Source: Anaeromassilibacillus sp. An200
GTDB taxonomy: Bacteria > Bacillota > Clostridia > Oscillospirales > Acutalibacteraceae
Direction: 5' to 3'
Assembly: GCF_002160025.1 (NCBI RefSeq)
Contig: NZ_NFJU01000015.1
Coordinates: 17,740 to 81,739 of the forward strand
Length of the DNA stretch: 64,000 nucleotides
Shown here: one piece after another, positions 1 through 64,000 of the stretch
Position numbering within the stretch: position 1 is the first letter of the stretch
How the letters are laid out: every line of letters begins with the position of its first letter
Notes under the pieces: generated by a model
What the model saw: the letters and a program-made list of their open reading frames with translations, nothing else
Told to the model about the DNA's origin: nothing
Database searches by the model: none
Program-made: the position numbers and the translations under genes

Positions 1-875
1 GCCCGTGTACCGCTTCTTCCGTTTTTTCCCGTAAACCCCTTTTCGCAGACACGGGGAAGATCCTCGGGCGGGATTCCCGGCCCGTTGTCTGTCACGGCGA
101 GAACGACGCATTCCGGCTCCGCTTTGCCCTCAAACCGCAGGCGCAGAGGCTGTCCGGCGTATTTGACAGAATTGGTCAGAAGCTGCGACAGGATAAAATC
201 AATCCATTTGGGATCCGCCGCGACCGATTCGTCCAATCCCGCGCGCTCGACAGCGGCATGACTCTCAATCAAAAGCCCCGCGCTCCGCCGCAGAGCGGAG
301 GAAACCAGCTCACTCAGTGTAATGCGGCGCAGAAGATAGTCCTTTTCCACCTGGCGGCTTCGCGCATAAAACATGGACTGCTCCACCAGCGCGTCAATAC
401 GCCGCAGTTCCCGGATCATTGCGCTGGACACCTCGCCCGGATGATTTTCCGCCAGCAGAAGCGCTGAAGCGATCGGTGTTTTGACCTCATGCACCCAGAC
501 CTCGACGTATTCGCGGTATTCCTCCTCGGCACGGCGGCAGGCGGCGATCTCGTCATTCATGCTCCTTCCCGCCTCACACAGTGCCCGCCAGCAAAGCTGC
601 CCTTCCGGAAAATCCGGCTCTTCCAATGTTTCCGCCAGCAAATATTTCCGGTCAAGCGCCTGAAGATTCTGCTCAAGCTCCTGATAAAAGCGCCGTTTCT
701 GCAAATACTCCAGAAGAAGGGCTGCAAACAACCCTGCCACAAACACCCCACTGACAAAGAAAGAAGCATATAAGTCCGCCCCAAGGCCTGTCAGCAGCAC
801 ACCGCAGAACAGGGCCGTGAAAAGGGAAGCAACCAAAAACAACCATTTGCCCTTTAAAAAACGAAACAGACTCAT
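1..875 (-). CDS. Sensor histidine kinase, BceS/GraS-like (3' end outside window)
   Basis: The membrane kinase would sense an envelope signal and phosphorylate the response regulator next to it. Reading from 875, the protein starts MSLFRFLKGKW, has two closely spaced hydrophobic segments within the first 60 residues, then an H-box with VHEVKTP, an N-box region (LLTNSVKYAG) and the G1 box DNGPGIP. The frame stays open to base 1, so the G2 box and C-terminus are missing. The ATG overlaps the regulator stop as ATGA, which implies translational coupling. Short intramembrane sensor kinases of this kind usually sit beside bacitracin or antimicrobial-peptide ABC exporters; none is visible here, so the ligand is unknown. 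Confidence 0.9.
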   Translation of the reverse strand, partial: MSLFRFLKGKWLFLVASLFTALFCGVLLTGLGADLYASFFVSGVFVAGLFAALLLEYLQKRRFYQELEQNLQALDRKYLLAETLEEPDFPEGQLCWRALCEAGRSMNDEIAACRRAEEEYREYVEVWVHEVKTPIASALLLAENHPGEVSSAMIRELRRIDALVEQSMFYARSRQVEKDYLLRRITLSELVSSALRRSAGLLIESHAAVERAGLDESVAADPKWIDFILSQLLTNSVKYAGQPLRLRFEGKAEPECVVLAVTDNGPGIPPEDLPRVCEKGFTGKNGRSGTR

Positions 876-1531
876 ATTTCGTACCCTTTCCCCCGCCGTG
901 TGGTGAGGAAATCCCGCACACCGATCCCTTCCAGCGTCCGGCGCAGACGGTTCATGTTGACCGTGAGTGTGTTGTCGTCAATAAATTCATCCGACTGCCA
1001 CAGCTCATTCATCAGTTCCTCTCGCGAAACAATCTGTCCCGCGCTTCGGAACAGGAGGGAAAGAATCCGGCTTTCATTTTTTGTCAACTCCGCCTCACGG
1101 CCCTCAAAGGAAACCGTGCCGCGTCCCGGATCGTATGTCACGCCCCGGTGTGTCACAGTCCCTGCGTGCAAACCGCTGCGCTTGAGGACAGCGGCGGTAT
1201 GCGCCAGCAGGATCTGGCGGTTGAAGGGCTTGGCGATAAAGTCGTCCGCTCCAAAGCTCATGCTCAAAAGCTCATCGGCCTCCGTGTCACGGCTGGTCAG
1301 CACAATCACAGGGACGCGCGAGACAAGCCGCAGTTCCCGGCAGATGCTGTAGCCATCCTTGCCGGGAAGCGTCAAATCCAGCAATACCAGATCGGGATTT
1401 TCCCGCAGGATCGCTTCGGGCATATCCGTAAAATTGGTCGGGGCCGCGCAGGTATATCCGTATGTTTCCAAAAGCAGCTTCAATTCCCGGCGCAGGACCG
1501 CGTCATCCTCCACCAGCACGAGCTTTGCCAT
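872..1531 (-). CDS. OmpR-family response regulator
   Basis: This DNA-binding response regulator is the partner of the kinase that overlaps its stop codon. The receiver domain (residues 1-120) has the acidic pair VEDD, the phospho-acceptor Asp in LVLLDLTLPG, the conserved Thr/Ser in VIVLTSRD and the Lys in FIAKPF. The C-terminal winged helix (about 125-219) has ELTKNESRILSLL and TVNMNRLRRTLEG, typical of OmpR/PhoB proteins. An AAGGAGGAATTGAC ribosome site precedes the ATG. Its length of 219 aa is usual. Targets cannot be read from this window. Confidence 0.95.
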   Translation of the reverse strand: MAKLVLVEDDAVLRRELKLLLETYGYTCAAPTNFTDMPEAILRENPDLVLLDLTLPGKDGYSICRELRLVSRVPVIVLTSRDTEADELLSMSFGADDFIAKPFNRQILLAHTAAVLKRSGLHAGTVTHRGVTYDPGRGTVSFEGREAELTKNESRILSLLFRSAGQIVSREELMNELWQSDEFIDDNTLTVNMNRLRRTLEGIGVRDFLTTRRGKGYEI

Positions 1532-1564
1532 GTCAATTCCTCCTTGGGATCAGGTTTCTGCTTC

Positions 1565-1593
1565 ATGATAGCAAAATATATCCGGTTTGTAAA
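1565..1593 (-). promoter_or_regulatory. Sigma-A-type promoter for the two-component operon
   Basis: On the minus strand, TTTACA (1588-1593) is followed after 17 bases by TATCAT (1565-1570), about 35 bases before the regulator start. Confidence 0.6.
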
Positions 1594-1620
1594 ATCGCTG
1601 TGAATTTCCTTGTATAGATG

Positions 1621-1649
1621 TTGACATTTATAAAATAATAATATATAGT
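1621..1649 (+). promoter_or_regulatory. Sigma-A-type promoter for the SGNH hydrolase
   Basis: TTGACA (1621-1626), 17 bases, then TATAGT (1644-1649), in an AT-rich stretch 57 bases before the ATG. It diverges from the two-component promoter. Confidence 0.7.
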
Positions 1650-1705
1650 ATTTAATACTAGATAAAGAGAAATACACTCTGTCTGTCAGAGAGAAGGAGG
1701 CTGCT

Positions 1706-2428
1706 ATGAGTTATTCCGTTTGTCTGTTTGGAGATTCTGTGGCAAAGGGTGTGATATTTGACAGCATCCGGCGCAAATACCGTGTGATCAAAGATTGTTT
1801 TGCGGCCTCGATGGAAACACAGGATCACCTCCGTGTCACCAACTATTCCAAATTTGGCTGCACCATTACCAAGGGTCGGGAGCTTCTGGAGCGCCATGCC
1901 GCGGAGCTTTCCTCTTATGATTTTGTTGTTTTTGAATTCGGCGGAAACGACTGCGACTTCGACTGGCATACCATCGCGGAAAATCCCGACGGCGAGCATC
2001 TGGCAAAAACGCCGATCGCCGTTTTTGAGGAGGAATACCGCAAAGCCGTGCGTTTCACCCGTGAGAACGGCGGGAATCCTGTACTGCTGAGTCTGCCGCC
2101 GATCGACGCCCACCGTTATTTCAACTGGTTCACACAAGGCGAAAACGCGGAGAATATCCTGAAGTGGCTGGGAGATATCGATCGGATCTACCGCTGGCAT
2201 GAGATGTATAATCTCGCCGTGTGCCGCGTGGCTATGGAGGAGCAGGTTCTGCTTCTGGATATCAGCAGCCGTTTTCTGGAGCGCAGCCACTACGAGGAGC
2301 TGCTCTGTGAGGACGGAATCCATCCGAATGAAAAGGGACATGAGCTGATTTTTGCCTCCCTGCGGGAAGAGGCAGAAAAGGCTTCGCAAAGGACGCCGCA
2401 GCTCTCTCCGAGATTGGCGCTGGCATAA
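1706..2428 (+). CDS. SGNH/GDSL-family hydrolase
   Basis: This is a cytoplasmic esterase or lipase-like enzyme of the SGNH superfamily: no signal peptide is present. Block I is FGDSVAKG near the N-terminus (nucleophile Ser), block III is FGGNDCDF (oxyanion Asn), and block V is DGIHPNEKGH near residue 215 (catalytic Asp and His). An AGAAGGAGG ribosome site lies just before the ATG. The gene is monocistronic, with its own promoter and a strong terminator. The substrate cannot be deduced; acyl-ester or carbohydrate-ester cleavage are both possible. Confidence 0.88.
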   Translation: MSYSVCLFGDSVAKGVIFDSIRRKYRVIKDCFAASMETQDHLRVTNYSKFGCTITKGRELLERHAAELSSYDFVVFEFGGNDCDFDWHTIAENPDGEHLAKTPIAVFEEEYRKAVRFTRENGGNPVLLSLPPIDAHRYFNWFTQGENAENILKWLGDIDRIYRWHEMYNLAVCRVAMEEQVLLLDISSRFLERSHYEELLCEDGIHPNEKGHELIFASLREEAEKASQRTPQLSPRLALA

Positions 2429-2441
2429 ATATGGATACAGG

Positions 2442-2479
2442 AAAACGGCCGGAACACAGGATGTTCCGGCCGTTTTTTT
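2442..2479. terminator. Bidirectional terminator
   Basis: A near-perfect hairpin with arms of about 15 bases (AAAACGGCCGGAACA and its complement) is flanked by A and T runs. It serves both the SGNH gene and the converging amino acid ABC operon. Confidence 0.9.
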
Positions 2480-2487
2480 GCTCTGTG

Positions 2488-3255
2488 TCAGCCCTCATTA
2501 TAGCGGGCCAGGAAAGTTTTCAGACGCTCGTTCTGCGTATTGCCAAACACGTCCTCCGCGCTGCCCTGCTCCACAATCACGCCGCCGTCCATAAAAATAA
2601 CGCGATCCGCGACGTCGCGGGCAAACTTCATCTCGTGGGTGACAACCACCATGGTCATATGCTCCGCCGCCAGTTCCCGGATAACACGCAAAATCTCTCC
2701 TGTCAGTTCCGGATCCAGCGCGCTGGTCGGCTCGTCGAAAAACAGGATATCCGGATTCATGGCGAGCGCGCGGGCAATGGACACCCGCTGCTGCTGCCCG
2801 CCCGAAAGCTGGCAGGGGTATGCGTCCGCTTTATCGGAAAGTCCCATCTTTCCCAGAAGCGCACGCGCCGTCTCTTCCGCTTCCGCACGGCTCTTTTTCA
2901 AAACGCGCACCGGAGCTTCTGTGATGTTTCGCAGCACGTTGAAATGCGGGAACAAATTGAAGTTCTGAAAGACCAGCCCCAGATGCAGACCGATCTGCAC
3001 GCAGGTTTTCCGATCCGCGTATTTTGCTTTCCCGTTTTCCTCCCGGGCCAGCTGTTCCCCGCAGATGGTGATGCTGCCGCTGTCAATCTGCTCCAACTGT
3101 GTGATACACCGCAGCAGCGTACTTTTTCCCGAACCGGACGGCCCGATGACCGCCAGCACCTCTCCTTGATTCACATGGCAGGAGATGCCCTTGAGCACCG
3201 GCTGCCCGCCAAAGCTTTTCCGGAGGTTTTCCGCCAACACCATTTCCTTTGCCAT
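2488..3255 (-). CDS. Amino acid ABC transporter ATP-binding protein (GlnQ/HisP type)
   Basis: This ATPase powers uptake of a polar amino acid together with the next two genes. It shows Walker [10 protein letters not shown], the signature LSGGQQQRV, Walker [16 protein letters not shown] and the H-loop VVVTHEM. The start chosen is the ATG at 3255 ([10 protein letters not shown]), preceded by GAGGAGGTG; longer upstream readings would run into the permease gene. At 255 aa it has the usual length. It is the last gene of the binding protein-permease-ATPase operon. The family mark DPEL after Walker B is typical of polar amino acid importers; the exact substrate is unknown. Confidence 0.95.
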
Positions 3256-3268
3256 CGTCCGCACCTCC

Positions 3269-3928
3269 TCAGCGATAATAGGAGAATTTCTTCTCCGCCA
3301 CGGTAAAGCAGCGTGTGACAACGCCGTTCATCACCAGATAGAACACAGCCGCCACGAAGAACGGAACGGTCGATACGGAGGAGCTTGCAAATTTTTCGGT
3401 GACATGCATCAACTCCTGGACCGCGATCACCTGTGCCAACGAGGTATCTTTCACAAGGGTGATAAATTCATTTCCCATCGGCGGCAGGATCCGCTTGACC
3501 ACCTGCGGCAGGACAATATGGAAAAAGGTCTGCGCACGCGTAAACCCGAGCACCTTCCCCGCTTCATACTGGCCCTCCGGGATCGACTCAATGCCGCCGC
3601 GGTAAATCTCCGCGAAATACGCCGCATAGTTGAGCACAAACGCAATGATCGCCGCCTGCATGCGCTGCGGCTGGATGCCGAACAGCGGGTTCAGCCCATA
3701 GAACACAAAAAACAGCTGAAGCATGAGCGGCGTTCCCCGCATGATCAGAATGTAAAACCGCACCGGGAGACTGATGATTTTATAGCGGCTTCTGCGTCCG
3801 AAGGCAACCAGAAGTCCCAGCGGAAGCGAAAAAAGAAGCGTCAGGAAAAAGATCAAAAGAGTGCTCAGGCTGGCCTCCCCCATCTCCTGGAACAGCGTTT
3901 GCAAGCTGGCTAACGTTTCCGGATTCAA
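3269..3928 (-). CDS. Amino acid ABC transporter permease (HisM/GlnP type)
   Basis: This inner-membrane protein of the importer has about five hydrophobic segments and the EAA-loop typical of the family ([21 protein letters not shown]). It also has the [13 protein letters not shown] region common to polar amino acid permeases. I place the start at a TTG (3928, MNPETLASL), because AGAGGAGGG lies eight bases before it and the longer ATG reading at 3973 has no such site. The resulting length, 219 aa, matches the family. It lies between the binding protein and ATPase genes. Confidence 0.92.
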
Positions 3929-4027
3929 GATTTCTTCCCTCCTCTGTTTCCCGGCGCTGTCCGCGCCGTGCAAAAGGGGACCCGCCCCGGATCTACTCCG
4001 GCGGCAGGCCCCTGAGCTCTGGTTTGA

Positions 4028-4945
4028 TTACACCTCGATGGTTGTAACGTCCTCTCCGAACCACTTTTCGGAGATCTCGCCAAGCGTTCCATCGGCTTTC
4101 ATTTCGCTGAGCGTCTCATTCACTTTATCGCAAAGCGCCTGATCGCCCTTGCGGAAACCGATCACATAATCCTCCACCGCAAGAGACTCGACCGTTCCGT
4201 CTTCCTTCTCCAGGATCCGGTAAGCACCCGGATCGTTGGTCAGATAGAAGCGGGCCACCACCTCGTCGATGGCAATGGCTTCAATCAAGCCGTTCTGGAT
4301 TTCCAGAATAGCCTTGCTGTAGTCGTCAATCGGTACAATCTCCGAGAGGGATTCCCGGAATTCCGTGGCTTCCTCACTGTTCAGCGCCGTTTCCGCCGAG
4401 GAATCGGACTGCACGCCCAGGCTTTTGCCTGCCAGATCCGCAAGGCTCTGATAGGAGGAATCCTCCTTGACCAGAATCACCTGATTATTCTTCATATACG
4501 CGTTGCTGAGCGTCTGCTTTTCCGCACGCTCATCGGTGTAGCTGTATCCGTTCCAGAGCAGATCCACGTTGCCGCCGTCCAGCTCCATTTCCTTGGTGTT
4601 CCATTCGATCGGCTGAAGCTTCAGTTCCACACCGAGACGGCTGCACACCTCCTTGGCTACATCCACGTCAAAGCCAATGATCTCGCCTGTCTGCGTATCG
4701 GTATAGCCCATGGGCGGGAAAGCGTCGTCCAGTCCCATGACAAGCTCACCTTTTTCCACTATCTTATCCCAGGAGTCGTCGGACGCAGGCTCCTCCGAAT
4801 TTGCCGCGGCGCTTTCCGTTGTGTTCGACGCATCGTCTCCCACCGCGTTCGAATTCGTCTGCGCTCCGCTCGAACCGGTGCAGGCCGCCGCGGAACACGC
4901 GGTCAAAATCGCCAGCAGCAAAGCCGCTATTTTCTTTTTCAACAT
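4028..4945 (-). CDS. Amino acid ABC transporter substrate-binding lipoprotein
   Basis: This extracellular binding protein catches the amino acid and is anchored by lipid. The N-terminus MLKKKIAALLLAILTAC is a signal peptide with an LTAC lipobox, followed by a Ser/Thr/Asn-rich linker. The mature part is an SBP_bac_3 domain: GELVMGLDDAFPPMGY, IIGFDVDVAKEV, and the C-terminal YVIGFRKGDQALCDKVNETL block. The ATG at 4945 is preferred because it places the signal peptide at the very start. It is the first gene of the operon, with a promoter about 90 bases upstream. Confidence 0.93.
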   Translation of the reverse strand: MLKKKIAALLLAILTACSAAACTGSSGAQTNSNAVGDDASNTTESAAANSEEPASDDSWDKIVEKGELVMGLDDAFPPMGYTDTQTGEIIGFDVDVAKEVCSRLGVELKLQPIEWNTKEMELDGGNVDLLWNGYSYTDERAEKQTLSNAYMKNNQVILVKEDSSYQSLADLAGKSLGVQSDSSAETALNSEEATEFRESLSEIVPIDDYSKAILEIQNGLIEAIAIDEVVARFYLTNDPGAYRILEKEDGTVESLAVEDYVIGFRKGDQALCDKVNETLSEMKADGTLGEISEKWFGEDVTTIEV

Positions 4946-5034
4946 AGCAATAACGCTTCCTTCCCACCGTGCCCACGGCACGGATCTTTAATAAAATGCA
5001 GGAGCCAATCGATTTACCGAACAGCTCGAGTGGT

Positions 5035-5063
5035 ATTGTAGCATATTATCACGCTAAAGTAAA
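5035..5063 (-). promoter_or_regulatory. Promoter of the amino acid ABC operon
   Basis: On the minus strand, TTTACT (5058-5063), 17 bases, then TACAAT (5035-5040). Confidence 0.6.
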
Positions 5064-5117
5064 GAGGAATTTTTCTTTATCACATGACAAGCAAACGATC
5101 CTGTGGTATTCTCAAAC

Positions 5118-5148
5118 TGTACTAATCGAAATAGAACAGTTGAGTACA
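5118..5148. promoter_or_regulatory. Candidate operator of the GntR regulator
   Basis: An inverted repeat, TGTACT (5118-5123) and AGTACA (5143-5148) separated by 19 bases, lies about 40-70 bases before the gntR start. YtrA-type regulators commonly control their own ABC operon through such a site; binding here is inferred. Confidence 0.4.
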
Positions 5149-5186
5149 CATCATACAGTTGAACTCAGCGGAAAGGAGGCCGCGCC

Positions 5187-5561
5187 ATGCTTCTTCTCGA
5201 CCACAAAAGCAGGCTCCCCATCTACACACAGCTTTACCAGGAAATTCTGCGTCTTTCCGCGCTGGGAGCAATGGTTCCCGGGGAACAGCTCCCCTCTGTG
5301 CGGGCGCTGGCGCAGGAGCTGGGGGTCAACCCCAACACCGTACAGAAGGCATACCAGCTTCTCGAGCACGACGGCTATATCTGTTCCGTGCCGGGAAAAG
5401 GCTCGTTTCTCTGCGACATGGGCGACGAAGCCGCGAAAAAGAAACGGGAAGCGGAACAGGCGCTGGAACATGCCATCCGCAGCGCTCTGGAAAATGCGGT
5501 GAGTCCCGATGAAATCCGCGCTCTGGTGGAACGCATACTGACAGGAGGCGAAGCGACATGA
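5187..5561 (+). CDS. GntR-family (YtrA type) transcriptional regulator
   Basis: This is a small repressor-like protein of 124 aa. The N-terminal winged helix (residues 1-75) has PIYTQLYQEI, PGEQLPSVRALAQELGVNPN and TVQKAYQLLEHDGYI, with the wing VPGKGSFL. The short C-terminal tail is helical and lacks the large effector domain, as in the YtrA subfamily. It overlaps the next gene by ATGA and heads an operon with an ABC ATPase and a large permease. Members of this group often respond to cell-wall stress, but the signal here is unknown. Confidence 0.92.
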   Translation: MLLLDHKSRLPIYTQLYQEILRLSALGAMVPGEQLPSVRALAQELGVNPNTVQKAYQLLEHDGYICSVPGKGSFLCDMGDEAAKKKREAEQALEHAIRSALENAVSPDEIRALVERILTGGEAT

Positions 5562-6457
5562 TTGAAGTAAAGCATTTGACAAAACGGTTTGGGGCGATTA
5601 CAGCCCTGGACGACATCAGCTTTCAGGTGGACAGCGGATCCATTTTCGGGCTGGTGGGCAGCAACGGAGCGGGCAAATCCACTTTCCTGCGCACGGCGGC
5701 GGGCGTATACCGTCCGGACGCGGGATCGGTTCTCATCGACGGCGGCGAGCCGTTTGAAAATCTGTCTGTGAAAGGCAATGTCTGCTTCATCTCCGACTAT
5801 CCGTATTTTCCCCGCGCCGCCACCCTGACCGATATGGAGGATTTATTCTCACACACCTATCCCCATTGGGACAAAGAGCGGTTTCACTATCTCTGCTCCT
5901 GCTTCCCGCTGGATACCAAGCAGCGGATTCTGAACATGTCCAAGGGTATGCAGCGTCAGGCGGCAATCCTTTGCGCGCTTGGCGCACGCCCGACGCACCT
6001 TCTTCTCGACGAAATCTTCGACGGGCTGGATCCGGTGATGCGCCAGCTGCTCAAGCGGATTCTCTCAGGCGAGGTATCCGATCGCGGAATGACGGTGGTG
6101 ATCGCTTCGCACAATCTGCGCGAACTGGAGGATATCTGTGATCATGTGGGACTGTTCCACCGCGGCGGCGTGATCTTTGACCGTGAACTGGATTCGCTCA
6201 AACTCGGCATCAGCCGCGTGCAGGCCATGTTCCGCCCGATGCCCGACCGCAGCGCGTTCGACTCTTTCGACCTCGTGACGCTGCGCACGCAGGGCTCTCT
6301 CGTCGATTTTGTCGCGCGCGGAACGCAGGAGGATATTCTGGCGAAGCTCAGCGCCATGAATCCCGTATTTTCCGAGCTTCTCCCGCTGACGCTGGAGGAA
6401 GTATTTATCAGTGAAATGGAGGCTGCCGGATATGACATCGACAACATTCTTTCGTAA
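5558..6457 (+). CDS. ABC transporter ATP-binding protein (YtrB/drug-type)
   Basis: The 299-aa ATPase has Walker A GSNGAGKST, a signature region with NMSKGMQRQAAI (degenerate LSGGQ), Walker B HLLLDEIFDGLDP and the H-loop VIASHNL. The C-terminal 80 residues are an accessory domain common in ATPases of exporters. It overlaps both the gntR stop and the permease start, so all three are translationally coupled. Export or sensing of an envelope-active compound is likely by analogy to YtrBCDEF; not proven. Confidence 0.9.
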   Translation: MIEVKHLTKRFGAITALDDISFQVDSGSIFGLVGSNGAGKSTFLRTAAGVYRPDAGSVLIDGGEPFENLSVKGNVCFISDYPYFPRAATLTDMEDLFSHTYPHWDKERFHYLCSCFPLDTKQRILNMSKGMQRQAAILCALGARPTHLLLDEIFDGLDPVMRQLLKRILSGEVSDRGMTVVIASHNLRELEDICDHVGLFHRGGVIFDRELDSLKLGISRVQAMFRPMPDRSAFDSFDLVTLRTQGSLVDFVARGTQEDILAKLSAMNPVFSELLPLTLEEVFISEMEAAGYDIDNILS

Positions 6458-8300
6458 GCCGGGCGGATTTTTCCAATCATACCGCGCGGCTCTGCGCCAG
6501 ATCCGCGGCATCGCCCTTCTTTACACCGCCATCCTCGCGGTGGTGCTTCCCCTTCTGATGACGCTCACCGTCACACAGGCCAGAAGCAATTTTTCGTATT
6601 ACAGTTCGGAAATGCCGATGGAGTACTACCTTTCCTCTCAGGCTTCCAGCTTTCTGTACAGTATTCTGTCCCTGTTTGTTTTGCCGCTGCTGTGGCTGTT
6701 CGCTCTGATTTTCACCGTCTCTTTGTTCCGGTATCTGCATGACAAGCGCAGCGTGGATCTGTTCCATTCCCTGCCCATCCGCCGGGAAACGATGCTTCTC
6801 AGCCGTCTGACCGCGGAACTGACGGCGCTGGTGGTTCCGCTTCTTGCAATGCTCATTGTCTGCTTTGCCATTCTGCTCTGCTTCGGCATTCCCATGCAGG
6901 CTGTGCAGGATGGGATGCTGGATCCCGGTCTGCTGTGGCTGCGTGCGCTGTTCCTGATCGTCAACGTCTTTGCGCTGATCGGGCTGATGATTTTCTTCCT
7001 CATCTGCTGCGGCACGGTCTTTGACGCTACTGTCAGCACGATTGCTTTCTGCGGCGGTCTGCCCCTTCTGCTGGCTCTCAGCCTGTCTTATCTCGGCTCC
7101 GCCCTGCCCGGCTTTTGCGGGAGTGATCTTCCCCGGTTTGTCTATGAAGGGATGAACCCGCTGATCGGCGCTTTCAGTCTGGCAAACGAGCCTGTTGTCC
7201 CGTGGCTGCTGTGGTGGCTGGGATACGGCGCTGTCCTTTTGATCGCCGCCGTGCTGCTCTATCGCAGAAGAGCGAGCGAAGCCGCGGAAAACGCCTTCGC
7301 CTTCCCGCTGCCGCGTGTGCTGATCCGTTTTCTTGTCTCCGCCTGCTTCGGCATGTGCCTGGGACTTTTGATTCACGGCATCTACTCCTCCTTCCCCTTC
7401 CTGCTGGGGGCTTTGCTCGGAGCATTTCTCTCCCATCTGGCCATTGAAATGGTCTACCGGCGCGGCGTGAAAAACATCTGGAAAACCATGCCCTCTCTCG
7501 GTGTGGTGGCCGGACTGTTTGTGGTATTCTATCTGATCTGCGCCACCGGCTGCTTCGGCTACACCTCTCGTATTCCCGCCGTGGAGGATGTGAAATCTGT
7601 CACCTTCACCACCTCCTTCGGCCAGACTCACAGTGCCAGCTTCTTCACCGGAACTCCACAGAGCCGCAACTACTACGGCATGATGGAGCCCATTGTGACG
7701 CAGAAAGAAAATGTCGAACAGATCGTTGCGCTGCACCAGGATATCATTGATTCCTACCACGCGATGGGGCCTCTGTATCCCATGTCGGAAGGCAGCGTGT
7801 TTGAAGTTTCCTATGAGCTGAAGGATGGCAGCAAGCTTCGCCGCCGCTTTTACAGCGCCGCTTTCCCTGAGGGCTTTCTCCAGGAGCTCGACCGCATCAG
7901 CCTGCTGCCCGAAGTGATCGAAAATACCACAGACTGCTTCTTCCTGACGCAGGACAGCTTTGACACGGTCTCCTTCTGGAATTCCAAAGAAAACGATGAA
8001 TACCAATCCTTCACGCCGAACGCGGAACAGCGTTCCGCTCTCATCGAAGCGCTGCAACAGGATTTTCTTTCGGGGATGCCGCAGAGCAGCCAGTACGATG
8101 AGCGCTGGTTTGAAATGACGCTCTCCTATCAGGGAGACTCCTCCCTTCCCGCGTTTGCGGCGGAGGACAGTCTTGCCGCTTCCCTTTTCCACTTTGATCC
8201 AAACGCATCTCTCTATCTGGACTCCGGAAGCTATCTGATCTCTTCGCAGCACTACCCGAACACGACGGCTCTTCTGGAAAAATACGGATGGATCGAGTAA
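6432..8300 (+). CDS. ABC transporter permease, large
   Basis: This membrane subunit of 622 aa works with the ATPase before it. About ten hydrophobic stretches fill the first 390 residues, and the last 230 residues form a soluble, probably extracellular, domain rich in aromatic and acidic residues. The ATG at 6432 (MTSTTFFRKPG) is chosen because GGAGG lies ten bases upstream inside the ATPase gene; the ATG at 6411 has no such site. The layout resembles permeases of YtrA-regulated operons. The transported compound is not known. Confidence 0.85.
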   Translation: MTSTTFFRKPGGFFQSYRAALRQIRGIALLYTAILAVVLPLLMTLTVTQARSNFSYYSSEMPMEYYLSSQASSFLYSILSLFVLPLLWLFALIFTVSLFRYLHDKRSVDLFHSLPIRRETMLLSRLTAELTALVVPLLAMLIVCFAILLCFGIPMQAVQDGMLDPGLLWLRALFLIVNVFALIGLMIFFLICCGTVFDATVSTIAFCGGLPLLLALSLSYLGSALPGFCGSDLPRFVYEGMNPLIGAFSLANEPVVPWLLWWLGYGAVLLIAAVLLYRRRASEAAENAFAFPLPRVLIRFLVSACFGMCLGLLIHGIYSSFPFLLGALLGAFLSHLAIEMVYRRGVKNIWKTMPSLGVVAGLFVVFYLICATGCFGYTSRIPAVEDVKSVTFTTSFGQTHSASFFTGTPQSRNYYGMMEPIVTQKENVEQIVALHQDIIDSYHAMGPLYPMSEGSVFEVSYELKDGSKLRRRFYSAAFPEGFLQELDRISLLPEVIENTTDCFFLTQDSFDTVSFWNSKENDEYQSFTPNAEQRSALIEALQQDFLSGMPQSSQYDERWFEMTLSYQGDSSLPAFAAEDSLAASLFHFDPNASLYLDSGSYLISSQHYPNTTALLEKYGWIE

Positions 8301-8317
8301 AAATGACAGAAAACGCG

Positions 8318-8348
8318 GCGGGTGCAAGCCTCCCTTGCACCCGCTTTT
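8318..8348 (+). terminator. Terminator of the GntR-ABC operon
   Basis: Ten-base arms GCGGGTGCAA and TTGCACCCGC with a 7-base loop are followed by TTTT. Its right arm overlaps the -35 of the next promoter. Confidence 0.85.
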
Positions 8349-8363
8349 CGGGTGTGCTACAAT
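8335..8363 (+). promoter_or_regulatory. Promoter of glpP
   Basis: TTGCAC (8335-8340), 17 bases, TACAAT (8358-8363). Confidence 0.65.
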
Positions 8364-8426
8364 AAAAGCGACAGGTCCGGCGCGCCACCAAGCCGCCGTA
8401 AACGATGGAATCAGGGGGAACGGAAA

Positions 8427-8987
8427 ATGGATTTCAAGGAGATTATGGCGGACTGCCCCGTGATCGCGGCGGTCAAGGATATGGACGAGCTGGAACAATG
8501 TTTGAAAGCGGATATCAAGGTGGTATTTATTCTGTTCGGCACGGTGTGCAGCATCCCGCGCATCGTGGAGCGTGTGAAGGAAACTGGCCGCTATGCCATG
8601 GTGCACTTGGATTTGATCACCGGCCTGAGCGCGAAGGAAGCCAGCGTCGATTTTATCCGGGAATACACAAAGGCAGATGGGATCATCAGCACGAAGCAGC
8701 CGATCATTGCCCGAGCCGCGGAGCTCGGCTTCTGCACCGTGCAGCGCTTCTTTGTGATCGATTCCATGGCGCTGTCGAACGTCACGCGCCGCCACGATTC
8801 CTGTCATCCCGATTTCATTGAAATTCTGCCCGGCGTGATGCCCAAAATCATCCGGCGGATTTGCCGGGAAACACAGACTCCCATTATCGCGGGCGGCCTG
8901 ATCGCAGACAAAGAAGATATCATGGCGGCACTTGGCGCGGGAGCCTGCGCCATCTCCACCACCAACCCCAGCGTCTGGTTTATGTAA
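8427..8987 (+). CDS. glpP: Glycerol-3-phosphate-responsive antiterminator
   Basis: GlpP binds leader RNA when glycerol-3-phosphate is present and lets transcription pass a terminator. The 186-aa protein has the full family pattern: PVIAAVKDMDEL at the start, VFILFGTVCSI, the phosphate-pocket segment DLITGLSAKEASVDF, STKQPIIARAAELG and the end PIIAGGLIADKEDIMAALGAGA. The ATG at 8427 is preferred over longer frames because of its position relative to the promoter. It sits directly before the glycerol-3-phosphate dehydrogenase-like operon, whose leader holds a terminator, so the job is well supported by context. Confidence 0.95.
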   Translation: MDFKEIMADCPVIAAVKDMDELEQCLKADIKVVFILFGTVCSIPRIVERVKETGRYAMVHLDLITGLSAKEASVDFIREYTKADGIISTKQPIIARAAELGFCTVQRFFVIDSMALSNVTRRHDSCHPDFIEILPGVMPKIIRRICRETQTPIIAGGLIADKEDIMAALGAGACAISTTNPSVWFM

Positions 8988-9033
8988 CGGTTCGTACAAA
9001 AAATCAGGAATTTCTCCTGTTTTTCAGATCTAC

Positions 9034-9062
9034 TTGCAATCATTGCTTTTGTGTGCTACAAT
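9034..9062 (+). promoter_or_regulatory. Promoter of the glp dehydrogenase operon
   Basis: TTGCAA (9034-9039), 17 bases, TACAAT (9057-9062). It leaves a leader of roughly 170 bases before the first ATG. Confidence 0.7.
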
Positions 9063-9146
9063 ACAGATAGAATCGTGTGGAAAGCAGCAGAAGATTCCGC
9101 ACGGCTTTGAGACGAACTGAATCTGTTTTGCGAGAGAGAGTTGAGT

Positions 9147-9193
9147 CAAGCAAAAAGAAACCCGTAAAGGGTTTCTTTGGCTTGGCTTTTTTT
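9147..9193 (+). promoter_or_regulatory. Leader terminator, probable GlpP antitermination target
   Basis: A long hairpin (CAAGC..AAAGAAACCC paired with GGGTTTCTTT..GCTTG, loop GTAAA at 9164-9168) is followed by seven Ts (9187-9193). It lies between the promoter and the first glp gene, immediately downstream of glpP. In Bacillus, GlpP acts on such inverted repeats; binding here is inferred. Confidence 0.75.
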
Positions 9194-9238
9194 GCGTCCT
9201 CACGCAGCTTTTCCGGTTCGGGAACAGGAGGAAAGAGA

Positions 9239-10678
9239 ATGGTTGACGTAGTCATCGTCGGAGGCGGCGTATGCGGCTGTTCGCTGCTCTACGAGCTGAG
9301 CCGCTATAAGCTCAGCGCTGTGCTGGTGGAAAAGGAGAACGACGTTTCCGTCGGTACCACAAAAGCCAACAGTGCCATTGTACACGCGGGATATGACCCG
9401 CATCCGGGCACCACAATGGCTCGGTATAACGTGGAAGGCAATGCGCTTGTCAAGGAGCTTTGCGAAAAGCTGGACGTTCCCTATAAGCAAATCGGCAGCC
9501 TTGTGCTCGCCTTCGACGCCGATCAGGACGCTCTGGTCCGCGAGCTGTTTGACCGCGGCACACAAAACGGTGTGCCTGGCATGAAGGTGCTCTCCGCCGC
9601 GGAGGTGCGCGAGATGGAGCCGAATGTGAGTCCCGAGGTCACCAGTGCCCTTTACGCTCCCAGCGCCGGAATCGTCAGCCCCTGGGAGCTGGCCATCGCA
9701 CTGGCGGAAACAGCTGTGAAAAACGGGGCACAGGTAGAGCTGAACAGTGAAGTCACATCCATCCAGCCAATCGACGGCGGCTTCCGCGTTACGGCCGGCG
9801 GCAAGGAGATTGACACCCGCTTCGTCGTCAACGCCGCCGGAATCTGGAGCGATAAAATCAACGACATGGCGGCCCCTCACACCTTCACCGTCTCCGCGAA
9901 CAAGGGCGAATATTTCCTGCTCGACAAGAGCCAGGGAACGCTGGTCAACCACGTCATTTTCCAATGCCCCAGCAAAGTGGGCAAGGGTGTGCTTGTCTCC
10001 CCCACCGTACACGGCAACCTGATTGTCGGCCCGAACGCTGAGGACGCGGAAAAGGACGATCTTGGAACAACAGGCGATGGGTTGGCCTTTGTCCGCAAAA
10101 TGGCGCTCCGGTCTGTCCCCGACATCAATTTCCGGGACTCCATCCGCAATTTCGCGGGTCTGCGCGCCAACACGGAGATCGATGACTTCCTTGTGGGCGA
10201 GACGGAGCAAAAAGGATTCTTCAATATCGCAGGCATCAAATCCCCTGGCCTGACCTCCGCCCCGGCCATCGCGCGCGATGTGGTGCGGATGCTCGGGAAA
10301 GCCGGTCTGACGCTGGATCCGAAAGAAACGTTTGTGGACGAGCGCCATGTGGTGCGCTTCAAACATCTTTCCCACGAGGAACGCGCCGCCGCCATCGCGA
10401 AAAATCCGCTGTACGGACAGATCGTCTGCCGCTGCGAGACCATTACCGAGGGCGAGATCGTCGACGCCCTGCACCGTCCGCTCCCCCCCTGTTCCATTGA
10501 CGGCGTAAAGCGGCGCTGCGGTTCCGGCATGGGACGCTGCCAAGGCGGCTTCTGCGGCCCCAGAGTACAGCAGATCATTGCCCGTGAACTTGGCATCCCG
10601 CAGGAAGCGGTCATGATGGATCGCGCCGGAACGGCTGTTATCACCGGCGAGACAAAGATGGGAGGGCGTACAGAATGA
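9239..10678 (+). CDS. FAD-dependent glycerol-3-phosphate dehydrogenase-like oxidoreductase (GlpA type)
   Basis: This flavoprotein probably oxidises glycerol-3-phosphate to dihydroxyacetone phosphate. The N-terminus has the FAD-binding GGGVCGCSLLYELSR, followed by TKANSAIVHAGYDP, a DAO-type fold with GLRANTEIDDFLVG, and IAGIKSPGLTSAPAIA. The last 80 residues form a BFD-like [2Fe-2S] domain with cysteines in CRCETITEGEI and RRCGSGMGRCQGGFC. The ATG at 9239 follows AGGAGGAAAGAG; the longer frame from 9077 would read through the terminator hairpin. Its stop overlaps the next start as ATGA. Regulation by GlpP is inferred from the leader. Confidence 0.92.
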   Translation: MVDVVIVGGGVCGCSLLYELSRYKLSAVLVEKENDVSVGTTKANSAIVHAGYDPHPGTTMARYNVEGNALVKELCEKLDVPYKQIGSLVLAFDADQDALVRELFDRGTQNGVPGMKVLSAAEVREMEPNVSPEVTSALYAPSAGIVSPWELAIALAETAVKNGAQVELNSEVTSIQPIDGGFRVTAGGKEIDTRFVVNAAGIWSDKINDMAAPHTFTVSANKGEYFLLDKSQGTLVNHVIFQCPSKVGKGVLVSPTVHGNLIVGPNAEDAEKDDLGTTGDGLAFVRKMALRSVPDINFRDSIRNFAGLRANTEIDDFLVGETEQKGFFNIAGIKSPGLTSAPAIARDVVRMLGKAGLTLDPKETFVDERHVVRFKHLSHEERAAAIAKNPLYGQIVCRCETITEGEIVDALHRPLPPCSIDGVKRRCGSGMGRCQGGFCGPRVQQIIARELGIPQEAVMMDRAGTAVITGETKMGGRTE

Positions 10679-11949
10679 ACGAAACCCTGTATGATGTCAT
10701 TGTGGTCGGCGGCGGCCCCGCCGGTCTTGCGGCCGCGCTGGAGGCTGCGAAGGAAGGCGCCGGTAAGGTGCTGATCCTGGAGCGCAACAACGAGCTGGGC
10801 GGTATTCTCAACCAGTGCATTCACAATGGCTTCGGCCTGCAATTTTTCAAGGAGGAGCTGACCGGCCCTGAATATGCCAGCCGCTTTATCGACAAGCTGG
10901 CGGACGCGGGTGTGGAAGTGATGCTCGGCGCGATGGTCCTCGATGTGTCTGCGGATAAAACCGTTCACGCGATGAGCCGTGAGCACGGCTATATGCAGCT
11001 TCGCGCGAAATCCGTCGTACTGAACATGGGCTGCCGGGAACGCACGCGCGGCGCGATCGCCATTCCGGGCGATCGTCCCGCTGGCGTCTTTACCGCTGGC
11101 GCGGCCCAGCTTTACATGAATATTGAGGGCTATATGGTCGGCAAGCGCGTGGTTATCCTCGGCTCCGGCGACATTGGCCTGATTATGGCCCGCCGCATGA
11201 CGCTCGAGGGCGCCAAGGTGCTGGCCTGTGTGGAGCTTATGCCGTACTCCAACGGCCTGAACCGCAATATCGTCCAGTGCCTGAACGACTATGACATTCC
11301 GCTTTATCTCTCCCACACAATCGTTGACATCAAGGGCGACAAGCGGGTAGAGCAGGTAGTGGTGGCGAAGGTGGATGAAAAACGCAATCCGATCCCCGGC
11401 ACGGAGATCACCTTTGACTGCGACACTGTTCTGCTCTCCGTCGGTCTGATTCCGGAAAACGAGCTGTCCCGCCAGGCTGGCGTGGAAATTGACCGGCGTA
11501 CCAACGGTCCTGTTGTCTATGAAAACATGGAAACCTCGATCCCCGGTGTATTTGCCAGCGGCAACGTGGTGCACGTCCACGATCTGGTCGACTTCGTGAC
11601 GCAGGAAAGCCAGCGGGCAGGACGGGCCGCCGCGCTTTACGCAAAAAACGGCGAACCGCAGGGGCCGTGCATCGCTGTGGAAAACGGCAGCGCTGTCACC
11701 TACACCGTGCCGCAGAAAATCCGTACGGAGAACGTGGATAAATTCGTGGAGATTTTCTTCCGCGTGAACTTTGTCTATACCAATATGGTGATCCAGATCT
11801 CGTCCGGCGGCGAGGTGCTGGCTCGTTTCAAGCGGGAACATATGGCTCCGGGCGAGATGGAAAAGGTCGCCTTCCCGAAGGCCTTGTTCCCGAAAATCCG
11901 GGATGGAAAAATCACGGTTTCCGTCGTGAAGGAGGAGGATGCAGAATGA
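10675..11949 (+). CDS. NAD(P)/FAD-dependent oxidoreductase
   Basis: This 424-aa flavoprotein is the second subunit of the glp-type complex. It has two dinucleotide folds: GGGPAGLAAALEAAKEG at the N-terminus for FAD and GSGDIGLIMARRM near residue 165 for NAD(P). A conserved NQCIHNGFGLQFF follows the first fold, and the FAD-end motif is GVFASGNVVHVHD. In Clostridia this protein always travels with a GlpA-like protein and a DUF1667 protein. It probably passes electrons from the dehydrogenase; the acceptor is not known. Overlaps of 4 bp on both sides point to strict coupling. Confidence 0.9.
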   Translation: MNETLYDVIVVGGGPAGLAAALEAAKEGAGKVLILERNNELGGILNQCIHNGFGLQFFKEELTGPEYASRFIDKLADAGVEVMLGAMVLDVSADKTVHAMSREHGYMQLRAKSVVLNMGCRERTRGAIAIPGDRPAGVFTAGAAQLYMNIEGYMVGKRVVILGSGDIGLIMARRMTLEGAKVLACVELMPYSNGLNRNIVQCLNDYDIPLYLSHTIVDIKGDKRVEQVVVAKVDEKRNPIPGTEITFDCDTVLLSVGLIPENELSRQAGVEIDRRTNGPVVYENMETSIPGVFASGNVVHVHDLVDFVTQESQRAGRAAALYAKNGEPQGPCIAVENGSAVTYTVPQKIRTENVDKFVEIFFRVNFVYTNMVIQISSGGEVLARFKREHMAPGEMEKVAFPKALFPKIRDGKITVSVVKEEDAE

Positions 11950-12299
11950 CCGAGCTGATTTGCATTGTCTGCCCGAAGGGCTGCCACCTGAAGGTGGATG
12001 AGGAAAACGGCTTCTCCGTAACGGGAAACAGCTGTCCGCACGGCGCGGAATACGGCCGCAAAGAATTGACCAACCCCACACGCGTTATCACCTCCACTGT
12101 CTGTGTGGAGGGCGGAACACTCCGCCGCGCCTCTGTTAAAACAAGCTCTGACATTCCGAAGGGAAAAATTTTCGAGGCGATGCGTTTGCTGGACAATGTA
12201 ACCATCCCGGCTCCCGTCGCGATCGGGGATGTGGTGGTGAAGGACATTCTTGGACTGGGAGTTGATTTTATCGCAACCAAGAATGTTCCCAAGCTTTGA
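11946..12299 (+). CDS. DUF1667 domain protein
   Basis: This 117-aa protein is the third gene of the glp-type operon. Four cysteines lie in the first half (CIVCPKGCHLKV and NSCPHG), fitting a metal or iron-sulfur site, followed by RVITSTVCVEGG. DUF1667 proteins are known as partners of the two preceding oxidoreductases; their exact role is not settled. An electron-transfer or assembly function is inferred. A terminator follows directly. Confidence 0.9.
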   Translation: MTELICIVCPKGCHLKVDEENGFSVTGNSCPHGAEYGRKELTNPTRVITSTVCVEGGTLRRASVKTSSDIPKGKIFEAMRLLDNVTIPAPVAIGDVVVKDILGLGVDFIATKNVPKL

Positions 12300-12315
12300 G
12301 AAAAAACAGCCAAAC

Positions 12316-12346
12316 AGCCGGGGGATCCGATCCTCCGGCTATTTTT
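12316..12346 (+). terminator. Terminator of the glp operon
   Basis: A hairpin with arms AGCCGGGGGAT and ATCCTCCGGCT (one G-T pair) is followed by ATTTTT. Confidence 0.8.
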
Positions 12347-12388
12347 ATCCGAGATTTTTTATCCATTTGCAAAAAATTTGTGGAAGAT

Positions 12389-12417
12389 TTGACGAAAGAG
12401 TGAGAATGGAGTACAAT
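12389..12417 (+). promoter_or_regulatory. Promoter of the MATE gene
   Basis: TTGACG (12389-12394), 17 bases, TACAAT (12412-12417). Confidence 0.7.
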
Positions 12418-12469
12418 GAAAAAAATAAGCGAATAAAGCGAAACTGCAAAAAGAAAAGGTGAATGGAAC

Positions 12470-13870
12470 GTGATTCTCTCAAAACTGCTGCGAACACACG
12501 CCATGGTGCGCGGCCATGAGCTGGAAGGTCCAATTCCCACAGACGGTGCGCTCTTAAAGGAAACGCTTCGGATCGCCTGGCCCTCTATGTTGGAGTCCTT
12601 TCTGGTCGCTCTGGTAGGCTTCATTGATACCATCATGGTGAGCAGCCTTGGTACAGCGGCAATTGCGGCAGTCGGCCTGACAACGCAGCCCAAATTTATT
12701 TGTCTGGCCGTCTTTCTCTCGCTCAACGTCGCGGTTTCCGCACTTGTGGCACGGCGGCGCGGTGAGGACGATTCCGCCAAAGCTAATCGTGTGCTTGTGC
12801 AATCCATCCTGATTACGCTCGGCCTCACACTTGTGATCAGTACAGCCGCCGTGGTCTTTGCCGATCCTATCATGCGGCTGGCGGGAACCGCACCAGACAC
12901 ACATGAAGAAGCCACGGCCTATTTCCGTATTATCTCGGGCGGCATGGTGTTCAACACGCTGACCATGGTGATCAACGCCGCACAGCGCGGCGCGGGCAAC
13001 ACCCGCATAGCCATGAAAACAAACATTGTGGCAAACGCGGTCAACATCTGCTTCAACTATCTTCTGATCGGCGGAAATCTCGGCTTTCCCCGTCTCGGCG
13101 TACGCGGCGCGGCGATCGCAACCGTACTCGGCACCGTCGTGGCCTGCGGCATGAGCCTGCGCTCCGCCCTGCATCGCGACCATTTCATCAGCCTGCGCGG
13201 GAGAATCCGCATTTCCTTTGATCGGGAGACTCTGCGCGCCATTATGAACATCGGTTCCAGCACACTGGCCGAGCAGATGTTTCTGCGCATCGGTTTCCTT
13301 ACCTACAGCATCATTGTGGCGAACCTCGGCACGACAGCCTTTGCGGCCCATCAGGTGGGCATGAATATCATGAGCATTTCCTTTTCCTTTGGAGACGGGC
13401 TTTCCGTGGCGTCTGTCGCGCTGGTCGGGCGCAGCCTTGGCGAAAAGCGGCGGGATCTCGCGCGTATTTACGGTGGGATCTGTCAAAAGGTGGGCGTCTT
13501 TTTCTCTGCTGTGCTCTCCATTATTTATCTGGTATTCAGCCGCCAAATCTTTCTCCTGTTTTCGGATGAAACCGATATTCTCTCCTATGGCGATATGATC
13601 ATGCGGCTCATGGTTGTTGTGGTATTTCTGCAAATTTCTCAGGTGGTATTCACCGGCTGTCTGCGGGGTGCGGGTGATGCGAAATATACAGCTCTTGTCT
13701 CCCTGATCAGCGTTGCTTTTGTGCGCCCGTTCAGCGGCTGGCTTCTCTGCTACCCGCTGGGACTGGGACTGTTTGGCGCCTGGCTGGGACTTGCCACCGA
13801 TCAGCTGGTACGTTTCCTGATGACTTATATCCGCTTCCGCAAAGGAAAGTGGGTCAATCTCAAAATTTAA
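12470..13870 (+). CDS. MATE-family efflux transporter
   Basis: This 466-aa inner-membrane pump has twelve predicted hydrophobic segments in two related halves. Typical MATE stretches are IAWPSMLESFLVALVGFIDT at the start, NAAQRGAGNTRIAMKTN at the end of the first half, AAHQVGMNIMSISFSFGDGL and FTGCLRGAGDAKYT in the second half. Translation starts at a GTG (12470) behind AAAGGTGA. Proteins of this family export cationic drugs or metabolites using Na+ or H+; the substrate is unknown. It appears monocistronic, with the PTS gene 50 bases downstream. Confidence 0.93.
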   Translation: MILSKLLRTHAMVRGHELEGPIPTDGALLKETLRIAWPSMLESFLVALVGFIDTIMVSSLGTAAIAAVGLTTQPKFICLAVFLSLNVAVSALVARRRGEDDSAKANRVLVQSILITLGLTLVISTAAVVFADPIMRLAGTAPDTHEEATAYFRIISGGMVFNTLTMVINAAQRGAGNTRIAMKTNIVANAVNICFNYLLIGGNLGFPRLGVRGAAIATVLGTVVACGMSLRSALHRDHFISLRGRIRISFDRETLRAIMNIGSSTLAEQMFLRIGFLTYSIIVANLGTTAFAAHQVGMNIMSISFSFGDGLSVASVALVGRSLGEKRRDLARIYGGICQKVGVFFSAVLSIIYLVFSRQIFLLFSDETDILSYGDMIMRLMVVVVFLQISQVVFTGCLRGAGDAKYTALVSLISVAFVRPFSGWLLCYPLGLGLFGAWLGLATDQLVRFLMTYIRFRKGKWVNLKI

Positions 13871-13921
13871 ACGATGGGTTCAACCGGATCCATGGGTACA
13901 TAGGGAAAGGAGGGAAAAGGC

Positions 13922-15829
13922 TTGCAGCTTCTTGATCTGCTGCGGGAGGAATTTGTTCTGCTGAACCGCCGGCCCGCTTCCAAAAACGAAGCGCTGCTCC
14001 TGATGACACAGGCTCTGGAACGCGGAGGGGTACTGGAAGACTCCATGGAATTTTTGCGCTGTGTCTTGCAGCGGGAGCAAGAGGGCACGACAGGCGTGGG
14101 AGACGGCGTGGCGATCCCGCATGCGCGTTCTCCCGCGGTGCGCGTTCCCGCGCTGGCCGCTATGACTGTACCGGAGGGCGTGGAATTTGATGCTCTGGAC
14201 GGACAGCCGGTGCGCCTGCTTTTTCTCATTGCCACACCGCCGGAGAAGGGTTCCGGAACACACCTTGAAGTTCTCAGCAGCTTAGCGGCCCTTTTGATGG
14301 AAAGCTCCTTTCGGGAAACACTGGAACGCGCCGGTTCACCGGAGGAATTCCGCTATATCGTTGAGCAGGCCGAGCATCGCAAAGCCTCCTCCTCCCTCTC
14401 TTCCGGCGAATTGCCGCGCGTGCTGGCTGTGACCGCCTGCCCAACAGGAATTGCTCACACGTATATGGCCGCGGAACAGTTGGAAAAAGCATCCGCACGC
14501 CATGGCATCTCCGTGAAGGTAGAGACAAACGGAGCGGCTGGGCGGCGCAACGTCCTGACCGATGAGGAAATCCGCGCCTGCGAGGGAATTATCGTGGCGG
14601 CGGACGCGGCTGTGGAGTTGGACCGCTTTCGGGGAAAACCAGTTCTGTTTGTACCAGTCAGCGAAGCGATCCGCCATCCGGACAAGCTTCTTTTTCAGGC
14701 GGTGTCCGGTGAAATTCCCAATTATGAGGGAGGCGTCTCCACCGGGCTGCACAGCATCTCACGCATTGCACACACCATTTACAGCCACCTGATGAACGGT
14801 GTCTCCCATATGCTCCCCTTTGTCATTGGAGGAGGCCTGTTGATTGCTTTGGCCTATCTGGTGGACTCCATTTTGGCCCCGGATGGGCCTGCACTCACCT
14901 TTGGCAGCAATTCCGCACTGGCCTACTTTCTGAAAGAAGAGGCCGGAGAAATAGCCTTTGGTTTCATGCTTCCCATTTTATCCGGCTACATTGCGAAGAG
15001 TATAGCCGATCGCCCCGGTCTTGTGGTGGGATTTGTAGCAGGCGCTCTGGCCGGAAGCGGAGGCGGCGGCTTCCTGGGAGCGCTTTTAGCCGGTTTCCTC
15101 GCCGGATATGTCATGCAGCTTGTGAAACGGATGCTCCGATTTCTCCCGGCGGGAATGGAAGGAGCCAAGCCTGTTCTGTTTTATCCGGTGATCGGCCTGC
15201 TTTCTGTCTGCGCTCTGACGGTGCTGGTCCTGGATCCTCCCATTTCCCACGTTAATGCCGCTCTCACCAACTGGCTTTCCTCTCTCGACGACATCGGCAC
15301 GGTAGCTCTTGGGGTTTTGCTTGCGGCGATGATGAGTGTGGATATGGGCGGACCTGTCAACAAGGCGGCTTACGTTTTTGCGACTGCTTCCCTGGTGAAC
15401 GCGGCGGGCAACCCGGTTTCCTCCCCGCTCATGGCCTCCGTTATGCTGGGCGGCATGGTACCGCCTCTTGCTATCGCGCTGGCAACCGTGCTGTTCCGTT
15501 CCCGCTTCACAACGCGCCAGCAGCAAACAGGCATGATGAATTTTATCATGGGGCTTTCCTTTATCACAGAAGGCGCCATTCCCTTTGCCGCTTCGGATCT
15601 GCGCGTCATTCCGGCATGCATGCTGGGCTCAGCGGTGGCAGGGGGAATTTCTGCTTACTTCCGCTGCTCGCTTCAGGCTCCCCATGGAGGAATTTTTGTG
15701 TTTGCTCTCGTGCCCAACTGGCCGATGTACTTTCTGGCTCTGGCTGCGGGTACTTTGATCTCGGCTCTGGCACTTGGGCTGATGCGGCATCCTAACCAAG
15801 GAAAGCAGGACGAAGAAAACGGCCGATAA
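13922..15829 (+). CDS. Fructose-type PTS transporter subunit IIABC
   Basis: This single 635-aa protein takes up and phosphorylates a sugar, most likely fructose or a related hexose. The order is IIA (residues 1-150, active His67 in AIPHARS), IIB (about 165-265, active Cys173 in TACPTGIAHTYMAAE) and IIC (about 285-625, several membrane segments, GGPVNKAAYVFA and FITEGAIPFAASD). The start is a TTG at 13922 behind AGGAGG; no ATG is well placed. No 1-phosphofructokinase or DeoR regulator lies nearby, unlike usual fru operons. Confidence 0.92.
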   Translation: MQLLDLLREEFVLLNRRPASKNEALLLMTQALERGGVLEDSMEFLRCVLQREQEGTTGVGDGVAIPHARSPAVRVPALAAMTVPEGVEFDALDGQPVRLLFLIATPPEKGSGTHLEVLSSLAALLMESSFRETLERAGSPEEFRYIVEQAEHRKASSSLSSGELPRVLAVTACPTGIAHTYMAAEQLEKASARHGISVKVETNGAAGRRNVLTDEEIRACEGIIVAADAAVELDRFRGKPVLFVPVSEAIRHPDKLLFQAVSGEIPNYEGGVSTGLHSISRIAHTIYSHLMNGVSHMLPFVIGGGLLIALAYLVDSILAPDGPALTFGSNSALAYFLKEEAGEIAFGFMLPILSGYIAKSIADRPGLVVGFVAGALAGSGGGGFLGALLAGFLAGYVMQLVKRMLRFLPAGMEGAKPVLFYPVIGLLSVCALTVLVLDPPISHVNAALTNWLSSLDDIGTVALGVLLAAMMSVDMGGPVNKAAYVFATASLVNAAGNPVSSPLMASVMLGGMVPPLAIALATVLFRSRFTTRQQQTGMMNFIMGLSFITEGAIPFAASDLRVIPACMLGSAVAGGISAYFRCSLQAPHGGIFVFALVPNWPMYFLALAAGTLISALALGLMRHPNQGKQDEENGR

Positions 15830-15850
15830 CACCACAGAATATGAAATAAT

Positions 15851-15901
15851 AAAACCGGCGGCTTCCTGAGCTTTGTGTGCTCAGAAAGCCGCCGGTTTTT
15901 C
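15851..15901. terminator. Bidirectional terminator
   Basis: Long arms AAAACCGGCGGCTTTCTGAGC-like (one mismatch) with A and T runs on the two sides separate the PTS gene from the converging transglutaminase operon. Confidence 0.9.
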
Positions 15902-15929
15902 TCTTGATCCAAAGGCTCTGGAAGCAGAA

Positions 15930-18398
15930 TCATCCTTTCCAGAGGAAAAGCAGGACGCGTTTCCAAAGCGGAAGCTTTTGGGCCGCCTTCCCATAAACCT
16001 GAGTCAGAAGGCTGCGGGCCTCCCTGCGCTCCTCCTCTGTCACACCATTGCGGCTGAACTTCGCCTTTTCCGCCAACTCACGCAGCCTCGGCTCCATCTC
16101 CGAGCCAAAACGCACAGCGCCGAGCGCATGGCGGTACATCAGCGCAACGGAACGGTTCGCAGGCAGACGGAGATACCGCTTTTCCCGAAGCGAGCGGCGA
16201 AGGAGGAAAAGCAAAACCAGCAGGGCGCAAAACAAAATCACGCCCAGTACACAGAGCAGAACCTGCCAAACAGGAGAAGCGCCCTCCTCTTCTTGCTCCG
16301 CATAAGACATCAAAGACGAGGAATTTTCCTGCACAGGATGCGAACTCACCGGCTGGGAAGCGGAAGAAGCTTCTTCCGGTGCGGAGGAAAGCTCTTCCGG
16401 TTCAGAGGATACCGGCTCGCTTTCCGTTTCATTGGAAACCATGGGAACCGTGCCGCCGCCTGGGGTCGCTTCCACAGGAACCCAGCCGAAGCCGGGGCAA
16501 TAGGCTTCCGCCCACGCATGGGAGCGGCTGTCCTTAACTTCCACCCAACCCTCTGGCCCGGCTTCCTCCAGCTCATCCCAGGAAAGGGCAAAACCCTCCA
16601 CATAGCGGGCCGGAATTCCCATGGAACGCAGCAGCATCACCGCGGTACTTGCAAAATGGACACAATATCCCTCATGGCTTTCCGTCACAAAATATTCGAT
16701 GAAATCCTCACCCTGCGGCGTTTGCGGCGCGTCGAGAGAATAAGTCGCCGATGTGGAAACCATCAGCTCCACCTGGGAGATCACATTGTCAAACGGAAGG
16801 CCCTCCGACTGTGCGCCCGGATAGAAGGAATCCAGCAAGGTTTCCTTGAGATCCTCCGGCACATCCAGGTAATGATCATAGACAAAGGTGGAGTATTCCG
16901 TTTCCTCCTCCATCCAGGTATGCAGCGGTTCAGGCAAAGCAGCCAGAAGATCGTCCGGCACCGGCGTGCAGTACAGCTTCCGCATCTCCTCGCGGGCATA
17001 TTCCGAGCCGTCCAGATAGTACAGGCCCTCAGGGAAAGGAAGCTCCTGACTGCTTGGATCATTCGTCTGGACACATTGCAGATAGGCTTCCGCCGCCAGC
17101 TCCCGATCTCCATACAGAAACGAACTCTGCACATCCAGGCAGTCCATGCTGTACTCCAGAGGAGCCGTCAGCCAATCCCCCCGTAAAAATGAGTCATGAA
17201 CATAGTCCGCTTCCGGAAATTCCTCGGGCGTGGTGGCAAGAGCATATGGGGCATAAAGGATTTCCCGGCTTGCCCCCACATTGCGCACGCTTACCCGAAT
17301 GCTGGAAAACAAATCCTTCCCCAGAAAACCGGAAAGATTTAACGGGGAAGTCCCGGCAAGGCTCTCCTCCAAAAGCGCATACTCGTCTTGCGGAAGCTGG
17401 CTCCAGCTGCTTCCGTTGTAAACGCTGCCGGTAAATCCACGCAGGCGCAGGTCGGTTCCCCGGCTGCTCTGCACCTCCAAAACGGTTTTTCCGGAAAAGC
17501 CATCGGTCTGGTTTTCCAAATTTGCCTGATCCCGGCTGCCGGAAAACAGAAGGGAATTGGTGACCTGCTCAACCAGCCTCTGTCCTGTTGTCTCTAAAGA
17601 AACACGCAAATCATCCACCTGTTCCGGACGCTGGTATTCTTCCGCCGGAATGGCAAAAAGGAGCAGGGACACCACCCCGGCCATGAGAGTCAGCATAAGA
17701 AAGGAAGCTGCCGGCAAGCGCTGTATTCCCGAGGAAAAGTTTTGTTTCCCCACACAGCAGCGCGCCCGGGAAGGCAAAAATGCCAGCCCCGCCCAAAACA
17801 CCAGGAGCATTGCCATCGCACACAGATTCGGCGTAATGGTAAACATCAGCGCGGCAAGCAGGAACGGGAATGTAAACACAAAAGCACACACAAAGCTTCT
17901 GCGGCGGAACACCGCCCAGGAGAGAGCCCCCGCCACTGGAACCATACAGGCTCCCACAAACATCGTGCAGCATCTCTGCCGCTCCAAATCCGTCATTTCC
18001 TCCACCAGAAAAGTGGGGAATTCAAACGGAGAGTTTTCTGTATATGCCTTTGTGATACAGTTGACGGTACAGAGAAAGCCCTGTACAATTTCGCCCTGAA
18101 ACCTCCACAAAAAAAGGCAGAGCGCGGCCGAGAGCAGGAACAGGAGGATATCCGCAAAACGCCAGCGGTACCCGGCTGTCAAAAGCAGGCTGAGACAGGC
18201 TGCAAGCGCTAAAAGCAGCGGCAGATGCGCCGGAAGGGCAAAGCTGCTGACAAAGGCCCATGCCGTACCGGCCAAACCAAGAAACAGCAGCAAGCATCCA
18301 ATCAGCAGGCTTCCCCAGCCATGCCCGCCCCCCTGCCGAACCTCCGGCGCCTGCATAAAGAGGGCAGAATATGTTTCATGTCTTTTCTTCCATTTCAT
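15930..18398 (-). CDS. Transglutaminase-like membrane protein (DUF3488/TgpA type)
   Basis: This 822-aa protein has about six membrane segments in the first 250 residues, a large extracellular region with a transglutaminase-like core, a Ser/Glu-rich linker, one more membrane helix and a cytoplasmic tail. The core shows the catalytic Cys in SHEGYCVHFAST and His in SRSHAWAEAY. The third position reads WVPVEATP, with Glu where many relatives have Asp. It is the last gene of a MoxR-DUF58-transglutaminase operon, a widespread set of unclear role, perhaps in peptide cleavage or protein maturation at the surface. Confidence 0.9.
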   Translation of the reverse strand: MKWKKRHETYSALFMQAPEVRQGGGHGWGSLLIGCLLLFLGLAGTAWAFVSSFALPAHLPLLLALAACLSLLLTAGYRWRFADILLFLLSAALCLFLWRFQGEIVQGFLCTVNCITKAYTENSPFEFPTFLVEEMTDLERQRCCTMFVGACMVPVAGALSWAVFRRRSFVCAFVFTFPFLLAALMFTITPNLCAMAMLLVFWAGLAFLPSRARCCVGKQNFSSGIQRLPAASFLMLTLMAGVVSLLLFAIPAEEYQRPEQVDDLRVSLETTGQRLVEQVTNSLLFSGSRDQANLENQTDGFSGKTVLEVQSSRGTDLRLRGFTGSVYNGSSWSQLPQDEYALLEESLAGTSPLNLSGFLGKDLFSSIRVSVRNVGASREILYAPYALATTPEEFPEADYVHDSFLRGDWLTAPLEYSMDCLDVQSSFLYGDRELAAEAYLQCVQTNDPSSQELPFPEGLYYLDGSEYAREEMRKLYCTPVPDDLLAALPEPLHTWMEEETEYSTFVYDHYLDVPEDLKETLLDSFYPGAQSEGLPFDNVISQVELMVSTSATYSLDAPQTPQGEDFIEYFVTESHEGYCVHFASTAVMLLRSMGIPARYVEGFALSWDELEEAGPEGWVEVKDSRSHAWAEAYCPGFGWVPVEATPGGGTVPMVSNETESEPVSSEPEELSSAPEEASSASQPVSSHPVQENSSSLMSYAEQEEEGASPVWQVLLCVLGVILFCALLVLLFLLRRSLREKRYLRLPANRSVALMYRHALGAVRFGSEMEPRLRELAEKAKFSRNGVTEEERREARSLLTQVYGKAAQKLPLWKRVLLFLWKG

Positions 18399-18401
18399 AG
18401 G

Positions 18402-19544
18402 CTATAGTTCCACTTCCGCCAGACAGTCATCCAAACGATCCGGCCTGACGGGAATCACAACGTCATGCGAAATTTCCTGTTCCTGCTTTGTTCCGCAGAG
18501 AAGGACGGTAACACGTTCCGCATTTCCCGCTTCCAACAAACCCGTCAGCCGCTCCGGCGAACACTTCGGCGTAATATAAATCAAATGCGCGCATTTTTTC
18601 CAGTGCTCCTCCCGGAACAGCTCAAGGACCGGAAAAGCCGGAGGCACGCTTCGTGACAACAGGACCTCCAAAATTTCGGAAGCCTCCTCTTCCCCGTCAA
18701 AGCCCTGTGAGCCAAGCTCCGCATCCTCCGGCCAGAATACCTGTGCCGGGATCCCATGTTCCACCAAAAGAAAGGCCAGACGGGAAAAGGTCTCCATAAT
18801 ACAATCATTTTCCAGCAGCTGAGACCCACACTCCACCAGAAAGCGGATGGATCGCTCCGCGGAGCTTCCTCCCTCCCGCACGATCCATTCTCCCTGCTTG
18901 GCAGACAGCTTCCAATGAATCCGGCTCAGCGGATCACCGGGCTGGTAGGAACGAACGTCAAAGGGATCCGAGGGATCGTTCCCCGGCGCCGTGGGCAAAG
19001 ACAGCTCCGCAAAATCCGGGAGAAGACAGTTTTCGGTGACAGCGGCAGGAGCGGGAGTGCGGGACGGAAGAACAAACACCGCCGCGGATTCCTTCACACG
19101 GACAGGAAGGGAAAACAGCCGCAGAAAGTCAAGCCCTCTTGCCCGGCGGACAGTACAGGACAGCTTTCCGCAGCACGCGGACCGGCAGGGCTGCTCCATC
19201 ACAGCTTCGCCCGCAAAAAAGGGGAATGACAGCAGCTCCCGCTCCGTTTCCCCGCCAAGTGCGTTGGAAATCTCAATGGTTACACGCAGACAGGGAATCG
19301 GAAACAGCCGGCTGCTTTTCGCCCGGATCATAAATGAAAATGGCTCTTTCTTCTCCACCGCCGCCTTGGATGCCTGCGCACGCACTCCGGCAAAACGGAA
19401 TGACAGCAGAAGCCAGACAAACGACAGCACCGGAAGAATCAGCAGAAAAAGGAATACAAGATAAGACAGATATCCCCGAAAGAAAATAAAAAACAAACCG
19501 CCCGCCGCAAGGACGGCCAGATATGCCAAACGCCTGCCCCACAT
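18402..19544 (-). CDS. DUF58 domain protein
   Basis: The 380-aa protein begins with two membrane helices (MWGRRLAYLAVLAAGG and the next 25 residues). The DUF58 mark is FDVRSYQPGDPLSRIHWKLSAK near residue 210, followed by a VWA-like C-terminal half. The ATG at 19544 lies four bases after the MoxR stop. DUF58 proteins are always coupled to MoxR ATPases and transglutaminase-like proteins; a role in complex assembly is suspected but not settled. Confidence 0.9.
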   Translation of the reverse strand: MWGRRLAYLAVLAAGGLFFIFFRGYLSYLVFLFLLILPVLSFVWLLLSFRFAGVRAQASKAAVEKKEPFSFMIRAKSSRLFPIPCLRVTIEISNALGGETERELLSFPFFAGEAVMEQPCRSACCGKLSCTVRRARGLDFLRLFSLPVRVKESAAVFVLPSRTPAPAAVTENCLLPDFAELSLPTAPGNDPSDPFDVRSYQPGDPLSRIHWKLSAKQGEWIVREGGSSAERSIRFLVECGSQLLENDCIMETFSRLAFLLVEHGIPAQVFWPEDAELGSQGFDGEEEASEILEVLLSRSVPPAFPVLELFREEHWKKCAHLIYITPKCSPERLTGLLEAGNAERVTVLLCGTKQEQEISHDVVIPVRPDRLDDCLAEVEL

Positions 19545-19548
19545 AGCT

Positions 19549-20487
19549 TTACTTGTGGAGCGCGGGCTGCGGCACCGCGCGCAGAATCTCCGCCAGCACA
19601 TCGAAAGCCGTCTTTCCGCTGATGCGCGCTTTGGCGCTGAGCTTGACGCGGTGCGACATCACATCGAGGAACACCGCGGCTGCATCCTGCGGCACGACAT
19701 AATCTCTCCCCTCCAGATACGCACCCGCGCGGCTCATGGCGGCCAATGCCAGCGTTGCGCGGGGGCTGGCTCCCAGGCGCAGTTCCTCGCTCTCTCTGGT
19801 CGCGTTCGCAAGCCGGACCAGATACCGGCTCATTTCCTGGGAAAGATAGATCTGATCGGTTTCCGCGCGCATCCGCAGAAGCTCCTCGCTTTGGATTACC
19901 GTCTCAGCGGCCGGTTCCGGCTCGGAACCGGGTTGGCGGCTCATCAGAATCCGCTCCTCATCCTCCGGGCTGGGATATCCCATGCTCAGCCGCACCATAA
20001 AGCGATCCAGCTGGGACTCCGGCAGCGGCTGCGTACCCGCCGATCCCTCCGGGTTCTGCGTGGCAATCACGATAAACGGAGGGGGAATGCGGCGCGTCAC
20101 GCCGTCCACGGTCAGCTGCCCTTCCTCCATTACCTCCAGCAGCGCGCTTTGGGTTTTCGGGCTGGCACGGTTGATCTCGTCTCCCAGGAACAGATTGCAC
20201 ACCGCCGCACCGGGACGGTATTGCAGCTTACCCGTTGCCGGATCCGGCACGGAGTAGCCCGTGATATCCGACGGCGTAACATCCGGCGTGAATTGGAGCC
20301 TGCGAAACCGAAGTGCCATTGCCCTCGCAAACGCGAGCGCCAGCGTTGTTTTGCCGACGCCGGGAATATCCTCCAGCAAAATGTGGCCTCCGGCCAGGAT
20401 GGTCATATAAACCTTTCGGACGATGTCATCCTTTCCGATCACCGTCTTTTTGACTTCTTTGAGAATTCTCTGTGATATTTCCTGCAT
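19549..20487 (-). CDS. MoxR-family AAA ATPase
   Basis: This 312-aa chaperone-like ATPase has Walker A EDIPGVGKTTLA, Walker B NLFLGDEINRASPKTQSALLEVMEE, sensor 1 VIATQNP and the C-terminal GASPRATLAL. The ATG at 20487 follows GGAGGACG; a longer reading from 20925 would enter the divergent gene and is rejected. It leads the MoxR-DUF58-transglutaminase operon and probably helps mature or assemble a partner protein at the membrane. Confidence 0.94.
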   Translation of the reverse strand: MQEISQRILKEVKKTVIGKDDIVRKVYMTILAGGHILLEDIPGVGKTTLALAFARAMALRFRRLQFTPDVTPSDITGYSVPDPATGKLQYRPGAAVCNLFLGDEINRASPKTQSALLEVMEEGQLTVDGVTRRIPPPFIVIATQNPEGSAGTQPLPESQLDRFMVRLSMGYPSPEDEERILMSRQPGSEPEPAAETVIQSEELLRMRAETDQIYLSQEMSRYLVRLANATRESEELRLGASPRATLALAAMSRAGAYLEGRDYVVPQDAAAVFLDVMSHRVKLSAKARISGKTAFDVLAEILRAVPQPALHK

Positions 20488-20544
20488 AAAAACGTCCTCC
20501 AAAAAACAGCTGCCAAGCAGCTGGGTCAACCTGTCACTGAGGGT

Positions 20545-20573
20545 ATTATAGCAAATTCCTCCCTCCCTCTCAA
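20545..20573 (-). promoter_or_regulatory. Promoter of the MoxR operon
   Basis: On the minus strand, TTGAGA (20568-20573), 17 bases, TATAAT (20545-20550). A small palindrome lies between it and the start (about 20507-20523). Confidence 0.65.
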
Positions 20574-20614
20574 CCAATTCTGTCAACTTTCCCAATGCTT
20601 CACAGAAAATTTTC

Positions 20615-20643
20615 TTGCAAAGCGCCCGGTGCTCGCCTACAAT
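20615..20643 (+). promoter_or_regulatory. Promoter of the aldehyde dehydrogenase-sirtuin pair
   Basis: TTGCAA (20615-20620), 17 bases, TACAAT (20638-20643). Confidence 0.7.
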
Positions 20644-20694
20644 AAAGACAGATGGCGCAAAACAACGCGCGCCGGAACAGGAGGAAGAATTGAT

Positions 20695-22065
20695 ATGGAA
20701 CATTGCGAAGAAGCCCTCAGCCGCCAGCGGCGCTTTTTTGAATCCGGGGTGACGCTTTCCGCCGGTTTCCGGCTCGCCGCCCTGAAACGTCTTGCCGACG
20801 CGATGAAAGAATATGAAACCCGACTGCTCACCGCCCTGCGGGAGGATCTCGGAAAATCCTCCTTTGAAGCATATGCCACGGAGCTTGGCGTGGTTTATGA
20901 GGAAATCCGGGAACTGCGCGCCCACCTAAAAAACTGGATGCGGCCAAAGCCGGTACGCGGCCCGCTGACACAGTTTCCCTGCGTGTGCTCCGTCCGGCCG
21001 GAGCCGCTTGGCGTGGTGCTGATCCTCTCCCCCTGGAACTACCCCGTACAGCTCACTCTGGCTCCGCTTGCCGCGGCTCTCGCCGCAGGAAACTGCGCCG
21101 TGGTAAAGCCCTCCCGCTATGCCGCCAAAACAGCCGTCGTTCTGGAGGACATGCTGCGAAGCGCTTTCCCCTCCGGCCTTGTCACGGTTTTCCAGGGCGG
21201 AGCGGCCGTTAACCAGGAATTGCTTGCCCTGAAATTTGATCATATCTTTTTTACCGGAAGTCCCGCTGTCGGACGTGTGGTGATGGAAGCTGCTGCCAAG
21301 CATCTCACACCCGTAACGCTGGAGCTGGGCGGAAAAAGCCCCTGCATCGTGGACGAAACGGCGGATATCGCGCTGGCCGCACGGCGGATCGCCTGGGGAA
21401 AGCTGCTGAACGCAGGCCAAACCTGCGTGGCTCCCGACTACGTACTGATCCACGAAACCATGCTGCACAGCTTCGCACGTGAATTTGCCGGGGCGGTGCG
21501 CCGCATGTACGGCGAGGAACCGATACAGAATCCCGAATACGGAAAAATTATCAACGAAAAACATATGGAACGCCTCAAGCTTCTTTTGCAGCGCGGTACG
21601 CCCATTACCGGCGGCACCTTCTCCGACCGCAGCCGCAAAATTGCCCCTACTCTTTTAACAGGCGTATCCTGGGACAGCCCTGTGATGCAGGAAGAAATTT
21701 TCGGACCCATCCTGCCCCTGATTCCCTATCGCAGTTTTTCGCAGGCATTGGCCGAAATTCGCAAGCGTCCGAAGCCGCTGGCTCTGTATCTCTTTACGCA
21801 TGATCCCGATCACGAACGCCGCGCGCTGCGCGAAGTCAGTTTCGGCGGCGGCTGTGTCAACGATGTGGTCGTTCACCTGACCAACCCGCACATGCCGTTC
21901 GGCGGCGTTGGGGAAAGCGGAATGGGCGCGTACCACGGCAAGGCGGGATTCCTCACCTTCTCCCACCAAAAAAGCATCCTGAAAAAATCCACCGCCGTCG
22001 ACTTGCCCGTCCGTTACCCGCCCTACGCCGGAAAGCTGCCGATCGTACGGCTTCTCATGCGATAA
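20695..22065 (+). CDS. Aldehyde dehydrogenase
   Basis: This 456-aa NAD(P)-dependent enzyme oxidises aldehydes to acids. It has the substrate-fold mark LSPWNYPVQLTLAPL, the catalytic Glu in VTLELGGKSPCIV, the catalytic Cys in NAGQTCVAPDY, and EEIFGPILPLI. The lack of a long N-terminal part and the C-terminal end with hydrophobic and basic residues match class 3/fatty-aldehyde type enzymes. The ATG at 20695 is behind AGGAGGAAGAATTG. The sirtuin gene follows after 14 bases, so the two are likely co-transcribed. The natural aldehyde is unknown. Confidence 0.93.
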   Translation: MEHCEEALSRQRRFFESGVTLSAGFRLAALKRLADAMKEYETRLLTALREDLGKSSFEAYATELGVVYEEIRELRAHLKNWMRPKPVRGPLTQFPCVCSVRPEPLGVVLILSPWNYPVQLTLAPLAAALAAGNCAVVKPSRYAAKTAVVLEDMLRSAFPSGLVTVFQGGAAVNQELLALKFDHIFFTGSPAVGRVVMEAAAKHLTPVTLELGGKSPCIVDETADIALAARRIAWGKLLNAGQTCVAPDYVLIHETMLHSFAREFAGAVRRMYGEEPIQNPEYGKIINEKHMERLKLLLQRGTPITGGTFSDRSRKIAPTLLTGVSWDSPVMQEEIFGPILPLIPYRSFSQALAEIRKRPKPLALYLFTHDPDHERRALREVSFGGGCVNDVVVHLTNPHMPFGGVGESGMGAYHGKAGFLTFSHQKSILKKSTAVDLPVRYPPYAGKLPIVRLLMR

Positions 22066-22079
22066 AGGAGGCCTTTCAG

Positions 22080-22808
22080 ATGAATGATATCGAACAGCTG
22101 CAAGCATGGATCGATGAAAGCTGCCGGATTGTCTTTTTCGGCGGCGCAGGCGTCTCCACGGAAAGCGGAATCCCGGATTTCCGGAGCACAGACGGCCTTT
22201 ACAACCAAAAATACAAATATCCGCCTGAAACCATGCTGAGCCACACCATGTACGAGCGGCACACGGAGGAATTTTACGAGTTTTACCGGGACAAGCTTCT
22301 GTACCCAAACGCACAGCCAAACGCGGCGCATAAAAAGCTCGCGGAACTGGAACAGGCCGGGCGGCTCTCCGCTGTGGTGACGCAGAATATCGATGGGCTT
22401 CATCAGGCCGCCGGCAGCCGTACCGTCTATGAGCTGCATGGCTCTGTGCTGCGCAACTATTGTTTGAAATGCCACAAGCAGTATGACCTCGACTTCATGC
22501 TGCACAGCGAGGGAGTGCCACACTGCACCTGCGGCGGCGTGATCAAGCCGGATGTGGTTCTGTATGAAGAGAGTCTGGACGAGGCCACGATTCAACATTC
22601 GGTACAGGCCATCGCGTCCGCCGATATGCTGATCATCGCGGGAACCTCTCTGGCGGTTTACCCGGCAAGCGGGTTAATCCGTTACTTTGAGGGAAACCGC
22701 CTCGCCGTAATCAACCGCAGTCCCACCCCGATGGATGAACAGGCCGGCCTGCTCATCAACGGAAGCGTCGGCCAGGTACTGAGCCAAATCAAGGTCCACC
22801 CGGTTTGA
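22080..22808 (+). CDS. NAD-dependent protein deacylase (sirtuin)
   Basis: This 242-aa cytoplasmic enzyme removes acyl groups from lysines using NAD. It shows GGAGVSTESGIPDFRS, the catalytic His in YELHGSVLRNYC, QNIDGLHQAAG, and zinc ligands in CLKC and HCTCGG. The second zinc pair is CxC rather than CxxC, a spacing I believe is seen in some clostridial sirtuins. It follows the aldehyde dehydrogenase with AAAGGAGG before the ATG. A link between the two through NAD or acyl metabolism is only a guess. Confidence 0.94.
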   Translation: MNDIEQLQAWIDESCRIVFFGGAGVSTESGIPDFRSTDGLYNQKYKYPPETMLSHTMYERHTEEFYEFYRDKLLYPNAQPNAAHKKLAELEQAGRLSAVVTQNIDGLHQAAGSRTVYELHGSVLRNYCLKCHKQYDLDFMLHSEGVPHCTCGGVIKPDVVLYEESLDEATIQHSVQAIASADMLIIAGTSLAVYPASGLIRYFEGNRLAVINRSPTPMDEQAGLLINGSVGQVLSQIKVHPV

Positions 22809-22824
22809 CCAAACGGAAAACAGG

Positions 22825-22874
22825 AAGCCCCTTTCCCGCAAACGGCATGAACCGCATGCGGGAAAGGGGCTTTT
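22825..22874 (+). terminator. Terminator after the sirtuin gene
   Basis: Arms AAGCCCCTTTCCCGC and its complement (15 bases) are separated by 18 bases and followed by TTTT. Confidence 0.85.
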
Positions 22875-22908
22875 CCATTTTCCTATCAGGGGTGGGGTCG
22901 ACACCAGA

Positions 22909-24660
22909 TTAATGTGCAAACTGGCTGTTGTAGAGCTCCGCGTAAAAGCCGCCCTTTTGCAGCAGGCTTTCATGGTTGCCCTGTTCGATGATGCTTCCAT
23001 CGCGCATCACGAGAATCACATCGGCCTCGCGGATGGTGGAAAGGCGGTGCGCCACAATGAAGCTGGTGCGGCCCTCCATCAAGCGGGCAAAGGCCTCCTG
23101 CACCTTCAGCTCCGTGCGGGTGTCGATCGAGGAGGTTGCTTCGTCGAGAATGAGCATCGGCGGGCGGCAGAGCATCACACGCGCAATGCAGAGGAGCTGC
23201 TTTTGTCCCTGAGACAGGCTTCCGCCGTCCTCGGTGATCTCCGTGTCATAGCCCTTCGGCAGGCGGCGGATGAAACCATGCGCATGGCTGGCCTTGGCAG
23301 CGGCGATCATTTCCTCCTCCGTTGCGTCCGGGCGTCCCATCATAATATTTTCCCGGATGGTGCCGGTTTTGAGCCAGGTCTCCTGCAACACCATGCCGTA
23401 GCCGCTGCGCAGGCTCCGGCGCGTCACTTCACGGATGTCCTCCCCTTCCACGCAAATGGAACCGCTTCGGACATCGTAAAAGCGCATCAGCAAATTGATG
23501 ATCGTGGTTTTGCCGCAGCCTGTCGGGCCGACGATCGCCACACGCTGGCCGGGCTTGACGGTCAGGTTAAAATCCCGGATCAGAGGACGCTTGGGATCGT
23601 AGGAGAATTCCACATCATGCAGGGACACATTTCCCTGTACAGCCTTGAGCTCCACGGCGTTTTCCGCGTCCGGGATCTGGGGCTCTTCCTCGATCAATTC
23701 AAAGATACGCCCCGCGCACGCAAGTGCGTTTTGCAGCTCCGTGACAACACCGGAAATCTCATTGAATGGCTTGGTATACTGGTTTGCATAGCTGAGCAGA
23801 CAGGTCAAATCACCCACGGTAATCGCCCCGCCGATCGCGATAAGCGCACCGGTCAGGCCGACCGCCGCATACACCACACTGTTGACAAAGCGGGTGGCGG
23901 GATTGGTGATGGAGGAAAAGAACGTCGCGCGAAGCGAACACTTTTCCAGCTTTTCATTGATCTCATCAAACTGCTCCAGCGCCTCATCCTCATGGGAAAA
24001 GGCCTGCACCACCTTCTGATTGCCGATCATCTCATCGATCAGCGCCGTCTGGCGGCCGCGCGTTTCCGACTGAAGCTTGAACATCGCATACGTCCGCCGG
24101 GCAATAAAGCTGGCGACAAAGAGTGAAATCGGCGTAAGCAGCACCACCAGAAGGGTGATTCCCGCATGAATGGACAGCATGAAGCCCAATGTGCCGAGAA
24201 TGGTGAGCACACCGGTGAACAGCTGCGTAAAGCCCAAAAGCAGACCGTCGGCAAACTGATCCACATCTGCAATCACGCGGCTGACAATCTCGCCGTGCGA
24301 ATGGGCATCCAGATATTTGAGCGGAAGAATCTGGATTTTGCGGAAGGCTTCCGAACGCACATCCCGCACCACCTGAAAGGTGATCTTGTTGTTGATGGTG
24401 TTCATCAGCCATTGCAGCAGCGAAGTAATTGCCACCAAAACTCCGATTTTCAAAAGGATCGCCGCAATCGCGGCGAAATCCACCTGTCCCGCACCGAGAA
24501 TCCGATCGATCGCGTCACCGACCAGCACAGGAACATACAGCGTGAGCGCCACCGTAACAGCAGCAAACAGGATGGAAAGAACAATGAGGACACGGTATTT
24601 TTTGAGACGGTGCAGCACCTTGCGCAAGGCTTCCCGCTGCACATACGGATTTTTCTCCAT
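22909..24660 (-). CDS. ABC exporter half-transporter, consensus ATPase
   Basis: The 583-aa protein has six membrane helices (residues 1-320) and an ATPase domain with Walker A GPTGCGKTT, signature LSQGQKQLL, Walker B MLILDEATSSIDTRTE and H-loop VAHRLST. The catalytic Glu after Walker B is present. The ATG at 24660 is preferred over GTG at 24663, since it sits seven bases from AGGAGG and overlaps the upstream stop as TGATG. It forms a heterodimer with the next protein, as in multidrug exporters of the BmrCD/LmrCD kind. The substrate is unknown. Confidence 0.93.
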   Translation of the reverse strand: MEKNPYVQREALRKVLHRLKKYRVLIVLSILFAAVTVALTLYVPVLVGDAIDRILGAGQVDFAAIAAILLKIGVLVAITSLLQWLMNTINNKITFQVVRDVRSEAFRKIQILPLKYLDAHSHGEIVSRVIADVDQFADGLLLGFTQLFTGVLTILGTLGFMLSIHAGITLLVVLLTPISLFVASFIARRTYAMFKLQSETRGRQTALIDEMIGNQKVVQAFSHEDEALEQFDEINEKLEKCSLRATFFSSITNPATRFVNSVVYAAVGLTGALIAIGGAITVGDLTCLLSYANQYTKPFNEISGVVTELQNALACAGRIFELIEEEPQIPDAENAVELKAVQGNVSLHDVEFSYDPKRPLIRDFNLTVKPGQRVAIVGPTGCGKTTIINLLMRFYDVRSGSICVEGEDIREVTRRSLRSGYGMVLQETWLKTGTIRENIMMGRPDATEEEMIAAAKASHAHGFIRRLPKGYDTEITEDGGSLSQGQKQLLCIARVMLCRPPMLILDEATSSIDTRTELKVQEAFARLMEGRTSFIVAHRLSTIREADVILVMRDGSIIEQGNHESLLQKGGFYAELYNSQFAH

Positions 24661-26384
24661 CACGCATCCTCCTTCCGGAACTGGGAATTGTAGATCTCGC
24701 GGTACACACCGCAGCTTTCCAGAAGCTCCTCATGCGTGCCGATGCCAACCGGGCATCCGTCATCCAGCACGATGATCCGATCCGCATACTGGATGGAGGA
24801 AGCCCGCTGGGAGACCAGGAACACGGTGGGCGAGTACGGCAGTTCGCGGATGGCTTTGCGCAGCGCCGCGTCCGTGGCAAAATCGAGCGCCGAGGAACTG
24901 TCATCCAGAATCAGGATACGCGGACGGCGCACCAGCGCGCGAGCAATGGTCAAACGCTGACGCTGACCGCCGGACAGATTCCGTCCCGCCTGCTCGATGA
25001 CAAAATCAAGACCGCCCTCCTTGCTTTCCACAACCTCCTGCGCCTGTGCGGACGCAAGAGCGTCCCAGATTTCATCGTCTGTCGCGTCGGGATTGCCCCA
25101 TTTCATATTGTCCCGCACGGTCCCCTGGAACAGGACCGCTTTCTGCGGTACAACGCCGATCATGCCGCGCAGCTCATCCAGCGGATAATCCCGCACATCG
25201 GCGCCCTGGACCAGGACGGCCCCCTGTGTCGCGTCGTAAAAACGCGGGATCAAACCGACCAGAGACGATTTGCCGGAGCCGGTACCGCCGATCACACCGA
25301 TCGTCTCCCCTGCCGCCGCAGTAAAACTCAGACCGGAGAGAGAATCCTCGCCCGCATTTTTGTATTGCAGGGCAACGTCCCGAAATTCCACCAGCGGCGC
25401 GTCCTTTTTCGTCTCAGGAGAGGCGGAAGACTGTTCCTGACTCGAAGTGATATCAAACACTGCGGCAATCCGGTTTCCGCAGGCCACCGCCTTGGTGATG
25501 TTGATAATCAGATTTGCCATCTTGATCAGCTCAACCAGGATCTGCGACATGTAATTGTAAAGAGCCACCACCATACCCTGTGTCAGGATCCCGGACTCCA
25601 CCCGGAGCGCACCCGTCCAGATCAGGGCGATGACGGCAAAATTGATGATGAGATAGGTCACCGGATTCATCAGGGCCGAGATACGGCCCACAAACTTCTG
25701 CACGCCGGTCAAATCCTCGTTGCGCGTTTCAAACTCCGCAATCTCCTCGTTTTCCTTGCAGAAAGCCCGCAGGACACGGACACCGGTGAGATTTTCGCGC
25801 GTAATGCCGAGCAGGCGATCCAACCGGGACTGCACCTTCCGGTACAGCGGGATCGAGACAAGCATAATGCCGAACACCACAATGCACAGCAGCGGAATGG
25901 TAGCGACAAACACCAGCGCCGCCTGCCAGTCGATGGTGAAGGCCATGATCATCGCACCGAACACAACAAAAGGCGAACGCAGCAGCAGGCGCAGCGTCAG
26001 GTTGGTGCCGTTCTGCACCTGGTTGACGTCGCTCGTCATGCGGGTGATCATAGTGGACGCGCCAAGCGTGTCCAGCTCTGTATAGGACAGGCTCTGAATA
26101 TGGCGGAAGAGGGCGTGCCGGATCTTTTTGACAAATCCGACCGCCGCCTTTGCCGCGAAATACTGGGCAGTGATGGAGCACACAAGGCCAATCACACCAA
26201 GCGCAACGAGAACCAGGCACATACGGATGATATAGCCTGTATCCCCTGTTTTGATACCCACATCAATCATGGACGCAACAACGAGCGGCACAAACAGCTC
26301 AAAGGACGCCTCCAAAAGTTTAAACAGCGGACCTAGAATGGTTTCCTTTTTATAATCCTTCAAATAGACAAATAAGCGATTCAC
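24660..26384 (-). CDS. ABC exporter half-transporter, degenerate ATPase
   Basis: This 574-aa partner has six helices and Walker A GGTGSGKSS, signature LSGGQRQRL, but Walker B reads ILILDDSSSALD: Asp stands where the catalytic Glu belongs. That is the usual mark of the non-catalytic half in heterodimeric exporters. It is translated first and is coupled to the other half by overlap. It lies behind valS on the same strand, with an inverted repeat between them. Confidence 0.93.
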   Translation of the reverse strand: MNRLFVYLKDYKKETILGPLFKLLEASFELFVPLVVASMIDVGIKTGDTGYIIRMCLVLVALGVIGLVCSITAQYFAAKAAVGFVKKIRHALFRHIQSLSYTELDTLGASTMITRMTSDVNQVQNGTNLTLRLLLRSPFVVFGAMIMAFTIDWQAALVFVATIPLLCIVVFGIMLVSIPLYRKVQSRLDRLLGITRENLTGVRVLRAFCKENEEIAEFETRNEDLTGVQKFVGRISALMNPVTYLIINFAVIALIWTGALRVESGILTQGMVVALYNYMSQILVELIKMANLIINITKAVACGNRIAAVFDITSSQEQSSASPETKKDAPLVEFRDVALQYKNAGEDSLSGLSFTAAAGETIGVIGGTGSGKSSLVGLIPRFYDATQGAVLVQGADVRDYPLDELRGMIGVVPQKAVLFQGTVRDNMKWGNPDATDDEIWDALASAQAQEVVESKEGGLDFVIEQAGRNLSGGQRQRLTIARALVRRPRILILDDSSSALDFATDAALRKAIRELPYSPTVFLVSQRASSIQYADRIIVLDDGCPVGIGTHEELLESCGVYREIYNSQFRKEDA

Positions 26385-26399
26385 GATATCCCCCCGTCA

Positions 26400-26448
26400 A
26401 TCGGGCGGCGCGTGTCATTCAACCAAACCAGCTGGAATGCCGCCCGAT
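26400..26448. repeat. Inverted repeat between valS and the ABC exporter
   Basis: Ten-base arms ATCGGGCGGC (26400-26409) and GCCGCCCGAT (26439-26448) could form a hairpin. No T-run follows on either strand, so it may be a weak terminator or processing site. Confidence 0.5.
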
Positions 26449-26468
26449 TTCCTGTCACGTCACAATGT

Positions 26469-29096
26469 TCAGCGTCCCAGTGCCTCCAGACTCGAACGGA
26501 TCAGCGCGATATGCTCCTGCAGCCGGGCAGCGTTCTGACGCACACCCTCAACCACGTTTGCGGGAGCCTTGCCGGTAAACTTTTCATTGGAAAGCTTGGC
26601 CTGCGCTGTGGCATACTGCTTCTCCGCGCTTTCAAGCTCCTTGGTGAGACGTGCGATCTCTGCTGCTTTGTCCACCAGCTCATCCATCTGGATATAGATT
26701 TTGGCGTCGGGCGTTACGATGGTCACTGCGCCATCCAGCGTGAACGAATCCGCAACCTCCAGCTCTGTCGCGTAGGCAAGGCGCTGGAAAATAGCCGTGC
26801 CTTCCACGAATACATCGGGCTTTGCTGTGGCCAGATACAGCTTAGTGCGGCGGCTGGGCGCGACGTTCATCTCGCTGCGGCGGTTACGCACAGCACGCAC
26901 GGCGGCCATAACGCTCTCCATACGGGCGGAAGCCTCCGGGAAATCCAGCGCGGGATCGTACGACGGATAGGAGTTGACGATCAGAGCCTCTCCGTCGTGC
27001 GGCATGGTCTGCCAGATCTCCTCCGTGATATACGGCATGAAGGGATGCAGCATGGCAAGCGTGCGGGTCATCACCCACACGAGCACCTGGCGCACCTCCT
27101 GCGCGGCCTGCTCGTCGTCTCCTGTCAGGCGGATTTTCGCAATTTCAATGAACCAATCGCAGAACTGATCCCACAGGAAGTCGTACAGCTTCTGTGCGGC
27201 GATGCCGAGCTCAAATTTCTCGAGATTCTCGTTGACCTCCTTCGCCACACGGTTGAAGGCGGATACGATCCATTTGTCCTCCGTTGCAAGGCGGGCGGGA
27301 AGCTCATTTTTGACCTCCTTGCCTTCAATGTTCATAAGGATAAAGCGGGAAGCGTTCCACAGCTTATTGGCAAAGTTGCGGCTGGCCTCCACACGCTCGG
27401 TCGAGAAGCGGGTATCGTTTCCGGGGCTGATACCCGTCACCAGTGTGAAGCGCAGAGCGTCTGCGCCGTACTGGGCAATCACCTCCAGCGGGTCGATGCC
27501 GTTGCCAAGAGATTTGCTCATCTTGCGTCCCTGCGCGTCACGCACCAAACCATGGAAGAACACGGTCTTGAAGGGAACCTCTTTCATGTGCTCGAGACCG
27601 GAGAAAATCATGCGTGCCACCCAGAAGAAGATAATATCGTAACCGGTGACAAGCGTATCCGTGGGATAGAAATATTCCAGCTCCTTCGTCTTTTCCGGCC
27701 AGCCGAGGGTCGAGAACGGCCAGAGCGCCGAGCTAAACCAGGTGTCCAGCGTATCCTCGTCCTGATGCAGATTGGTGCAGCCGCATTTCGGGCAGGCATG
27801 CGGTTCTTCGCGGGCGACAATCATCTCACCGCAGTCCGGGCAGTACCACGCCGGAATCCGGTGGCCCCACCAGAGCTGGCGGGAAATACACCAGTCTTTG
27901 ATATTTTCCATCCAGTTATAATACGTCTTATTCATACGTTCAGGAATAAACTGGATCCGTCCGTCGCGCACACAGTCCACCGCGGGCTCCGCCAGCGGCT
28001 TCATCTTGACGAACCACTGCTTGGATACGCGCGGTTCGACCACCGTACCGCAGCGGTAGCAGGTGCCGACGTTGTGCTTGATGTCCTCTACACGGACGAG
28101 GAAGCCCTGCTCCTCCAAATCGCGGACAATCGCTTTTCTGGCATCCAGTCCGCTCATACCGCAGTACTTGCCGCCGTTCTCGTTGATGCTGCCGTCCTCG
28201 TTCATCACGTTGATGATTTCAAGATTGTGGCGCAGACCGACCTCGAAATCGTTCGGGTCATGGGCGGGGGTGATCTTCACAACGCCCGTTCCGAAATCCT
28301 TCTCCACATAGGTATCGGCCACGACGGGGATCTCACGGCCAACCAGCGGCAGAATCAACGTCTTGCCGATGATACTCTGATAACGCTCGTCCTCCGGGTG
28401 CACGGCAACAGCGGTATCGCCCAGCATCGTTTCGGGACGGGTCGTCGCCAACTCCAGATAACCGGAGCCGTCCTTGAAAGGATAGCGCAGGTGCCAGAAA
28501 TGGCCCGCCTTCTCCTCAAACTCCACCTCCGCGTCGGAAATGGAGGTTCTGCAATGCGGGCACCAGTTGATGATGCGCTCACCGCGATAAATCAGGCCCT
28601 TTTCATACAGGCGGACAAAGACCTCGCGCACCGCCTTCGAGCAGCCTTCGTCGAGCGTAAAGCGCTCCCGCTCCCAATCGCAGGAAGAGCCCAGCTTTTT
28701 CAGCTGCTCCACAATGCGTCCGCCGTACTGACGCTTCCAGTCCCAGGCGCGCTCCAGGAAAGCTTCGCGGCCGATTTCCTCCTTCGTCACGCCCTCCTGA
28801 CGCATAGCTTCGACAATCTTGGCCTCCGTCGCAATGGAAGCGTGGTCCGTACCGGGCAGCCACAGGGCGCAGTACCCCTGCATCCGGCGCCAGCGGATCA
28901 GGATATCCTGAAGCGTTTCGTCGAGCGCGTGGCCCATGTGAAGCTGGCCGGTAATATTCGGCGGGGGGATTACGATTGTATACGGTTTTTTCTTCGGATC
29001 GGGCTCAGCGTGGAAATAGTTTCCCTTGGTCCAGAATTCGTAAATTCTGTCCTCCACTTCCTGGGGCTCATACGTTTTGGCAAGCTCCTTGCTCAT
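26469..29096 (-). CDS. valS: Valyl-tRNA synthetase
   Basis: This 875-aa enzyme charges tRNA-Val. It has the HIGH-type motif HMGH (53-56) in [15 protein letters not shown], the editing-domain [20 protein letters not shown], and [14 protein letters not shown] near residue 520. The C-terminal 70 residues form the coiled-coil arm typical of ValRS. Length and layout are normal. A T-box leader with a valine codon lies upstream. Confidence 0.97.
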
Positions 29097-29150
29097 GGTT
29101 TGGATTCCTCTCTTTCTCTTTCAATCATCTCTGCGCCCTCTTCGGGGATC

Positions 29151-29440
29151 AAAAAAGCCCCGGCACGGCGCTCTGCCATGTCCGGGGCGAATGCTTGCAT
29201 CCGCGGTACCACCCGTATTCAGCCGCAAGGCGGCCCTCAGCCTGCTTTCACAGGACGGCCTTAACGCGGCCACACGTCCGCCCTTATCCACACGGATTCG
29301 GGGCGGCGGCTCCAGGGCGACTCATCCACAGCGCACTTTCTCCGGCTCGCACCATCCGCCGGATCTCTGTTGGAAGCTCCGCGCCGTCTTTTTCCCTTTC
29401 CTCGCCTTTCACTCGTGCAGCAGGAAATTCTCCTGATACA
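29151..29440 (-). ncRNA. T-box riboswitch leader of valS (valine specifier)
   Basis: On the minus strand the leader carries the T-box core GGGTGGTACCGCG (29202-29214), followed by a terminator hairpin whose arms (GCCCCGG and CCGGGGC) end in TTTTTT at 29151-29156. Further 5', the segment GAGTCGCCCTGGAGCCGCC has GTC (29319-29321) at the place expected for the specifier codon, before a TGGAgCCGC-like block. GTC codes valine and fits the downstream gene. Uncharged tRNA-Val would favour read-through. The 5' boundary is approximate. Confidence 0.9.
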
Positions 29441-29446
29441 ATTCTT

Positions 29447-29476
29447 ATTATATGCAAAAAGAAAACCGTTTGTCAA
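29447..29476 (-). promoter_or_regulatory. Promoter of the valS T-box transcript
   Basis: On the minus strand, perfect TTGACA (29471-29476), 18 bases, perfect TATAAT (29447-29452). Confidence 0.85.
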
Positions 29477-29631
29477 GCATACAGCCGTGCAGAAATTTCC
29501 TTCTTGTCCCCTGCTATTTTTCTCCAAAAGCCGCATACATATTCGGTAAGGAGGCAGCGCGCTTTCCGCGGGACAACGCTCCGGCATCGTCCCATCCGGG
29601 AAGAAGCGGGCAGTAAAAGGGAGGTTCCACG

Positions 29632-30900
29632 ATGCTGATTCATGTGACAAAGCCGGGCGAAACACTCGCTTCGATCGCCCGCGCCTATACGGTTTCCGCC
29701 GCCCGGCTCGCCCGGGAAAACGGGCTGGCTGAGGGAGAAGAACCCGTCGCGGGGCAGGCGCTCGCCATTCTCTATCCGGCACGGGTGCATCTGGTACGGC
29801 AGGGCGACACCACCGCTTCCATCGCGCGCCGGTATGGTGTAAGCGAACGGCAGCTCTGGCGCTGCAATCCAGGTTTGATTCTGACCGGGCCGCAGCCGGG
29901 GGAGCGTTTGATTATCTCCTGGAGGCAAAACACACTGGGACGCTTTGAAACAACCGGGTATGCCTATCCGGCGACCAAACGGGATCTTTTGCTCGATTCC
30001 CTGCCCTCCATGCGGTATGCGATCCCTTTTACGCATGAGGTGTCGCGCTCCGGGTCTCTTTCCGCCCTGAACGACAGTGCCATGCGGGAAGCTGTGCAGG
30101 AAAGCAAGGGCTCCACCCTTCTGAGCATATCGAATCTGCGGGAGCCGGAGGGCTTTGACAGCGAGATTTTGCACGCGATTCTGAACAGTGACGAAGCACA
30201 GAACCGCCTGATCACCGAAACCCTGGCCCTGATCCGCGAGCGCGGCCATTGCGGGGTGGATGTGGATTTTGAATACATTCCGGCAGTTGACCGCGAACGG
30301 TACCCGGCGTTCCTGCGCCGCCTGTCCGCCGCGCTCAAGCCGGAAGGGTATCCTGTGTATGTCGCGGTGGCCGCGAAAAACGCGGATGACACCACCTCCC
30401 GCCTGACCGCCGGACTGGATTACAAGGCCATTGGGGAAGCCGTTTCCGCCGTCCTGATTATGACCTACGATTACGGCTATGTTTCCGGACCGCCCATGGC
30501 CGTCTCCCCTCTCCCAAAGGTACAGGAAACGCTCTCTTACGCTGTAACGTGCATCCCGCGTCAGAAGCTGCTGATGGGGATCCCGAATTACGGCTACAAC
30601 TGGCCCCTGCCATTCGAGGAGGGAAAAACGCGCGCCCGTTCCGTCTCCAATGAGGAAGCTATCGCGTTGGCCCGGCAAGCGGGAGCTTCGATTCAGTACA
30701 GCGAGGAATCGCAAGCTCCCTGGTTCCGCTACCGGGAAAACGGTGTGGAGCGCGAGGTCTGGTTTGAGGATGCACGCAGTTTACGGGCGAAGCTGCGGCT
30801 TGCCGCCCGGTTCCGCCTGCGCGGCGTGGGATTCTGGAATCTTTCCCGCCCCTTCCGGCAAGGTTGGACAGTGCTTTCCGCCTTATACCGAATGGAATAA
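29632..30900 (+). CDS. LysM-GH18 hydrolase (SleL/YaaH-like)
   Basis: This 422-aa protein probably cuts spore cortex peptidoglycan or related glycans. Two LysM repeats fill residues 1-95 (HVTKPGETLASIARAY and HLVRQGDTTASIARRYGV). The rest is a glycoside hydrolase 18 barrel with the active-site strand GVDVDFEYIP (Asp and Glu catalytic pair), LIMTYDYGY and LLMGIPNYGYNW. No signal peptide is seen, as in spore-coat SleL/YaaH proteins made in the mother cell. GGGAGG precedes the ATG. A mother-cell promoter is expected; CATACATA at about 29535 is only suggestive. Confidence 0.9.
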   Translation: MLIHVTKPGETLASIARAYTVSAARLARENGLAEGEEPVAGQALAILYPARVHLVRQGDTTASIARRYGVSERQLWRCNPGLILTGPQPGERLIISWRQNTLGRFETTGYAYPATKRDLLLDSLPSMRYAIPFTHEVSRSGSLSALNDSAMREAVQESKGSTLLSISNLREPEGFDSEILHAILNSDEAQNRLITETLALIRERGHCGVDVDFEYIPAVDRERYPAFLRRLSAALKPEGYPVYVAVAAKNADDTTSRLTAGLDYKAIGEAVSAVLIMTYDYGYVSGPPMAVSPLPKVQETLSYAVTCIPRQKLLMGIPNYGYNWPLPFEEGKTRARSVSNEEAIALARQAGASIQYSEESQAPWFRYRENGVEREVWFEDARSLRAKLRLAARFRLRGVGFWNLSRPFRQGWTVLSALYRME

Positions 30901-30910
30901 ATTAAACATG

Positions 30911-30947
30911 AAAAAAGCGCTTCACGCCAATCAGACGGGAAGCGCTT
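30911..30947 (-). terminator. Terminator of the arginine operon
   Basis: Arms AAGCGCTTC and GAAGCGCTT are followed on the minus strand by a run of Ts (30911-30916). It lies some 280 bases after argF. Confidence 0.75.
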
Positions 30948-31058
30948 AATCTGTGTCGTTTTGAGTCTGGTGATCAACATCCGGAAAAAATCGCTTTGCT
31001 CTTTTCCTGGCTTTTCCGTGGCTTCGCGTAGGTTCTGAAAGGGGGTTGTCTCGCCTGC

Positions 31059-31185
31059 CGGCTCGGTCGGCGCTAATCCGTGCGCCACTGGCGCACCGCG
31101 CCCCCCTTCACCCCCGCATGGTCTACGCTGCCGCTCCGGTCGGCGCCTTGTTTGTGTGCCACCGGCACACGGCGCCCTTTTGAAA
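31059..31185. repeat. Tandem imperfect repeat with palindromic cores
   Basis: The 300-base gap between the SleL-like gene and argF holds two related units. Each starts with GGTCGGCGC and centres on a 17-base palindrome: GTGCGCCACTGGCGCAC (31080-31096) and GTGTGCCACCGGCACAC (31154-31170). In the second, GGCGCC on both sides extends the stem. No coding frame is convincing. It could be a repetitive intergenic element or an RNA processing signal at the end of the arg transcript. Confidence 0.6.
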
Positions 31186-31228
31186 AAGGCTGGCGAAAAC
31201 TTCACATTTGCACGCAGTCAGCTGATAT

Positions 31229-32140
31229 TCAGTGCTTATCCTCCATCAGAGTCACCATAACCGCTTTTTGTGCGTGCAGGCGGTTTTCCGCTTCGTCGAA
31301 AATTTCATCGGCGTGAGCCTCAAAAATTTCGGCGGTAATCTCCTCGCCGCGATGGGCGGGCAGACAGTGCTGCACCATCGCGTCCGGCTTCGCGAGCGCC
31401 ATCAGCTCTGCGTTGATCTGATAGCCGTCAAATGCCTTGCGGCGCTTCTCGGACTCCTCCTCCTGGCCCATGGAGGTCCACACGTCGGTGATCACCACAT
31501 CAGCCCCGACGGCAGCCTTCTTCGGATCGTCCGTCAGCTCAAAGCAGGAGTACTGTGCGGCAAACTCCAGGATCTCCTGCGGCGGGCGGTAGCCCTCCGG
31601 GCAGGCAACGCTCACGGCCATCTTCGTTTTCAGGCAGCCAACGATCAGGGAGTTCATCATGTTGTTGCCGTCCCCGATGAAGCACATTTTCAATCCTTCC
31701 AGCGTTCCTTTATGTTCGCGGATGGTCATGAGATCCGCGAGAATCTGGCAGGGGTGGCAGAAATCCGTCAGGCCGTTGATGATCGGAATAGAGCCATACT
31801 GTGCCAGGGACTCCACTTCCTCCTGATCAAAAGTGCGGATCATGATGCCGTCCAAGTAGCGGGAGAGAACGCGCGCCGTATCCTGCACCGCTTCCCCGCG
31901 CCCGATCTGCAAATCGTGGGAGGAGAGGAACAGCGCATGCCCGCCAAGCTGGTACATACCCGTTTCAAACGAAACGCGCGTACGGGTCGAGGATTTCTCA
32001 AAAATCATGCCGAGCGTCTTGCCCTGCAAACGCGGATGCGGGATTCCATGCTTTTTTTCGTATTTGAGCTGATCCGCCAGATCGAGAATGGAAAGGATCT
32101 CTTCCGGTGTCAGATCCAGCAGCTTGAGTAAATGTTTCAT
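31229..32140 (-). CDS. argF: Ornithine carbamoyltransferase
   Basis: This 303-aa enzyme joins carbamoyl phosphate and ornithine to citrulline. It shows the carbamoyl-phosphate site EKSSTRTRVSFE, the HPCQ motif in TDFCHPCQILADL, and MVQHCLPAHRGEE. The ATG at 32140 starts the usual MKHLLKLLDLT; a longer reading from 32188 adds residues unlike the family. It is the last gene of the arginine operon and follows argD by 44 bases. Confidence 0.96.
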   Translation of the reverse strand: MKHLLKLLDLTPEEILSILDLADQLKYEKKHGIPHPRLQGKTLGMIFEKSSTRTRVSFETGMYQLGGHALFLSSHDLQIGRGEAVQDTARVLSRYLDGIMIRTFDQEEVESLAQYGSIPIINGLTDFCHPCQILADLMTIREHKGTLEGLKMCFIGDGNNMMNSLIVGCLKTKMAVSVACPEGYRPPQEILEFAAQYSCFELTDDPKKAAVGADVVITDVWTSMGQEEESEKRRKAFDGYQINAELMALAKPDAMVQHCLPAHRGEEITAEIFEAHADEIFDEAENRLHAQKAVMVTLMEDKH

Positions 32141-32184
32141 GGCAGTTGCCTCCGTTTCTGAAAATGATTCCGTGTATGCGGCCA

Positions 32185-33363
32185 TCAATGAGCGGCGCTG
32201 AGTACCTTTTCAAGAATCGCCAGCCCCTTGTCCATTTCCTCGCGGGTAATGGTCAGCGGGGGCAGCAGGCGAAGAAGGGATTTCGCGGTAAGAATCAAAA
32301 GGCCGTTTTCCACACAGGCCGCGGAGAGAGCCGCAGCCGTGCTGCGCGCGGGAACAATGCCAAGCATCATACCCATGCCGCGCACCTCCGCCACGCCGTC
32401 CATCTGCTCCAGACGGGAGCGCAGGTATTCGCCCTTTTCCTTCACGGCAGCCAGGAATTCCGGCTGTGAGACACGGCGCACCACCTCGAGGGCACCGGCA
32501 CACACCACCGGATTGGCTCCGAACGTCGAACCGTGGGAGCTTCTTCCCATCACGCCGCGCAGCTCCTCCGTGCAAAGGCACGCGCCGATCGGTAAACCGC
32601 CGCCGAGTCCCTTGGCGCTTGTCAGCACATCCGGCTTCACGCCGTACTGTTCCCAGCAGTAGAAGCTTCCGGTACGCCCCACGCCCGTCTGCACCTCGTC
32701 CGCAATGAGCAGAACACCACGCTCCTTGCAGAGAGCCGCCAACTCCTTGACAAACTGGGGATCGAGCGGCATCACGCCGCCCTCACCCTGAATGAATTCT
32801 ATCATCACGGCGCAGGTGTTTTCCGTCATATTTTCCCGCACGCTCTGGACGTTCGGCTCCGCGTAAGCAAAGCCCTCCGTGAACGGGTAAAAATAATGAT
32901 GGAACACATCCTGGCCCGTTGCGGCCAGCGTGGTGACGGTGCGGCCATGGAAGGAATTCTGGAGCGTGAGGATTTCGCAGCGGGATTTCCCATACTGCTC
33001 CACACCATGCTTACGCGCCAGCTTGATGGCGCATTCGTTAGCCTCCGCGCCGGAGTTGCCGAGGAACACGGCGCTGTAGCCGGATACCTTCAAAAGCTCC
33101 GCAGCAAAGGTGGCGGAAGCAGGATTGTAATACAGATTCGAGGTGTGCTGAAGCGTCCCGGCCTGCCGTGCCACGGCGGCTGTCCAGCCTTCGTCGGCCC
33201 AGCCAAGGCTGTTCACGCCGATACCGCTGCCAAAGTCGATGTATTCTTTTCCCTCGCAGTCCACACCGGTCGCGTTTTTCCCGCTGACAAGAACGGCGTC
33301 AAAGCGGCCATAGGTAGGCATAAAGCTGGATTCATCCAGCTGCTTGATTTCTTCCGAAGTCAT
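32185..33363 (-). CDS. argD: Acetylornithine aminotransferase
   Basis: This 392-aa PLP enzyme makes N-acetylornithine from its semialdehyde. It has FLGNSGAEANECAIKLAR, FHGRTVTTLAATGQ, the cofactor Asp in LLIADEVQTGVGRTG, and the PLP Lys in TSAKGLGGGLPIGA. The ATG at 33363 behind GGGAGGGACG is chosen over 33408, which would overlap argB. It stands between argB and argF in the operon. Confidence 0.95.
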   Translation of the reverse strand: MTSEEIKQLDESSFMPTYGRFDAVLVSGKNATGVDCEGKEYIDFGSGIGVNSLGWADEGWTAAVARQAGTLQHTSNLYYNPASATFAAELLKVSGYSAVFLGNSGAEANECAIKLARKHGVEQYGKSRCEILTLQNSFHGRTVTTLAATGQDVFHHYFYPFTEGFAYAEPNVQSVRENMTENTCAVMIEFIQGEGGVMPLDPQFVKELAALCKERGVLLIADEVQTGVGRTGSFYCWEQYGVKPDVLTSAKGLGGGLPIGACLCTEELRGVMGRSSHGSTFGANPVVCAGALEVVRRVSQPEFLAAVKEKGEYLRSRLEQMDGVAEVRGMGMMLGIVPARSTAAALSAACVENGLLILTAKSLLRLLPPLTITREEMDKGLAILEKVLSAAH

Positions 33364-33379
33364 GAAACGTCCCTCCCGT

Positions 33380-34237
33380 TCAGTACAGCATCGTTCCGAT
33401 GCCTTCATCTGTCAGAAGCTCGATCAGAATAGAGTGCGCAATGCGGCCGTCAATGATATGAGCACGGCTCACGCCACGGCGCACCGCCTCCACACAGCAC
33501 TGGATCTTCGGGATCATGCCGCCGGAAATGATCCCGTCGTGCTGAAGCTTCGGCACGGAGCTGACATTGACCACCGGGATCAGCGTGCTCTCGTCGTTGC
33601 GATCGCGCAGCAGGCCGCGGATATCCGTCATGAGGATCAGCTTTTTCGCGTTCAGCTTGGCCGCGATATGCGCCGCCGCGATATCGGCGTTGATGTTGTA
33701 GGCGTGGCCGTCCACACCGGCCGCCACGGTGGAGATCACGGGGATGTAGCCCTTGGCCGTCAGGTCCTCAATGATCTGCGTATTCACGTCGATGATCTCT
33801 CCGACATAGCCGAGGTCCTCGGAGGCCGTCAGCTTTTCCGCGCGGAGCAGGTCGCCGTCCATGCCGCACAGTCCGACGGCGCGCCCGCTGTTGCGCTGGA
33901 GCAGCTGCACCAGATCCTTATTGACCTTGCCCGCGAGAACCATCTGCACGATGTCCATGGTTTCCTCGTCGGTATAGCGCAGGCCGTTGACAAAGCGGCT
34001 TTCCTTGCCCGTCTTTTTCAGCATGGCGCTGATCTCCGGCCCGCCGCCGTGCACCAGCACAACGTTGACGCCAATCAGCTGCATGAGCACGATATCGCTC
34101 ATGACCGCCTGCTTCAATTCCTCGTTGATCATGGCGTTGCCGCCGTACTTGATCACGATGGTCTGTCCGTAATACTGCTGGATATACGGCAGAGCCTGTA
34201 CCAGCACCTTCGCGCGATCCGCGTTTGTGATATCCAT
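33380..34237 (-). CDS. argB: Acetylglutamate kinase
   Basis: This 285-aa kinase phosphorylates N-acetylglutamate. It has IVIKYGGNAM near the N-terminus, VVLVHGGGPEISAMLKK, and the ATP-site segment KLNAKKLILMTDIRGLL. The N-terminal extension before the first strand (about 25 residues) is typical of the arginine-sensitive hexameric form, so feedback control by arginine is likely (inferred). Confidence 0.96.
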   Translation of the reverse strand: MDITNADRAKVLVQALPYIQQYYGQTIVIKYGGNAMINEELKQAVMSDIVLMQLIGVNVVLVHGGGPEISAMLKKTGKESRFVNGLRYTDEETMDIVQMVLAGKVNKDLVQLLQRNSGRAVGLCGMDGDLLRAEKLTASEDLGYVGEIIDVNTQIIEDLTAKGYIPVISTVAAGVDGHAYNINADIAAAHIAAKLNAKKLILMTDIRGLLRDRNDESTLIPVVNVSSVPKLQHDGIISGGMIPKIQCCVEAVRRGVSRAHIIDGRIAHSILIELLTDEGIGTMLY

Positions 34238-34268
34238 GGGTGTTCCCTCTCCCTTCCCTCTCCGCGCC

Positions 34269-35483
34269 TCAGGTGCGGTAATCGCCGTTGATTTTCACAT
34301 AATCGTAAGTGAGATCGCAGCCATACGCCTCGGCCGAAGCGTCGCCGTCTCCCAGCGTCACCAGAATATCGATCTCGTCCTGCGTCAGGATCTTCTTCGC
34401 CTTCTCCTCGCTGAAGGGGATGCCCGCGCCGTTTTTGCAGACGTCAATCGTTCCGGCTTTCGAGCGGAAGGACACGTCGACACGGTTCACATCCGTATTG
34501 GTTCCCGCGTAGCCGATGGCGCACAGGACGCGGCCCCAGTTGGCGTCCGCGCCGAACATGGCGGCCTTGAGCAGGCTCGAGCAGATCACGCTCTTTGCCA
34601 CCGTGCGGGCATCAGCCAGATTGGCGGCTCCCGTTACCTTACAGACCAGCAGCTTCGTCGCGCCCTCGCCGTCCTTCGCCATCTTGCGGGCCAGGTCGGT
34701 GCAGATAGCGCGCAGGGCCTGGGTGAACTCCTCGTACTCGGGCGTATCCGCCTGAATTTCCGGGTTCTCCGCGAGACCGTTCGCCATCACGGTGATGGTG
34801 TCGTTCGTGGAGGTATCGCCGTCGATGCTGACCATGTTGAAGGTTTCAGCCACCACGCCGCGCAGCGCCTTGTCCAGCACGGGAGCGGCGATCGCCGCAT
34901 CCGTCGTCAGGAAGCAGAGCATGGTGCACATGTTGGGATGGATCATGCCGGAGCCCTTGCAGATGCCGCCGAGACGCACCGTTTTTCCGCCTACGGTGAA
35001 TTCCGCCGCCGCTTCCTTGACCACGGTGTCCGTCGTCATGATAGCCCTGGCCGCCAGCTCAGAGCCGTCGCCTTTGAGGGAGGACGCCAGCAGCGGAGCG
35101 GTCTCCTCGATCGGCTCAATCGGCAGCACCTGGCCGATCACGCCGGTGGAAGCGACGATCACGTCGGACGGATCGATATTCAGCGCCTTTCCGGCGATCT
35201 CGCACATGCGCCACGCCTTTTCCTCGCCGTCCGCGTTGCAGGTGTTGGCATTGCCGGAGTTGCAGATCACGGCTCGTGCCACGCCGTTTGCGAGATTGCG
35301 CTTTGTCACCAGTATGGGAGCACCCTTGACAAGGTTGCTCGTGTACATCCCTGCTGCCGCACACGGAGCGGATGAATAGATCATCGCCAAATCCGGTTTT
35401 GTTTTATTTTTGCGGATACCGCAGTACATACCGCCCGCGGAAAAACCTTTTGCGGCAGTCACGCCGCCCTCAATCATTTTCAT
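34269..35483 (-). CDS. argJ: Bifunctional glutamate/ornithine acetyltransferase
   Basis: This 404-aa enzyme recycles the acetyl group from acetylornithine to glutamate and in the bifunctional form can also use acetyl-CoA. The self-cleavage site is seen in GMIHPNMCTMLCFLTTDA, where the Thr before Met-Leu becomes the nucleophile of the beta chain. The start MKMIEGGVTAAKGF and end GDYRT are standard. No argA or argE lies nearby, in line with the cyclic pathway. Confidence 0.95.
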   Translation of the reverse strand: MKMIEGGVTAAKGFSAGGMYCGIRKNKTKPDLAMIYSSAPCAAAGMYTSNLVKGAPILVTKRNLANGVARAVICNSGNANTCNADGEEKAWRMCEIAGKALNIDPSDVIVASTGVIGQVLPIEPIEETAPLLASSLKGDGSELAARAIMTTDTVVKEAAAEFTVGGKTVRLGGICKGSGMIHPNMCTMLCFLTTDAAIAAPVLDKALRGVVAETFNMVSIDGDTSTNDTITVMANGLAENPEIQADTPEYEEFTQALRAICTDLARKMAKDGEGATKLLVCKVTGAANLADARTVAKSVICSSLLKAAMFGADANWGRVLCAIGYAGTNTDVNRVDVSFRSKAGTIDVCKNGAGIPFSEEKAKKILTQDEIDILVTLGDGDASAEAYGCDLTYDYVKINGDYRT

Positions 35484-35549
35484 ACCCTGATCCCCCAGAC
35501 CATATGCGGACGCTCTCCGCGCCCGAATTGTTTCTAAATTAAAATATGC

Positions 35550-36596
35550 TCAGAATGCCGGCGGGAAAAGACGCAGGCCTGCTGTCTCATCCAGACCAAA
35601 TGCAAGATTCATATTCTGCACCGCCTGTCCCGCCGCACCCTTGACCATGTTGTCAATGGCGGAAATGGCGACCAGCGTTCCCGTGCGGGAATCCAGATGC
35701 AGCGAAATATCGCAGAAATTCGAGTACCACACATTCTTAATGTCCGCCACGCGGTCTTCCGGCAGCAGACGGATGAAATACTCTTTGTCATACCGCTCGT
35801 GATACACGCGGCTGAGCGATTCCATCGTGACGCCCGGCTTGAGTCTGGCGTAGCAGGTAGCGAGGATGCCGCGGTTCACGGGAAGCAGGTGCGGCACAAA
35901 GGTCAGCTTGACCGGCGCGCCCGCCGCCTTGGAAAGCGTCTGCTCCATTTCCGGCGTGTGACGGTGCGCCGCCACCTTATAGGCGGTGAACGCCTCATTC
36001 AGCTCCGGGTAATGCGTGTTCTGCGTCATCTTGCGGCCCGCGCCTGTCACACCGGATTTGCAGTCGGCCACAATCCCGTCCTTCTCAATCAGCCCGGCTT
36101 CCAGCGCAGGATACAACGCGAGCGGAACAGCCGTTGTGTAGCAGCCGGGATTCGCAATCAGCTTCTTGCCCCGGATTTGCTCGCGGAACAGCTCCGGCAG
36201 ACCGTAGACCGCCTTTTCGTGCAAAGCGGGATCGAGGAAGGAATTTCCGTACCATTCCTGATACTCCGCTTCGCTCTCCAGACGGAAATCTGCGCCCAAA
36301 TCGATAAACGTCTTCCCCTTTGCGTCGCACTCGGCGGCCAGCTCCTGAGACAAGCCGTGCGGCAGGGCGGCAAAAATCACGTCGCACTGCTCCACGACCT
36401 CCTCCTGCTTGCCGCAAACAGGTTCGCACACCTGATAATAGGAGGGATAAATATCAGAAAGCTTCTTTCCTTCAAAGCTGACGGAGCTCACGGCCGCCAG
36501 CTCCGCTTCGGGATGGCCGGTCAAAATCCGGCACAGCTCCGCGCCCGCGTAGCCTGTCGCCCCGACGACACCCGCCTTGATTTTTTTCTCACTCAT
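35550..36596 (-). CDS. argC: N-acetyl-gamma-glutamyl-phosphate reductase
   Basis: This 348-aa NADPH enzyme reduces acetylglutamyl phosphate. It has the dinucleotide motif GVVGATGYAGAELCRIL, the active Cys in LIANPGCYTTAVPLAL, and AAHRHTPEMEQ. It overlaps the argH stop by a few bases, which suggests coupling. Confidence 0.95.
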   Translation of the reverse strand: MSEKKIKAGVVGATGYAGAELCRILTGHPEAELAAVSSVSFEGKKLSDIYPSYYQVCEPVCGKQEEVVEQCDVIFAALPHGLSQELAAECDAKGKTFIDLGADFRLESEAEYQEWYGNSFLDPALHEKAVYGLPELFREQIRGKKLIANPGCYTTAVPLALYPALEAGLIEKDGIVADCKSGVTGAGRKMTQNTHYPELNEAFTAYKVAAHRHTPEMEQTLSKAAGAPVKLTFVPHLLPVNRGILATCYARLKPGVTMESLSRVYHERYDKEYFIRLLPEDRVADIKNVWYSNFCDISLHLDSRTGTLVAISAIDNMVKGAAGQAVQNMNLAFGLDETAGLRLFPPAF

Positions 36597-37974
36597 GCTC
36601 TTTTTCCTCCATTATCGCCAAGACACGGTCGGCCTCACGGCGGACATTTTCCGGCGCCGGGCCGCCGATCACCTTTCTCTCGTTGACACAGCGATCCAGT
36701 GAAATGGCTTCATAAACATCCCGGTCAAACAGCTCATGATGCTCCTTGTACTGCTCGAGGGGCAGTGTTTCCAGCGTTTGGTCATGGTCGATGCAGTAAG
36801 CCACCAGCGCGCCCGTGACCTTATAGGCGTCGCGGAACGGCAGCCCCTTGCCGACGAGGTAATCGGCGCAGTCTGTCGCGTTGATGAAGCCGCGCGCGGC
36901 CGCTTTCCGCATATTCTCCGGCAGCACCCGCATGGTGTCCAGCATGGGGATGAAAGCTGTCAGGCACATATGCAGCGTATCCACCGCGTCGAAAATGGCT
37001 TCCTTATCCTCCTGCATATCCTTGTTGTAAGCCAGCGGCAGACCCTTCATCATCGTCAGAAGCGTGGTCAGATCCCCGACAACGCGGCCCGTTTTACCGC
37101 GTACCAGCTCCGCGATATCCGGGTTTTTCTTCTGCGGCATGATGCTTGACCCGGTGGAAAACGCGTCATCCAGCTCGATGAATTTAAACTCCCACGAGCA
37201 CCACAGGATGATCTCCTCCGAGAAGCGGGAAAGGTGCACCATGCAGATCGCAATCGCGGAGGCCAGTTCCATGCAGAAATCACGGTCAGACACGCCATCG
37301 AGACTGTTGTGTGTCGGCCCGTCAAAACCGAGCAGCGAGGCTGTCATCTCCCGATCCAGCGGGTACGTCGTTCCGGCCAGAGCGCCGGAGCCGAGCGGGC
37401 AAACATTCATGCGGCGCTGTGCGTCCTCCAGTCTCGACAGATCCCGCAGAAACATTTCCGCGTAAGCCATCAGATGGTGGCCGAAGGTGATCGGCTGGGC
37501 ACGCTGCAAGTGCGTGTAGCCCGGCATTACGTCCCCGCTGTGCTCCTTCGCCTGTTTGCACAGTACACGCACCAGCTCCGTGACCTGCCCGCGCAGCGTC
37601 TCGCACTGGCCGCGCAGATACAGGCGGACATCGAGCGCAACCTGATCGTTGCGGCTTCGGGCCGTGTGGAGCCGTTTGCCGGAATCCCCCAGACGGGCGG
37701 TCAGCTCCGCCTCCATAAAGGTGTGGATATCCTCCGCGTTCGGATCAATGCTGAGAGCACCGCTTTCCAGATCGGCCAGAATCCCTTCGAGCCCTTTGCA
37801 GATTGCGTCCGCCTCCGCCTTGTCGATCACGCCGCACGAGCCAAGCATCGTCGCGTGGGCAATGCTTCCCTTAATATCCTCGCGCGCCATACGGCTGTCG
37901 AACGAAATGGAGGAATTGAAATCATTTGTGGTTTTGTCCAGCTCCTTGTGGAACCGTCCCGTCCAGAGCTTCAT
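36589..37974 (-). CDS. argH: Argininosuccinate lyase
   Basis: This 461-aa enzyme releases arginine and fumarate from argininosuccinate. It has the fumarase-family signature GSSIMPQKKNPDIAEL and the conserved TARSRNDQVALD near residue 110. It follows argG after a 140-base gap and precedes argC. Confidence 0.96.
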   Translation of the reverse strand: MKLWTGRFHKELDKTTNDFNSSISFDSRMAREDIKGSIAHATMLGSCGVIDKAEADAICKGLEGILADLESGALSIDPNAEDIHTFMEAELTARLGDSGKRLHTARSRNDQVALDVRLYLRGQCETLRGQVTELVRVLCKQAKEHSGDVMPGYTHLQRAQPITFGHHLMAYAEMFLRDLSRLEDAQRRMNVCPLGSGALAGTTYPLDREMTASLLGFDGPTHNSLDGVSDRDFCMELASAIAICMVHLSRFSEEIILWCSWEFKFIELDDAFSTGSSIMPQKKNPDIAELVRGKTGRVVGDLTTLLTMMKGLPLAYNKDMQEDKEAIFDAVDTLHMCLTAFIPMLDTMRVLPENMRKAAARGFINATDCADYLVGKGLPFRDAYKVTGALVAYCIDHDQTLETLPLEQYKEHHELFDRDVYEAISLDRCVNERKVIGGPAPENVRREADRVLAIMEEKEHE

Positions 37975-38115
37975 GCGCAGATTCTCCTTTTTCGCGCCCC
38001 GAGCGGGGCGGTTGGTATCTCTCTTTGGAAAAGGAAAGCGGGGGATCGAATCCGGGATCGATCCCCCTGAACTTTCCGAAACAACACGCCGGGCCGTCCG
38101 GCCCTTATCGCGTGA
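37975..38115. other. argG-argH intergenic region
   Basis: This 141-base gap has no frame. It holds GC-rich short inverted repeats (for example GCCCCGAGCGGGGC near 37995-38012 and GGGGGATCGA/TCGATCCCCC at about 38040-38075), possibly RNA processing or attenuation structures that set the ratio of argG to the rest of the operon. Confidence 0.4.
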
Positions 38116-39351
38116 TTACTTGCCGGCCTTCTCCAGCTTCTGGCGCTTCATCGCCTGCACCTTGATCGGCAGACCGAAGAGGTTGATGAAGCCAGCGGAA
38201 TCCGCCTGATCGTAAACTTCATCCTCGCTGAAGGTCGCGATCTCCTCGTCGTACAGCGAATACTCGCTTGTCACACCCGCGTCAATGATATTGCCCTTGT
38301 AGAGCTTGAGTTTGACGTCGCCCGTCACCGTCTCCTGTGTGCTGGTGACAAACGCACTCAGCGCCTCGCGCAGCGGGGTAAACCACTCGCCGTTGTAAAC
38401 CATATCGGCAAACTTGAGGGCAACCTGCTGCTTATAGTGGTAGGTCGCCTTATCCAGGCAGATTTCCTCCAGCTTGTTGTGCGCGTGATACAGAATCGTG
38501 CCGCCGGGAGTCTCATACACGCCGCGGGACTTCATGCCGACAAGACGGTTCTCGACGATATCGGCAAGGCCGATGCCGTTCTCGCCGCCGAGACGGTTCA
38601 GCTCCTCGATCAGCTCCACGCCGCTGAGCTTTCTGCCGTCGAGCTTCGTGGGCACGCCCTTTTCAAAATGCAGGGTGATATAAGTCGGCTTGTCGGGAGC
38701 CTGTTCCGGCGAGACGCCGAGCTCCAGGAAGCCGGGCTTGTTGTACTGCGGCTCGTTGGCCGGATCCTCCAGATCCAGGCCCTCGTGGGACAGATGCCAC
38801 AGGTTCTTGTCCTTGGAATAGTTCGTCTCACGGGTGATCTTCAGCGGAATGTTGTGCGCCTCCGCGTAGTCGATCTCCTCGTCGCGGGACTTGATATCCC
38901 AAACTCTCCACGGAGCAATGATCGTCATCTCCGGGGCGAAGGCCTTGATAGCCAGCTCAAAACGCACCTGATCGTTGCCCTTGCCGGTGCAGCCGTGGCA
39001 GATGGCATCCGCGCCCTCCTCCTTCGCGATCTCCACCAGACGCTTGGCGATCAGCGGACGGGCAAAGCTGGTACCGAGCAGATAGCTGTTCTCATAGACA
39101 GCACCGGCCTGCAGCGTCGGCCAAATGTAATCCTCCACAAAGGAATCCTTGAGATCCGCGATATACAGCTTGGAAGCGCCGGTCTTTTTGGCCTTCTCCT
39201 CCAGCCCGCTCAGCTCGCTGCCCTGTCCGACATCAGCCGCGACCGCGATGACCTCGCAGTTGTCGTAATTTTCCTTCAGCCACGGGATAATGATGGAGGT
39301 ATCGAGGCCGCCGGAATATGCCAGTACAACTTTCTTGATTTTCTGTGCCAT
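38116..39351 (-). CDS. argG: Argininosuccinate synthase
   Basis: This 411-aa ATP-dependent enzyme joins citrulline and aspartate. The PP-loop is [15 protein letters not shown] at the N-terminus; [13 protein letters not shown] and [14 protein letters not shown] follow. It is the first gene of the seven-gene arginine operon, downstream of a promoter and an ARG box. Confidence 0.96.
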
Positions 39352-39413
39352 GGTGATGCGTCTCCTTTATGTTCCGTTTCATTGATTGTACAGTGATTGG
39401 GTTTCTGTGTTTT

Positions 39414-39441
39414 ATTATACGCTGTTTTTGCAATAAATCAA
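39414..39441 (-). promoter_or_regulatory. Promoter of the arginine operon
   Basis: On the minus strand, TTGATT (39436-39441), 16 bases, TATAAT (39414-39419). Confidence 0.6.
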
Positions 39442-39449
39442 GCTTTTTC

Positions 39450-39463
39450 TGTATAAATATTCA
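39450..39463. promoter_or_regulatory. Candidate ArgR-binding ARG box
   Basis: TGTATAAATATTCA differs at one base from the core TGAATnnnnATTCA recognised by ArgR/AhrC. It lies just upstream of the -35 of the arg promoter. Arginine-dependent repression is inferred; no argR gene is in the window. Confidence 0.6.
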
Positions 39464-39621
39464 GTTTGTAGAGAATACACAAATTCTTTTTTCATTTTTC
39501 CAAAAAACTGATCGCCGCCTCCCTGTTTCCTCTTTCTTTTTTTCCTGATTTTGTATACAATAGAATGAAGAAAAAAGAAACAAATCCGGGAAACGGGTTT
39601 TGTGCGAAGGAGGATATTTGG

Positions 39622-40128
39622 ATGGCAAACTGGAAGGAAATCAGCGTTTCCGAATGGAACGACAATCTGTTCGACCGTATCGGAAAGGACTGGATGCTGA
39701 TCACCGCGGGAAACCGGGAAGCCTGCAATACCATGACGGCAAGTTGGGGCGGCGCAGGAATCCTGTGGAACCGGCCTGTAGCGTTCTCGTTTATCCGTCC
39801 GCAGCGGTACACCATGGAATTCATTGAGCGCGAGGAATATTACAGCCTGGCTTTCTTTGGCGACGGCTTCCGCGACGCTCTGAATTTCTGCGGAACCAAA
39901 AGCGGCCGTGACTTTGATAAGTGGAAGGAAACAGGCCTGACCCCTGCCTTTGATCTTGCCCCGTACCCGGAGCAGGCAAACGCAGTTCTCATCTGCCGCA
40001 AGCTGTACCGGCAGGATATGACGCCGGAATCTTTCCTCGACGCGGAAGTCCGGGAGAAGAATTATCCCAACAACGATTACCATCGTGTGTTTGTGGGAGA
40101 AATCAAAAAGCTGCTGATCCGGGAATAA
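39622..40128 (+). CDS. Flavin reductase-like protein (FMN-binding split barrel)
   Basis: The 168-aa protein fits the flavin reductase/FMN-binding split-barrel group: DWMLITAGNREACNTMTASWGGAG (start of the barrel), PVAFSFIRPQRYTMEFIE and YSLAFFGDGFRDALNFCGTKSGRD. The ATG at 39622 follows AAGGAGGATATTTGG. It is alone between the arg promoter region and a terminator. The physiological partner is unknown. Confidence 0.85.
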   Translation: MANWKEISVSEWNDNLFDRIGKDWMLITAGNREACNTMTASWGGAGILWNRPVAFSFIRPQRYTMEFIEREEYYSLAFFGDGFRDALNFCGTKSGRDFDKWKETGLTPAFDLAPYPEQANAVLICRKLYRQDMTPESFLDAEVREKNYPNNDYHRVFVGEIKKLLIRE

Positions 40129-40155
40129 TTCATTTTCTTTGTATTCCTGCGAACC

Positions 40156-40188
40156 GGCCCCATGACGTGCTGCGTCATGGGGCCTTTC
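40156..40188 (+). terminator. Terminator of the flavin reductase gene
   Basis: Perfect 12-base arms GGCCCCATGACG and CGTCATGGGGCC with a 5-base loop, then TTT. Confidence 0.75.
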
Positions 40189-40203
40189 TGCGTTGTGTAT
40201 CTG

Positions 40204-41697
40204 TTATGTGGCGGCTCCTCCACCTGCGCCTGGCGCGGCGGCTGCCCCGCCATTGCCGCTGTGCAGGTCAAACCAGTATTTCACCGCGTCAGAAATGCGG
40301 TCACGCCGCCAGGACTGTGAACTGCGTTCCTTTGTTACATCGCTGAGTACTCCCTCGAACTCCTCATAGGTATTAAAGCGGACAAGAGTATTGGTCTCGT
40401 CTACAATGTATACGCCGGGTGGAAGATCATTGAGCCCGGAACCACGGTACACCTCCTGGTTTTCCGCATTTGTATAGGCAAGCCTTTTACTGCTGTCCTG
40501 CTGATCGGTCATATCAAGGCCTACGCTGTGCTTGAACGCTGTGAGAACGATGCGATCCGCACCCTTGACGGTCTGGGGGGTGAACATCTTGGAATGATCC
40601 GTGTGAACGGAGTATACCACCGTGGTATTCGCGGAATCACCAAGCCCCGGCTTTTTATGTTTCTTATCCTTTAAGGTTGTTGACTGATAGGATGCGGTGT
40701 CTCCTCCCGGCACAGGATCGTATTGGATCAAATCAAAAGCGACTTTATCAACAAACTCCGGATAATTCTTTTGCACCCATTGGCGAATCAGCAGAGCACC
40801 CTCGGCAGCGGCCACACCCCCGCGGCTGTGTCCCTGGATGAGAATGCGGACAGGGGGTGTGGTGGCAATGGAAAAGTTCCGGTCGCTTTGCCATTCTCTG
40901 AAAATATTTGTGAGATAATCCGCTGCCATCAGCTGCATATACTTCCGCAGGTTCGATATACTGTAATCTCCGGCATTGAGCGCCCCGCCTGCCGCGAGCG
41001 GGCCGGCCATGGTAATCCGTGTCTTGAGAACATTTCCCTGCGCATCAAGGACATCCTTTTTGCGCACTTCCTTGAGCTGCTTTCTCCCCACCGTCTGCGA
41101 ATCGCCGTATTGCTCACGGATCCTTCTTTCAATTTCGGCATTGTGTGCCCGGATCCTGGCATTTTCCTCTTCATACTGGGCTCTTTTGGCGCGTGATGTA
41201 TACCAGTGTATCTTTTTCTCCTTTTTCAGGGCAACCTCACCAACTCCGGGAATAACAGCGCAATTCTTTCCCTTAAGCCCTTTGTGCGTCATACGGAACT
41301 GCTTGAACCCTGATCCCGCCATGTTGAACTCCAGCACCTTACTTCCTTGGCTCATGAAGCTGTGTCCACGGGAGTGGTGCAGCTCCGTCTCACGCTGCGC
41401 ATCAGGCAGCTGACGAACCCGATCAATCTGGGTGTATGCCCCCGGCATCAATCTTTTAACCGCATCACGGATATGTCCCAGCTTGGATTTGCGCTGATGC
41501 TCGGAAACCTGTACCTCGTTAAGCTCCTCCTGTGTATAATGCTGGAGCGTATATCTCGACTGGTTCTGCTGCATCTGCTGGTTCTGCTGCATTTGCTGGG
41601 CTTGATGCGGCTGATGAATATTTCTCAGCTGATTTCTTGCATTCTGGATTTGATCCCGTGTCACCGCAAACTGCTGTGGTCCGGATGGAAGCGGCAT
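40204..41697 (-). CDS. Lipase-fold protein with GHSRGG motif, uncharacterised
   Basis: I do not recognise this 497-aa protein as a named family. The first 60 residues are Gln-rich, with a tandem MQQNQ repeat, and have no signal peptide. A charged, perhaps coiled segment lies around 165-215. The middle contains RILIQGHSRGGVAAAEGALL (about residue 290), a nucleophile elbow as in alpha/beta hydrolases of lipase-like effectors, followed by DPVPGG, which could hold the acid residue, and HTDHSKMF or KHSVGLD as His candidates. The tail is Ala/Gly-rich. It is three bases after a GNAT gene, so the two are likely co-expressed. Phospholipase-like activity is a guess. Confidence 0.6.
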   Translation of the reverse strand: MPLPSGPQQFAVTRDQIQNARNQLRNIHQPHQAQQMQQNQQMQQNQSRYTLQHYTQEELNEVQVSEHQRKSKLGHIRDAVKRLMPGAYTQIDRVRQLPDAQRETELHHSRGHSFMSQGSKVLEFNMAGSGFKQFRMTHKGLKGKNCAVIPGVGEVALKKEKKIHWYTSRAKRAQYEEENARIRAHNAEIERRIREQYGDSQTVGRKQLKEVRKKDVLDAQGNVLKTRITMAGPLAAGGALNAGDYSISNLRKYMQLMAADYLTNIFREWQSDRNFSIATTPPVRILIQGHSRGGVAAAEGALLIRQWVQKNYPEFVDKVAFDLIQYDPVPGGDTASYQSTTLKDKKHKKPGLGDSANTTVVYSVHTDHSKMFTPQTVKGADRIVLTAFKHSVGLDMTDQQDSSKRLAYTNAENQEVYRGSGLNDLPPGVYIVDETNTLVRFNTYEEFEGVLSDVTKERSSQSWRRDRISDAVKYWFDLHSGNGGAAAAPGAGGGAAT

Positions 41698-41700
41698 TGC

Positions 41701-42714
41701 TCATTCCTCCCTTTCTTCTTCCGACATACTTGCATCCCCACTCATGCCCTCTGAAGGCTCCTCACCTTCATAAAACTCTCTGAGCACCTCCTCTTCCTCC
41801 TGCTCACTGAGTTCGGGCGCATTCTCTTCTTGCGGCCAAAGACCGGCATAGTCGCAAACGCCGCGCCGCATCAAAAGCGGCTGCATGTCCGGTAGGAAAA
41901 AAGAAATCAGCGATGACGCCGCCTGCGTCCGGCAGACAAGCCTCACCGGTTTCTCCATCGGATATTTTTCCTTTGCCTTCTGCCCCGCAAAGCGTGCCAG
42001 GCCCATGACAATTCGGGGATCGGAAGAAAGAGAGCGCATCAGCAAAGGCTCAAGGCTTCCGTTCGGGGATGCGAGAACCAGCATAAGCCCTTTAAGCTCC
42101 AGCTTATCCCACAGCGCGCAGCTTACATCCATATCGCAAAACGGAAGCAGTTCGGGCAAATCGGAGCGCACTGACGGAAGCTCCGTGTAACGGTCAATCT
42201 CACGGGACAGCGCCAAAGAGGGGCTCTCGGAAAGCGATACAACCGGCAGACCTGGATTGCCGCTGAAAAAAGAATTTGAAAGAAGCTCCCCGAGCGGGAG
42301 AGTTGTCTCAAAGACATCACCGATGGAAAAGGTAAAGCCCCAATCCTCCAAAAAAGCGCAGAGTTCGTTATATTCCGCATCCATCGGCACATCGCAGAGT
42401 GCCAGATGGACACCTCCGGTTTCCCCGATCACACGGAAAAACTCTTCCATCAGCGCATCTCCAACTCCGCGGCCCCTGGCCTGCGGCTCCACATAAAGCC
42501 AGCGCAGAGTACCAGCGATCAGATATGCGTCCTCTTCCGGCGAAATTTCCTCAACTTCAAATACAAGCACACCGGCCGCGTATTGACCTTGATCATCCTC
42601 ATCGATCGCGCCGAGAACAAAACGGCCCGGCAGCTCGAGAAGATCAAACCATTGCGCCGGCGCCATTGACTCAAACAAAGCCTTGTTTTCGCATGTAACT
42701 GTCGTGATCAGCAT
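41701..42714 (-). CDS. GNAT-family acetyltransferase, large form
   Basis: The 337-aa protein has one clear GNAT domain in residues 1-150: motif A is RWLYVEPQARGRGVGDALMEEF, and a weaker LEDWGFTFS follows. The second half looks like a worn second GNAT copy or an unrelated domain, and the tail is very acidic (EEEEVLREFYEGEEPSEG). GGAGAGGAA precedes the ATG. It is the first gene of a pair with the lipase-fold protein. Whether it modifies that partner is unknown. Confidence 0.75.
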   Translation of the reverse strand: MLITTVTCENKALFESMAPAQWFDLLELPGRFVLGAIDEDDQGQYAAGVLVFEVEEISPEEDAYLIAGTLRWLYVEPQARGRGVGDALMEEFFRVIGETGGVHLALCDVPMDAEYNELCAFLEDWGFTFSIGDVFETTLPLGELLSNSFFSGNPGLPVVSLSESPSLALSREIDRYTELPSVRSDLPELLPFCDMDVSCALWDKLELKGLMLVLASPNGSLEPLLMRSLSSDPRIVMGLARFAGQKAKEKYPMEKPVRLVCRTQAASSLISFFLPDMQPLLMRRGVCDYAGLWPQEENAPELSEQEEEEVLREFYEGEEPSEGMSGDASMSEEEREE

Positions 42715-42747
42715 GGCAGATTCCTCTCCAATGGATTATTTTGTTTT

Positions 42748-42776
42748 ATTATACAAAGCCCAGCCCAAGATGTAAA
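42748..42776 (-). promoter_or_regulatory. Promoter of the GNAT-lipase pair
   Basis: On the minus strand, TTTACA (42771-42776), 17 bases, TATAAT (42748-42753). Confidence 0.7.
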
Positions 42777-42883
42777 CCGTCATCCCGCACCATCTCCAAA
42801 ATCTTTAAAAATCCTTTGAAAATATCCTAAATCCCGGTTGGTAAAACATATGGACACATTTTGCGGCAGGATTCCAAATCACC

Positions 42884-42921
42884 GAAAGCCCGCTCTGGTG
42901 TAATGTCCAGAACGGGCTTTC
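42884..42921. repeat. Inverted repeat after the nitroreductase gene
   Basis: GAAAGCCCG and CGGGCTTTC enclose an inner CTGG/CCAG stem. It follows the nitroreductase stop and may end its transcript, although no T-run follows the stem on that strand. The rest of 42777-42967 shows no gene. Confidence 0.5.
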
Positions 42922-42967
42922 AAAAAAGCTTCTTTTCCGGCACAAAAACGTCACCGGATCGTTGATA

Positions 42968-43471
42968 TCAATCCTTTAAAAACAGTGTGATTTCCTCCAT
43001 AGCTTTGCGGGGACGGGCGGCAGGCTGTTCCGCCGGGTATCCAAGCGGAGAAACCGCTACCGGCACCCACTCCTGCGGCAAATCCAGAGCGCGCTTGACC
43101 GCGTCCGCGTCAAAAGCGCCGAGCCAGCACATGCCCAACCCCAGTTCCTGGGCCTGAAGCAGCATAAAGCTCAGCGCGATCGAGCAGTCAATGGTCCCGC
43201 TGGGCTGGCCGCAGGGCATCACATGATCTTCTGCGGCACAGATCACGAGAGCCGTTCCGGCCTCCTGCACCATGCGCTGGCTGGAGCAGGCTTCACACAG
43301 CGCCGCCAGGCGTGCGCCCTGTACCACAACAAATTTCCATTCCTGCATATTGCGCGCGGACGGGGCCAGCCGTCCCGCTTCCAGCACCTTTTCCAGCTTT
43401 TCCGTCTCCACCACACGCCCGTCATAGCTGCGGATACTGCGGCGTTCCCGGATCAAATCCAATACTTCCAT
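42968..43471 (-). CDS. Nitroreductase-family protein
   Basis: This 167-aa FMN enzyme has RRSIRSYDGRVVETEKLEKVLEAGRLAPSARN-type beginning (RERRSIRSYDG, LAPSARNMQEWKFVVV) and the C-terminal GLGMCWLGAFD and PLGYPAEQP. It is short, as in the subgroup often found in Clostridia. The ATG at 43471 (MEVLDLIRERRS) follows AGAGAGGGG and is preferred to 43513. The electron acceptor is unknown. Confidence 0.9.
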   Translation of the reverse strand: MEVLDLIRERRSIRSYDGRVVETEKLEKVLEAGRLAPSARNMQEWKFVVVQGARLAALCEACSSQRMVQEAGTALVICAAEDHVMPCGQPSGTIDCSIALSFMLLQAQELGLGMCWLGAFDADAVKRALDLPQEWVPVAVSPLGYPAEQPAARPRKAMEEITLFLKD

Positions 43472-43679
43472 GAAAAGATACCCCTCTCTTTTGCAATCTT
43501 CAATGGAGCACATATGAGCGTCCGTCCATACAAAACAGACTTCCTTTATTTTTCATGATAGCACAAACACCACCGCAAATCCAGAAAGAAACTCATCATT
43601 TTTATCCAAAAGAAAAAGATGACTTTCCCGCAGTCCCGTGATAAAATGGAGAAAACAATGGTGAGGAGTGAATGAAACC

Positions 43680-44474
43680 ATGAAAATGATACAGGAACAC
43701 ATTTTGGATCAGGACGCACAGCTTGTCGGCTATCTGCATGATCCTTCTCCGGAAATCCCCGATCGCACCGACCGTCCCGCCGTACTGATCTGCCCCGGCG
43801 GCGCCTATGAGTTTTGTTCCGATCGCGAGGCTGATCCGCCCGCCTTCGCTTTTCTCAAGCGCGGTTATCAGGCCTTTGTGCTGCGCTACACGGTAGGCAA
43901 GGAAAAAGCGCGCGGGATGCAGCCTCTGCGCGAGGTGTCCGCCGCTCTTTCGCTCCTGCGCGAGCATGCGAAGGAATGGCATATTATCCCGGACCAGATT
44001 GCGGTCATGGGATTTTCCGCAGGCGGACATCTGGCGGCCAGCCTGGGAGTTCTGTGGGACTTGCCTGAGCTCGGCTGCCCGGACGGCAAAAACCGCCCGG
44101 ACGCACTGATCCTGTGCTATCCTGTCATCACCTCGGGTGAATTTGCCCACCGGCAGTCTCTCCAGAATGTATCCGGCGAGGCAGACCCGGACAAGCAGAC
44201 CTTCTGGTCGCTGGAAACCCATGTAAGCGGGAAAACACCTCCCGCTTTCCTGTGGCACACTTATGAGGATGATGCCGTACCGGTGGAAAATTCCCTCCTG
44301 TTTGTGTCCGCTCTGCGCCGCGCTGGAGTTTCGTGCGAATTCCATCTGTTTGAACAAGGTGTACATGGCCTGTCGCTGTGCAATGTGGACGTGGCGACTC
44401 CCATGCGCCCCACCGCTCCCTGGATGGATCTGTGCCTGACCTGGCTGGGGAACCGCTTTGCTTTTGAGGAGTAA
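43680..44474 (+). CDS. Alpha/beta hydrolase (acetylesterase type)
   Basis: This 264-aa cytoplasmic esterase has the oxyanion segment LICPGGAYEF, the nucleophile elbow VMGFSAGGHLAAS (Ser), an acid in YEDDAVPVENS and the final His in FEQGVHGLSL. It resembles xylan- or sugar-acetyl esterases of the BD-FAE kind. The ATG at 43680 lies eleven bases from GAGGAG; GTG at 43668 is too near. A HAD phosphatase and a DUF2148 protein follow closely, forming an operon. Confidence 0.88.
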   Translation: MKMIQEHILDQDAQLVGYLHDPSPEIPDRTDRPAVLICPGGAYEFCSDREADPPAFAFLKRGYQAFVLRYTVGKEKARGMQPLREVSAALSLLREHAKEWHIIPDQIAVMGFSAGGHLAASLGVLWDLPELGCPDGKNRPDALILCYPVITSGEFAHRQSLQNVSGEADPDKQTFWSLETHVSGKTPPAFLWHTYEDDAVPVENSLLFVSALRRAGVSCEFHLFEQGVHGLSLCNVDVATPMRPTAPWMDLCLTWLGNRFAFEE

Positions 44475-44479
44475 CCGCC

Positions 44480-45097
44480 ATGATACGCAACATTGTGTTT
44501 GATATGGGAAACGTGCTGTTGTTCTACGAGCCCAAGCCATATATTGCACGGGAAATCTCCGATCCGGAAGCTGGACGCCTGCTTTTTGACGCCTGCTTCG
44601 GCGGCTCCGAATGGAAGCAGCTTGACGCGGGCACCATCACAGAGGAGGAAGCGCTCGCCTCCATGCAGACTCATGTTCCCCCGGAACTGCGCGGCGATCT
44701 GGCCCGCCTGTTCGCCGGATGGCCGGATTGTATGTCCCCTGTGCCGGGGATGGAGGAGGTTGTCGCTGCGCTTCAGGAAAAAGGCTTCCGCTGCCTGGTG
44801 CTCTCCAATGCCAGCGTGCGGTTTCCGGTTTTGGTGGAACGCTTTTCTATTCTGCGCCGCATTGAGGAGCGCTTTGTGTCCGCCTACTACCATCTGTTGA
44901 AGCCATCACATGAAATTTACGAGCGGTTTTTACAGGAATTTTCACTCAACCCGCAGGAATGTCTGTTCTTCGATGATTTGCAGGAAAATGTAGACGGAGC
45001 GATTGCTTGTGGGATCCATGCTCACCGCTTTTGCGGAAAAAACGATGCAGTCAACACACTCCGGCAATTCGGGATCGCGCTGGATTTTCTCGCATAA
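44480..45097 (+). CDS. HAD-family hydrolase
   Basis: This 205-aa phosphatase-like protein has motif I as VFDMGNVLLFYEP (the second acid, usually Asp, is replaced by Asn), motif II in CLVLSNAS, motif III Lys in YYHLLKPSHEIY, and motif IV FFDDLQENVDGA. The DMGN form is common in HAD proteins of the YihX/epoxide-hydrolase-like group (DMGNVL), where the first Asp is the nucleophile. It starts five bases after the esterase stop. Confidence 0.88.
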   Translation: MIRNIVFDMGNVLLFYEPKPYIAREISDPEAGRLLFDACFGGSEWKQLDAGTITEEEALASMQTHVPPELRGDLARLFAGWPDCMSPVPGMEEVVAALQEKGFRCLVLSNASVRFPVLVERFSILRRIEERFVSAYYHLLKPSHEIYERFLQEFSLNPQECLFFDDLQENVDGAIACGIHAHRFCGKNDAVNTLRQFGIALDFLA

Positions 45098-45126
45098 AAC
45101 GGCGCAGAAAAAGGAGGAACTTCATC

Positions 45127-45669
45127 ATGAAATATGAAGCAGGACAAATGGAGGAACAGGCCGTTCTGGAAACCGCGGCCAAAATGTGCGCCGCCGCACG
45201 CACCGCCCCAAAGGCCAAAGGGTTGGATCGGATTGTCACGCTGGTTCTGACAGGAGAGGAAAAAGACGCTCTTGCCGATAAAATGCACGAAGTGGCAAAC
45301 CGTGAATTTGGGGACGCGCCATCCACCTTTCATCGCGACGCGGAAAATCTGCGCGCCGCCTCGGCTGTGGTTCTCATTGGCATCCGTCCGATGCCGCGAG
45401 GCCTTGCGTACTGCTCGCTCTGCGGCTTCGCGAACTGTGCCGCGTGCCGGGAAGCCGGGGGCCGGTGCAGCTTCGATGGGATTGATCTTGGAATTGCACT
45501 GGGCTCCGCTGTGAGCGTTGCCGCTGACAACCGTGTGGACAGCCGGATCATGTACACCATCGGCAAAACCGCTGAGGAAATGGGCTATATCAACGAGCCG
45601 GTTATCTGGCATGGGATTCCTCTGAGCATCACCGGAAAAAGCATTTTCTTTGATCGCCCGGTAAAATAA
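45127..45669 (+). CDS. DUF2148 (ferredoxin-domain-like) protein
   Basis: This 180-aa protein has the DUF2148 pattern: AAKMCAAARTAPKAKGLD near the N-terminus and a cysteine cluster CSLCGFANCAACREAGGRC in the middle, likely binding an Fe-S centre or metal, followed by DLGIALGSAVSVAADN. The function of the family is not known. The ATG at 45127 follows AAGGAGGAA. A strong terminator ends the three-gene operon. Confidence 0.88.
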   Translation: MKYEAGQMEEQAVLETAAKMCAAARTAPKAKGLDRIVTLVLTGEEKDALADKMHEVANREFGDAPSTFHRDAENLRAASAVVLIGIRPMPRGLAYCSLCGFANCAACREAGGRCSFDGIDLGIALGSAVSVAADNRVDSRIMYTIGKTAEEMGYINEPVIWHGIPLSITGKSIFFDRPVK

Positions 45670-45694
45670 GATATCTCCAAGCTTTCATAATAAG

Positions 45695-45742
45695 AAAAAA
45701 GCGGTTGGATCCGGATTTCACCTGGATCCAACCGCTTTTTTG
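45695..45742. terminator. Bidirectional terminator
   Basis: Arms AAAAAAGCGGTTGGATCC and its perfect complement with a short loop serve both the DUF2148 operon and the converging coiled-coil gene. Confidence 0.92.
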
Positions 45743-45752
45743 GAAACATGCT

Positions 45753-46085
45753 TTATTCTTCGAGCTGAATACCCAGAAGCTCTGCAATCTCCTCCGGCTT
45801 AAGACCGGATTTCTGTGCCTGCTGCACAATCTCCTGCAGCTTCTGCTTCTTCGATTTTCTGCGCTTGCGCGGCTGCTTGGGCGCCAGAATTTCTTTCTTT
45901 TTGGCTTCAAGCGCTTTGATGCGCTCGCGCAGCGAAGCAATTTTTCCATCAAAAGCGGACACAGTCTCCTGCTTTTTAGCCTCCTGATCCGCAATAGACT
46001 GACGAAGCGCCTCTATTTTTGCATCCATTTCAGCGGCTCTTTCTTCCGCACTGCGGCGCACACGTTTCACCTCAGACTCCGACAT
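45753..46085 (-). CDS. Small coiled-coil protein, uncharacterised
   Basis: The 110-aa product has a long heptad-like helix (residues 8-65, rich in Glu, Lys, Ala and Ile/Leu), a basic patch KQPRKRRKSKKQK and a short C-terminal helix SGLKPEEIAELLGI resembling half of a helix-turn-helix. The pattern is faintly like DUF4315-type or H-NS-like small DNA-binding proteins, but I cannot assign it. The ATG at 46085 follows AAAGGAGAT; a longer frame to 46172 has no support. Confidence 0.65.
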   Translation of the reverse strand: MSESEVKRVRRSAEERAAEMDAKIEALRQSIADQEAKKQETVSAFDGKIASLRERIKALEAKKKEILAPKQPRKRRKSKKQKLQEIVQQAQKSGLKPEEIAELLGIQLEE

Positions 46086-46588
46086 ATGAAATCTCCTTTC
46101 TTTCTTAGAGCTCGATTGAACAAAGAAAAAAGCGCCGGAATCTTCATTCGATTCCGATCCGTTTTGACGCAAAAAGCTGCCGTCATGGGGAATAACGATG
46201 TTTATAATTTTTCAAATGAGCTCTAGCAAGCAATAAAAATTATAATATGCTTAGAGTATCATAAACCGAAACATTTCACAATAGGAATTGCGTCGTTTTT
46301 TGTTTTTCCGGGGAAAATTTTTGCAATTATTTTTCTTTTCTTATCGTTCCCCGGTACCTCTCTCCCCTTTAAATTCAAAAACTTTATTATTGAAAAATTA
46401 ATAAGAAACGAAATTTAGAAACAATTTCTTAGAAAAATAGTTTCACAGGAAAACCATGCAAATTCTGTCAAATTTTCTATTGCTTCAAATACCAAAACAA
46501 GATATAATAAAAATTAGAAAAAACGGGTTGAACAGGATACAGACAAAGTAAAAAACATGGTTTTTCTGATCGGGAGGAGGGCTTGAAA
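46086..46588. other. AT-rich gene-free region
   Basis: About 500 bases much richer in AT than the rest hold no convincing gene. Two GAGCTCTA-like copies occur (about 46105 and 46218), and a promoter for the next gene lies near the right end. The composition suggests acquired DNA or a regulatory region for the two unusual genes on its sides. Confidence 0.55.
46480..46508 (+). promoter_or_regulatory. Promoter of the 260-aa unknown gene
   Basis: TTGCTT (46480-46485), 17 bases, TATAAT (46503-46508), about 80 bases before the start. Confidence 0.65.
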
Positions 46589-47371
46589 ATGGATTGGATG
46601 TCTGTCACAAACCTGAACGCTTATGTCAAAGGGCTCAAGCTAAAAACAACCTGGGATCTAAAGCAGGAAAAGGGTGACGTCACGGCAAAAGGCATGACTT
46701 TGGAGGAATGGCTCGAATCCAGCAAGCCTAAGCCTTTGGAGCGTGAGCAAACCGGGCAAAAGCGGGACGAAAAGCTGGCCACCATTCACGCCAAGCTGGA
46801 TGTGGGCGGCAAACTGACGCCCAAGGAGCGGGATTATCTCAAAGAGAAGGATCCCCTGGCCTATCAGGAGCTGGTTCAGGAGGAACGCGCACAAAAGGCC
46901 TATGAGAGAGCTTTGCGCCGCTGCAAAACGAAGGAAGAAGTCAAACGAATGCTGACCAACTCCATCAGCCGCTCCATGATGGTTATTGGCTCCATTGAGC
47001 ATAACCCCAACATCTCACAGCAAAAAAAGCTGGAAATCGCCATGAGGGAAAAGCGAAAGGTTGACAGCGCCGCAAAAGCCACGCGGGAATTTGCCCGCCG
47101 GGGTGAACTGGCCCGCCTTCCCGAGGAATCGGAGAAAACCAACGCTCGCCTCGAGCAGGAAAGGCTGCTGTTCCAGCTGGAAAAACCGGCGGATCCCCCA
47201 CCTTTCCCTCACAGCCATACGGAAGAAGGAGAGAAAAACAACGCTTCTGCCGAACCGCAGGCATTTCACGGGACACCACACGTATCCGCCAAAAACGCCT
47301 ATGCATTCTACAGCCGCGAATCAACCGTCTCCGATATTCCCGCTCGCCCTGCCTGGAACAAAAAAGCCTGA
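46589..47371 (+). CDS. Uncharacterised charged helical protein
   Basis: This 260-aa product has no family I recognise. It is mostly helical and charged, with a middle part (LTPKERDYLKEKDPLAYQEL and KTKEEVKRMLTNSISRS) and a Pro/His-rich tail that looks disordered. There is no signal peptide or membrane segment. The ATG at 46589 is eight bases from GGGAGGAGG; the TTG at 46583 is too close. A terminator-like hairpin separates it from the APH-type gene. Its style (long helices, disordered tail) recalls the lipase-fold and coiled-coil proteins in this part of the window. Confidence 0.7.
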   Translation: MDWMSVTNLNAYVKGLKLKTTWDLKQEKGDVTAKGMTLEEWLESSKPKPLEREQTGQKRDEKLATIHAKLDVGGKLTPKERDYLKEKDPLAYQELVQEERAQKAYERALRRCKTKEEVKRMLTNSISRSMMVIGSIEHNPNISQQKKLEIAMREKRKVDSAAKATREFARRGELARLPEESEKTNARLEQERLLFQLEKPADPPPFPHSHTEEGEKNNASAEPQAFHGTPHVSAKNAYAFYSRESTVSDIPARPAWNKKA

Positions 47372-47374
47372 TAA

Positions 47375-47418
47375 ATCCTGCGGGTTCGGCTCATTGCCGG
47401 ATCCGCAGGATGTTTTTT
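47375..47418 (+). terminator. Terminator between the unknown gene and the APH-type gene
   Basis: Arms ATCCTGCGG (47375-47383) and CCGCAGGAT (47403-47411), then GTTTTTT. The next ATG is only 26 bases on, so it may act as an attenuator. Confidence 0.75.
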
Positions 47419-47443
47419 ATAACGGAAGGGAGAATATTTTTCC

Positions 47444-48313
47444 ATGACACAAAACAAAGAACCGGAAAAATGGAGAGAAGGCATAGACCCATTTACCCTG
47501 CCTCTTCAAAACATCCGGATTCAGGAAATTCTGGGCTACCCGCACGCTGCCAATCAGGTTTTCTATCTCAAGGGACTGCGGCATGGAAAGGCGGGATATT
47601 ATTACCTGAAATACGCTGCGCATGCGGATGCCAATCTCCAAAACGAAGTGGAGATCATTCGCACTCTGCACTCCCCCCTTGCTCCCAGGGTGGTGGAATA
47701 TGATGCTGAACATTTTCAATACGAATTGACAGAGCAAATCGAAGGAGCACGGCTGTCGGTGATTCTGCAACAGGCAGACTGTGAGAACGGTATTGCATTT
47801 ATGCGCGAATATGGAAAAACACTGGCGGCCCTGCATCAATCCAAGGGTACTTTCCCTGACGCTCCACACAGACGGTTCCATACCATTCCGGAACGCGATT
47901 ATTTTTCCGACAACCATATGGAAAACGTCTTTTTCTGGCTTACAGCCAATCAGCCGCAGCAAATCTATCCATGCTTTGTCCACGGAAACTTTCATTTTGC
48001 CAATATTCTTTGGAAGTCCGGACACATTTCCGGTATTCTGGATTTTGAACTGGCTGGAATGGGGAACCGGGAGTTTGACATTGCATGGTCGTTGATTCTG
48101 CGTCCAGGACAGAACTTTATGAAAACCAAAGAAGAACTGCGGGAATTTCTTTTGGGGTATACTTCTATACAGGAATGTAACTGCAATCTGGTGCTATACT
48201 ACATGGTCCTGATTTATTCGAGATTTTTAAAGCTGGGGGACAAACCATACGAAAGCTATGTGAGAAAGTGGATGGATGCGGCCATCCAATACGGCGATCG
48301 GCAGATCGTCTGA
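47444..48313 (+). CDS. APH/choline kinase-fold phosphotransferase
   Basis: This 289-aa protein has the aminoglycoside-phosphotransferase fold: YYYLKYAAHAD with the ATP-binding Lys, the catalytic-loop CFVHGNFHFANILW, and the metal-binding GILDFELAGMGNREFDIAW. The catalytic loop reads HGN where active kinases have HGD, so the usual base is replaced by Asn while the metal Asp is kept. It may be a weak kinase, a non-kinase binder, or act on an unusual substrate. Genes of this fold near sporulation loci are not rare, but a link to sigK just downstream is only positional. Confidence 0.82.
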   Translation: MTQNKEPEKWREGIDPFTLPLQNIRIQEILGYPHAANQVFYLKGLRHGKAGYYYLKYAAHADANLQNEVEIIRTLHSPLAPRVVEYDAEHFQYELTEQIEGARLSVILQQADCENGIAFMREYGKTLAALHQSKGTFPDAPHRRFHTIPERDYFSDNHMENVFFWLTANQPQQIYPCFVHGNFHFANILWKSGHISGILDFELAGMGNREFDIAWSLILRPGQNFMKTKEELREFLLGYTSIQECNCNLVLYYMVLIYSRFLKLGDKPYESYVRKWMDAAIQYGDRQIV

Positions 48314-48366
48314 CTCTGTCTGTACGCGCTTCTCTTTCGGACTTGCAACAAACAAGCCGCCCAGCG

Positions 48367-48375
48367 CATAGGATA
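48367..48375 (+). promoter_or_regulatory. Candidate mother-cell (SigE/SigK-type) -10 element before sigK
   Basis: CATAGGATA fits the SigK -10 form CATAnnnTA and is close to the SigE form. It lies 48 bases before the sigK start; a matching -35 is less clear (AAC or AAACAAG some 13-17 bases upstream). Confidence 0.4.
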
Positions 48376-48422
48376 GCGGTATCACCGGGCTATGCCCGAA
48401 TTTGCCGCGGAGGTACTGCACT

Positions 48423-48629
48423 ATGCTGACTGCCCTTTTGTCTTGCGCCATCTCGGGATTTTTGTTTTTCATTCTCCATGTCACAGGGACTGGCTCTTTT
48501 CCCCGCCCTCTTACACCAGCGGAAGAAAAAGATTGTCTGGCCCGCCTGCGTCTCGGAGATCCCTCCGCCCGATCGGAGCTGGTAGAACATAACCTTCGTC
48601 TTGTGGCACATATCATCAAGAACGGTTGA
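48423..48629 (+). CDS. sigK: sigK segment 1 of 3 (pro-sequence and start of region 2)
   Basis: This is the first part of the sporulation sigma factor SigK. The ATG at 48423 follows GCGGAGG. The first 28 residues are hydrophobic (MLTALLSCAISGFLFFILHV), like the membrane-bound pro-sequence of Bacillus pro-SigK. Then come FPRPLTPAEEKDCL and EHNLRLVAHIIK, a clear SigK match. In the present DNA the frame ends two residues later (NG, stop at 48627-48629), because element 1 starts at CAAGAA (48617-48622). Joined to base 54660 the frame continues as [15 protein letters not shown], as in clostridial SigK. Confidence 0.93.
   Translation: MLTALLSCAISGFLFFILHVTGTGSFPRPLTPAEEKDCLARLRLGDPSARSELVEHNLRLVAHIIKNG
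48617..48622. repeat. Left attachment core of element 1
   Basis: CAAGAA, shared with 54660-54665. Within it AA (48618-48619) is the likely crossover dinucleotide, by symmetry of the reconstructed circle site. Confidence 0.75.
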
Positions 48630-48642
48630 TGCGGAAGGAAAG

Positions 48643-48683
48643 AAATCCCGCAAGGCCAGCGGCGACGCGGCTTTGCGGGATTT
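48643..48683 (+). terminator. Hairpin at the left end of element 1
   Basis: Arms AAATCCCGCAA (48643-48653) and TTGCGGGATTT (48673-48683). It lies just after the in-frame stop of sigK segment 1 and would end the interrupted transcript. Confidence 0.65.
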
Positions 48684-48689
48684 ACTATG

Positions 48690-49056
48690 GGATAAAGCAA
48701 AAGGAAAAACTCTCTGGCGAGGCAACGGACAAGCCCGGTTTGGGGATTATAACAGACATGTGGTCATCTGTTGGGATGTAATGATACGAGGCGGCTTTTA
48801 AGAAAAGATATATATTACGCACTCAAAATTATTGCTTAGTAGAGTTTTCATATAAAACTAATCTCAAAATATTAGAGAGAAAAGAATAGGTCACTTATCG
48901 AAAAAATGCAATTGAGAAAAAGACCAATTTTAATTGAATCTAAAAATTGACTTTTTGGCATAAAAGCAGGAAATGAAATATACGGAATATCTATCGCAGA
49001 AAATAGGACACAGATAATCAGCAGTATAAAAATAAAACTACTCTGATTTTTCCATA
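48690..49056. other. Gene-free left part of element 1
   Basis: No gene is supported here. From about 48800 the DNA is very AT-rich. In the excised circle, codons from the edge to a stop at 48799-48801 would be read as an extension of the recombinase that starts at 53033. Confidence 0.5.
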
Positions 49057-50361
49057 TCACACCTCGCACCTTAAAATTGAATCCACCGCCCACAGCGGAA
49101 GATTCAGCAGCCAATCTTCTTTCTTATAGTCTGCCATGGATGTCCGAATCGATAGCTGAGGCTGGAACTTTTCCCGGTATACTTTCAAACTCTTGGCCTG
49201 GAGATTCACCTCAGCTTTGACTTCGACTGGAATCACATCTTTACCGTTGTCGATGACAAAATCTACTTCTGCGGTTCCGCGATCTGCAGTCCAATAGTAG
49301 ATATTTAGCCCTTTGATCGTTTCTAATTGCTGTAGGACATACTGCTCTGTCAGAGCGCCCTTAAACTCTTTGAACAATTCATTCCCGTCCAGCAGCACAT
49401 CCTGCCGGAGTCCAACCATACAAGACAAGAGGCCTACATCCAGCAAAAACAGCTTGAACGCTTTCAAATCCTCGTAGGCTTTTAGCGGCAAGCTGGGAGC
49501 AGATACTCGGTGGATCTTGTGAACCAAGCCGCAATCGGTCAGCCAGAGCATGGCCAGCTCATATTCCTTGGCACGGGCACCCTCTTTGATAAGGCCATAG
49601 ATAAACTTTCGATTTTCCTTGGCAAGCTGGGCCGGGATGCTGTTCCATAGCATCCGAATACGGGGTACTGTCTCATTAGGTGCGTGTTTGGAAAAGTCCT
49701 GCTCATAAGCGGCCAGAATGCGCTGTTGAATTTCCCGCACCTCATTGAAGTCATGATTGTCCACAAAGGCTTGGACAACCTCCGGCATACCGCCCACATA
49801 GTAGTACTGCTTCAGCAGATCGGAATAATCCTGCTTGAACATGGTAGCCATATCAAAATCGCCCTGGTTTAGCAGTTCCACATATCGGTCTTTTCCCATA
49901 GCCATGAGAAACTCGGAGAAAGAAAGCGGATAAAGATCAAGAAACTCTACTTTTCCAACTGGGAAAGAGGTCCCCTGATGCAGTGCCACACCCAAAAGGC
50001 TCCCGGCACAGATGATTTGATATTGAGGAGCGTCCTCATTGAAATATTTGAGGCTGGACAATGCAGTCGGTACTTCCTGAACCTCATCAAAAATCAGAAG
50101 GGTATTTGCCGGGTCGATTTTATGCCCTGCATAGAGCTCCAACCCTGTCACCAACCGCTCTACCGCAAGGCTTCCTTCAAATAAATTGCGCATCCGTTCG
50201 TTGTTGTCAAAGTTGATATAAACAACAGATTCATATTCAGCGGCTCCGAACGCCTTCATGAGCCAGGTTTTTCCCACCTGACGGGCGCCGCGGATAACCA
50301 GCGGCTTGCGATGCTTTTTAGCCTTCCATTTTTGAAGCCGCTCCATAACAGTACGATACAT
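49057..50361 (-). CDS. AAA ATPase with DUF4143
   Basis: This 434-aa protein has the ATPase domain in residues 1-200 (Walker A GARQVGKTWLMKAF, Walker B NTLLIFDEVQEVP, sensor IICAGSLLGVAL) and the DUF4143 domain in the C-terminal third, with the nuclease-like strand YYWTADRGTAEVDFVIDNG and VIPVEVKAE. Such proteins are common cargo in genomic islands; the DUF4143 part resembles PD-(D/E)XK nucleases. The ATG at 50361 follows AGGGGTGATGGA. It is the only minus-strand gene in element 1 and might act in defence or toxin-like roles; unproven. Confidence 0.92.
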   Translation of the reverse strand: MYRTVMERLQKWKAKKHRKPLVIRGARQVGKTWLMKAFGAAEYESVVYINFDNNERMRNLFEGSLAVERLVTGLELYAGHKIDPANTLLIFDEVQEVPTALSSLKYFNEDAPQYQIICAGSLLGVALHQGTSFPVGKVEFLDLYPLSFSEFLMAMGKDRYVELLNQGDFDMATMFKQDYSDLLKQYYYVGGMPEVVQAFVDNHDFNEVREIQQRILAAYEQDFSKHAPNETVPRIRMLWNSIPAQLAKENRKFIYGLIKEGARAKEYELAMLWLTDCGLVHKIHRVSAPSLPLKAYEDLKAFKLFLLDVGLLSCMVGLRQDVLLDGNELFKEFKGALTEQYVLQQLETIKGLNIYYWTADRGTAEVDFVIDNGKDVIPVEVKAEVNLQAKSLKVYREKFQPQLSIRTSMADYKKEDWLLNLPLWAVDSILRCEV

Positions 50362-50570
50362 TCCATCACCCCTCAGAAATTTTAACTGTATTATACCACA
50401 TATCAACAAAAAATCAAACAACTTTTCGGGACATAAACTCATTTTACAAAGCAACTAATAGGAAGTGGGGCGAATCAAGGTCTTTCAAGGATTGTGAACA
50501 GAGCAACTCCACTATATAGTTTATAGTGCCATTCAAGTACGCTCTCCCTTTTTACAGAAAGGAGATCGCA

Positions 50571-50735
50571 ATGAATCCACGGGAAAACAAGCGAACGAAA
50601 GAATTTGTGACATGGTCGGAGGACTCCTCGATTTTAATCCGGTATGTTCCCTGCCAGGCGGACCAGTTGCGTACTGCGATTCAACTGGCACTGAAAAGCG
50701 CATATATAGAGCAGCTGGAAAGAAAGGAGGGGTAA
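50571..50735 (+). CDS. Small protein preceding the recombinase
   Basis: This 54-aa product (MNPRENKRTKEFVTW start) has a good ribosome site, AGAAAGGAGATCGCA, and ends one base before the next gene. Small ORFs of this kind commonly come before serine recombinases in clostridial elements. A regulatory role, such as steering excision, is possible but not shown. Confidence 0.7.
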   Translation: MNPRENKRTKEFVTWSEDSSILIRYVPCQADQLRTAIQLALKSAYIEQLERKEG

Positions 50736-50736
50736 T

Positions 50737-52302
50737 ATGGAAAATCGGGTTTATTGCTTATATCGTGTATCCACGAAAAAGCAGACGGACTTCAAGGCGG
50801 AAAATCAGGCTGATATTCCTATGCAGAGAAAGGCTTGCCGGGAATTTGCCGGGCAAATGGGATGGGAAATCCTTTACGAAGGCCAGGAAGCTGGCGTATC
50901 CGGGTTCAAGGTGAGTGAAAAAGACCGGGATGTTCTGCAGATGATTAAAGAGTACGCCCTCCAAAGAAAATTTGATATTCTGCTTGTGTTCATGTTTGAC
51001 CGCATTGGCCGCAAAGCGGATGAAAGCCCCTTCGTTGTGGAGTGGTTCGTAAGGCATGGAATTCGTGTTTGGAGCGTCAAGGAGGGAGAACAGCGATTTG
51101 ACCACCACATCGATACCCTGCTCAACTATATCCGATTCTGGCAGGCTGACGGAGAAAGCCGAAAGACCTCTGTGCGCACCAAAGAGGGCCTGCGGCAATT
51201 GGTTTTGGACGGCGGCTATCGCAGCGGAGGCGTACCATACGGATATCGATTGGTAGCAACCGGGAGACTGAATAAGCGGAATAAAGAAATATCGGAACTG
51301 GCAATTGATTCGGATGAAGCGATGGTGGTACGGAAGATCTTTGATCTCTGCATCGTCCATGGCTATGGACGATGCCGGATCGCCACCGAGCTGAACCGGC
51401 AAGGTATCCGTAACCGCAAGGGAGAAAACTGGCACGAGGCCTCCATAGGCCACATTCTTCATAATCCTTGCTATACCGGGGTGCTCCGGAGTGGAGATGC
51501 CATATCACAAAGATTTGAACATCTGATGATTCTGACCCCGGAACTCTTTGAGCAGGCACAGGCGCTGCAAAAAGCACGGCAAAATGAGGCCGATGGGGAG
51601 CGTACAGTTCCTGTGAATGTAACAGGGAATTCTTTGTTGTCAGGAAATATTTATTGCGGACACTGTGGCGGAAGACTGGTTCTGACCTCAAACTGCAAAA
51701 GTTATGTGACCGCAGACGGAAACAAAGTAAAACACCGCCGTACCCGATATGTCTGCTATCAGAAAACGCGCCATCGCTGTGTGTGCGATGGACAGACAGG
51801 ATACACAGCGCACATTTTGGATGAAAAGGTGGAACATGTAATTTGCCGGCTTTTGGAACAGTTAGGCGCAGTTGAGGAAAGCTTTCTGCTTCAGGGGTAT
51901 CTGCTTTGTGAAGAAAAGCAGATACGGAGGAAAATACGGGATGCTGCTCACGAGGCGGAGAGAAAAAAGCAAGATTATCAGCTTTTGAAACAGGAACTGC
52001 AAAAATCGCTGCACGGTTCCAGTCCGTACCCAGCGGAAATATTGGCGGAAATGCTGTGCGAAGCCGAAAGAAATGCGGCATCAGCGGTCACTTATCTTAC
52101 ATCACTGCAAAGTCAACTGTCATTGCTGCGCAAAAAAGATATGGCACAACAGGATGAGAAGAAAATCTTTTGGGTAGACATCTACCGCGCCAGTCCTATA
52201 GAGGTGAAAAAGATGATTGTCTGCCATCTGATCCCTAAAATCCATGTCTATCGCGGCTATCGGTTGGAACTGGAAATCAGCGACATAGGCGTCGTACTGT
52301 AA
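50737..52302 (+). CDS. Large serine recombinase, first of element 1
   Basis: This 521-aa DNA recombinase has the resolvase domain (1-140) with catalytic Ser in CLYRVSTKKQ, the Arg pair in FMFDRIGRKADE, then the Recombinase domain (about 160-270, GGVPYGYRLVATGR and HNPCYTGVLRSGD) and a zinc ribbon (CGHCGGRLVL and a later Cys pair in HRCVCDGQ). A coiled-coil part follows. It is complete and not at the element edge, so it may be a partner of the second recombinase, like CcrA/CcrB pairs, or belong to an older nested insertion. Confidence 0.94.
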   Translation: MENRVYCLYRVSTKKQTDFKAENQADIPMQRKACREFAGQMGWEILYEGQEAGVSGFKVSEKDRDVLQMIKEYALQRKFDILLVFMFDRIGRKADESPFVVEWFVRHGIRVWSVKEGEQRFDHHIDTLLNYIRFWQADGESRKTSVRTKEGLRQLVLDGGYRSGGVPYGYRLVATGRLNKRNKEISELAIDSDEAMVVRKIFDLCIVHGYGRCRIATELNRQGIRNRKGENWHEASIGHILHNPCYTGVLRSGDAISQRFEHLMILTPELFEQAQALQKARQNEADGERTVPVNVTGNSLLSGNIYCGHCGGRLVLTSNCKSYVTADGNKVKHRRTRYVCYQKTRHRCVCDGQTGYTAHILDEKVEHVICRLLEQLGAVEESFLLQGYLLCEEKQIRRKIRDAAHEAERKKQDYQLLKQELQKSLHGSSPYPAEILAEMLCEAERNAASAVTYLTSLQSQLSLLRKKDMAQQDEKKIFWVDIYRASPIEVKKMIVCHLIPKIHVYRGYRLELEISDIGVVL

Positions 52303-52364
52303 GCAGGGGGGATTGCTTGCGCGGGAGAGCGCTCGAATGGCATGCGCTTACAAATAGAGCAAAC

Positions 52365-52409
52365 AAAAAAGTGGCGGAAGATCGACCAATGATCTTCCGC
52401 CACTTTTTT
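52365..52409 (+). terminator. Terminator after the first recombinase
   Basis: Perfect arms around AAAAAAGTGGCGGAAGATC and its complement, loop GACCAAT-like, followed by TTTTTTG. It would separate the recombinase from the next small gene. Confidence 0.85.
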
Positions 52410-52434
52410 GCTTATATGAGAAAGGAGAACTTAT

Positions 52435-52809
52435 ATGGAACAGAAATACGCTTGCTTACTATACCGAACGAAGACGACAGAACAGAAAGATCAAGCAGAG
52501 ATGGAACGCCAGAGGGGCGTTTGTCTGCAGTTTGCCCAGGAACAGGGCTGGCTTCCGATCAGAGAGTTCTGGTGTTCAGAAGAAGACGGGCGCCCGATAA
52601 ACGAGGACCCGCTTCTGGAATTACGTGTCGGTGCAGAGCAAGCCCAATTTCAAATTTTACTGGTTTCTGAGTTCGATCGTATCGGACGCGTCCCAGTGGA
52701 ATGCAGCGCTGCTGCGGCCTTTTTTGAGCGACATGGTGTTGAGGTATGGACTGTAACGGACGGATATATGGGAAAACTCGTCCGGCTGGAAGTGGAAACA
52801 ATGAAGTGA
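52435..52809 (+). CDS. Stand-alone resolvase-like domain lacking the catalytic serine
   Basis: The 124-aa product resembles only the N-terminal domain of a serine recombinase: CLLYRTKTTEQKDQAEMERQ, VSEFDRIGRVPVECSAAAAFFERHGVEVWTV. The catalytic position reads YRTKT instead of YRVST, so Ser is gone (Thr two places on). It ends without the DNA-binding parts. It has an AGAAAGGAG ribosome site and lies between two full recombinases. It could be a decayed recombinase or a dominant regulator that pairs with them through the shared domain. Confidence 0.75.
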   Translation: MEQKYACLLYRTKTTEQKDQAEMERQRGVCLQFAQEQGWLPIREFWCSEEDGRPINEDPLLELRVGAEQAQFQILLVSEFDRIGRVPVECSAAAAFFERHGVEVWTVTDGYMGKLVRLEVETMK

Positions 52810-52863
52810 CACTATCATGTTTCGGAGCATGGATTCATAGGCATAGGAATGAGGTGATGATCG

Positions 52864-53055
52864 TTGGAGAGCACGCAGAGAGAGGTAGTCAGTGTCCTGC
52901 TGGAGCATGTTCTTTCCCTTGGCCTTATATCACAATTCACCTATTCTAAGGCGGAGGATTTGGTACATTCTGTGATGGATTTTCCAGAGCTATTCCGGTA
53001 TCCTGTGTGCTTGACAGAGGAGGGATGTCAGCATGAATGTACTCAAGATCCGTAA
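52864..53055 (+). CDS. Small protein overlapping the second recombinase
   Basis: The 63-aa product starts at TTG (52864) behind GAGGTGATGATCG and overlaps the recombinase start by 23 bases. It is helical (REVVSVLLEHVLSLGLISQFTY). Its overlap suggests coupled translation and perhaps a role in controlling the recombinase, such as a directionality factor. No family is recognised. Confidence 0.6.
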   Translation: MESTQREVVSVLLEHVLSLGLISQFTYSKAEDLVHSVMDFPELFRYPVCLTEEGCQHECTQDP

Positions 53056-54700
53056 TGAGATGCGCAGCGGAAAAAGCATCTTTGATTTGCCCCTGCGGGT
53101 AACCTTTTACGCCAGAGTGTCCACAGACAAAGACGAGCAGTTGAACAGCCTGGAAAATCAAGTACAGTACTATACAGAGCTGATTCAGTCCAAGCCAAAC
53201 TGGACCTATATTCCGGGCTATATTGACGAGGGCATCAGCGGAACAAGCACCAGAAAGCGGGATAGTTTCCTTCGGATGATTTCCGACGCCAAGGCAGGGC
53301 GGTTCGACTTCATCATTACAAAGGAAATATCCCGCTTTTCCCGTTCCACACTGGACAGCATCCAGTATACCCAGGAACTGCTGGAGCACGATGTGGGGGT
53401 ACTGTTTCAGAACGACAATATTAACACCCTGGACAGTGACAGTGAGTTCCGCCTGGTGGTCATGGCCGGTGTAGCCCAGGATGAGGTGCGAAAGCTCTCG
53501 GAGCGGTTAAAATTCGGCTTTCGCCAGGCCATCAAAAACGGCCATGTGCTGGGCAATGACAAACTGTGGGGCTATGACAAAAAGGACTGCGTCCTTACTA
53601 TCAACGAGGCGGAAGCCAAGGTGGTGCGCCGGATCTTCCACCTCTACGCCAATGAGCAGATGGGCATCCGGCGCATTTCCCAGCAGCTCTATGATGAGGG
53701 CTTTACCAGCCGGAAGGGTAACGCCTTCAATGTGCTGACCATCCGACACATTTTGGAGAATCCCAAATACAAGGGCTGGTACTGCGCCAATAAGAGCCAG
53801 ACCGTGGACTACCGCAGCAAGCGGAAGATCTTTCTGGACGAGAGCGAGTGGGTGATGTACCCGGACCCATCCATCCCAGCCATTGTATCGGAGGAACTAT
53901 GGGACCGGGCCAATGCCCTCTACAAGCGGCGAAGCGCTCAGATGATGTCTCACCAGAGTGCCGCCGAGTTTCATAATCGCTACCCATACAGCGGCAAGAT
54001 CATTTGTGAAGAGCATGGTACCAGCTTTCACCGGCAGGTGCTGAAAAGTTCCAAAGGAGAGAAAGAGGTCTGGCAATGCCGGGTATACCGGAATCGGGGA
54101 CGGGCAGCCTGTTCCGCACCTCAAATGCGGACTTCTGAACTGGATCAAATCATGGCGCAGATCTTCGATCAACTGGCGCAGGATAAATCGGCAATCGTGG
54201 ATGCCGTGATGAAGGTCATTCAGGCCGTTCCCAATGAGCACGACTACCGCCAAGATGCCGGGCGGATAGAAGCGGAGTTATCTGCCATCTATGCAAAAAA
54301 GGACCGCCTGCTGGAGATGAGCATAGAAGGTGCCCTCTCCACGGCAGAGTTCAAACAGCGCAACGACGCCTTCAACCAACAGATCCACGAACTGGAGAGA
54401 CAGATCGAGGTTTTGAAGGCGGAGGAAGAAAAAAGCCAAATCTCTGTGGAGCAGCTGGGGAAGATCAAGGCCGCGCTGGAGGAAGAACTGTCCTTTCAAA
54501 ACGGCGTGAACTCAGCCTTGGTCGCCACCATACTGGATCATATTGTGGTCAAAAAGGGCAGTACCAAGGAAGAAGTACATTTAGACATTTACTTGAAATT
54601 CGGCGACCCCTATGGGGGCGTTTTTGACCGGGAAAATTCCTCCTTCTGCTTCACACGTCCAAGAAATATTATGCCAACAACAGCGATCAGGACGATTTGA
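53033..54700 (+). CDS. Large serine recombinase at the right edge of element 1 (SpoIVCA-like)
   Basis: This 555-aa recombinase has catalytic Ser in [13 protein letters not shown], the domain core [15 protein letters not shown] and [11 protein letters not shown], Recombinase domain with [19 protein letters not shown], zinc ribbon cysteines and a C-terminal coiled coil. It is the best candidate for cutting out element 1 during sporulation. The frame crosses the right attachment site: its last 13 residues come from sigK DNA. In the circle the same frame would read on through RTVDAEGKKSRK to the stop at 48799-48801, adding about 45 more residues than now. Expression control may lie in the small genes before it. 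Confidence 0.93.
54660..54665. repeat. Right attachment core of element 1
   Basis: CAAGAA, matching 48617-48622; sigK coding resumes here with AAG AAA TAT TAT. Confidence 0.75.
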
Positions 54701-54799
54701 TTTCGATCGGCACCATCGGTCTCATCAAAGCCGTCAATACGTTTGATCCCGACAAGAGCATCAAGCTTTCCTCCTATGCGGCACGATGCATTGAAAATG
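54660..54799 (+). CDS. sigK: sigK segment 2 of 3 (rest of region 2)
   Basis: This 140-base coding island between the two elements reads [46 protein letters not shown], the core-binding and -10-recognition part of SigK (region 2.1-2.4). It has no start codon of its own. In the present DNA the frame runs on past the left edge of element 2 into AILTKMCL and a stop at 54821-54823. It is useful only when joined on both sides. The upstream recombinase frame also covers its first 40 bases in another phase. Confidence 0.93.
54795..54799. repeat. Left attachment core of element 2
   Basis: AAATG; followed inside the element by CTATCCTCACA, the right arm of the inferred attP. Confidence 0.8.
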
Positions 54800-54858
54800 C
54801 TATCCTCACAAAAATGTGTCTGTGAACCATCCGGCCACATACCAATGATTGGATTTCT

Positions 54859-55497
54859 TCACTTTTCTTCGCCGGCTCCATCCAAAAGCTCCTGCAATTC
54901 GTTCACCAGACGGCAAAGGTGGAAGCCGTCGCACACAGCATGATGCACTTGTACTGCCAGAGGCAGCAGTATCCGGCCATGATCCTCATAGAAGCGTCCC
55001 ATGGTAAAAATAGGCGGGAGATAATCATAGCCATTTTGCAGATTCAGGTTGAAGCCTTCAAAGCTGGCCCAAGGGACCATCGATACCGGAAAGGTATTGA
55101 CAGGGGTATCGGGTCGGGCAATTATCCCCGAAGTATTGCCATACTCAGCCATATCCTTCTCCCAGGAAGCACAGAAATCCACATAGCTTGGAGTATAGGC
55201 TGTCCATAGATTGGAGAAAGTTTCCGTGTCCTTATGAAAAACGGTATAGCATGGATGAACCACGTCATAAAATCCCGGTTCCCCGCTTTCATCCAGTGCC
55301 ATGCGAAACTCCTGATGGCGGTTTACTACAGTGGACAAGTAAAACAGCATGGAAGGATACAGCTTTTGGCCATTTTTCCGGATCTGGGTGATGTCCAGCT
55401 TAAACACCGCGCTGTAGGTACAGGGGACCTGCGTAAAATAATGCTCGAAATATTCCTTTCGCGGCCAGGTTTCCCAGTCAATTCTGGTAAAAATCAT
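54859..55497 (-). CDS. Type A chloramphenicol O-acetyltransferase (catP-like)
   Basis: This 212-aa enzyme would acetylate chloramphenicol with acetyl-CoA. It has the start FTRIDWETWPRKEYFEHY, the substrate-side PCTYSAVFKLDITQI, NRHQEFRMAL, FEGFNLNLQNGYDYLPPIFTMG cut into smaller conserved parts, and the active-site HHAVCDGFHLCRLVNELQ with the catalytic His near residue 186. All key residues seen are those of active CatA enzymes, closest in style to clostridial CatP/CatQ. It lies at the left end of element 2 and would be lost from the mother-cell chromosome on excision. Resistance is inferred. Confidence 0.92.
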   Translation of the reverse strand: MIFTRIDWETWPRKEYFEHYFTQVPCTYSAVFKLDITQIRKNGQKLYPSMLFYLSTVVNRHQEFRMALDESGEPGFYDVVHPCYTVFHKDTETFSNLWTAYTPSYVDFCASWEKDMAEYGNTSGIIARPDTPVNTFPVSMVPWASFEGFNLNLQNGYDYLPPIFTMGRFYEDHGRILLPLAVQVHHAVCDGFHLCRLVNELQELLDGAGEEK

Positions 55498-55502
55498 CGC
55501 TT

Positions 55503-56840
55503 TTATTCTTCCTCTCCCAGTCGTCGGTACGTTTCGCGCAGCAGCTTGAGATAGCGGCGTGCGGTATCCGTTATCGAAAACGGTCTTTGACCGATCAGAT
55601 AGGTTTCCATTATATCATGGAACCGCTCATACAGATAGGGGGGAATTGCTTTTTTTCCATAAACAGCTCCAAGCACACTTCCCACGGAAGCCGCTGTACA
55701 GTCGCAGTCAAGGCCCATCGCAACCGTCTGAGAAATACCGCGCACCGGATCGTTTCTTCCAAGCGCCAGTCCAAAAACGATCAGACACAAATTATTGTTG
55801 GTATGCACAGCATGCATTCCGGCAAAGCGCTCATCCACAAGACGGCGTGCCTCATAGCAATCCTCTACCTCTTCGCAATGGGAAAGCGCCCACTCAATAT
55901 CTTGATGCAGCAAACTCTCCGCGGGGATTTCCGTCAGTGCGATCCGCATCGCATCCAGCGGATCCTCCACCGCGAAAGCAGCGCTCTGCGCCGCGGCCAG
56001 AAGCATTTCTCCGTATACTCCGTTGCGCCGGTGACTCAGTACACCATCCCGCCACGCCGTCTCCGCAGCCCGCTCAGGCGCTCCCGCCGCCGCCCAGCCA
56101 AAACCATCGGAACGGATAGCGGCCCCAATCCACTGCCGGTAAGGGTTCCTATACTCAGCAGCCTTCCGTGCGGACATGCCTTCGTGCAGGTTCTTCAAAG
56201 TGACTTCTTCCGCCGTACAGGCAAACGGCAGATATTTCATCCAGGCACGTCCCACGTCCTCTGTGGTAAAATCCAGACCGTACTCCTCCAGAATCAGCAG
56301 GGCCAGCTGAGTATACACCAAATCATCATCCACAGGAGCAGTCTCCATCTCATGCTTCTGATATGCATGCCGGTATGTTCCGTACGTATTCCTGACTTCC
56401 GGCGACCGCACCTGCTCCCAGTAATCCACAGGCGGAAACTGTTTCCCGGTATAGTCCGCCCATGCGCGCATTCCTTCGACGGTTTCTCCCTCTACCGGTG
56501 CGCCAAGCAGACAGCCTGCCGCGCGGGCAATCAGAGCCCCCTCGAGCTTATCAAGCAAAACGTCCTCCGACGGCAGTTTTTTCCAGAGACGGCGCGGTCC
56601 CGGTGTGCGCAGAGCCCGGATATGCTCCAGATCGTCCGGTTCTTTCTCTGCCAGCGTCGGATCGTTGGGAATCGCCTGCAGATCCTGCACAACACGCCGG
56701 ATATCCTCTATCAATTCCTGTATCCTTTCGGCGGCCTCTTTGGGCGCTCCCTGCTCGCATTTGAGCCGTGCGTATTCGCACACCTCCAGCTTTAAAGTCT
56801 CCAGTTCAGAAAAATCAGGATATTGTATCCATGCACTCAT
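55503..56840 (-). CDS. ADP-ribosylglycohydrolase-family protein
   Basis: This 445-aa enzyme may remove ADP-ribose or a similar N-glycoside. The catalytic domain (about 110-440) has GALIARAAGCLLGAPVEG, the metal-site VDDDLVYTQLALLIL, and the second metal motif GLDCDCTAASVGSVLGA. The first 100 residues form a helical extension. The ATG at 56840 follows AAGGGGAAAAGAAA. The gene is six bases upstream of catP and shares its direction, so both may be co-expressed; it diverges from the AraC regulator, a typical arrangement for sugar- or nucleoside-catabolic units. Confidence 0.9.
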   Translation of the reverse strand: MSAWIQYPDFSELETLKLEVCEYARLKCEQGAPKEAAERIQELIEDIRRVVQDLQAIPNDPTLAEKEPDDLEHIRALRTPGPRRLWKKLPSEDVLLDKLEGALIARAAGCLLGAPVEGETVEGMRAWADYTGKQFPPVDYWEQVRSPEVRNTYGTYRHAYQKHEMETAPVDDDLVYTQLALLILEEYGLDFTTEDVGRAWMKYLPFACTAEEVTLKNLHEGMSARKAAEYRNPYRQWIGAAIRSDGFGWAAAGAPERAAETAWRDGVLSHRRNGVYGEMLLAAAQSAAFAVEDPLDAMRIALTEIPAESLLHQDIEWALSHCEEVEDCYEARRLVDERFAGMHAVHTNNNLCLIVFGLALGRNDPVRGISQTVAMGLDCDCTAASVGSVLGAVYGKKAIPPYLYERFHDIMETYLIGQRPFSITDTARRYLKLLRETYRRLGEEE

Positions 56841-56919
56841 TTTCTTTTCCCCTTTCTCCAGGCTGGCACAGGACATCCCCTGCGTCCTGTTTTTGCTGCA
56901 TTAACCAAAAAAAATTGGC

Positions 56920-56948
56920 TTGCATTTTTTCTTTCTTTTCTTTACAAT
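56920..56948 (+). promoter_or_regulatory. Promoter of the AraC-type gene
   Basis: TTGCAT (56920-56925), 17 bases, TACAAT (56943-56948). Confidence 0.7.
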
Positions 56949-56992
56949 AAAATGAAAAGTGCAAAAAGTCTACCCACTTTTAGGTGAAAAGT

Positions 56993-57856
56993 ATGCAGTT
57001 TCAATCAACTTCCTTTTTCCATCCTCTGCAAGTTATTTTTGAACCAATCGTATTCCCTCCTGATTTTCCCTTTGTCCTTTGGCCCCGGGATCATCCCGGA
57101 GAGATGAGGGAAAAAGCAACCTATCTGCACTACCATCATGAATTGGAAGTGGGCTGGTGTGTGGGAGGAACAGGGGTCTTTTTTGTGGAGGATAAAGTAA
57201 TTCCCTACCGCGCCCCCTGTGCATCCGTTATCTATGGCGGACAAATCCACATTGCGCAGAGCAGTCCAAACGAACACAGTGAATGGTTCTTTGTCAATGT
57301 GGATGAGCGTGCGCTCGGTTTGAAGGATTTTCCCAGCCATACAGCGGCTCCCATTGTTTCAGAGGAGGATCCATGCGGCCGGGAGATCACCCTGCTTACA
57401 TCCATGCTGATCGATGAATTGCGAAGCGGCACACAGAACAATGGCCGCTGCGCAGCAGGGCTGCTGCAGGCTGTTCTGTGTAAGCACTCCCGTTTGTCCG
57501 GCGGCCTTTCTGATACATCCTCCTGGCGCATCGCGGAGATCGCTCCTGCTGTTTCCTACATCGCCAGCCATTACGCAGAACCCTTCAACGCTGAGTTCCT
57601 TGCCCGTCTGTGCGGTTTCAGCGAGGCAACGCTGAGACGCAAATTCCGGCAGGCGGTAGGCTGTGCCCCGCTGGAATATCTGCACCGCGTTCGCGTGGAA
57701 GCCGCGTCCGCGATGCTCCGCGCCGGAAACAAAACCGTTCTGGAAATCAGTGAACAGGTCGGATACTCCTCCCCTTCCAGCTTCAACCGTGAATTTCGCC
57801 GTCTCGCAGGCACAAGTCCCCGTGAGGTACGCCGTTCTCTCTGCCTCAAGGAATGA
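56993..57856 (+). CDS. AraC-family transcriptional regulator
   Basis: This 287-aa regulator has a cupin-like sensing half (HYHHELEVGWCVGGTG and YRAPCASVIYGGQIH) and a C-terminal pair of helix-turn-helix motifs (FLARLCGFSEATLRRKFRQ and VLEISEQVGYSSPSSFNREF, then GTSPREVRR). The ATG at 56993 follows AGGTGAAAAGT. It diverges from the ADP-ribosylglycohydrolase-catP pair and is likely to control it in answer to a small sugar-like ligand; this is an inference from position. Confidence 0.9.
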   Translation: MQFQSTSFFHPLQVIFEPIVFPPDFPFVLWPRDHPGEMREKATYLHYHHELEVGWCVGGTGVFFVEDKVIPYRAPCASVIYGGQIHIAQSSPNEHSEWFFVNVDERALGLKDFPSHTAAPIVSEEDPCGREITLLTSMLIDELRSGTQNNGRCAAGLLQAVLCKHSRLSGGLSDTSSWRIAEIAPAVSYIASHYAEPFNAEFLARLCGFSEATLRRKFRQAVGCAPLEYLHRVRVEAASAMLRAGNKTVLEISEQVGYSSPSSFNREFRRLAGTSPREVRRSLCLKE

Positions 57857-58002
57857 GCCGCGGAGAAAGCAAAAAAGTCCGTTTGGAAGGAAGAAAGCGA
57901 GGCGTTAAGAAAACGGGCGGAAGTGACGCCTTTGCCTGGTGGATTTTTTTGCAGCAGACTGCTATACTGACAGGCAGACAATCAAAGCAGGAGGAAATCA
58001 CC

Positions 58003-58452
58003 ATGAGTTTGGGAAGCAGTTTATACCACGCCCGGAAAAAAAGCGGTCTTTCTCAGGAAAACGTAGCGGAAAAACTGGGGGTCAGCCGCCAGACCATTTC
58101 CAAATGGGAAACCGATGAAACGCTGCCGGACATTCGCCAATCCAAAGGCCTTGCCATGCTGTATCACATGACACTCGACGAACTGATTGAATACAATTTT
58201 GATGAACAGCAGGCTCAGCAGATGATTGACAGTGTCAGCGAAGAAGCACAGGCACAAATCGACTGGAACAAAGTTTGGAGCAAAAAATACCCGGTACTTG
58301 CTTCCTATCATGAAAAAGTCCGCATCAACGATTACGCTCCCACTCTGCGGGAAATGCTGACACAGCTGCGAGTCGATTACGGCTACAACGAAACCGATGC
58401 GCTGCTGGTGCTCAAGGATATCCTGGCCCGTGTCTGGAAAGGCCAGATGTAA
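58003..58452 (+). CDS. XRE-family helix-turn-helix regulator
   Basis: This 149-aa protein has the N-terminal HTH (residues 5-60: SLYHARKKSGLSQENVAEKL, GVSRQTISKWETDETLPD) and a C-terminal part with no known fold. GCAGGAGGAAATCACC precedes the ATG at 58003. A TATACT box near 57963-57968 may be its -10. It may regulate element functions such as recombination timing, or the cargo; not known. Confidence 0.9.
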   Translation: MSLGSSLYHARKKSGLSQENVAEKLGVSRQTISKWETDETLPDIRQSKGLAMLYHMTLDELIEYNFDEQQAQQMIDSVSEEAQAQIDWNKVWSKKYPVLASYHEKVRINDYAPTLREMLTQLRVDYGYNETDALLVLKDILARVWKGQM

Positions 58453-58521
58453 GCAAAACATAAAAACGCAGCAAATGTGGGAGAGAATCCGCCGGACGGA
58501 GAAAGAAAGGGGACGCCAAAG

Positions 58522-58914
58522 ATGACGGAAGTTGTAGCCGCACTGATTTGGGACAAAGACAAATTCATGATCTGCCAACGCCCGGCCCATAAAGCAAGAG
58601 GGCTTCTGTGGGAGTTTGTTGGGGGAAAAGTGGAACCCGATGAAACAAAGCAGCAGGCCCTTATGCGGGAATGCCGCGAGGAATTAGCGATTACGGTGGA
58701 TGTGGGAGAGATATTTATGGATGTAACACATGAATATCCGGATATCACCGTTCATCTTACCCTATTTCATGCTGCCATCCGTGAGGGTATCCCACAAAAG
58801 CTGGAACACTGCGATCTTCGCTGGATTACTGTGGATGAAATTCCCCAGTATGATTTTTGTCCGGCAGACACGGTGATTTTGGAGCGGCTCCGGACAATCG
58901 GGAGCCATTCATAA
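58522..58914 (+). CDS. NUDIX hydrolase (MutT-like)
   Basis: This 130-aa enzyme cleaves nucleoside-diphosphate compounds, possibly 8-oxo-dGTP. The NUDIX box is complete: GGKVEPDETKQQALMRECREEL, read here in parts as GGKVEPDET and MRECREELAI. The start EVVAALIWDKDKFMICQRP matches MutT-type proteins. AAAGGGGACG precedes the ATG. It follows the XRE gene by 69 bases and ends before a strong terminator. Confidence 0.93.
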   Translation: MTEVVAALIWDKDKFMICQRPAHKARGLLWEFVGGKVEPDETKQQALMRECREELAITVDVGEIFMDVTHEYPDITVHLTLFHAAIREGIPQKLEHCDLRWITVDEIPQYDFCPADTVILERLRTIGSHS

Positions 58915-58930
58915 AATTCCAAACAAGAAA

Positions 58931-58972
58931 ACAAGGCTGGCCAACGGTTCGCGTTGACCAGCCTTGTTTTTT
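58931..58972. terminator. Bidirectional terminator in element 2
   Basis: ACAAGGCTGG.CAACG and its complement form a long hairpin with TTTTTT to the right. It separates the NUDIX gene from a converging small gene. Confidence 0.85.
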
Positions 58973-58986
58973 ACACATGCAAGGAT

Positions 58987-59220
58987 TTACAGCAGCTTTT
59001 GGAGCGCCCCCTTATACCTTTTCCGCCCTTCCATCTTCTTTTCTGCATCAATCACCTTTTGCAGCAGTTCCTTTTTCTGCCTGATCGGACAGTGCAGCTT
59101 GTCGATGGCATCGAGCACAAAAGCGGCATGAACCTCCGCGACACGTTCGGATAGTTCTCGCTTTCCCTCGTCCGTCTCTGGAAAATAGACTTTCACTGCA
59201 ACAGCCGCGCCGCTTCTCAT
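58987..59220 (-). CDS. Small helical protein, uncharacterised
   Basis: The 77-aa product begins MRSGAAVAVKVYFPETDEG and is largely helical after residue 15, with a basic end. GGGGGGAACAGA precedes the ATG. It diverges from the recombinase that starts at 59359; the 138-base space between would hold both promoters. A role in controlling recombination cannot be excluded. Confidence 0.65.
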   Translation of the reverse strand: MRSGAAVAVKVYFPETDEGKRELSERVAEVHAAFVLDAIDKLHCPIRQKKELLQKVIDAEKKMEGRKRYKGALQKLL

Positions 59221-59358
59221 TCTGTTCCCCCCATTCTTCTTTTCCTATCCCTATGGAGAAAAGCTCGCCGGTATGACTTACCTTATAAACACAAAGAGCG
59301 TGTTACCGGAAAGCACGGGGCCATACAATGATAACAGCACAAGAGAGGAGGGGCTGCC

Positions 59359-61047
59359 ATGTCTAAGAATCAAGACGCAGTCGCTATCTATTCCCGTAAA
59401 TCCCGTTTTACCGGAAAAGGGGAAAGTATTGGGAACCAGGTGGAGCTGTGCCGCACTTACATTCGCACCGCTTTTGGAGAATCATATGCCGGAAAAAGCA
59501 TCGTATTTGAGGACGAAGGGTTTTCCGGAGGAAATCTCAACCGCCCTGGCTTCCAGCAAATGATGAAAGCCGCCCGGGAACACCAGTTCAAAGCTGTGGT
59601 TGTCTATCGCCTGGATCGGATCAGCCGCAGCATCAGTGATTTTTCCTCCCTTATCGAAGAACTGGGACGGCTGGAGATCGATTTTATTTCCATCCGGGAA
59701 AGCTTTGACACCTCCAGTCCCATGGGGCGCGCCATGATGTACATCGCCTCTGTGTTCAGCCAGCTGGAACGCGAAACCATCGCGGAGCGCATCCGCGACA
59801 ACATGCACGAGCTGGCCAAAACCGGACGCTGGCTGGGCGGTACAACGCCTACCGGTTATACCTCCGAGGCAGTCAACAGCGTCACCATAAACGGCAAAAG
59901 CAGACGAACCTGCCGGCTCAGACTGATCCCCGAAGAGGCCCGCCTGATCCGCAGCATTTATGACCTGTATCTACAGACGGATTCCCTCACCCAAACAGAG
60001 AGCGAGCTGCTGCGCCAACAGATAAAAACGAAAACCGGACGAAGCTTCACCCGGTTTTCCATCAAAGGCATTTTGCAGAATCCCGTCTATTTGATTGCTG
60101 ATCCGGACGCCTATCAATACTTTGTGCAGAGAGAAGCGGATCTTTCCTGCGGCCCCGAAGAGTTTGACGGTACACGGGGGATTCTGGCCTATCATCGTAC
60201 CGATCAGGAAAAAGGACGGGCTACCGTATTTCTTCCCATCTGCCAGTGGATCGTGGCAGTGGGAGAGCACCCGGGGATCATCCCGGCCAAAACCTGGATT
60301 CGCGTGCAGGAGTCCCTGGAACGCAACAAATCCAAGGCCTATCGCAGACCGCGCGGCAATGAAGCCCTGTTGACCGGCCTACTCTGGTGCTGCTGCGGCA
60401 GCCGGATGTATCCCAAAATATCAAAACGGACTGCGCAGGATGGAAAACTGGTTTACCGCTATGTCTGCAAAACAAAGGAACACAGCAGACGCAGCTTGTG
60501 CCGCCAGCGAAACATTCCCGGAAATTCCCTTGATGCCGCCGTTATAGAGCAAGTCAAGCTTCTATCCACAGACAGCCGCGCGTTTCTGACCCTGCTCGAA
60601 AAAAACAAGCGATTCCGTCCTGCAAATCAGGAAGAAACCGGGGAAAAGCTTGCGGAGCTTCGGCATAAGCAAGCCGAGACAGAGCAAAAAATTCATACTT
60701 TGGTGGATTCCCTTGCTGAGTTCAGCGACAGCGCCGCTGCCGTCCATGTGAAAAAACATATGGAGGCTCTGCATGCACAGATGTCGGATCTCCAGTCCCG
60801 CATCACCGCACTGGAAGAGCTTTCATCCGGTCATGAGCTTCCCGAGTCCGAATTGGAGCGCATGTGCCGTCTATTGCGTGTATTTCGGAACAATATGGAT
60901 GAGATGACATTGGAGCAAAAACGATCCACACTCCGCACCGTGGTACGCAAGGTGGTCTGGGACGGACAAACCGCCCATGTAATGCTGTTCGGCACAGAAG
61001 ACACCGGCCATCACATCAAAACGCTTCTGTGTGAGGATAGCAAATGA
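59359..61047 (+). CDS. Large serine recombinase at the right edge of element 2
   Basis: This 562-aa recombinase has catalytic Ser in AIYSRKSRFTGKGES, DEGFSGGNLNRPGF, the Arg pair in YRLDRISRSISDF, the E-helix start FSQLERETIAERIRDNM, Recombinase domain with GGTTPTGYTSE, a zinc ribbon (CCCGSRMYPK and a later Cys) and a coiled-coil tail. AGAGGAGG precedes the ATG. Its TGA (61045-61047) overlaps the AAATG core and is completed by sigK DNA. In the circle the frame would read [18 protein letters not shown] and stop at 54846-54848, adding 16 residues. It probably excises element 2. Confidence 0.94.
   Translation: MSKNQDAVAIYSRKSRFTGKGESIGNQVELCRTYIRTAFGESYAGKSIVFEDEGFSGGNLNRPGFQQMMKAAREHQFKAVVVYRLDRISRSISDFSSLIEELGRLEIDFISIRESFDTSSPMGRAMMYIASVFSQLERETIAERIRDNMHELAKTGRWLGGTTPTGYTSEAVNSVTINGKSRRTCRLRLIPEEARLIRSIYDLYLQTDSLTQTESELLRQQIKTKTGRSFTRFSIKGILQNPVYLIADPDAYQYFVQREADLSCGPEEFDGTRGILAYHRTDQEKGRATVFLPICQWIVAVGEHPGIIPAKTWIRVQESLERNKSKAYRRPRGNEALLTGLLWCCCGSRMYPKISKRTAQDGKLVYRYVCKTKEHSRRSLCRQRNIPGNSLDAAVIEQVKLLSTDSRAFLTLLEKNKRFRPANQEETGEKLAELRHKQAETEQKIHTLVDSLAEFSDSAAAVHVKKHMEALHAQMSDLQSRITALEELSSGHELPESELERMCRLLRVFRNNMDEMTLEQKRSTLRTVVRKVVWDGQTAHVMLFGTEDTGHHIKTLLCEDSK
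61042..61046. repeat. Right attachment core of element 2
   Basis: AAATG, preceded in the element by TGTGAGGATAGC, the left arm of the inferred attP. Confidence 0.8.
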
Positions 61048-61360
61048 AATCCTGATGTTTTTCCGCGCCGGAAAAAAGAGTGCACAGGACATTTCGATGA
61101 ACGAAGCCATTGAATCCGACAAGGACGGCAATGCCCTTACACTTTCCGACGTTCTGGCCTCCGAGGACAACATCTGCGACAATCTGGAAGCAAAAATCCG
61201 CGCGGAGCACCTGCATCGTTTTCTGGCGCGCTCTCTCACGCCCCGTGAACGCCAAGTGGTGGAGCTCCGCTACGGCCTGTGCAACCGTCCTCCTCTGACG
61301 CAGAGAGAAGTCGCCGACCGTCTTGCCATCTCCCGCTCCTATGTATCGCGACGCCGCTAA
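61042..61360 (+). CDS. sigK: sigK segment 3 of 3 (regions 3-4, truncated end)
   Basis: Joined to segment 2 this reads ENEILMFFRAGKKSAQDIS, DKDGNALTLSDVLASEDN, then region 4: SLTPRERQVVELRYGL, LTQREVADRLAISRSYVSR. SigK proteins normally go on with IEKRAL and a tail of 10-30 residues; here RR and a stop follow (61358-61360), in the middle of the last recognition helix. A shifted frame reads P-L-M-stop, like the end of a worn IEKRALM. So the end was hit by a small deletion or by a third insertion. A GTG at 61031 could start this piece alone, but a stand-alone role is unlikely. Confidence 0.9.
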
Positions 61361-61370
61361 TGTAAACGAA

Positions 61371-61406
61371 GCCCGGAAAACCTGATACAGACAGGTTTTC
61401 CGGGCT
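61371..61406 (+). terminator. Terminator after sigK segment 3
   Basis: GCCCGGAAAACCTG (61371-61384) and its perfect complement (61393-61406) form a strong stem; only two Ts follow directly. Confidence 0.8.
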
Positions 61407-61421
61407 TCGCGCACAGTTTCT

Positions 61422-61994
61422 CTATACAATATCCGGTTCACACATTCTGCGCCAAAAGAACTTCCTTTCACGCATAGTTTTAGGGTCAACCTCTCTTAGC
61501 TTTTTCAAAATTGGTTGATACAGTTCCTCATGCTCAAAAAGACTGAATGTTTCGTCAATCTCTAACTGCCTTTTTACTTCTTCCCGAAGCTGAGGATAGA
61601 AAGACATCCACAAGCCAAGACAATCAACGAAATGCCGGATGCTGTTATTCATTGAAAGAGGTATCTCTTTAATCTCGCCCCAGAGGTGTTTTTCACTTTC
61701 ATCTATTTGTATTTGAAAAACCGCCCCGTTCTTCACATCCAATGCAATCAGTCCCATAGCATCCATTGATGCAATGTACAAAAAAGTGTTTTGTAGATAT
61801 CTGTGCTTTTTGATATAGGGGACTTCAAAAAATGTGAGTGGTGCGTTTGGCGTAATTTCACAGCTTGCATGGAGCGGAAGTCCAACCTCTGTTAAAAACT
61901 GAAATGTCTCTGCCGGAAGATTAAAAGGCTCTAATGTTTCCTTCGAAAACGGAATCAAAGATGCTTTGTATTCCTGTGATATTTCTATGTTCAT
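61422..61994 (-). CDS. SUKH-4-like immunity protein
   Basis: This 190-aa protein fits the SUKH-4 group of immunity proteins that block contact-dependent or polymorphic toxins: LPAETFQFLTEVGLPLHASC near residue 30, a middle strand GLIALDVKNGAVFQI, NNSIRHFVDCL, and the closing helix with FFWRRMCEPDI. The ATG at 61994 follows GAGGTGCGAT. The DNA is AT-richer than around. No toxin gene is next to it, so it is an orphan here or its partner lies elsewhere. Confidence 0.7.
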   Translation of the reverse strand: MNIEISQEYKASLIPFSKETLEPFNLPAETFQFLTEVGLPLHASCEITPNAPLTFFEVPYIKKHRYLQNTFLYIASMDAMGLIALDVKNGAVFQIQIDESEKHLWGEIKEIPLSMNNSIRHFVDCLGLWMSFYPQLREEVKRQLEIDETFSLFEHEELYQPILKKLREVDPKTMRERKFFWRRMCEPDIV

Positions 61995-62233
61995 ATCGCA
62001 CCTCAAAGAAAGCCAAATTAAGCGGTTAATTTATACGTTGAAGTATAGCATATCTTTTGGCTGAAAACAATCCTGTTCTATGTCTGTTCCACCTATCCAG
62101 CGCAGGTATTACAATGATGTGTAACAAAAACTCCGGGCATATAAAAAGGCCGTCATCTCAGCTGCACAGGCAAAGAGATGGCGGCCAGTCATGCAATCAG
62201 ATTTGAGAATTTTACATTCCTGAGGCGCATTCA
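61995..62233. other. Intergenic region with a terminator
   Basis: No gene is seen in 61995-62147. At 62148-62186 lies the hairpin described separately. Confidence 0.5.
62148..62186 (-). terminator. Terminator of the sulfatase gene
   Basis: GGCCGTCATCTC and GAGATGGCGGCC (one mismatch) pair; on the minus strand TTTTTATAT follows. It ends transcripts coming from the sulfatase fragment. Confidence 0.7.
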
Positions 62234-62450
62234 TCAGTCAAATGCAATTCCGGGACCGTAAGGAGCCAGCGCCGTCATAATATATGGGTTCACAATGACA
62301 TCGCTGTTTTCGCGGGCAAATTTCCACATTTTCCGGCAGAAATCCCGAACCACAGGCTGAAGCTCCGGACGGTTGATCAAATTCACTGTCTCGTTGGGAT
62401 CGGCCTGCAAATCATACAGCTCATCATAATCGAACGCATTAAACACACAA
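62234..62450 (-). pseudogene. Sulfatase C-terminal fragment, cut by an insertion
   Basis: Minus-strand codons read VFNAFDYDELYDLQADPNE, TVNLINRPELQPVVRDF and a tail ending PYGPGIAFD, the C-terminal end of arylsulfatase-type proteins. The catalytic N-terminal part with CxPxR is missing. Likeness to sulfatases ends at the codon for V in CVFNAF (about 62448); upstream residues RMMISAC are not family-like. The lost part should lie beyond the mobile element to the right. Confidence 0.8.
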
Positions 62451-62495
62451 GCACTAATCATCATCCGCGGGCAAAAGGTGCTCAAGGTAGACAAA

Positions 62496-62756
62496 ATGGA
62501 CTACTCTAAACACCCTGAATCTAAGAAGCTTCGATCCTGTAAGGCTTCCGCGTACATTCCCAAATGGCGCCAACTGGAACAGGAACAACCAGCGGCGCCT
62601 GTCGCTCCTCCATCACCGCCTGCTGCACCCAAAAAACCGGTAAAGAAAAAGCCGAAAGCGCCAAAATCACCGGTCGAACCCCAACCACCGGCAAATGATA
62701 CAGCATCAACCCCAGAAGGTGTTATCGCAATAGGTAAAGACTCGATTCTATCTTAA
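62496..62756 (+). CDS. Small Pro/Lys-rich protein of a mobile element
   Basis: This 86-aa product starts MDYSKHPESKKLRSCKASAY and has a PPSPPAAPKKPVKKKPKAPK-type linker. A GTG at 62478 is another possible start. It sits 22 bases before the S1-like gene and the right side of the sulfatase break. I do not recognise the family; it is likely the first gene of an integrated element. Confidence 0.6.
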   Translation: MDYSKHPESKKLRSCKASAYIPKWRQLEQEQPAAPVAPPSPPAAPKKPVKKKPKAPKSPVEPQPPANDTASTPEGVIAIGKDSILS

Positions 62757-62778
62757 ATTCATAATTCAGGAGGTTTTT

Positions 62779-64000
62779 ATGGCAATGAAGAAAAAAGAAC
62801 TGTTAGAGCAGGAGAATGCTGTTCCTGAGAGCACCGTACCGGATAGCACCGCTATTTCCTTTGAGGACACGGTTATCCCGGATGTTGCCTCCACCGACAG
62901 TGAAGATCTGAATACTTTGCTGGCGACTATGGATTCACCTGACGATGCTGGCACTCTGCCAGAACTGGCGGAAAATGAAGTGTTCGGCGATACCCCTGTG
63001 GGCAAAGACGAGGATGACGCTGAGCTCCCTTCTGCCGAGGATGCTGATGCCGAGCAGAATGGTGAGACAGTGGATGACTACTCAGAAGGACTTCCTGCAG
63101 ATCAGGAAAGGGCCGATGAAGAGATCAACACCGCCCCGAATTCTGAAACTGTCGAAAAGCCCCAACGCATTTCCCGTAAGAAGAAAACGACCGCCGCTTC
63201 CGAGACTGCCGCGGCGGAAGTTCCTGTTCCACGAACGAACACAGAGAATTCTACGATGGATGAAGCGTTTGTCGAGGATACGGCTATGGAAGATGAAGCT
63301 GTTTCGGCGGATACCACCGTTCCGATCAAGAAACATTCTCCCGAAGTTACCGCTTCCCAGGCACCTCCCCGCCGTCAAAATGCGCAGTCGCGTCGTGATA
63401 CGTCTATTCTGACTATTCGTAGCCGTGAAGATGTGGAAACGACGGAAGACCGTGAGAATATCATCTGGCATGAGATCCACAACGCCTACCGTACCCGCCG
63501 TATTCTGACGGGCCAGCTGGGCGGCATTGAGCAGCTGGACAACCGCAAGACGGTGGCCGTGGTGGACTATAAGGGATTTCGCATCATCATTCCCATCAAA
63601 GAAATGATGATCACCCTGGGCCGTAGCCCTTCCGGCCAGGAATATGCAGACCTGATGCTGCGTCAGAACAAGATACTGGGCAATATGCTGGGGGCTGATA
63701 TTGACTTTGTGGTGCGGGGTATCGATTCCAAGACCCGCAGCGTGGTCGCCAGCCGCCGGGAGGCGATGATGCGTAAGCGCCAGATCTTCTACTTTGCTCT
63801 GGACGTCGATGGCATGTACCGTGTCTACGAAGGCCGCATCGTGCAGGCCCGTGTGATCGCTGTGGCCGAGAAAGTCATCCGCGTGGAAGTATTCGGCGTT
63901 GAGTGTTCCATTCTGGCCCGGGATCTGGCTTGGGACTGGATCGGCGATGCCCATGAACGTTTCTCTGTAGGCGACGAGGTTCTGGTCCGTATTCTCAGTG
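62779..64000 (+). CDS. Large acidic protein with S1-like C-terminal part (3' end outside window)
   Basis: The frame starts at ATG 62779 behind AGGAGG and is open to the window end (407 codons). Residues 1-200 are acidic, low-complexity and probably disordered. Residues 215-407 are ordered: NIIWHEIHNAYRTRRIL, TGQLGGIEQLDNRKTVAVVD, YKGFRIIIPIKEMM, GADIDFVVRGIDSKTRSVVA, SRREAMMRKRQIFYF, and end in FSVGDEVLVRIL, like the start of an S1 RNA-binding domain. Proteins of this build occur near the start of conjugative or phage-like elements in gut Clostridia (recalled, not searched). A regulator or RNA-binding role is inferred. Confidence 0.75.
   Translation, partial: MAMKKKELLEQENAVPESTVPDSTAISFEDTVIPDVASTDSEDLNTLLATMDSPDDAGTLPELAENEVFGDTPVGKDEDDAELPSAEDADAEQNGETVDDYSEGLPADQERADEEINTAPNSETVEKPQRISRKKKTTAASETAAAEVPVPRTNTENSTMDEAFVEDTAMEDEAVSADTTVPIKKHSPEVTASQAPPRRQNAQSRRDTSILTIRSREDVETTEDRENIIWHEIHNAYRTRRILTGQLGGIEQLDNRKTVAVVDYKGFRIIIPIKEMMITLGRSPSGQEYADLMLRQNKILGNMLGADIDFVVRGIDSKTRSVVASRREAMMRKRQIFYFALDVDGMYRVYEGRIVQARVIAVAEKVIRVEVFGVECSILARDLAWDWIGDAHERFSVGDEVLVRILS

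Follow-up and report, generated by a model that had tools for sequence, protein, structure and literature searches.

In this genome sigK is divided into four pieces. Two complete elements and, very likely, a third separate them, every one bearing a large serine recombinase (LSR) gene of its own, and all of them would have to leave, probably in the mother cell, for sigma-K to be made (probability about 0.8). The window, a stretch of 64,000 nucleotides on contig C56, holds the first three pieces and both complete elements, and the tail of the gene lies on contig C78 of the same genome. Three interruptions are counted because the ends of C56 and C78 very likely share one element, and four pieces because the tail on C78 adjoins a third LSR gene behind the 11-bp core that also ends piece 3. 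A sequence-only reading of the window had described a gene split into three by two elements, which understates the arrangement.

Pieces, joints and the joined protein

The pieces of sigK, and a sequence block upstream of the first, are as follows (C numbers denote contigs and G numbers genomes, G000 being that of the window).

48367..48375, + strand: -10-like block CATAGGATA, 48 bp before the sigK start, with AC upstream at a spacing of 17 (by eye)
48423..48622, + strand: sigK piece 1, codons 1-66 plus 2 bases
54660..54799, + strand: sigK piece 2, codons 66-111
61042..61350, + strand: sigK piece 3, final residues SRSYVSR
C78, from 23428 downwards: sigK piece 4 (tail), upstream of enolase

Joined with each core counted once, the pieces give an open frame of 240 aa, a single frame throughout, whose joints fall between HIIK and KYY (site 1), CIEN and EIL (site 2) and SYVSR and IEKK (site 3). 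Joints 1 and 2 align with unsplit relatives, and joint 2 also with congeners, which bears out the earlier expectation that both joints read as in SigK. The sequence-only reading had correctly placed pieces 1 and 2 and the start of piece 3, and its frame of 216 codons is open through the joints, but piece 3 ends at 61350 rather than 61360: the terminal codons RR* come from the next element, and the true C-terminus is missing from the 216 codons. In four congeners SigK continues past SRSYVSR as IEK(K/R)AL..RREFER. Only chance matches to this missing tail came up in a scan of the window and of the initial 18.5 kb of its contig; the tail was found on C78 via a relative's flanking DNA.

The joined protein best fits SigK models, in agreement with the original identification of the gene. 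It scores 283.8 bits over residues 2-231 of 240 against the SigK model NF004471 (cut-off 252), which SigE passes as well, and 238.8 bits against the SigE model (cut-off 339), with SigK models ranking ahead. It lies under the equivalog cut-off of TIGR02846 (279.1 vs 298.65), as do three of five intact relatives; this model is therefore non-discriminating here and was dropped as the deciding one. The N-terminus encoded by piece 1 is hydrophobic and pro-sequence-like. The block CATAGGATA resembles the mother-cell (sigma-E/K) type of -10 and is a putative promoter element; its counterpart in G003 is CATAGGATG at a spacing of 18, as judged by eye from the upstream DNA of this genome, G003 and G004.

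The intact second copy that the sequence-only reading had raised was not found: no intact or other sigK turned up among 16 places of the genome matched at E<=1e-3, the best of which beyond the pieces is SigE by NF006158. The host, a clostridium related to Candidatus Caccousia, is assembled in 150 contigs with a contamination estimate of 1.02%, and the pieces of several strains could in principle have been gathered into one bin. Such an assembly or binning artefact is extremely unlikely, as pieces 1-3 and two elements share one contig, no competing intact copy is present, and the C78 tail matches the sigK tail of G001 together with the DNA downstream of it (86% over 2 kb).

A dead gene would be another way to account for the split, with prophage-like passengers having broken sigK and sporulation proceeding without sigma-K or not at all. 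At joints 1 and 2 the assembly shows the unexcised form, C56 running through them unbroken, and family members can lose sigK or yield it incompletely, since its body is not clearly placed in 19 of 120 genomes. Several factors nevertheless make a dead sigK unlikely. Firstly, the frame is kept in all four pieces, and codons 66-239 are conserved relative to G001 (dN 0.014, dS 0.777), a constraint that could be older than elements 2 and 3. Secondly, the recombinases and cores are intact. Thirdly, SigE (NF006158 358.9, cut-off 339) and SigG (NF006071 428.5, cut-off 372) are present, and next to SigE stands a SpoIIGA-like gene that scores under the cut-off of its model. Finally, the split at site 1 is common to all four congeners.

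The elements and their recombinases

The two complete elements, and the parts assigned to the third, comprise these features.

48617..48622, + strand: element 1 attL core CAAGAA, site 1
48623..54659, + strand: element 1, 6043 bp core to core
49057..50454, - strand: AAA_14 / DUF4143 ATPase, element 1 cargo (Pfam)
50737..52302, + strand: R1b, second LSR of element 1 (Pfam PF00239, PF07508; PF13408 below cut-off)
52435..52809, + strand: short resolvase-domain ORF, likely an LSR remnant (Pfam PF00239 only)
53033..54700, + strand: LSR R1 (Pfam)
54660..54665, + strand: element 1 attR core CAAGAA, site 1
54795..54799, + strand: element 2 attL core AAATG, site 2
54800..61041, + strand: element 2, 6247 bp core to core
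54859..55497, - strand: predicted CAT-family acetyltransferase, element 2 cargo (Pfam PF00302)
55503..56876, - strand: ADP-ribosylglycohydrolase family protein (Pfam PF03747)
56984..57856, + strand: AraC-type regulator (Pfam PF12833)
57853..58452, + strand: HTH_3 regulator (Pfam PF01381)
58477..58914, + strand: NUDIX hydrolase (Pfam PF14815)
59359..61047, + strand: LSR R2 (Pfam)
61042..61046, + strand: element 2 attR core AAATG, site 2
61340..61350, + strand: element 3 attL core TATGTATCGCG (11 bp), site 3
61351..64000, + strand: very likely the element 3 left arm, ending at the contig end
61422..62006, - strand: SUKH-4 family immunity-type protein, element 3 cargo (Pfam PF14435)
62779..63999, + strand: S1-domain protein, element 3 cargo, open at the contig end (Pfam PF00575)
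C78 (L023): very likely the element 3 right arm, carrying genes for LSR R3, a YqaJ-domain protein and a RecD2-type helicase; sigK piece 4 follows

Each of the three elements has its own LSR gene at its right end. R1, R2 and R3 all show the resolvase (PF00239), recombinase (PF07508) and zinc-ribbon (PF13408) domains above cut-off, are mutually 20-24% alike, and stop at the joint or within about 30 bp of it: the final codons and stop of R1 are read out of frame from sigK sequence, and the stop codon of R2 consists of the core AAATG and the following sigK base. The cores are direct repeats of 6, 5 and 11 bp at sites 1, 2 and 3, with the ends of element 3 on two contigs; CAAGAA and AAATG, both named in the sequence-only reading, were found at the positions listed. 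Aligned as inverted repeats around the core, the two arms agree at 13 of 22 positions in element 1, 16 in element 2 and 15 in element 3, scores attained by 79, 3 and 7 of 20000 random window pairs and by 624, 0 and 3 of 20000 arm shuffles, respectively. The inverted repeat of element 1 is thus the weakest of the three and modest. Arms paired across different elements match at 7-9 of 22, and the arms of each element fit their own partner only. The two intervals are independent elements, as had been claimed, each bearing its own recombinase, cores and arms.

The third element is reconstructed from two contigs. A copy of TATGTATCGCG, identical over 11 bp, precedes the sigK tail at G000:C78:23428-23418(-), and the left arm from 61351 and the right arm on C78 would very likely form one element. 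The ends of C56 and C78 do not overlap, leaving a gap of undefined size between the halves. With the body and tail of sigK on separate contigs, a chromosome break or rearrangement might have relocated the tail with no element involved. This explanation is very unlikely given the common core and the inverted-repeat arms, the LSR gene adjoining the tail, the occurrence of this arrangement within one contig in relatives, and the agreement with G001 after the tail.

The motif CATANNNT, a candidate sigma-E-like promoter motif, occurs upstream of R2 (-37) and R3 (-173) in the window's genome and is absent before R1; its position is not kept in relatives, where some of the start codons had to be estimated from where the matches ended. 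Among the longer ORFs of elements 1 and 2 submitted to Pfam there were no capsid, portal or terminase genes, and the exact circle-joint (attP) sequences of elements 1, 2 and 3 had 0 matches each in the viral collection. A Terrisporobacter phage integrase, 37% like R2, showed by eye no sigK-like DNA past its stop and was dropped; a literature search on it gave no paper.

Site use among relatives

Across the family, each LSR type appears mostly to keep to its own sigK site. R2 lies directly upstream of the sigK C piece in all 17 strong hits (25 places in total, with 7 weak ones of <=425 bits left out of the site count), and sigK is uninterrupted in three genomes with weak R2 matches (G122, G340 and G155). 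R3 occurs in 14 genomes besides the window's, and in 12 of the 13 inspected (G037 being left out) it stands a short way upstream of a sigK-like tail; the R3 of G147 is away from sigK. The sigK body and R3 share one contig in G029, G032, G210, G218, G158, G390 and Marasmitruncus L075. R1 was found in 22 genomes besides the window's, five of which were inspected: it is at site 1 in G003, G085 and G173, and no sigK adjoins it in G119 and G210 (45-49% identity). At the site-1 joint of G085 the assembly forks, two contigs overlapping by exactly 99 bp starting at the joint.

Occupancy of the sites varies. R1 was detected in only one of the four congeners that share the site-1 split (G003), DNA resembling the end of R1 precedes the joint in G002, and elements 2 and 3 were found in none of the four. 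A second stacked genome, G035, has sigK split at sites 2 and 3, and G173 is very likely split at sites 1 and 2. At all three sites sigK is uninterrupted in 81 of 120 family genomes. The 19 in which its body is not clearly placed include nine that were searched once only, as well as G072, in which a sigK piece abuts the end of a contig, and G118, with a tail beside R3. G134 and G126 were considered as holding rejoined and split forms together and were rejected; besides an R3 that adjoins a sigK-like tail, each has a further complete-looking sigK with a different tail sequence, and their R3 contigs may therefore be strays.

This pattern suggests that the conserved motifs of sigK likely offer elements three distinct places to insert safely, of which one, two or all can be occupied. 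The elements could also have been retained by selection because three excisions delay or sharpen sigma-K activity. Retention of the site-1 split in all four congeners and the constraint on R1 (dN 0.07, dS 0.93 against G003) are in line with such control, as is C. difficile, in which, according to PMC5025042, removal of the single skin element leaves sigma-K active early and the spore surface altered. We consider selection for multiple locks doubtful, as elements 2 and 3 were found in no congener and R1 in only one, most of the sampled family genomes have no interruption at these sites, and independent site-specific elements would stack anyway.

Consequences and known systems

In the proposed mechanism, each recombinase, together with a directionality factor, would excise its own element via the directly repeated cores. 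Excision would be confined to the doomed mother cell, and the spore would therefore retain the elements; once all three were excised, sigK would be rebuilt and sigma-K made. If all three elements must leave, the layout entails an AND gate as a logical consequence, but this may not be what selection favoured: stacking at safe sites without regulatory benefit fits the pattern equally well. At its broadest, and with the balance even in our judgement, sigK would be a three-slot landing pad across this clostridial family, with three unrelated LSR lineages each tuned to a different conserved motif of the gene; the slots would be filled singly, in pairs or all together, the full state being a three-input lock on late spore genes that has to be opened at each slot.

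The classic one-element sigK switch thereby becomes multi-element, and related bacteria in which zero, one, two or three locks occur naturally can be compared. This opens to direct test the question of whether sigK elements are kept to time sigma-K or are parasites at a harmless address in a doomed-cell gene. A further gain is a set of three unrelated recombinases, each paired with its own attachment sites, which are likely orthogonal. The literature searched contained no case of stacked elements in a sporulation gene. The novelty claimed by the sequence-only reading for a double interruption holds to that extent, but not for heterocyst genes (PMC4874684), nor given G035 and, very likely, G173. 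Single sigK elements and multi-element heterocyst genes are already known.

Element 3 has a YqaJ-domain gene, and yqaJ is likewise present in the skin element of B. subtilis. That element (SpoIVCA), prophage-like and cut out in the mother cell, also interrupts sigK, but as a single insertion; its place and orientation differ from those of skinCd in C. difficile (PMC5025042). In skinCd, the same paper places the LSR gene (CD1231) immediately upstream of the sigK 3' part, as in all three elements here. Unlike the three elements described here, with LSRs 20-24% alike, skinCd is a single element, and its directionality factor, CD1234, is established, whereas none was identified in the present elements. 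In the comparison with C. difficile, SigK here has a hydrophobic N-terminus.

Stacking itself is known from heterocyst-forming cyanobacteria (nifD, nifH, hupL and others), where 10 of 87 interrupted genes carry several elements and nifD of Rivularia up to four (PMC4874684). Those elements lie in heterocyst genes, whereas the present ones concern the mother cell and a sigma factor, with three LSR types at three sites. Other sporulation genes are also interrupted, by SPbeta in spsM and by yin in C. botulinum yabG. The element gin in Bacillus cereus gerE uses serine recombinases with attL and attR of direct and inverted repeats (PMC5595907). As far as these accounts extend, gin, SPbeta and yin are each one element per gene, in contrast to the stacking here; gin has three LSRs inside one element, whereas sigK has three elements, the third very likely, inside one gene.

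The sigK gene in four pieces

sigK is split in this genome (3.72 Mb in 150 contigs) at three sites of the SigK protein: HIIK|KYY (site 1), CIEN|EIL (site 2) and SYVSR|IEKK (site 3). The splitting elements E1, E2 and, very likely, E3 each bear a large serine recombinase (LSR), R1, R2 and R3. The window, positions 17740-81739 of contig C56, ends where that contig ends, and the last part of E3 very likely lies on contig C78 (L023).

Features of the split gene (window coordinates unless a contig is named)
48423-48622: first sigK piece
53033-54700: R1, LSR of E1
54660-54799: second sigK piece
59359-61047: R2, LSR of E2
61042-61350: third sigK piece
L023:9458-11062, minus strand: R3, LSR of E3
Cores (short direct repeats at the element ends, in direct orientation): CAAGAA in E1, AAATG in E2, TATGTATCGCG in E3

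The sequence-only reading had closed the third piece with RR and a stop. Its sigK coding is borne out as far as SRSYVSR (61350), but not that ending: in all four congeners (G001-G004, assigned to the same genus) sequence comparison finds IEK(K/R)AL..RREFER after SRSYVSR. The window's third piece therefore lacks the C-terminal tail, which in this genome is 27 residues long. The tail was not found in the window or the first 18.5 kb of contig C56. Searching the genome with a congener's tail and downstream flank recovered C78, where R3 (534 aa) is followed directly by TATGTATCGCG, the remainder of sigK and an enolase-like gene; across 2 kb beyond this tail the DNA is 86% like its counterpart in G001 (Candidatus Caccousia avicola). 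The 11 bases of TATGTATCGCG stand both at the C78 joint and at the end of the window's sigK coding (61340-61350). When no core is counted twice, the pieces form a single open frame of 240 codons; the earlier claim of one frame thus holds, with four pieces in place of three and 240 codons in place of 216.

The proposed identity as SigK was upheld by model searches, the joined protein scoring 283.8 bits against NF004471 (SigK; cut-off 252), a model not exclusive to SigK since the genome's own SigE reaches 259.7, and 238.8 against the SigE model (cut-off 339), on which that SigE scores 358.9. TIGR02846 gives 279.1, under its cut-off of 298.65; two of five intact relatives exceed this (300.2, 302.1) and three fall below (287.8-290.4). 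An intact second sigK, a possibility raised by the sequence-only reading, was sought across the whole genome and none was found among 16 places at E<=1e-3, the best outside the sigK pieces being the SigE gene. A SpoIIGA-like gene adjoins the latter (145 bits, under the cut-off of 209.55), and SigG is present (NF006071, 428.5; cut-off 372).

Element ends, recombinases and cargo

With element ends placed as on the circle, the 22 bases on each side of the core were compared as an inverted repeat. Arms of the same element match at 13 (E1), 16 (E2) and 15 (E3) positions; between elements, arms agree at 7 to 9. The three values were attained by random window pairs in 79, 3 and 7 of 20000 draws, and by arm shuffles in 624, 0 and 3 of 20000. 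The E3 match also links the left arm in the window with its partner on C78. Two genomes from a different genus (G131, G286) share the right arm of E2, TGTGAGGATAGC ahead of the core, base for base; their R2 proteins are 62-63% identical to R2 here. Just inside the E3 left arm lie a terminator-like inverted repeat, picked out by eye at 61370-61410, and an immunity-type gene of the SUKH-4 family (61422-62006, minus strand).

R1, R2 and R3 all contain a resolvase, a recombinase and a zinc-ribbon domain and are pairwise 20-24% identical. Each lies at the right end of its element and is transcribed toward the next sigK piece, as is reported for CD1231 of the C. difficile skin element (PMC5025042). 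The final codons and stop of R1 are sigK sequence out of frame, likewise in G085 and G173, and R1 of G003 (an uncultured Anaeromassilibacillus) continues further; the R2 stop codon is the core plus the next base. Excision would therefore alter the ends of both proteins. E1 also holds a second intact-looking LSR (50737-52302) and a resolvase-domain remnant (52435-52809), hinting at older insertions within it. Just inside the left end of E2 is a CAT-family acetyltransferase gene (54859-55497, minus strand; predicted from domain PF00302).

Split sites and recombinases among relatives

Joined SigK was compared with 120 family genomes, 23 of them searched twice. Among the matches listed, sigK is uninterrupted at sites 1-3 in 81 genomes and split at all three in this one. 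Site 1 is split in G001 and G085; site 2 in 12 genomes, five with one of two pieces visible (G017, G021, G097, G099, G120); and sites 2 and 3 in G035. sigK ends at site 3 in G029, G032, G112 and G114, the tail being seen only in the first two. The sigK body is not clearly placed in 19, nine of them searched once only; the 19 include G072, whose piece sits at the edge of a contig, and G118, which has a tail beside R3. Among the best 80 of 115 named matches, breaks occur at site 1 in four Caccousia-type contigs, at site 3 in L046 and in L075 (Marasmitruncus massiliensis), and at sites 2 and 3 in L047, which is G035. The remaining 73 show none of these breaks, although L081 among them begins inside the gene at a contig edge. 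In all four congeners sigK breaks at site 1 and runs unbroken across sites 2 and 3, with the first piece located in two.

A search of 398 family genomes placed R2 at 25 places in 24 genomes. All 17 strong places (>450 bits) outside this genome lie immediately ahead of the C piece of sigK (all 14 whose sequence was fetched, G035 separately, G100 and G282 by coordinates), and R2 is absent from the four congeners. R3 was found in 15 genomes including this one, and a sigK-like tail follows it shortly in 12 of 13 others inspected, the exception being G147; G134 and G126 are weaker cases because each has a further sigK with a different ending. sigK body and R3 share one contig in G029, G032, G158, G218, G210, G390 and L075, so that the arrangement at site 3 can be read there with no break between contigs. 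In G390, a one-contig genome (C1, 1101713-1190423), the body lies ~88 kb from the site-3 recombinase and tail, seemingly a much larger element at the same site.

R1 was found in 23 genomes; it adjoins the site-1 joint in G003, G085 and G173 and lies elsewhere in G119 and G210 (placement was checked in these five of the 22 genomes other than this one). At the search threshold it was not found in G001, G002 (Ca. C. avistercoris) or G004 (an uncultured Oscillospiraceae), though all three are split at site 1, which counts against a simple story for that site. The G002 contig begins with DNA 81% like R1's end, the G004 contig begins at the site-1 joint, and the G001 right arm looks different. By these placements there are three recombinase lineages, and each comes back mostly at a sigK site of its own.

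Stacking is seen elsewhere, in G035 and very likely in G173: G035 has R2 before the C piece, then the site-3 break, with R3 and the tail on a separate contig, and G173 has piece 1, R1, piece 2 and a site-2 break, its C piece being sought and not located. No second genome with three splits in one sigK was seen among the relatives surveyed. On the 4460-base IMG/VR contig L177 an R2 relative (62%) stands ahead of what is likely a sigK C piece (42% across 53 residues), and an R3 relative (84%) lies ~1.3 kb away on the opposite strand; L177 is a composite or rearranged element. Three further IMG/VR contigs (L173, L174, L175) have four R3-like stretches each, one 71-76% and three ~30% like R3.

Proposed mechanism and known sporulation elements

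Codons 66-239 of sigK show dN 0.014 and dS 0.777 against G001, and R1 shows dN 0.07 and dS 0.93 against R1 of G003. In G085, the end of one contig (L168) and the start of another (L139) overlap by an exact 99 bp beginning at the site-1 joint. This assembly fork would fit a second sigK piece with two left neighbours, for example a rejoined sigK in the sample; a second strain in the sample would give the same. Upstream of the sigK start, AC-N17-CATAGGATA is found by eye here and in G004, and nearly the same in G003; CATANNNT(A) is of the mother-cell -10 type.

In growing cells, sigK would give fragments only. In the mother cell, each recombinase with a directionality factor, the part played by CD1234 in C. 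difficile (PMC5025042), would join its own two cores and free its own element. The forespore would retain all elements, and full sigma-K would be possible only after all three excisions. Site 3, behind SRSYVSR, presumably lies within the DNA-recognition helix of region 4.2, so that a protein made after only two excisions would probably lack activity.

Elements that interrupt sigK singly are described for B. subtilis, C. difficile and C. tetani, among others (PMC5025042, PMC5553647, PMC4430133, PMC10745906, PMC13141910). B. cereus gerE, too, has a gene-interrupting element, whose attL and attR are built from direct and inverted repeats (PMC5595907). To the sequence-only reading a double interruption at these two sites was new. 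For sporulation this stands, since among the open-access papers listed none was seen to describe several elements in sigK or in any other gene of sporulation; it does not extend to other genes, since PMC4874684 describes heterocyst cyanobacteria with several elements in 10 of 87 interrupted genes and four in one nifD. sigK here is a skin-type interruption stacked threefold, the third element being very likely.
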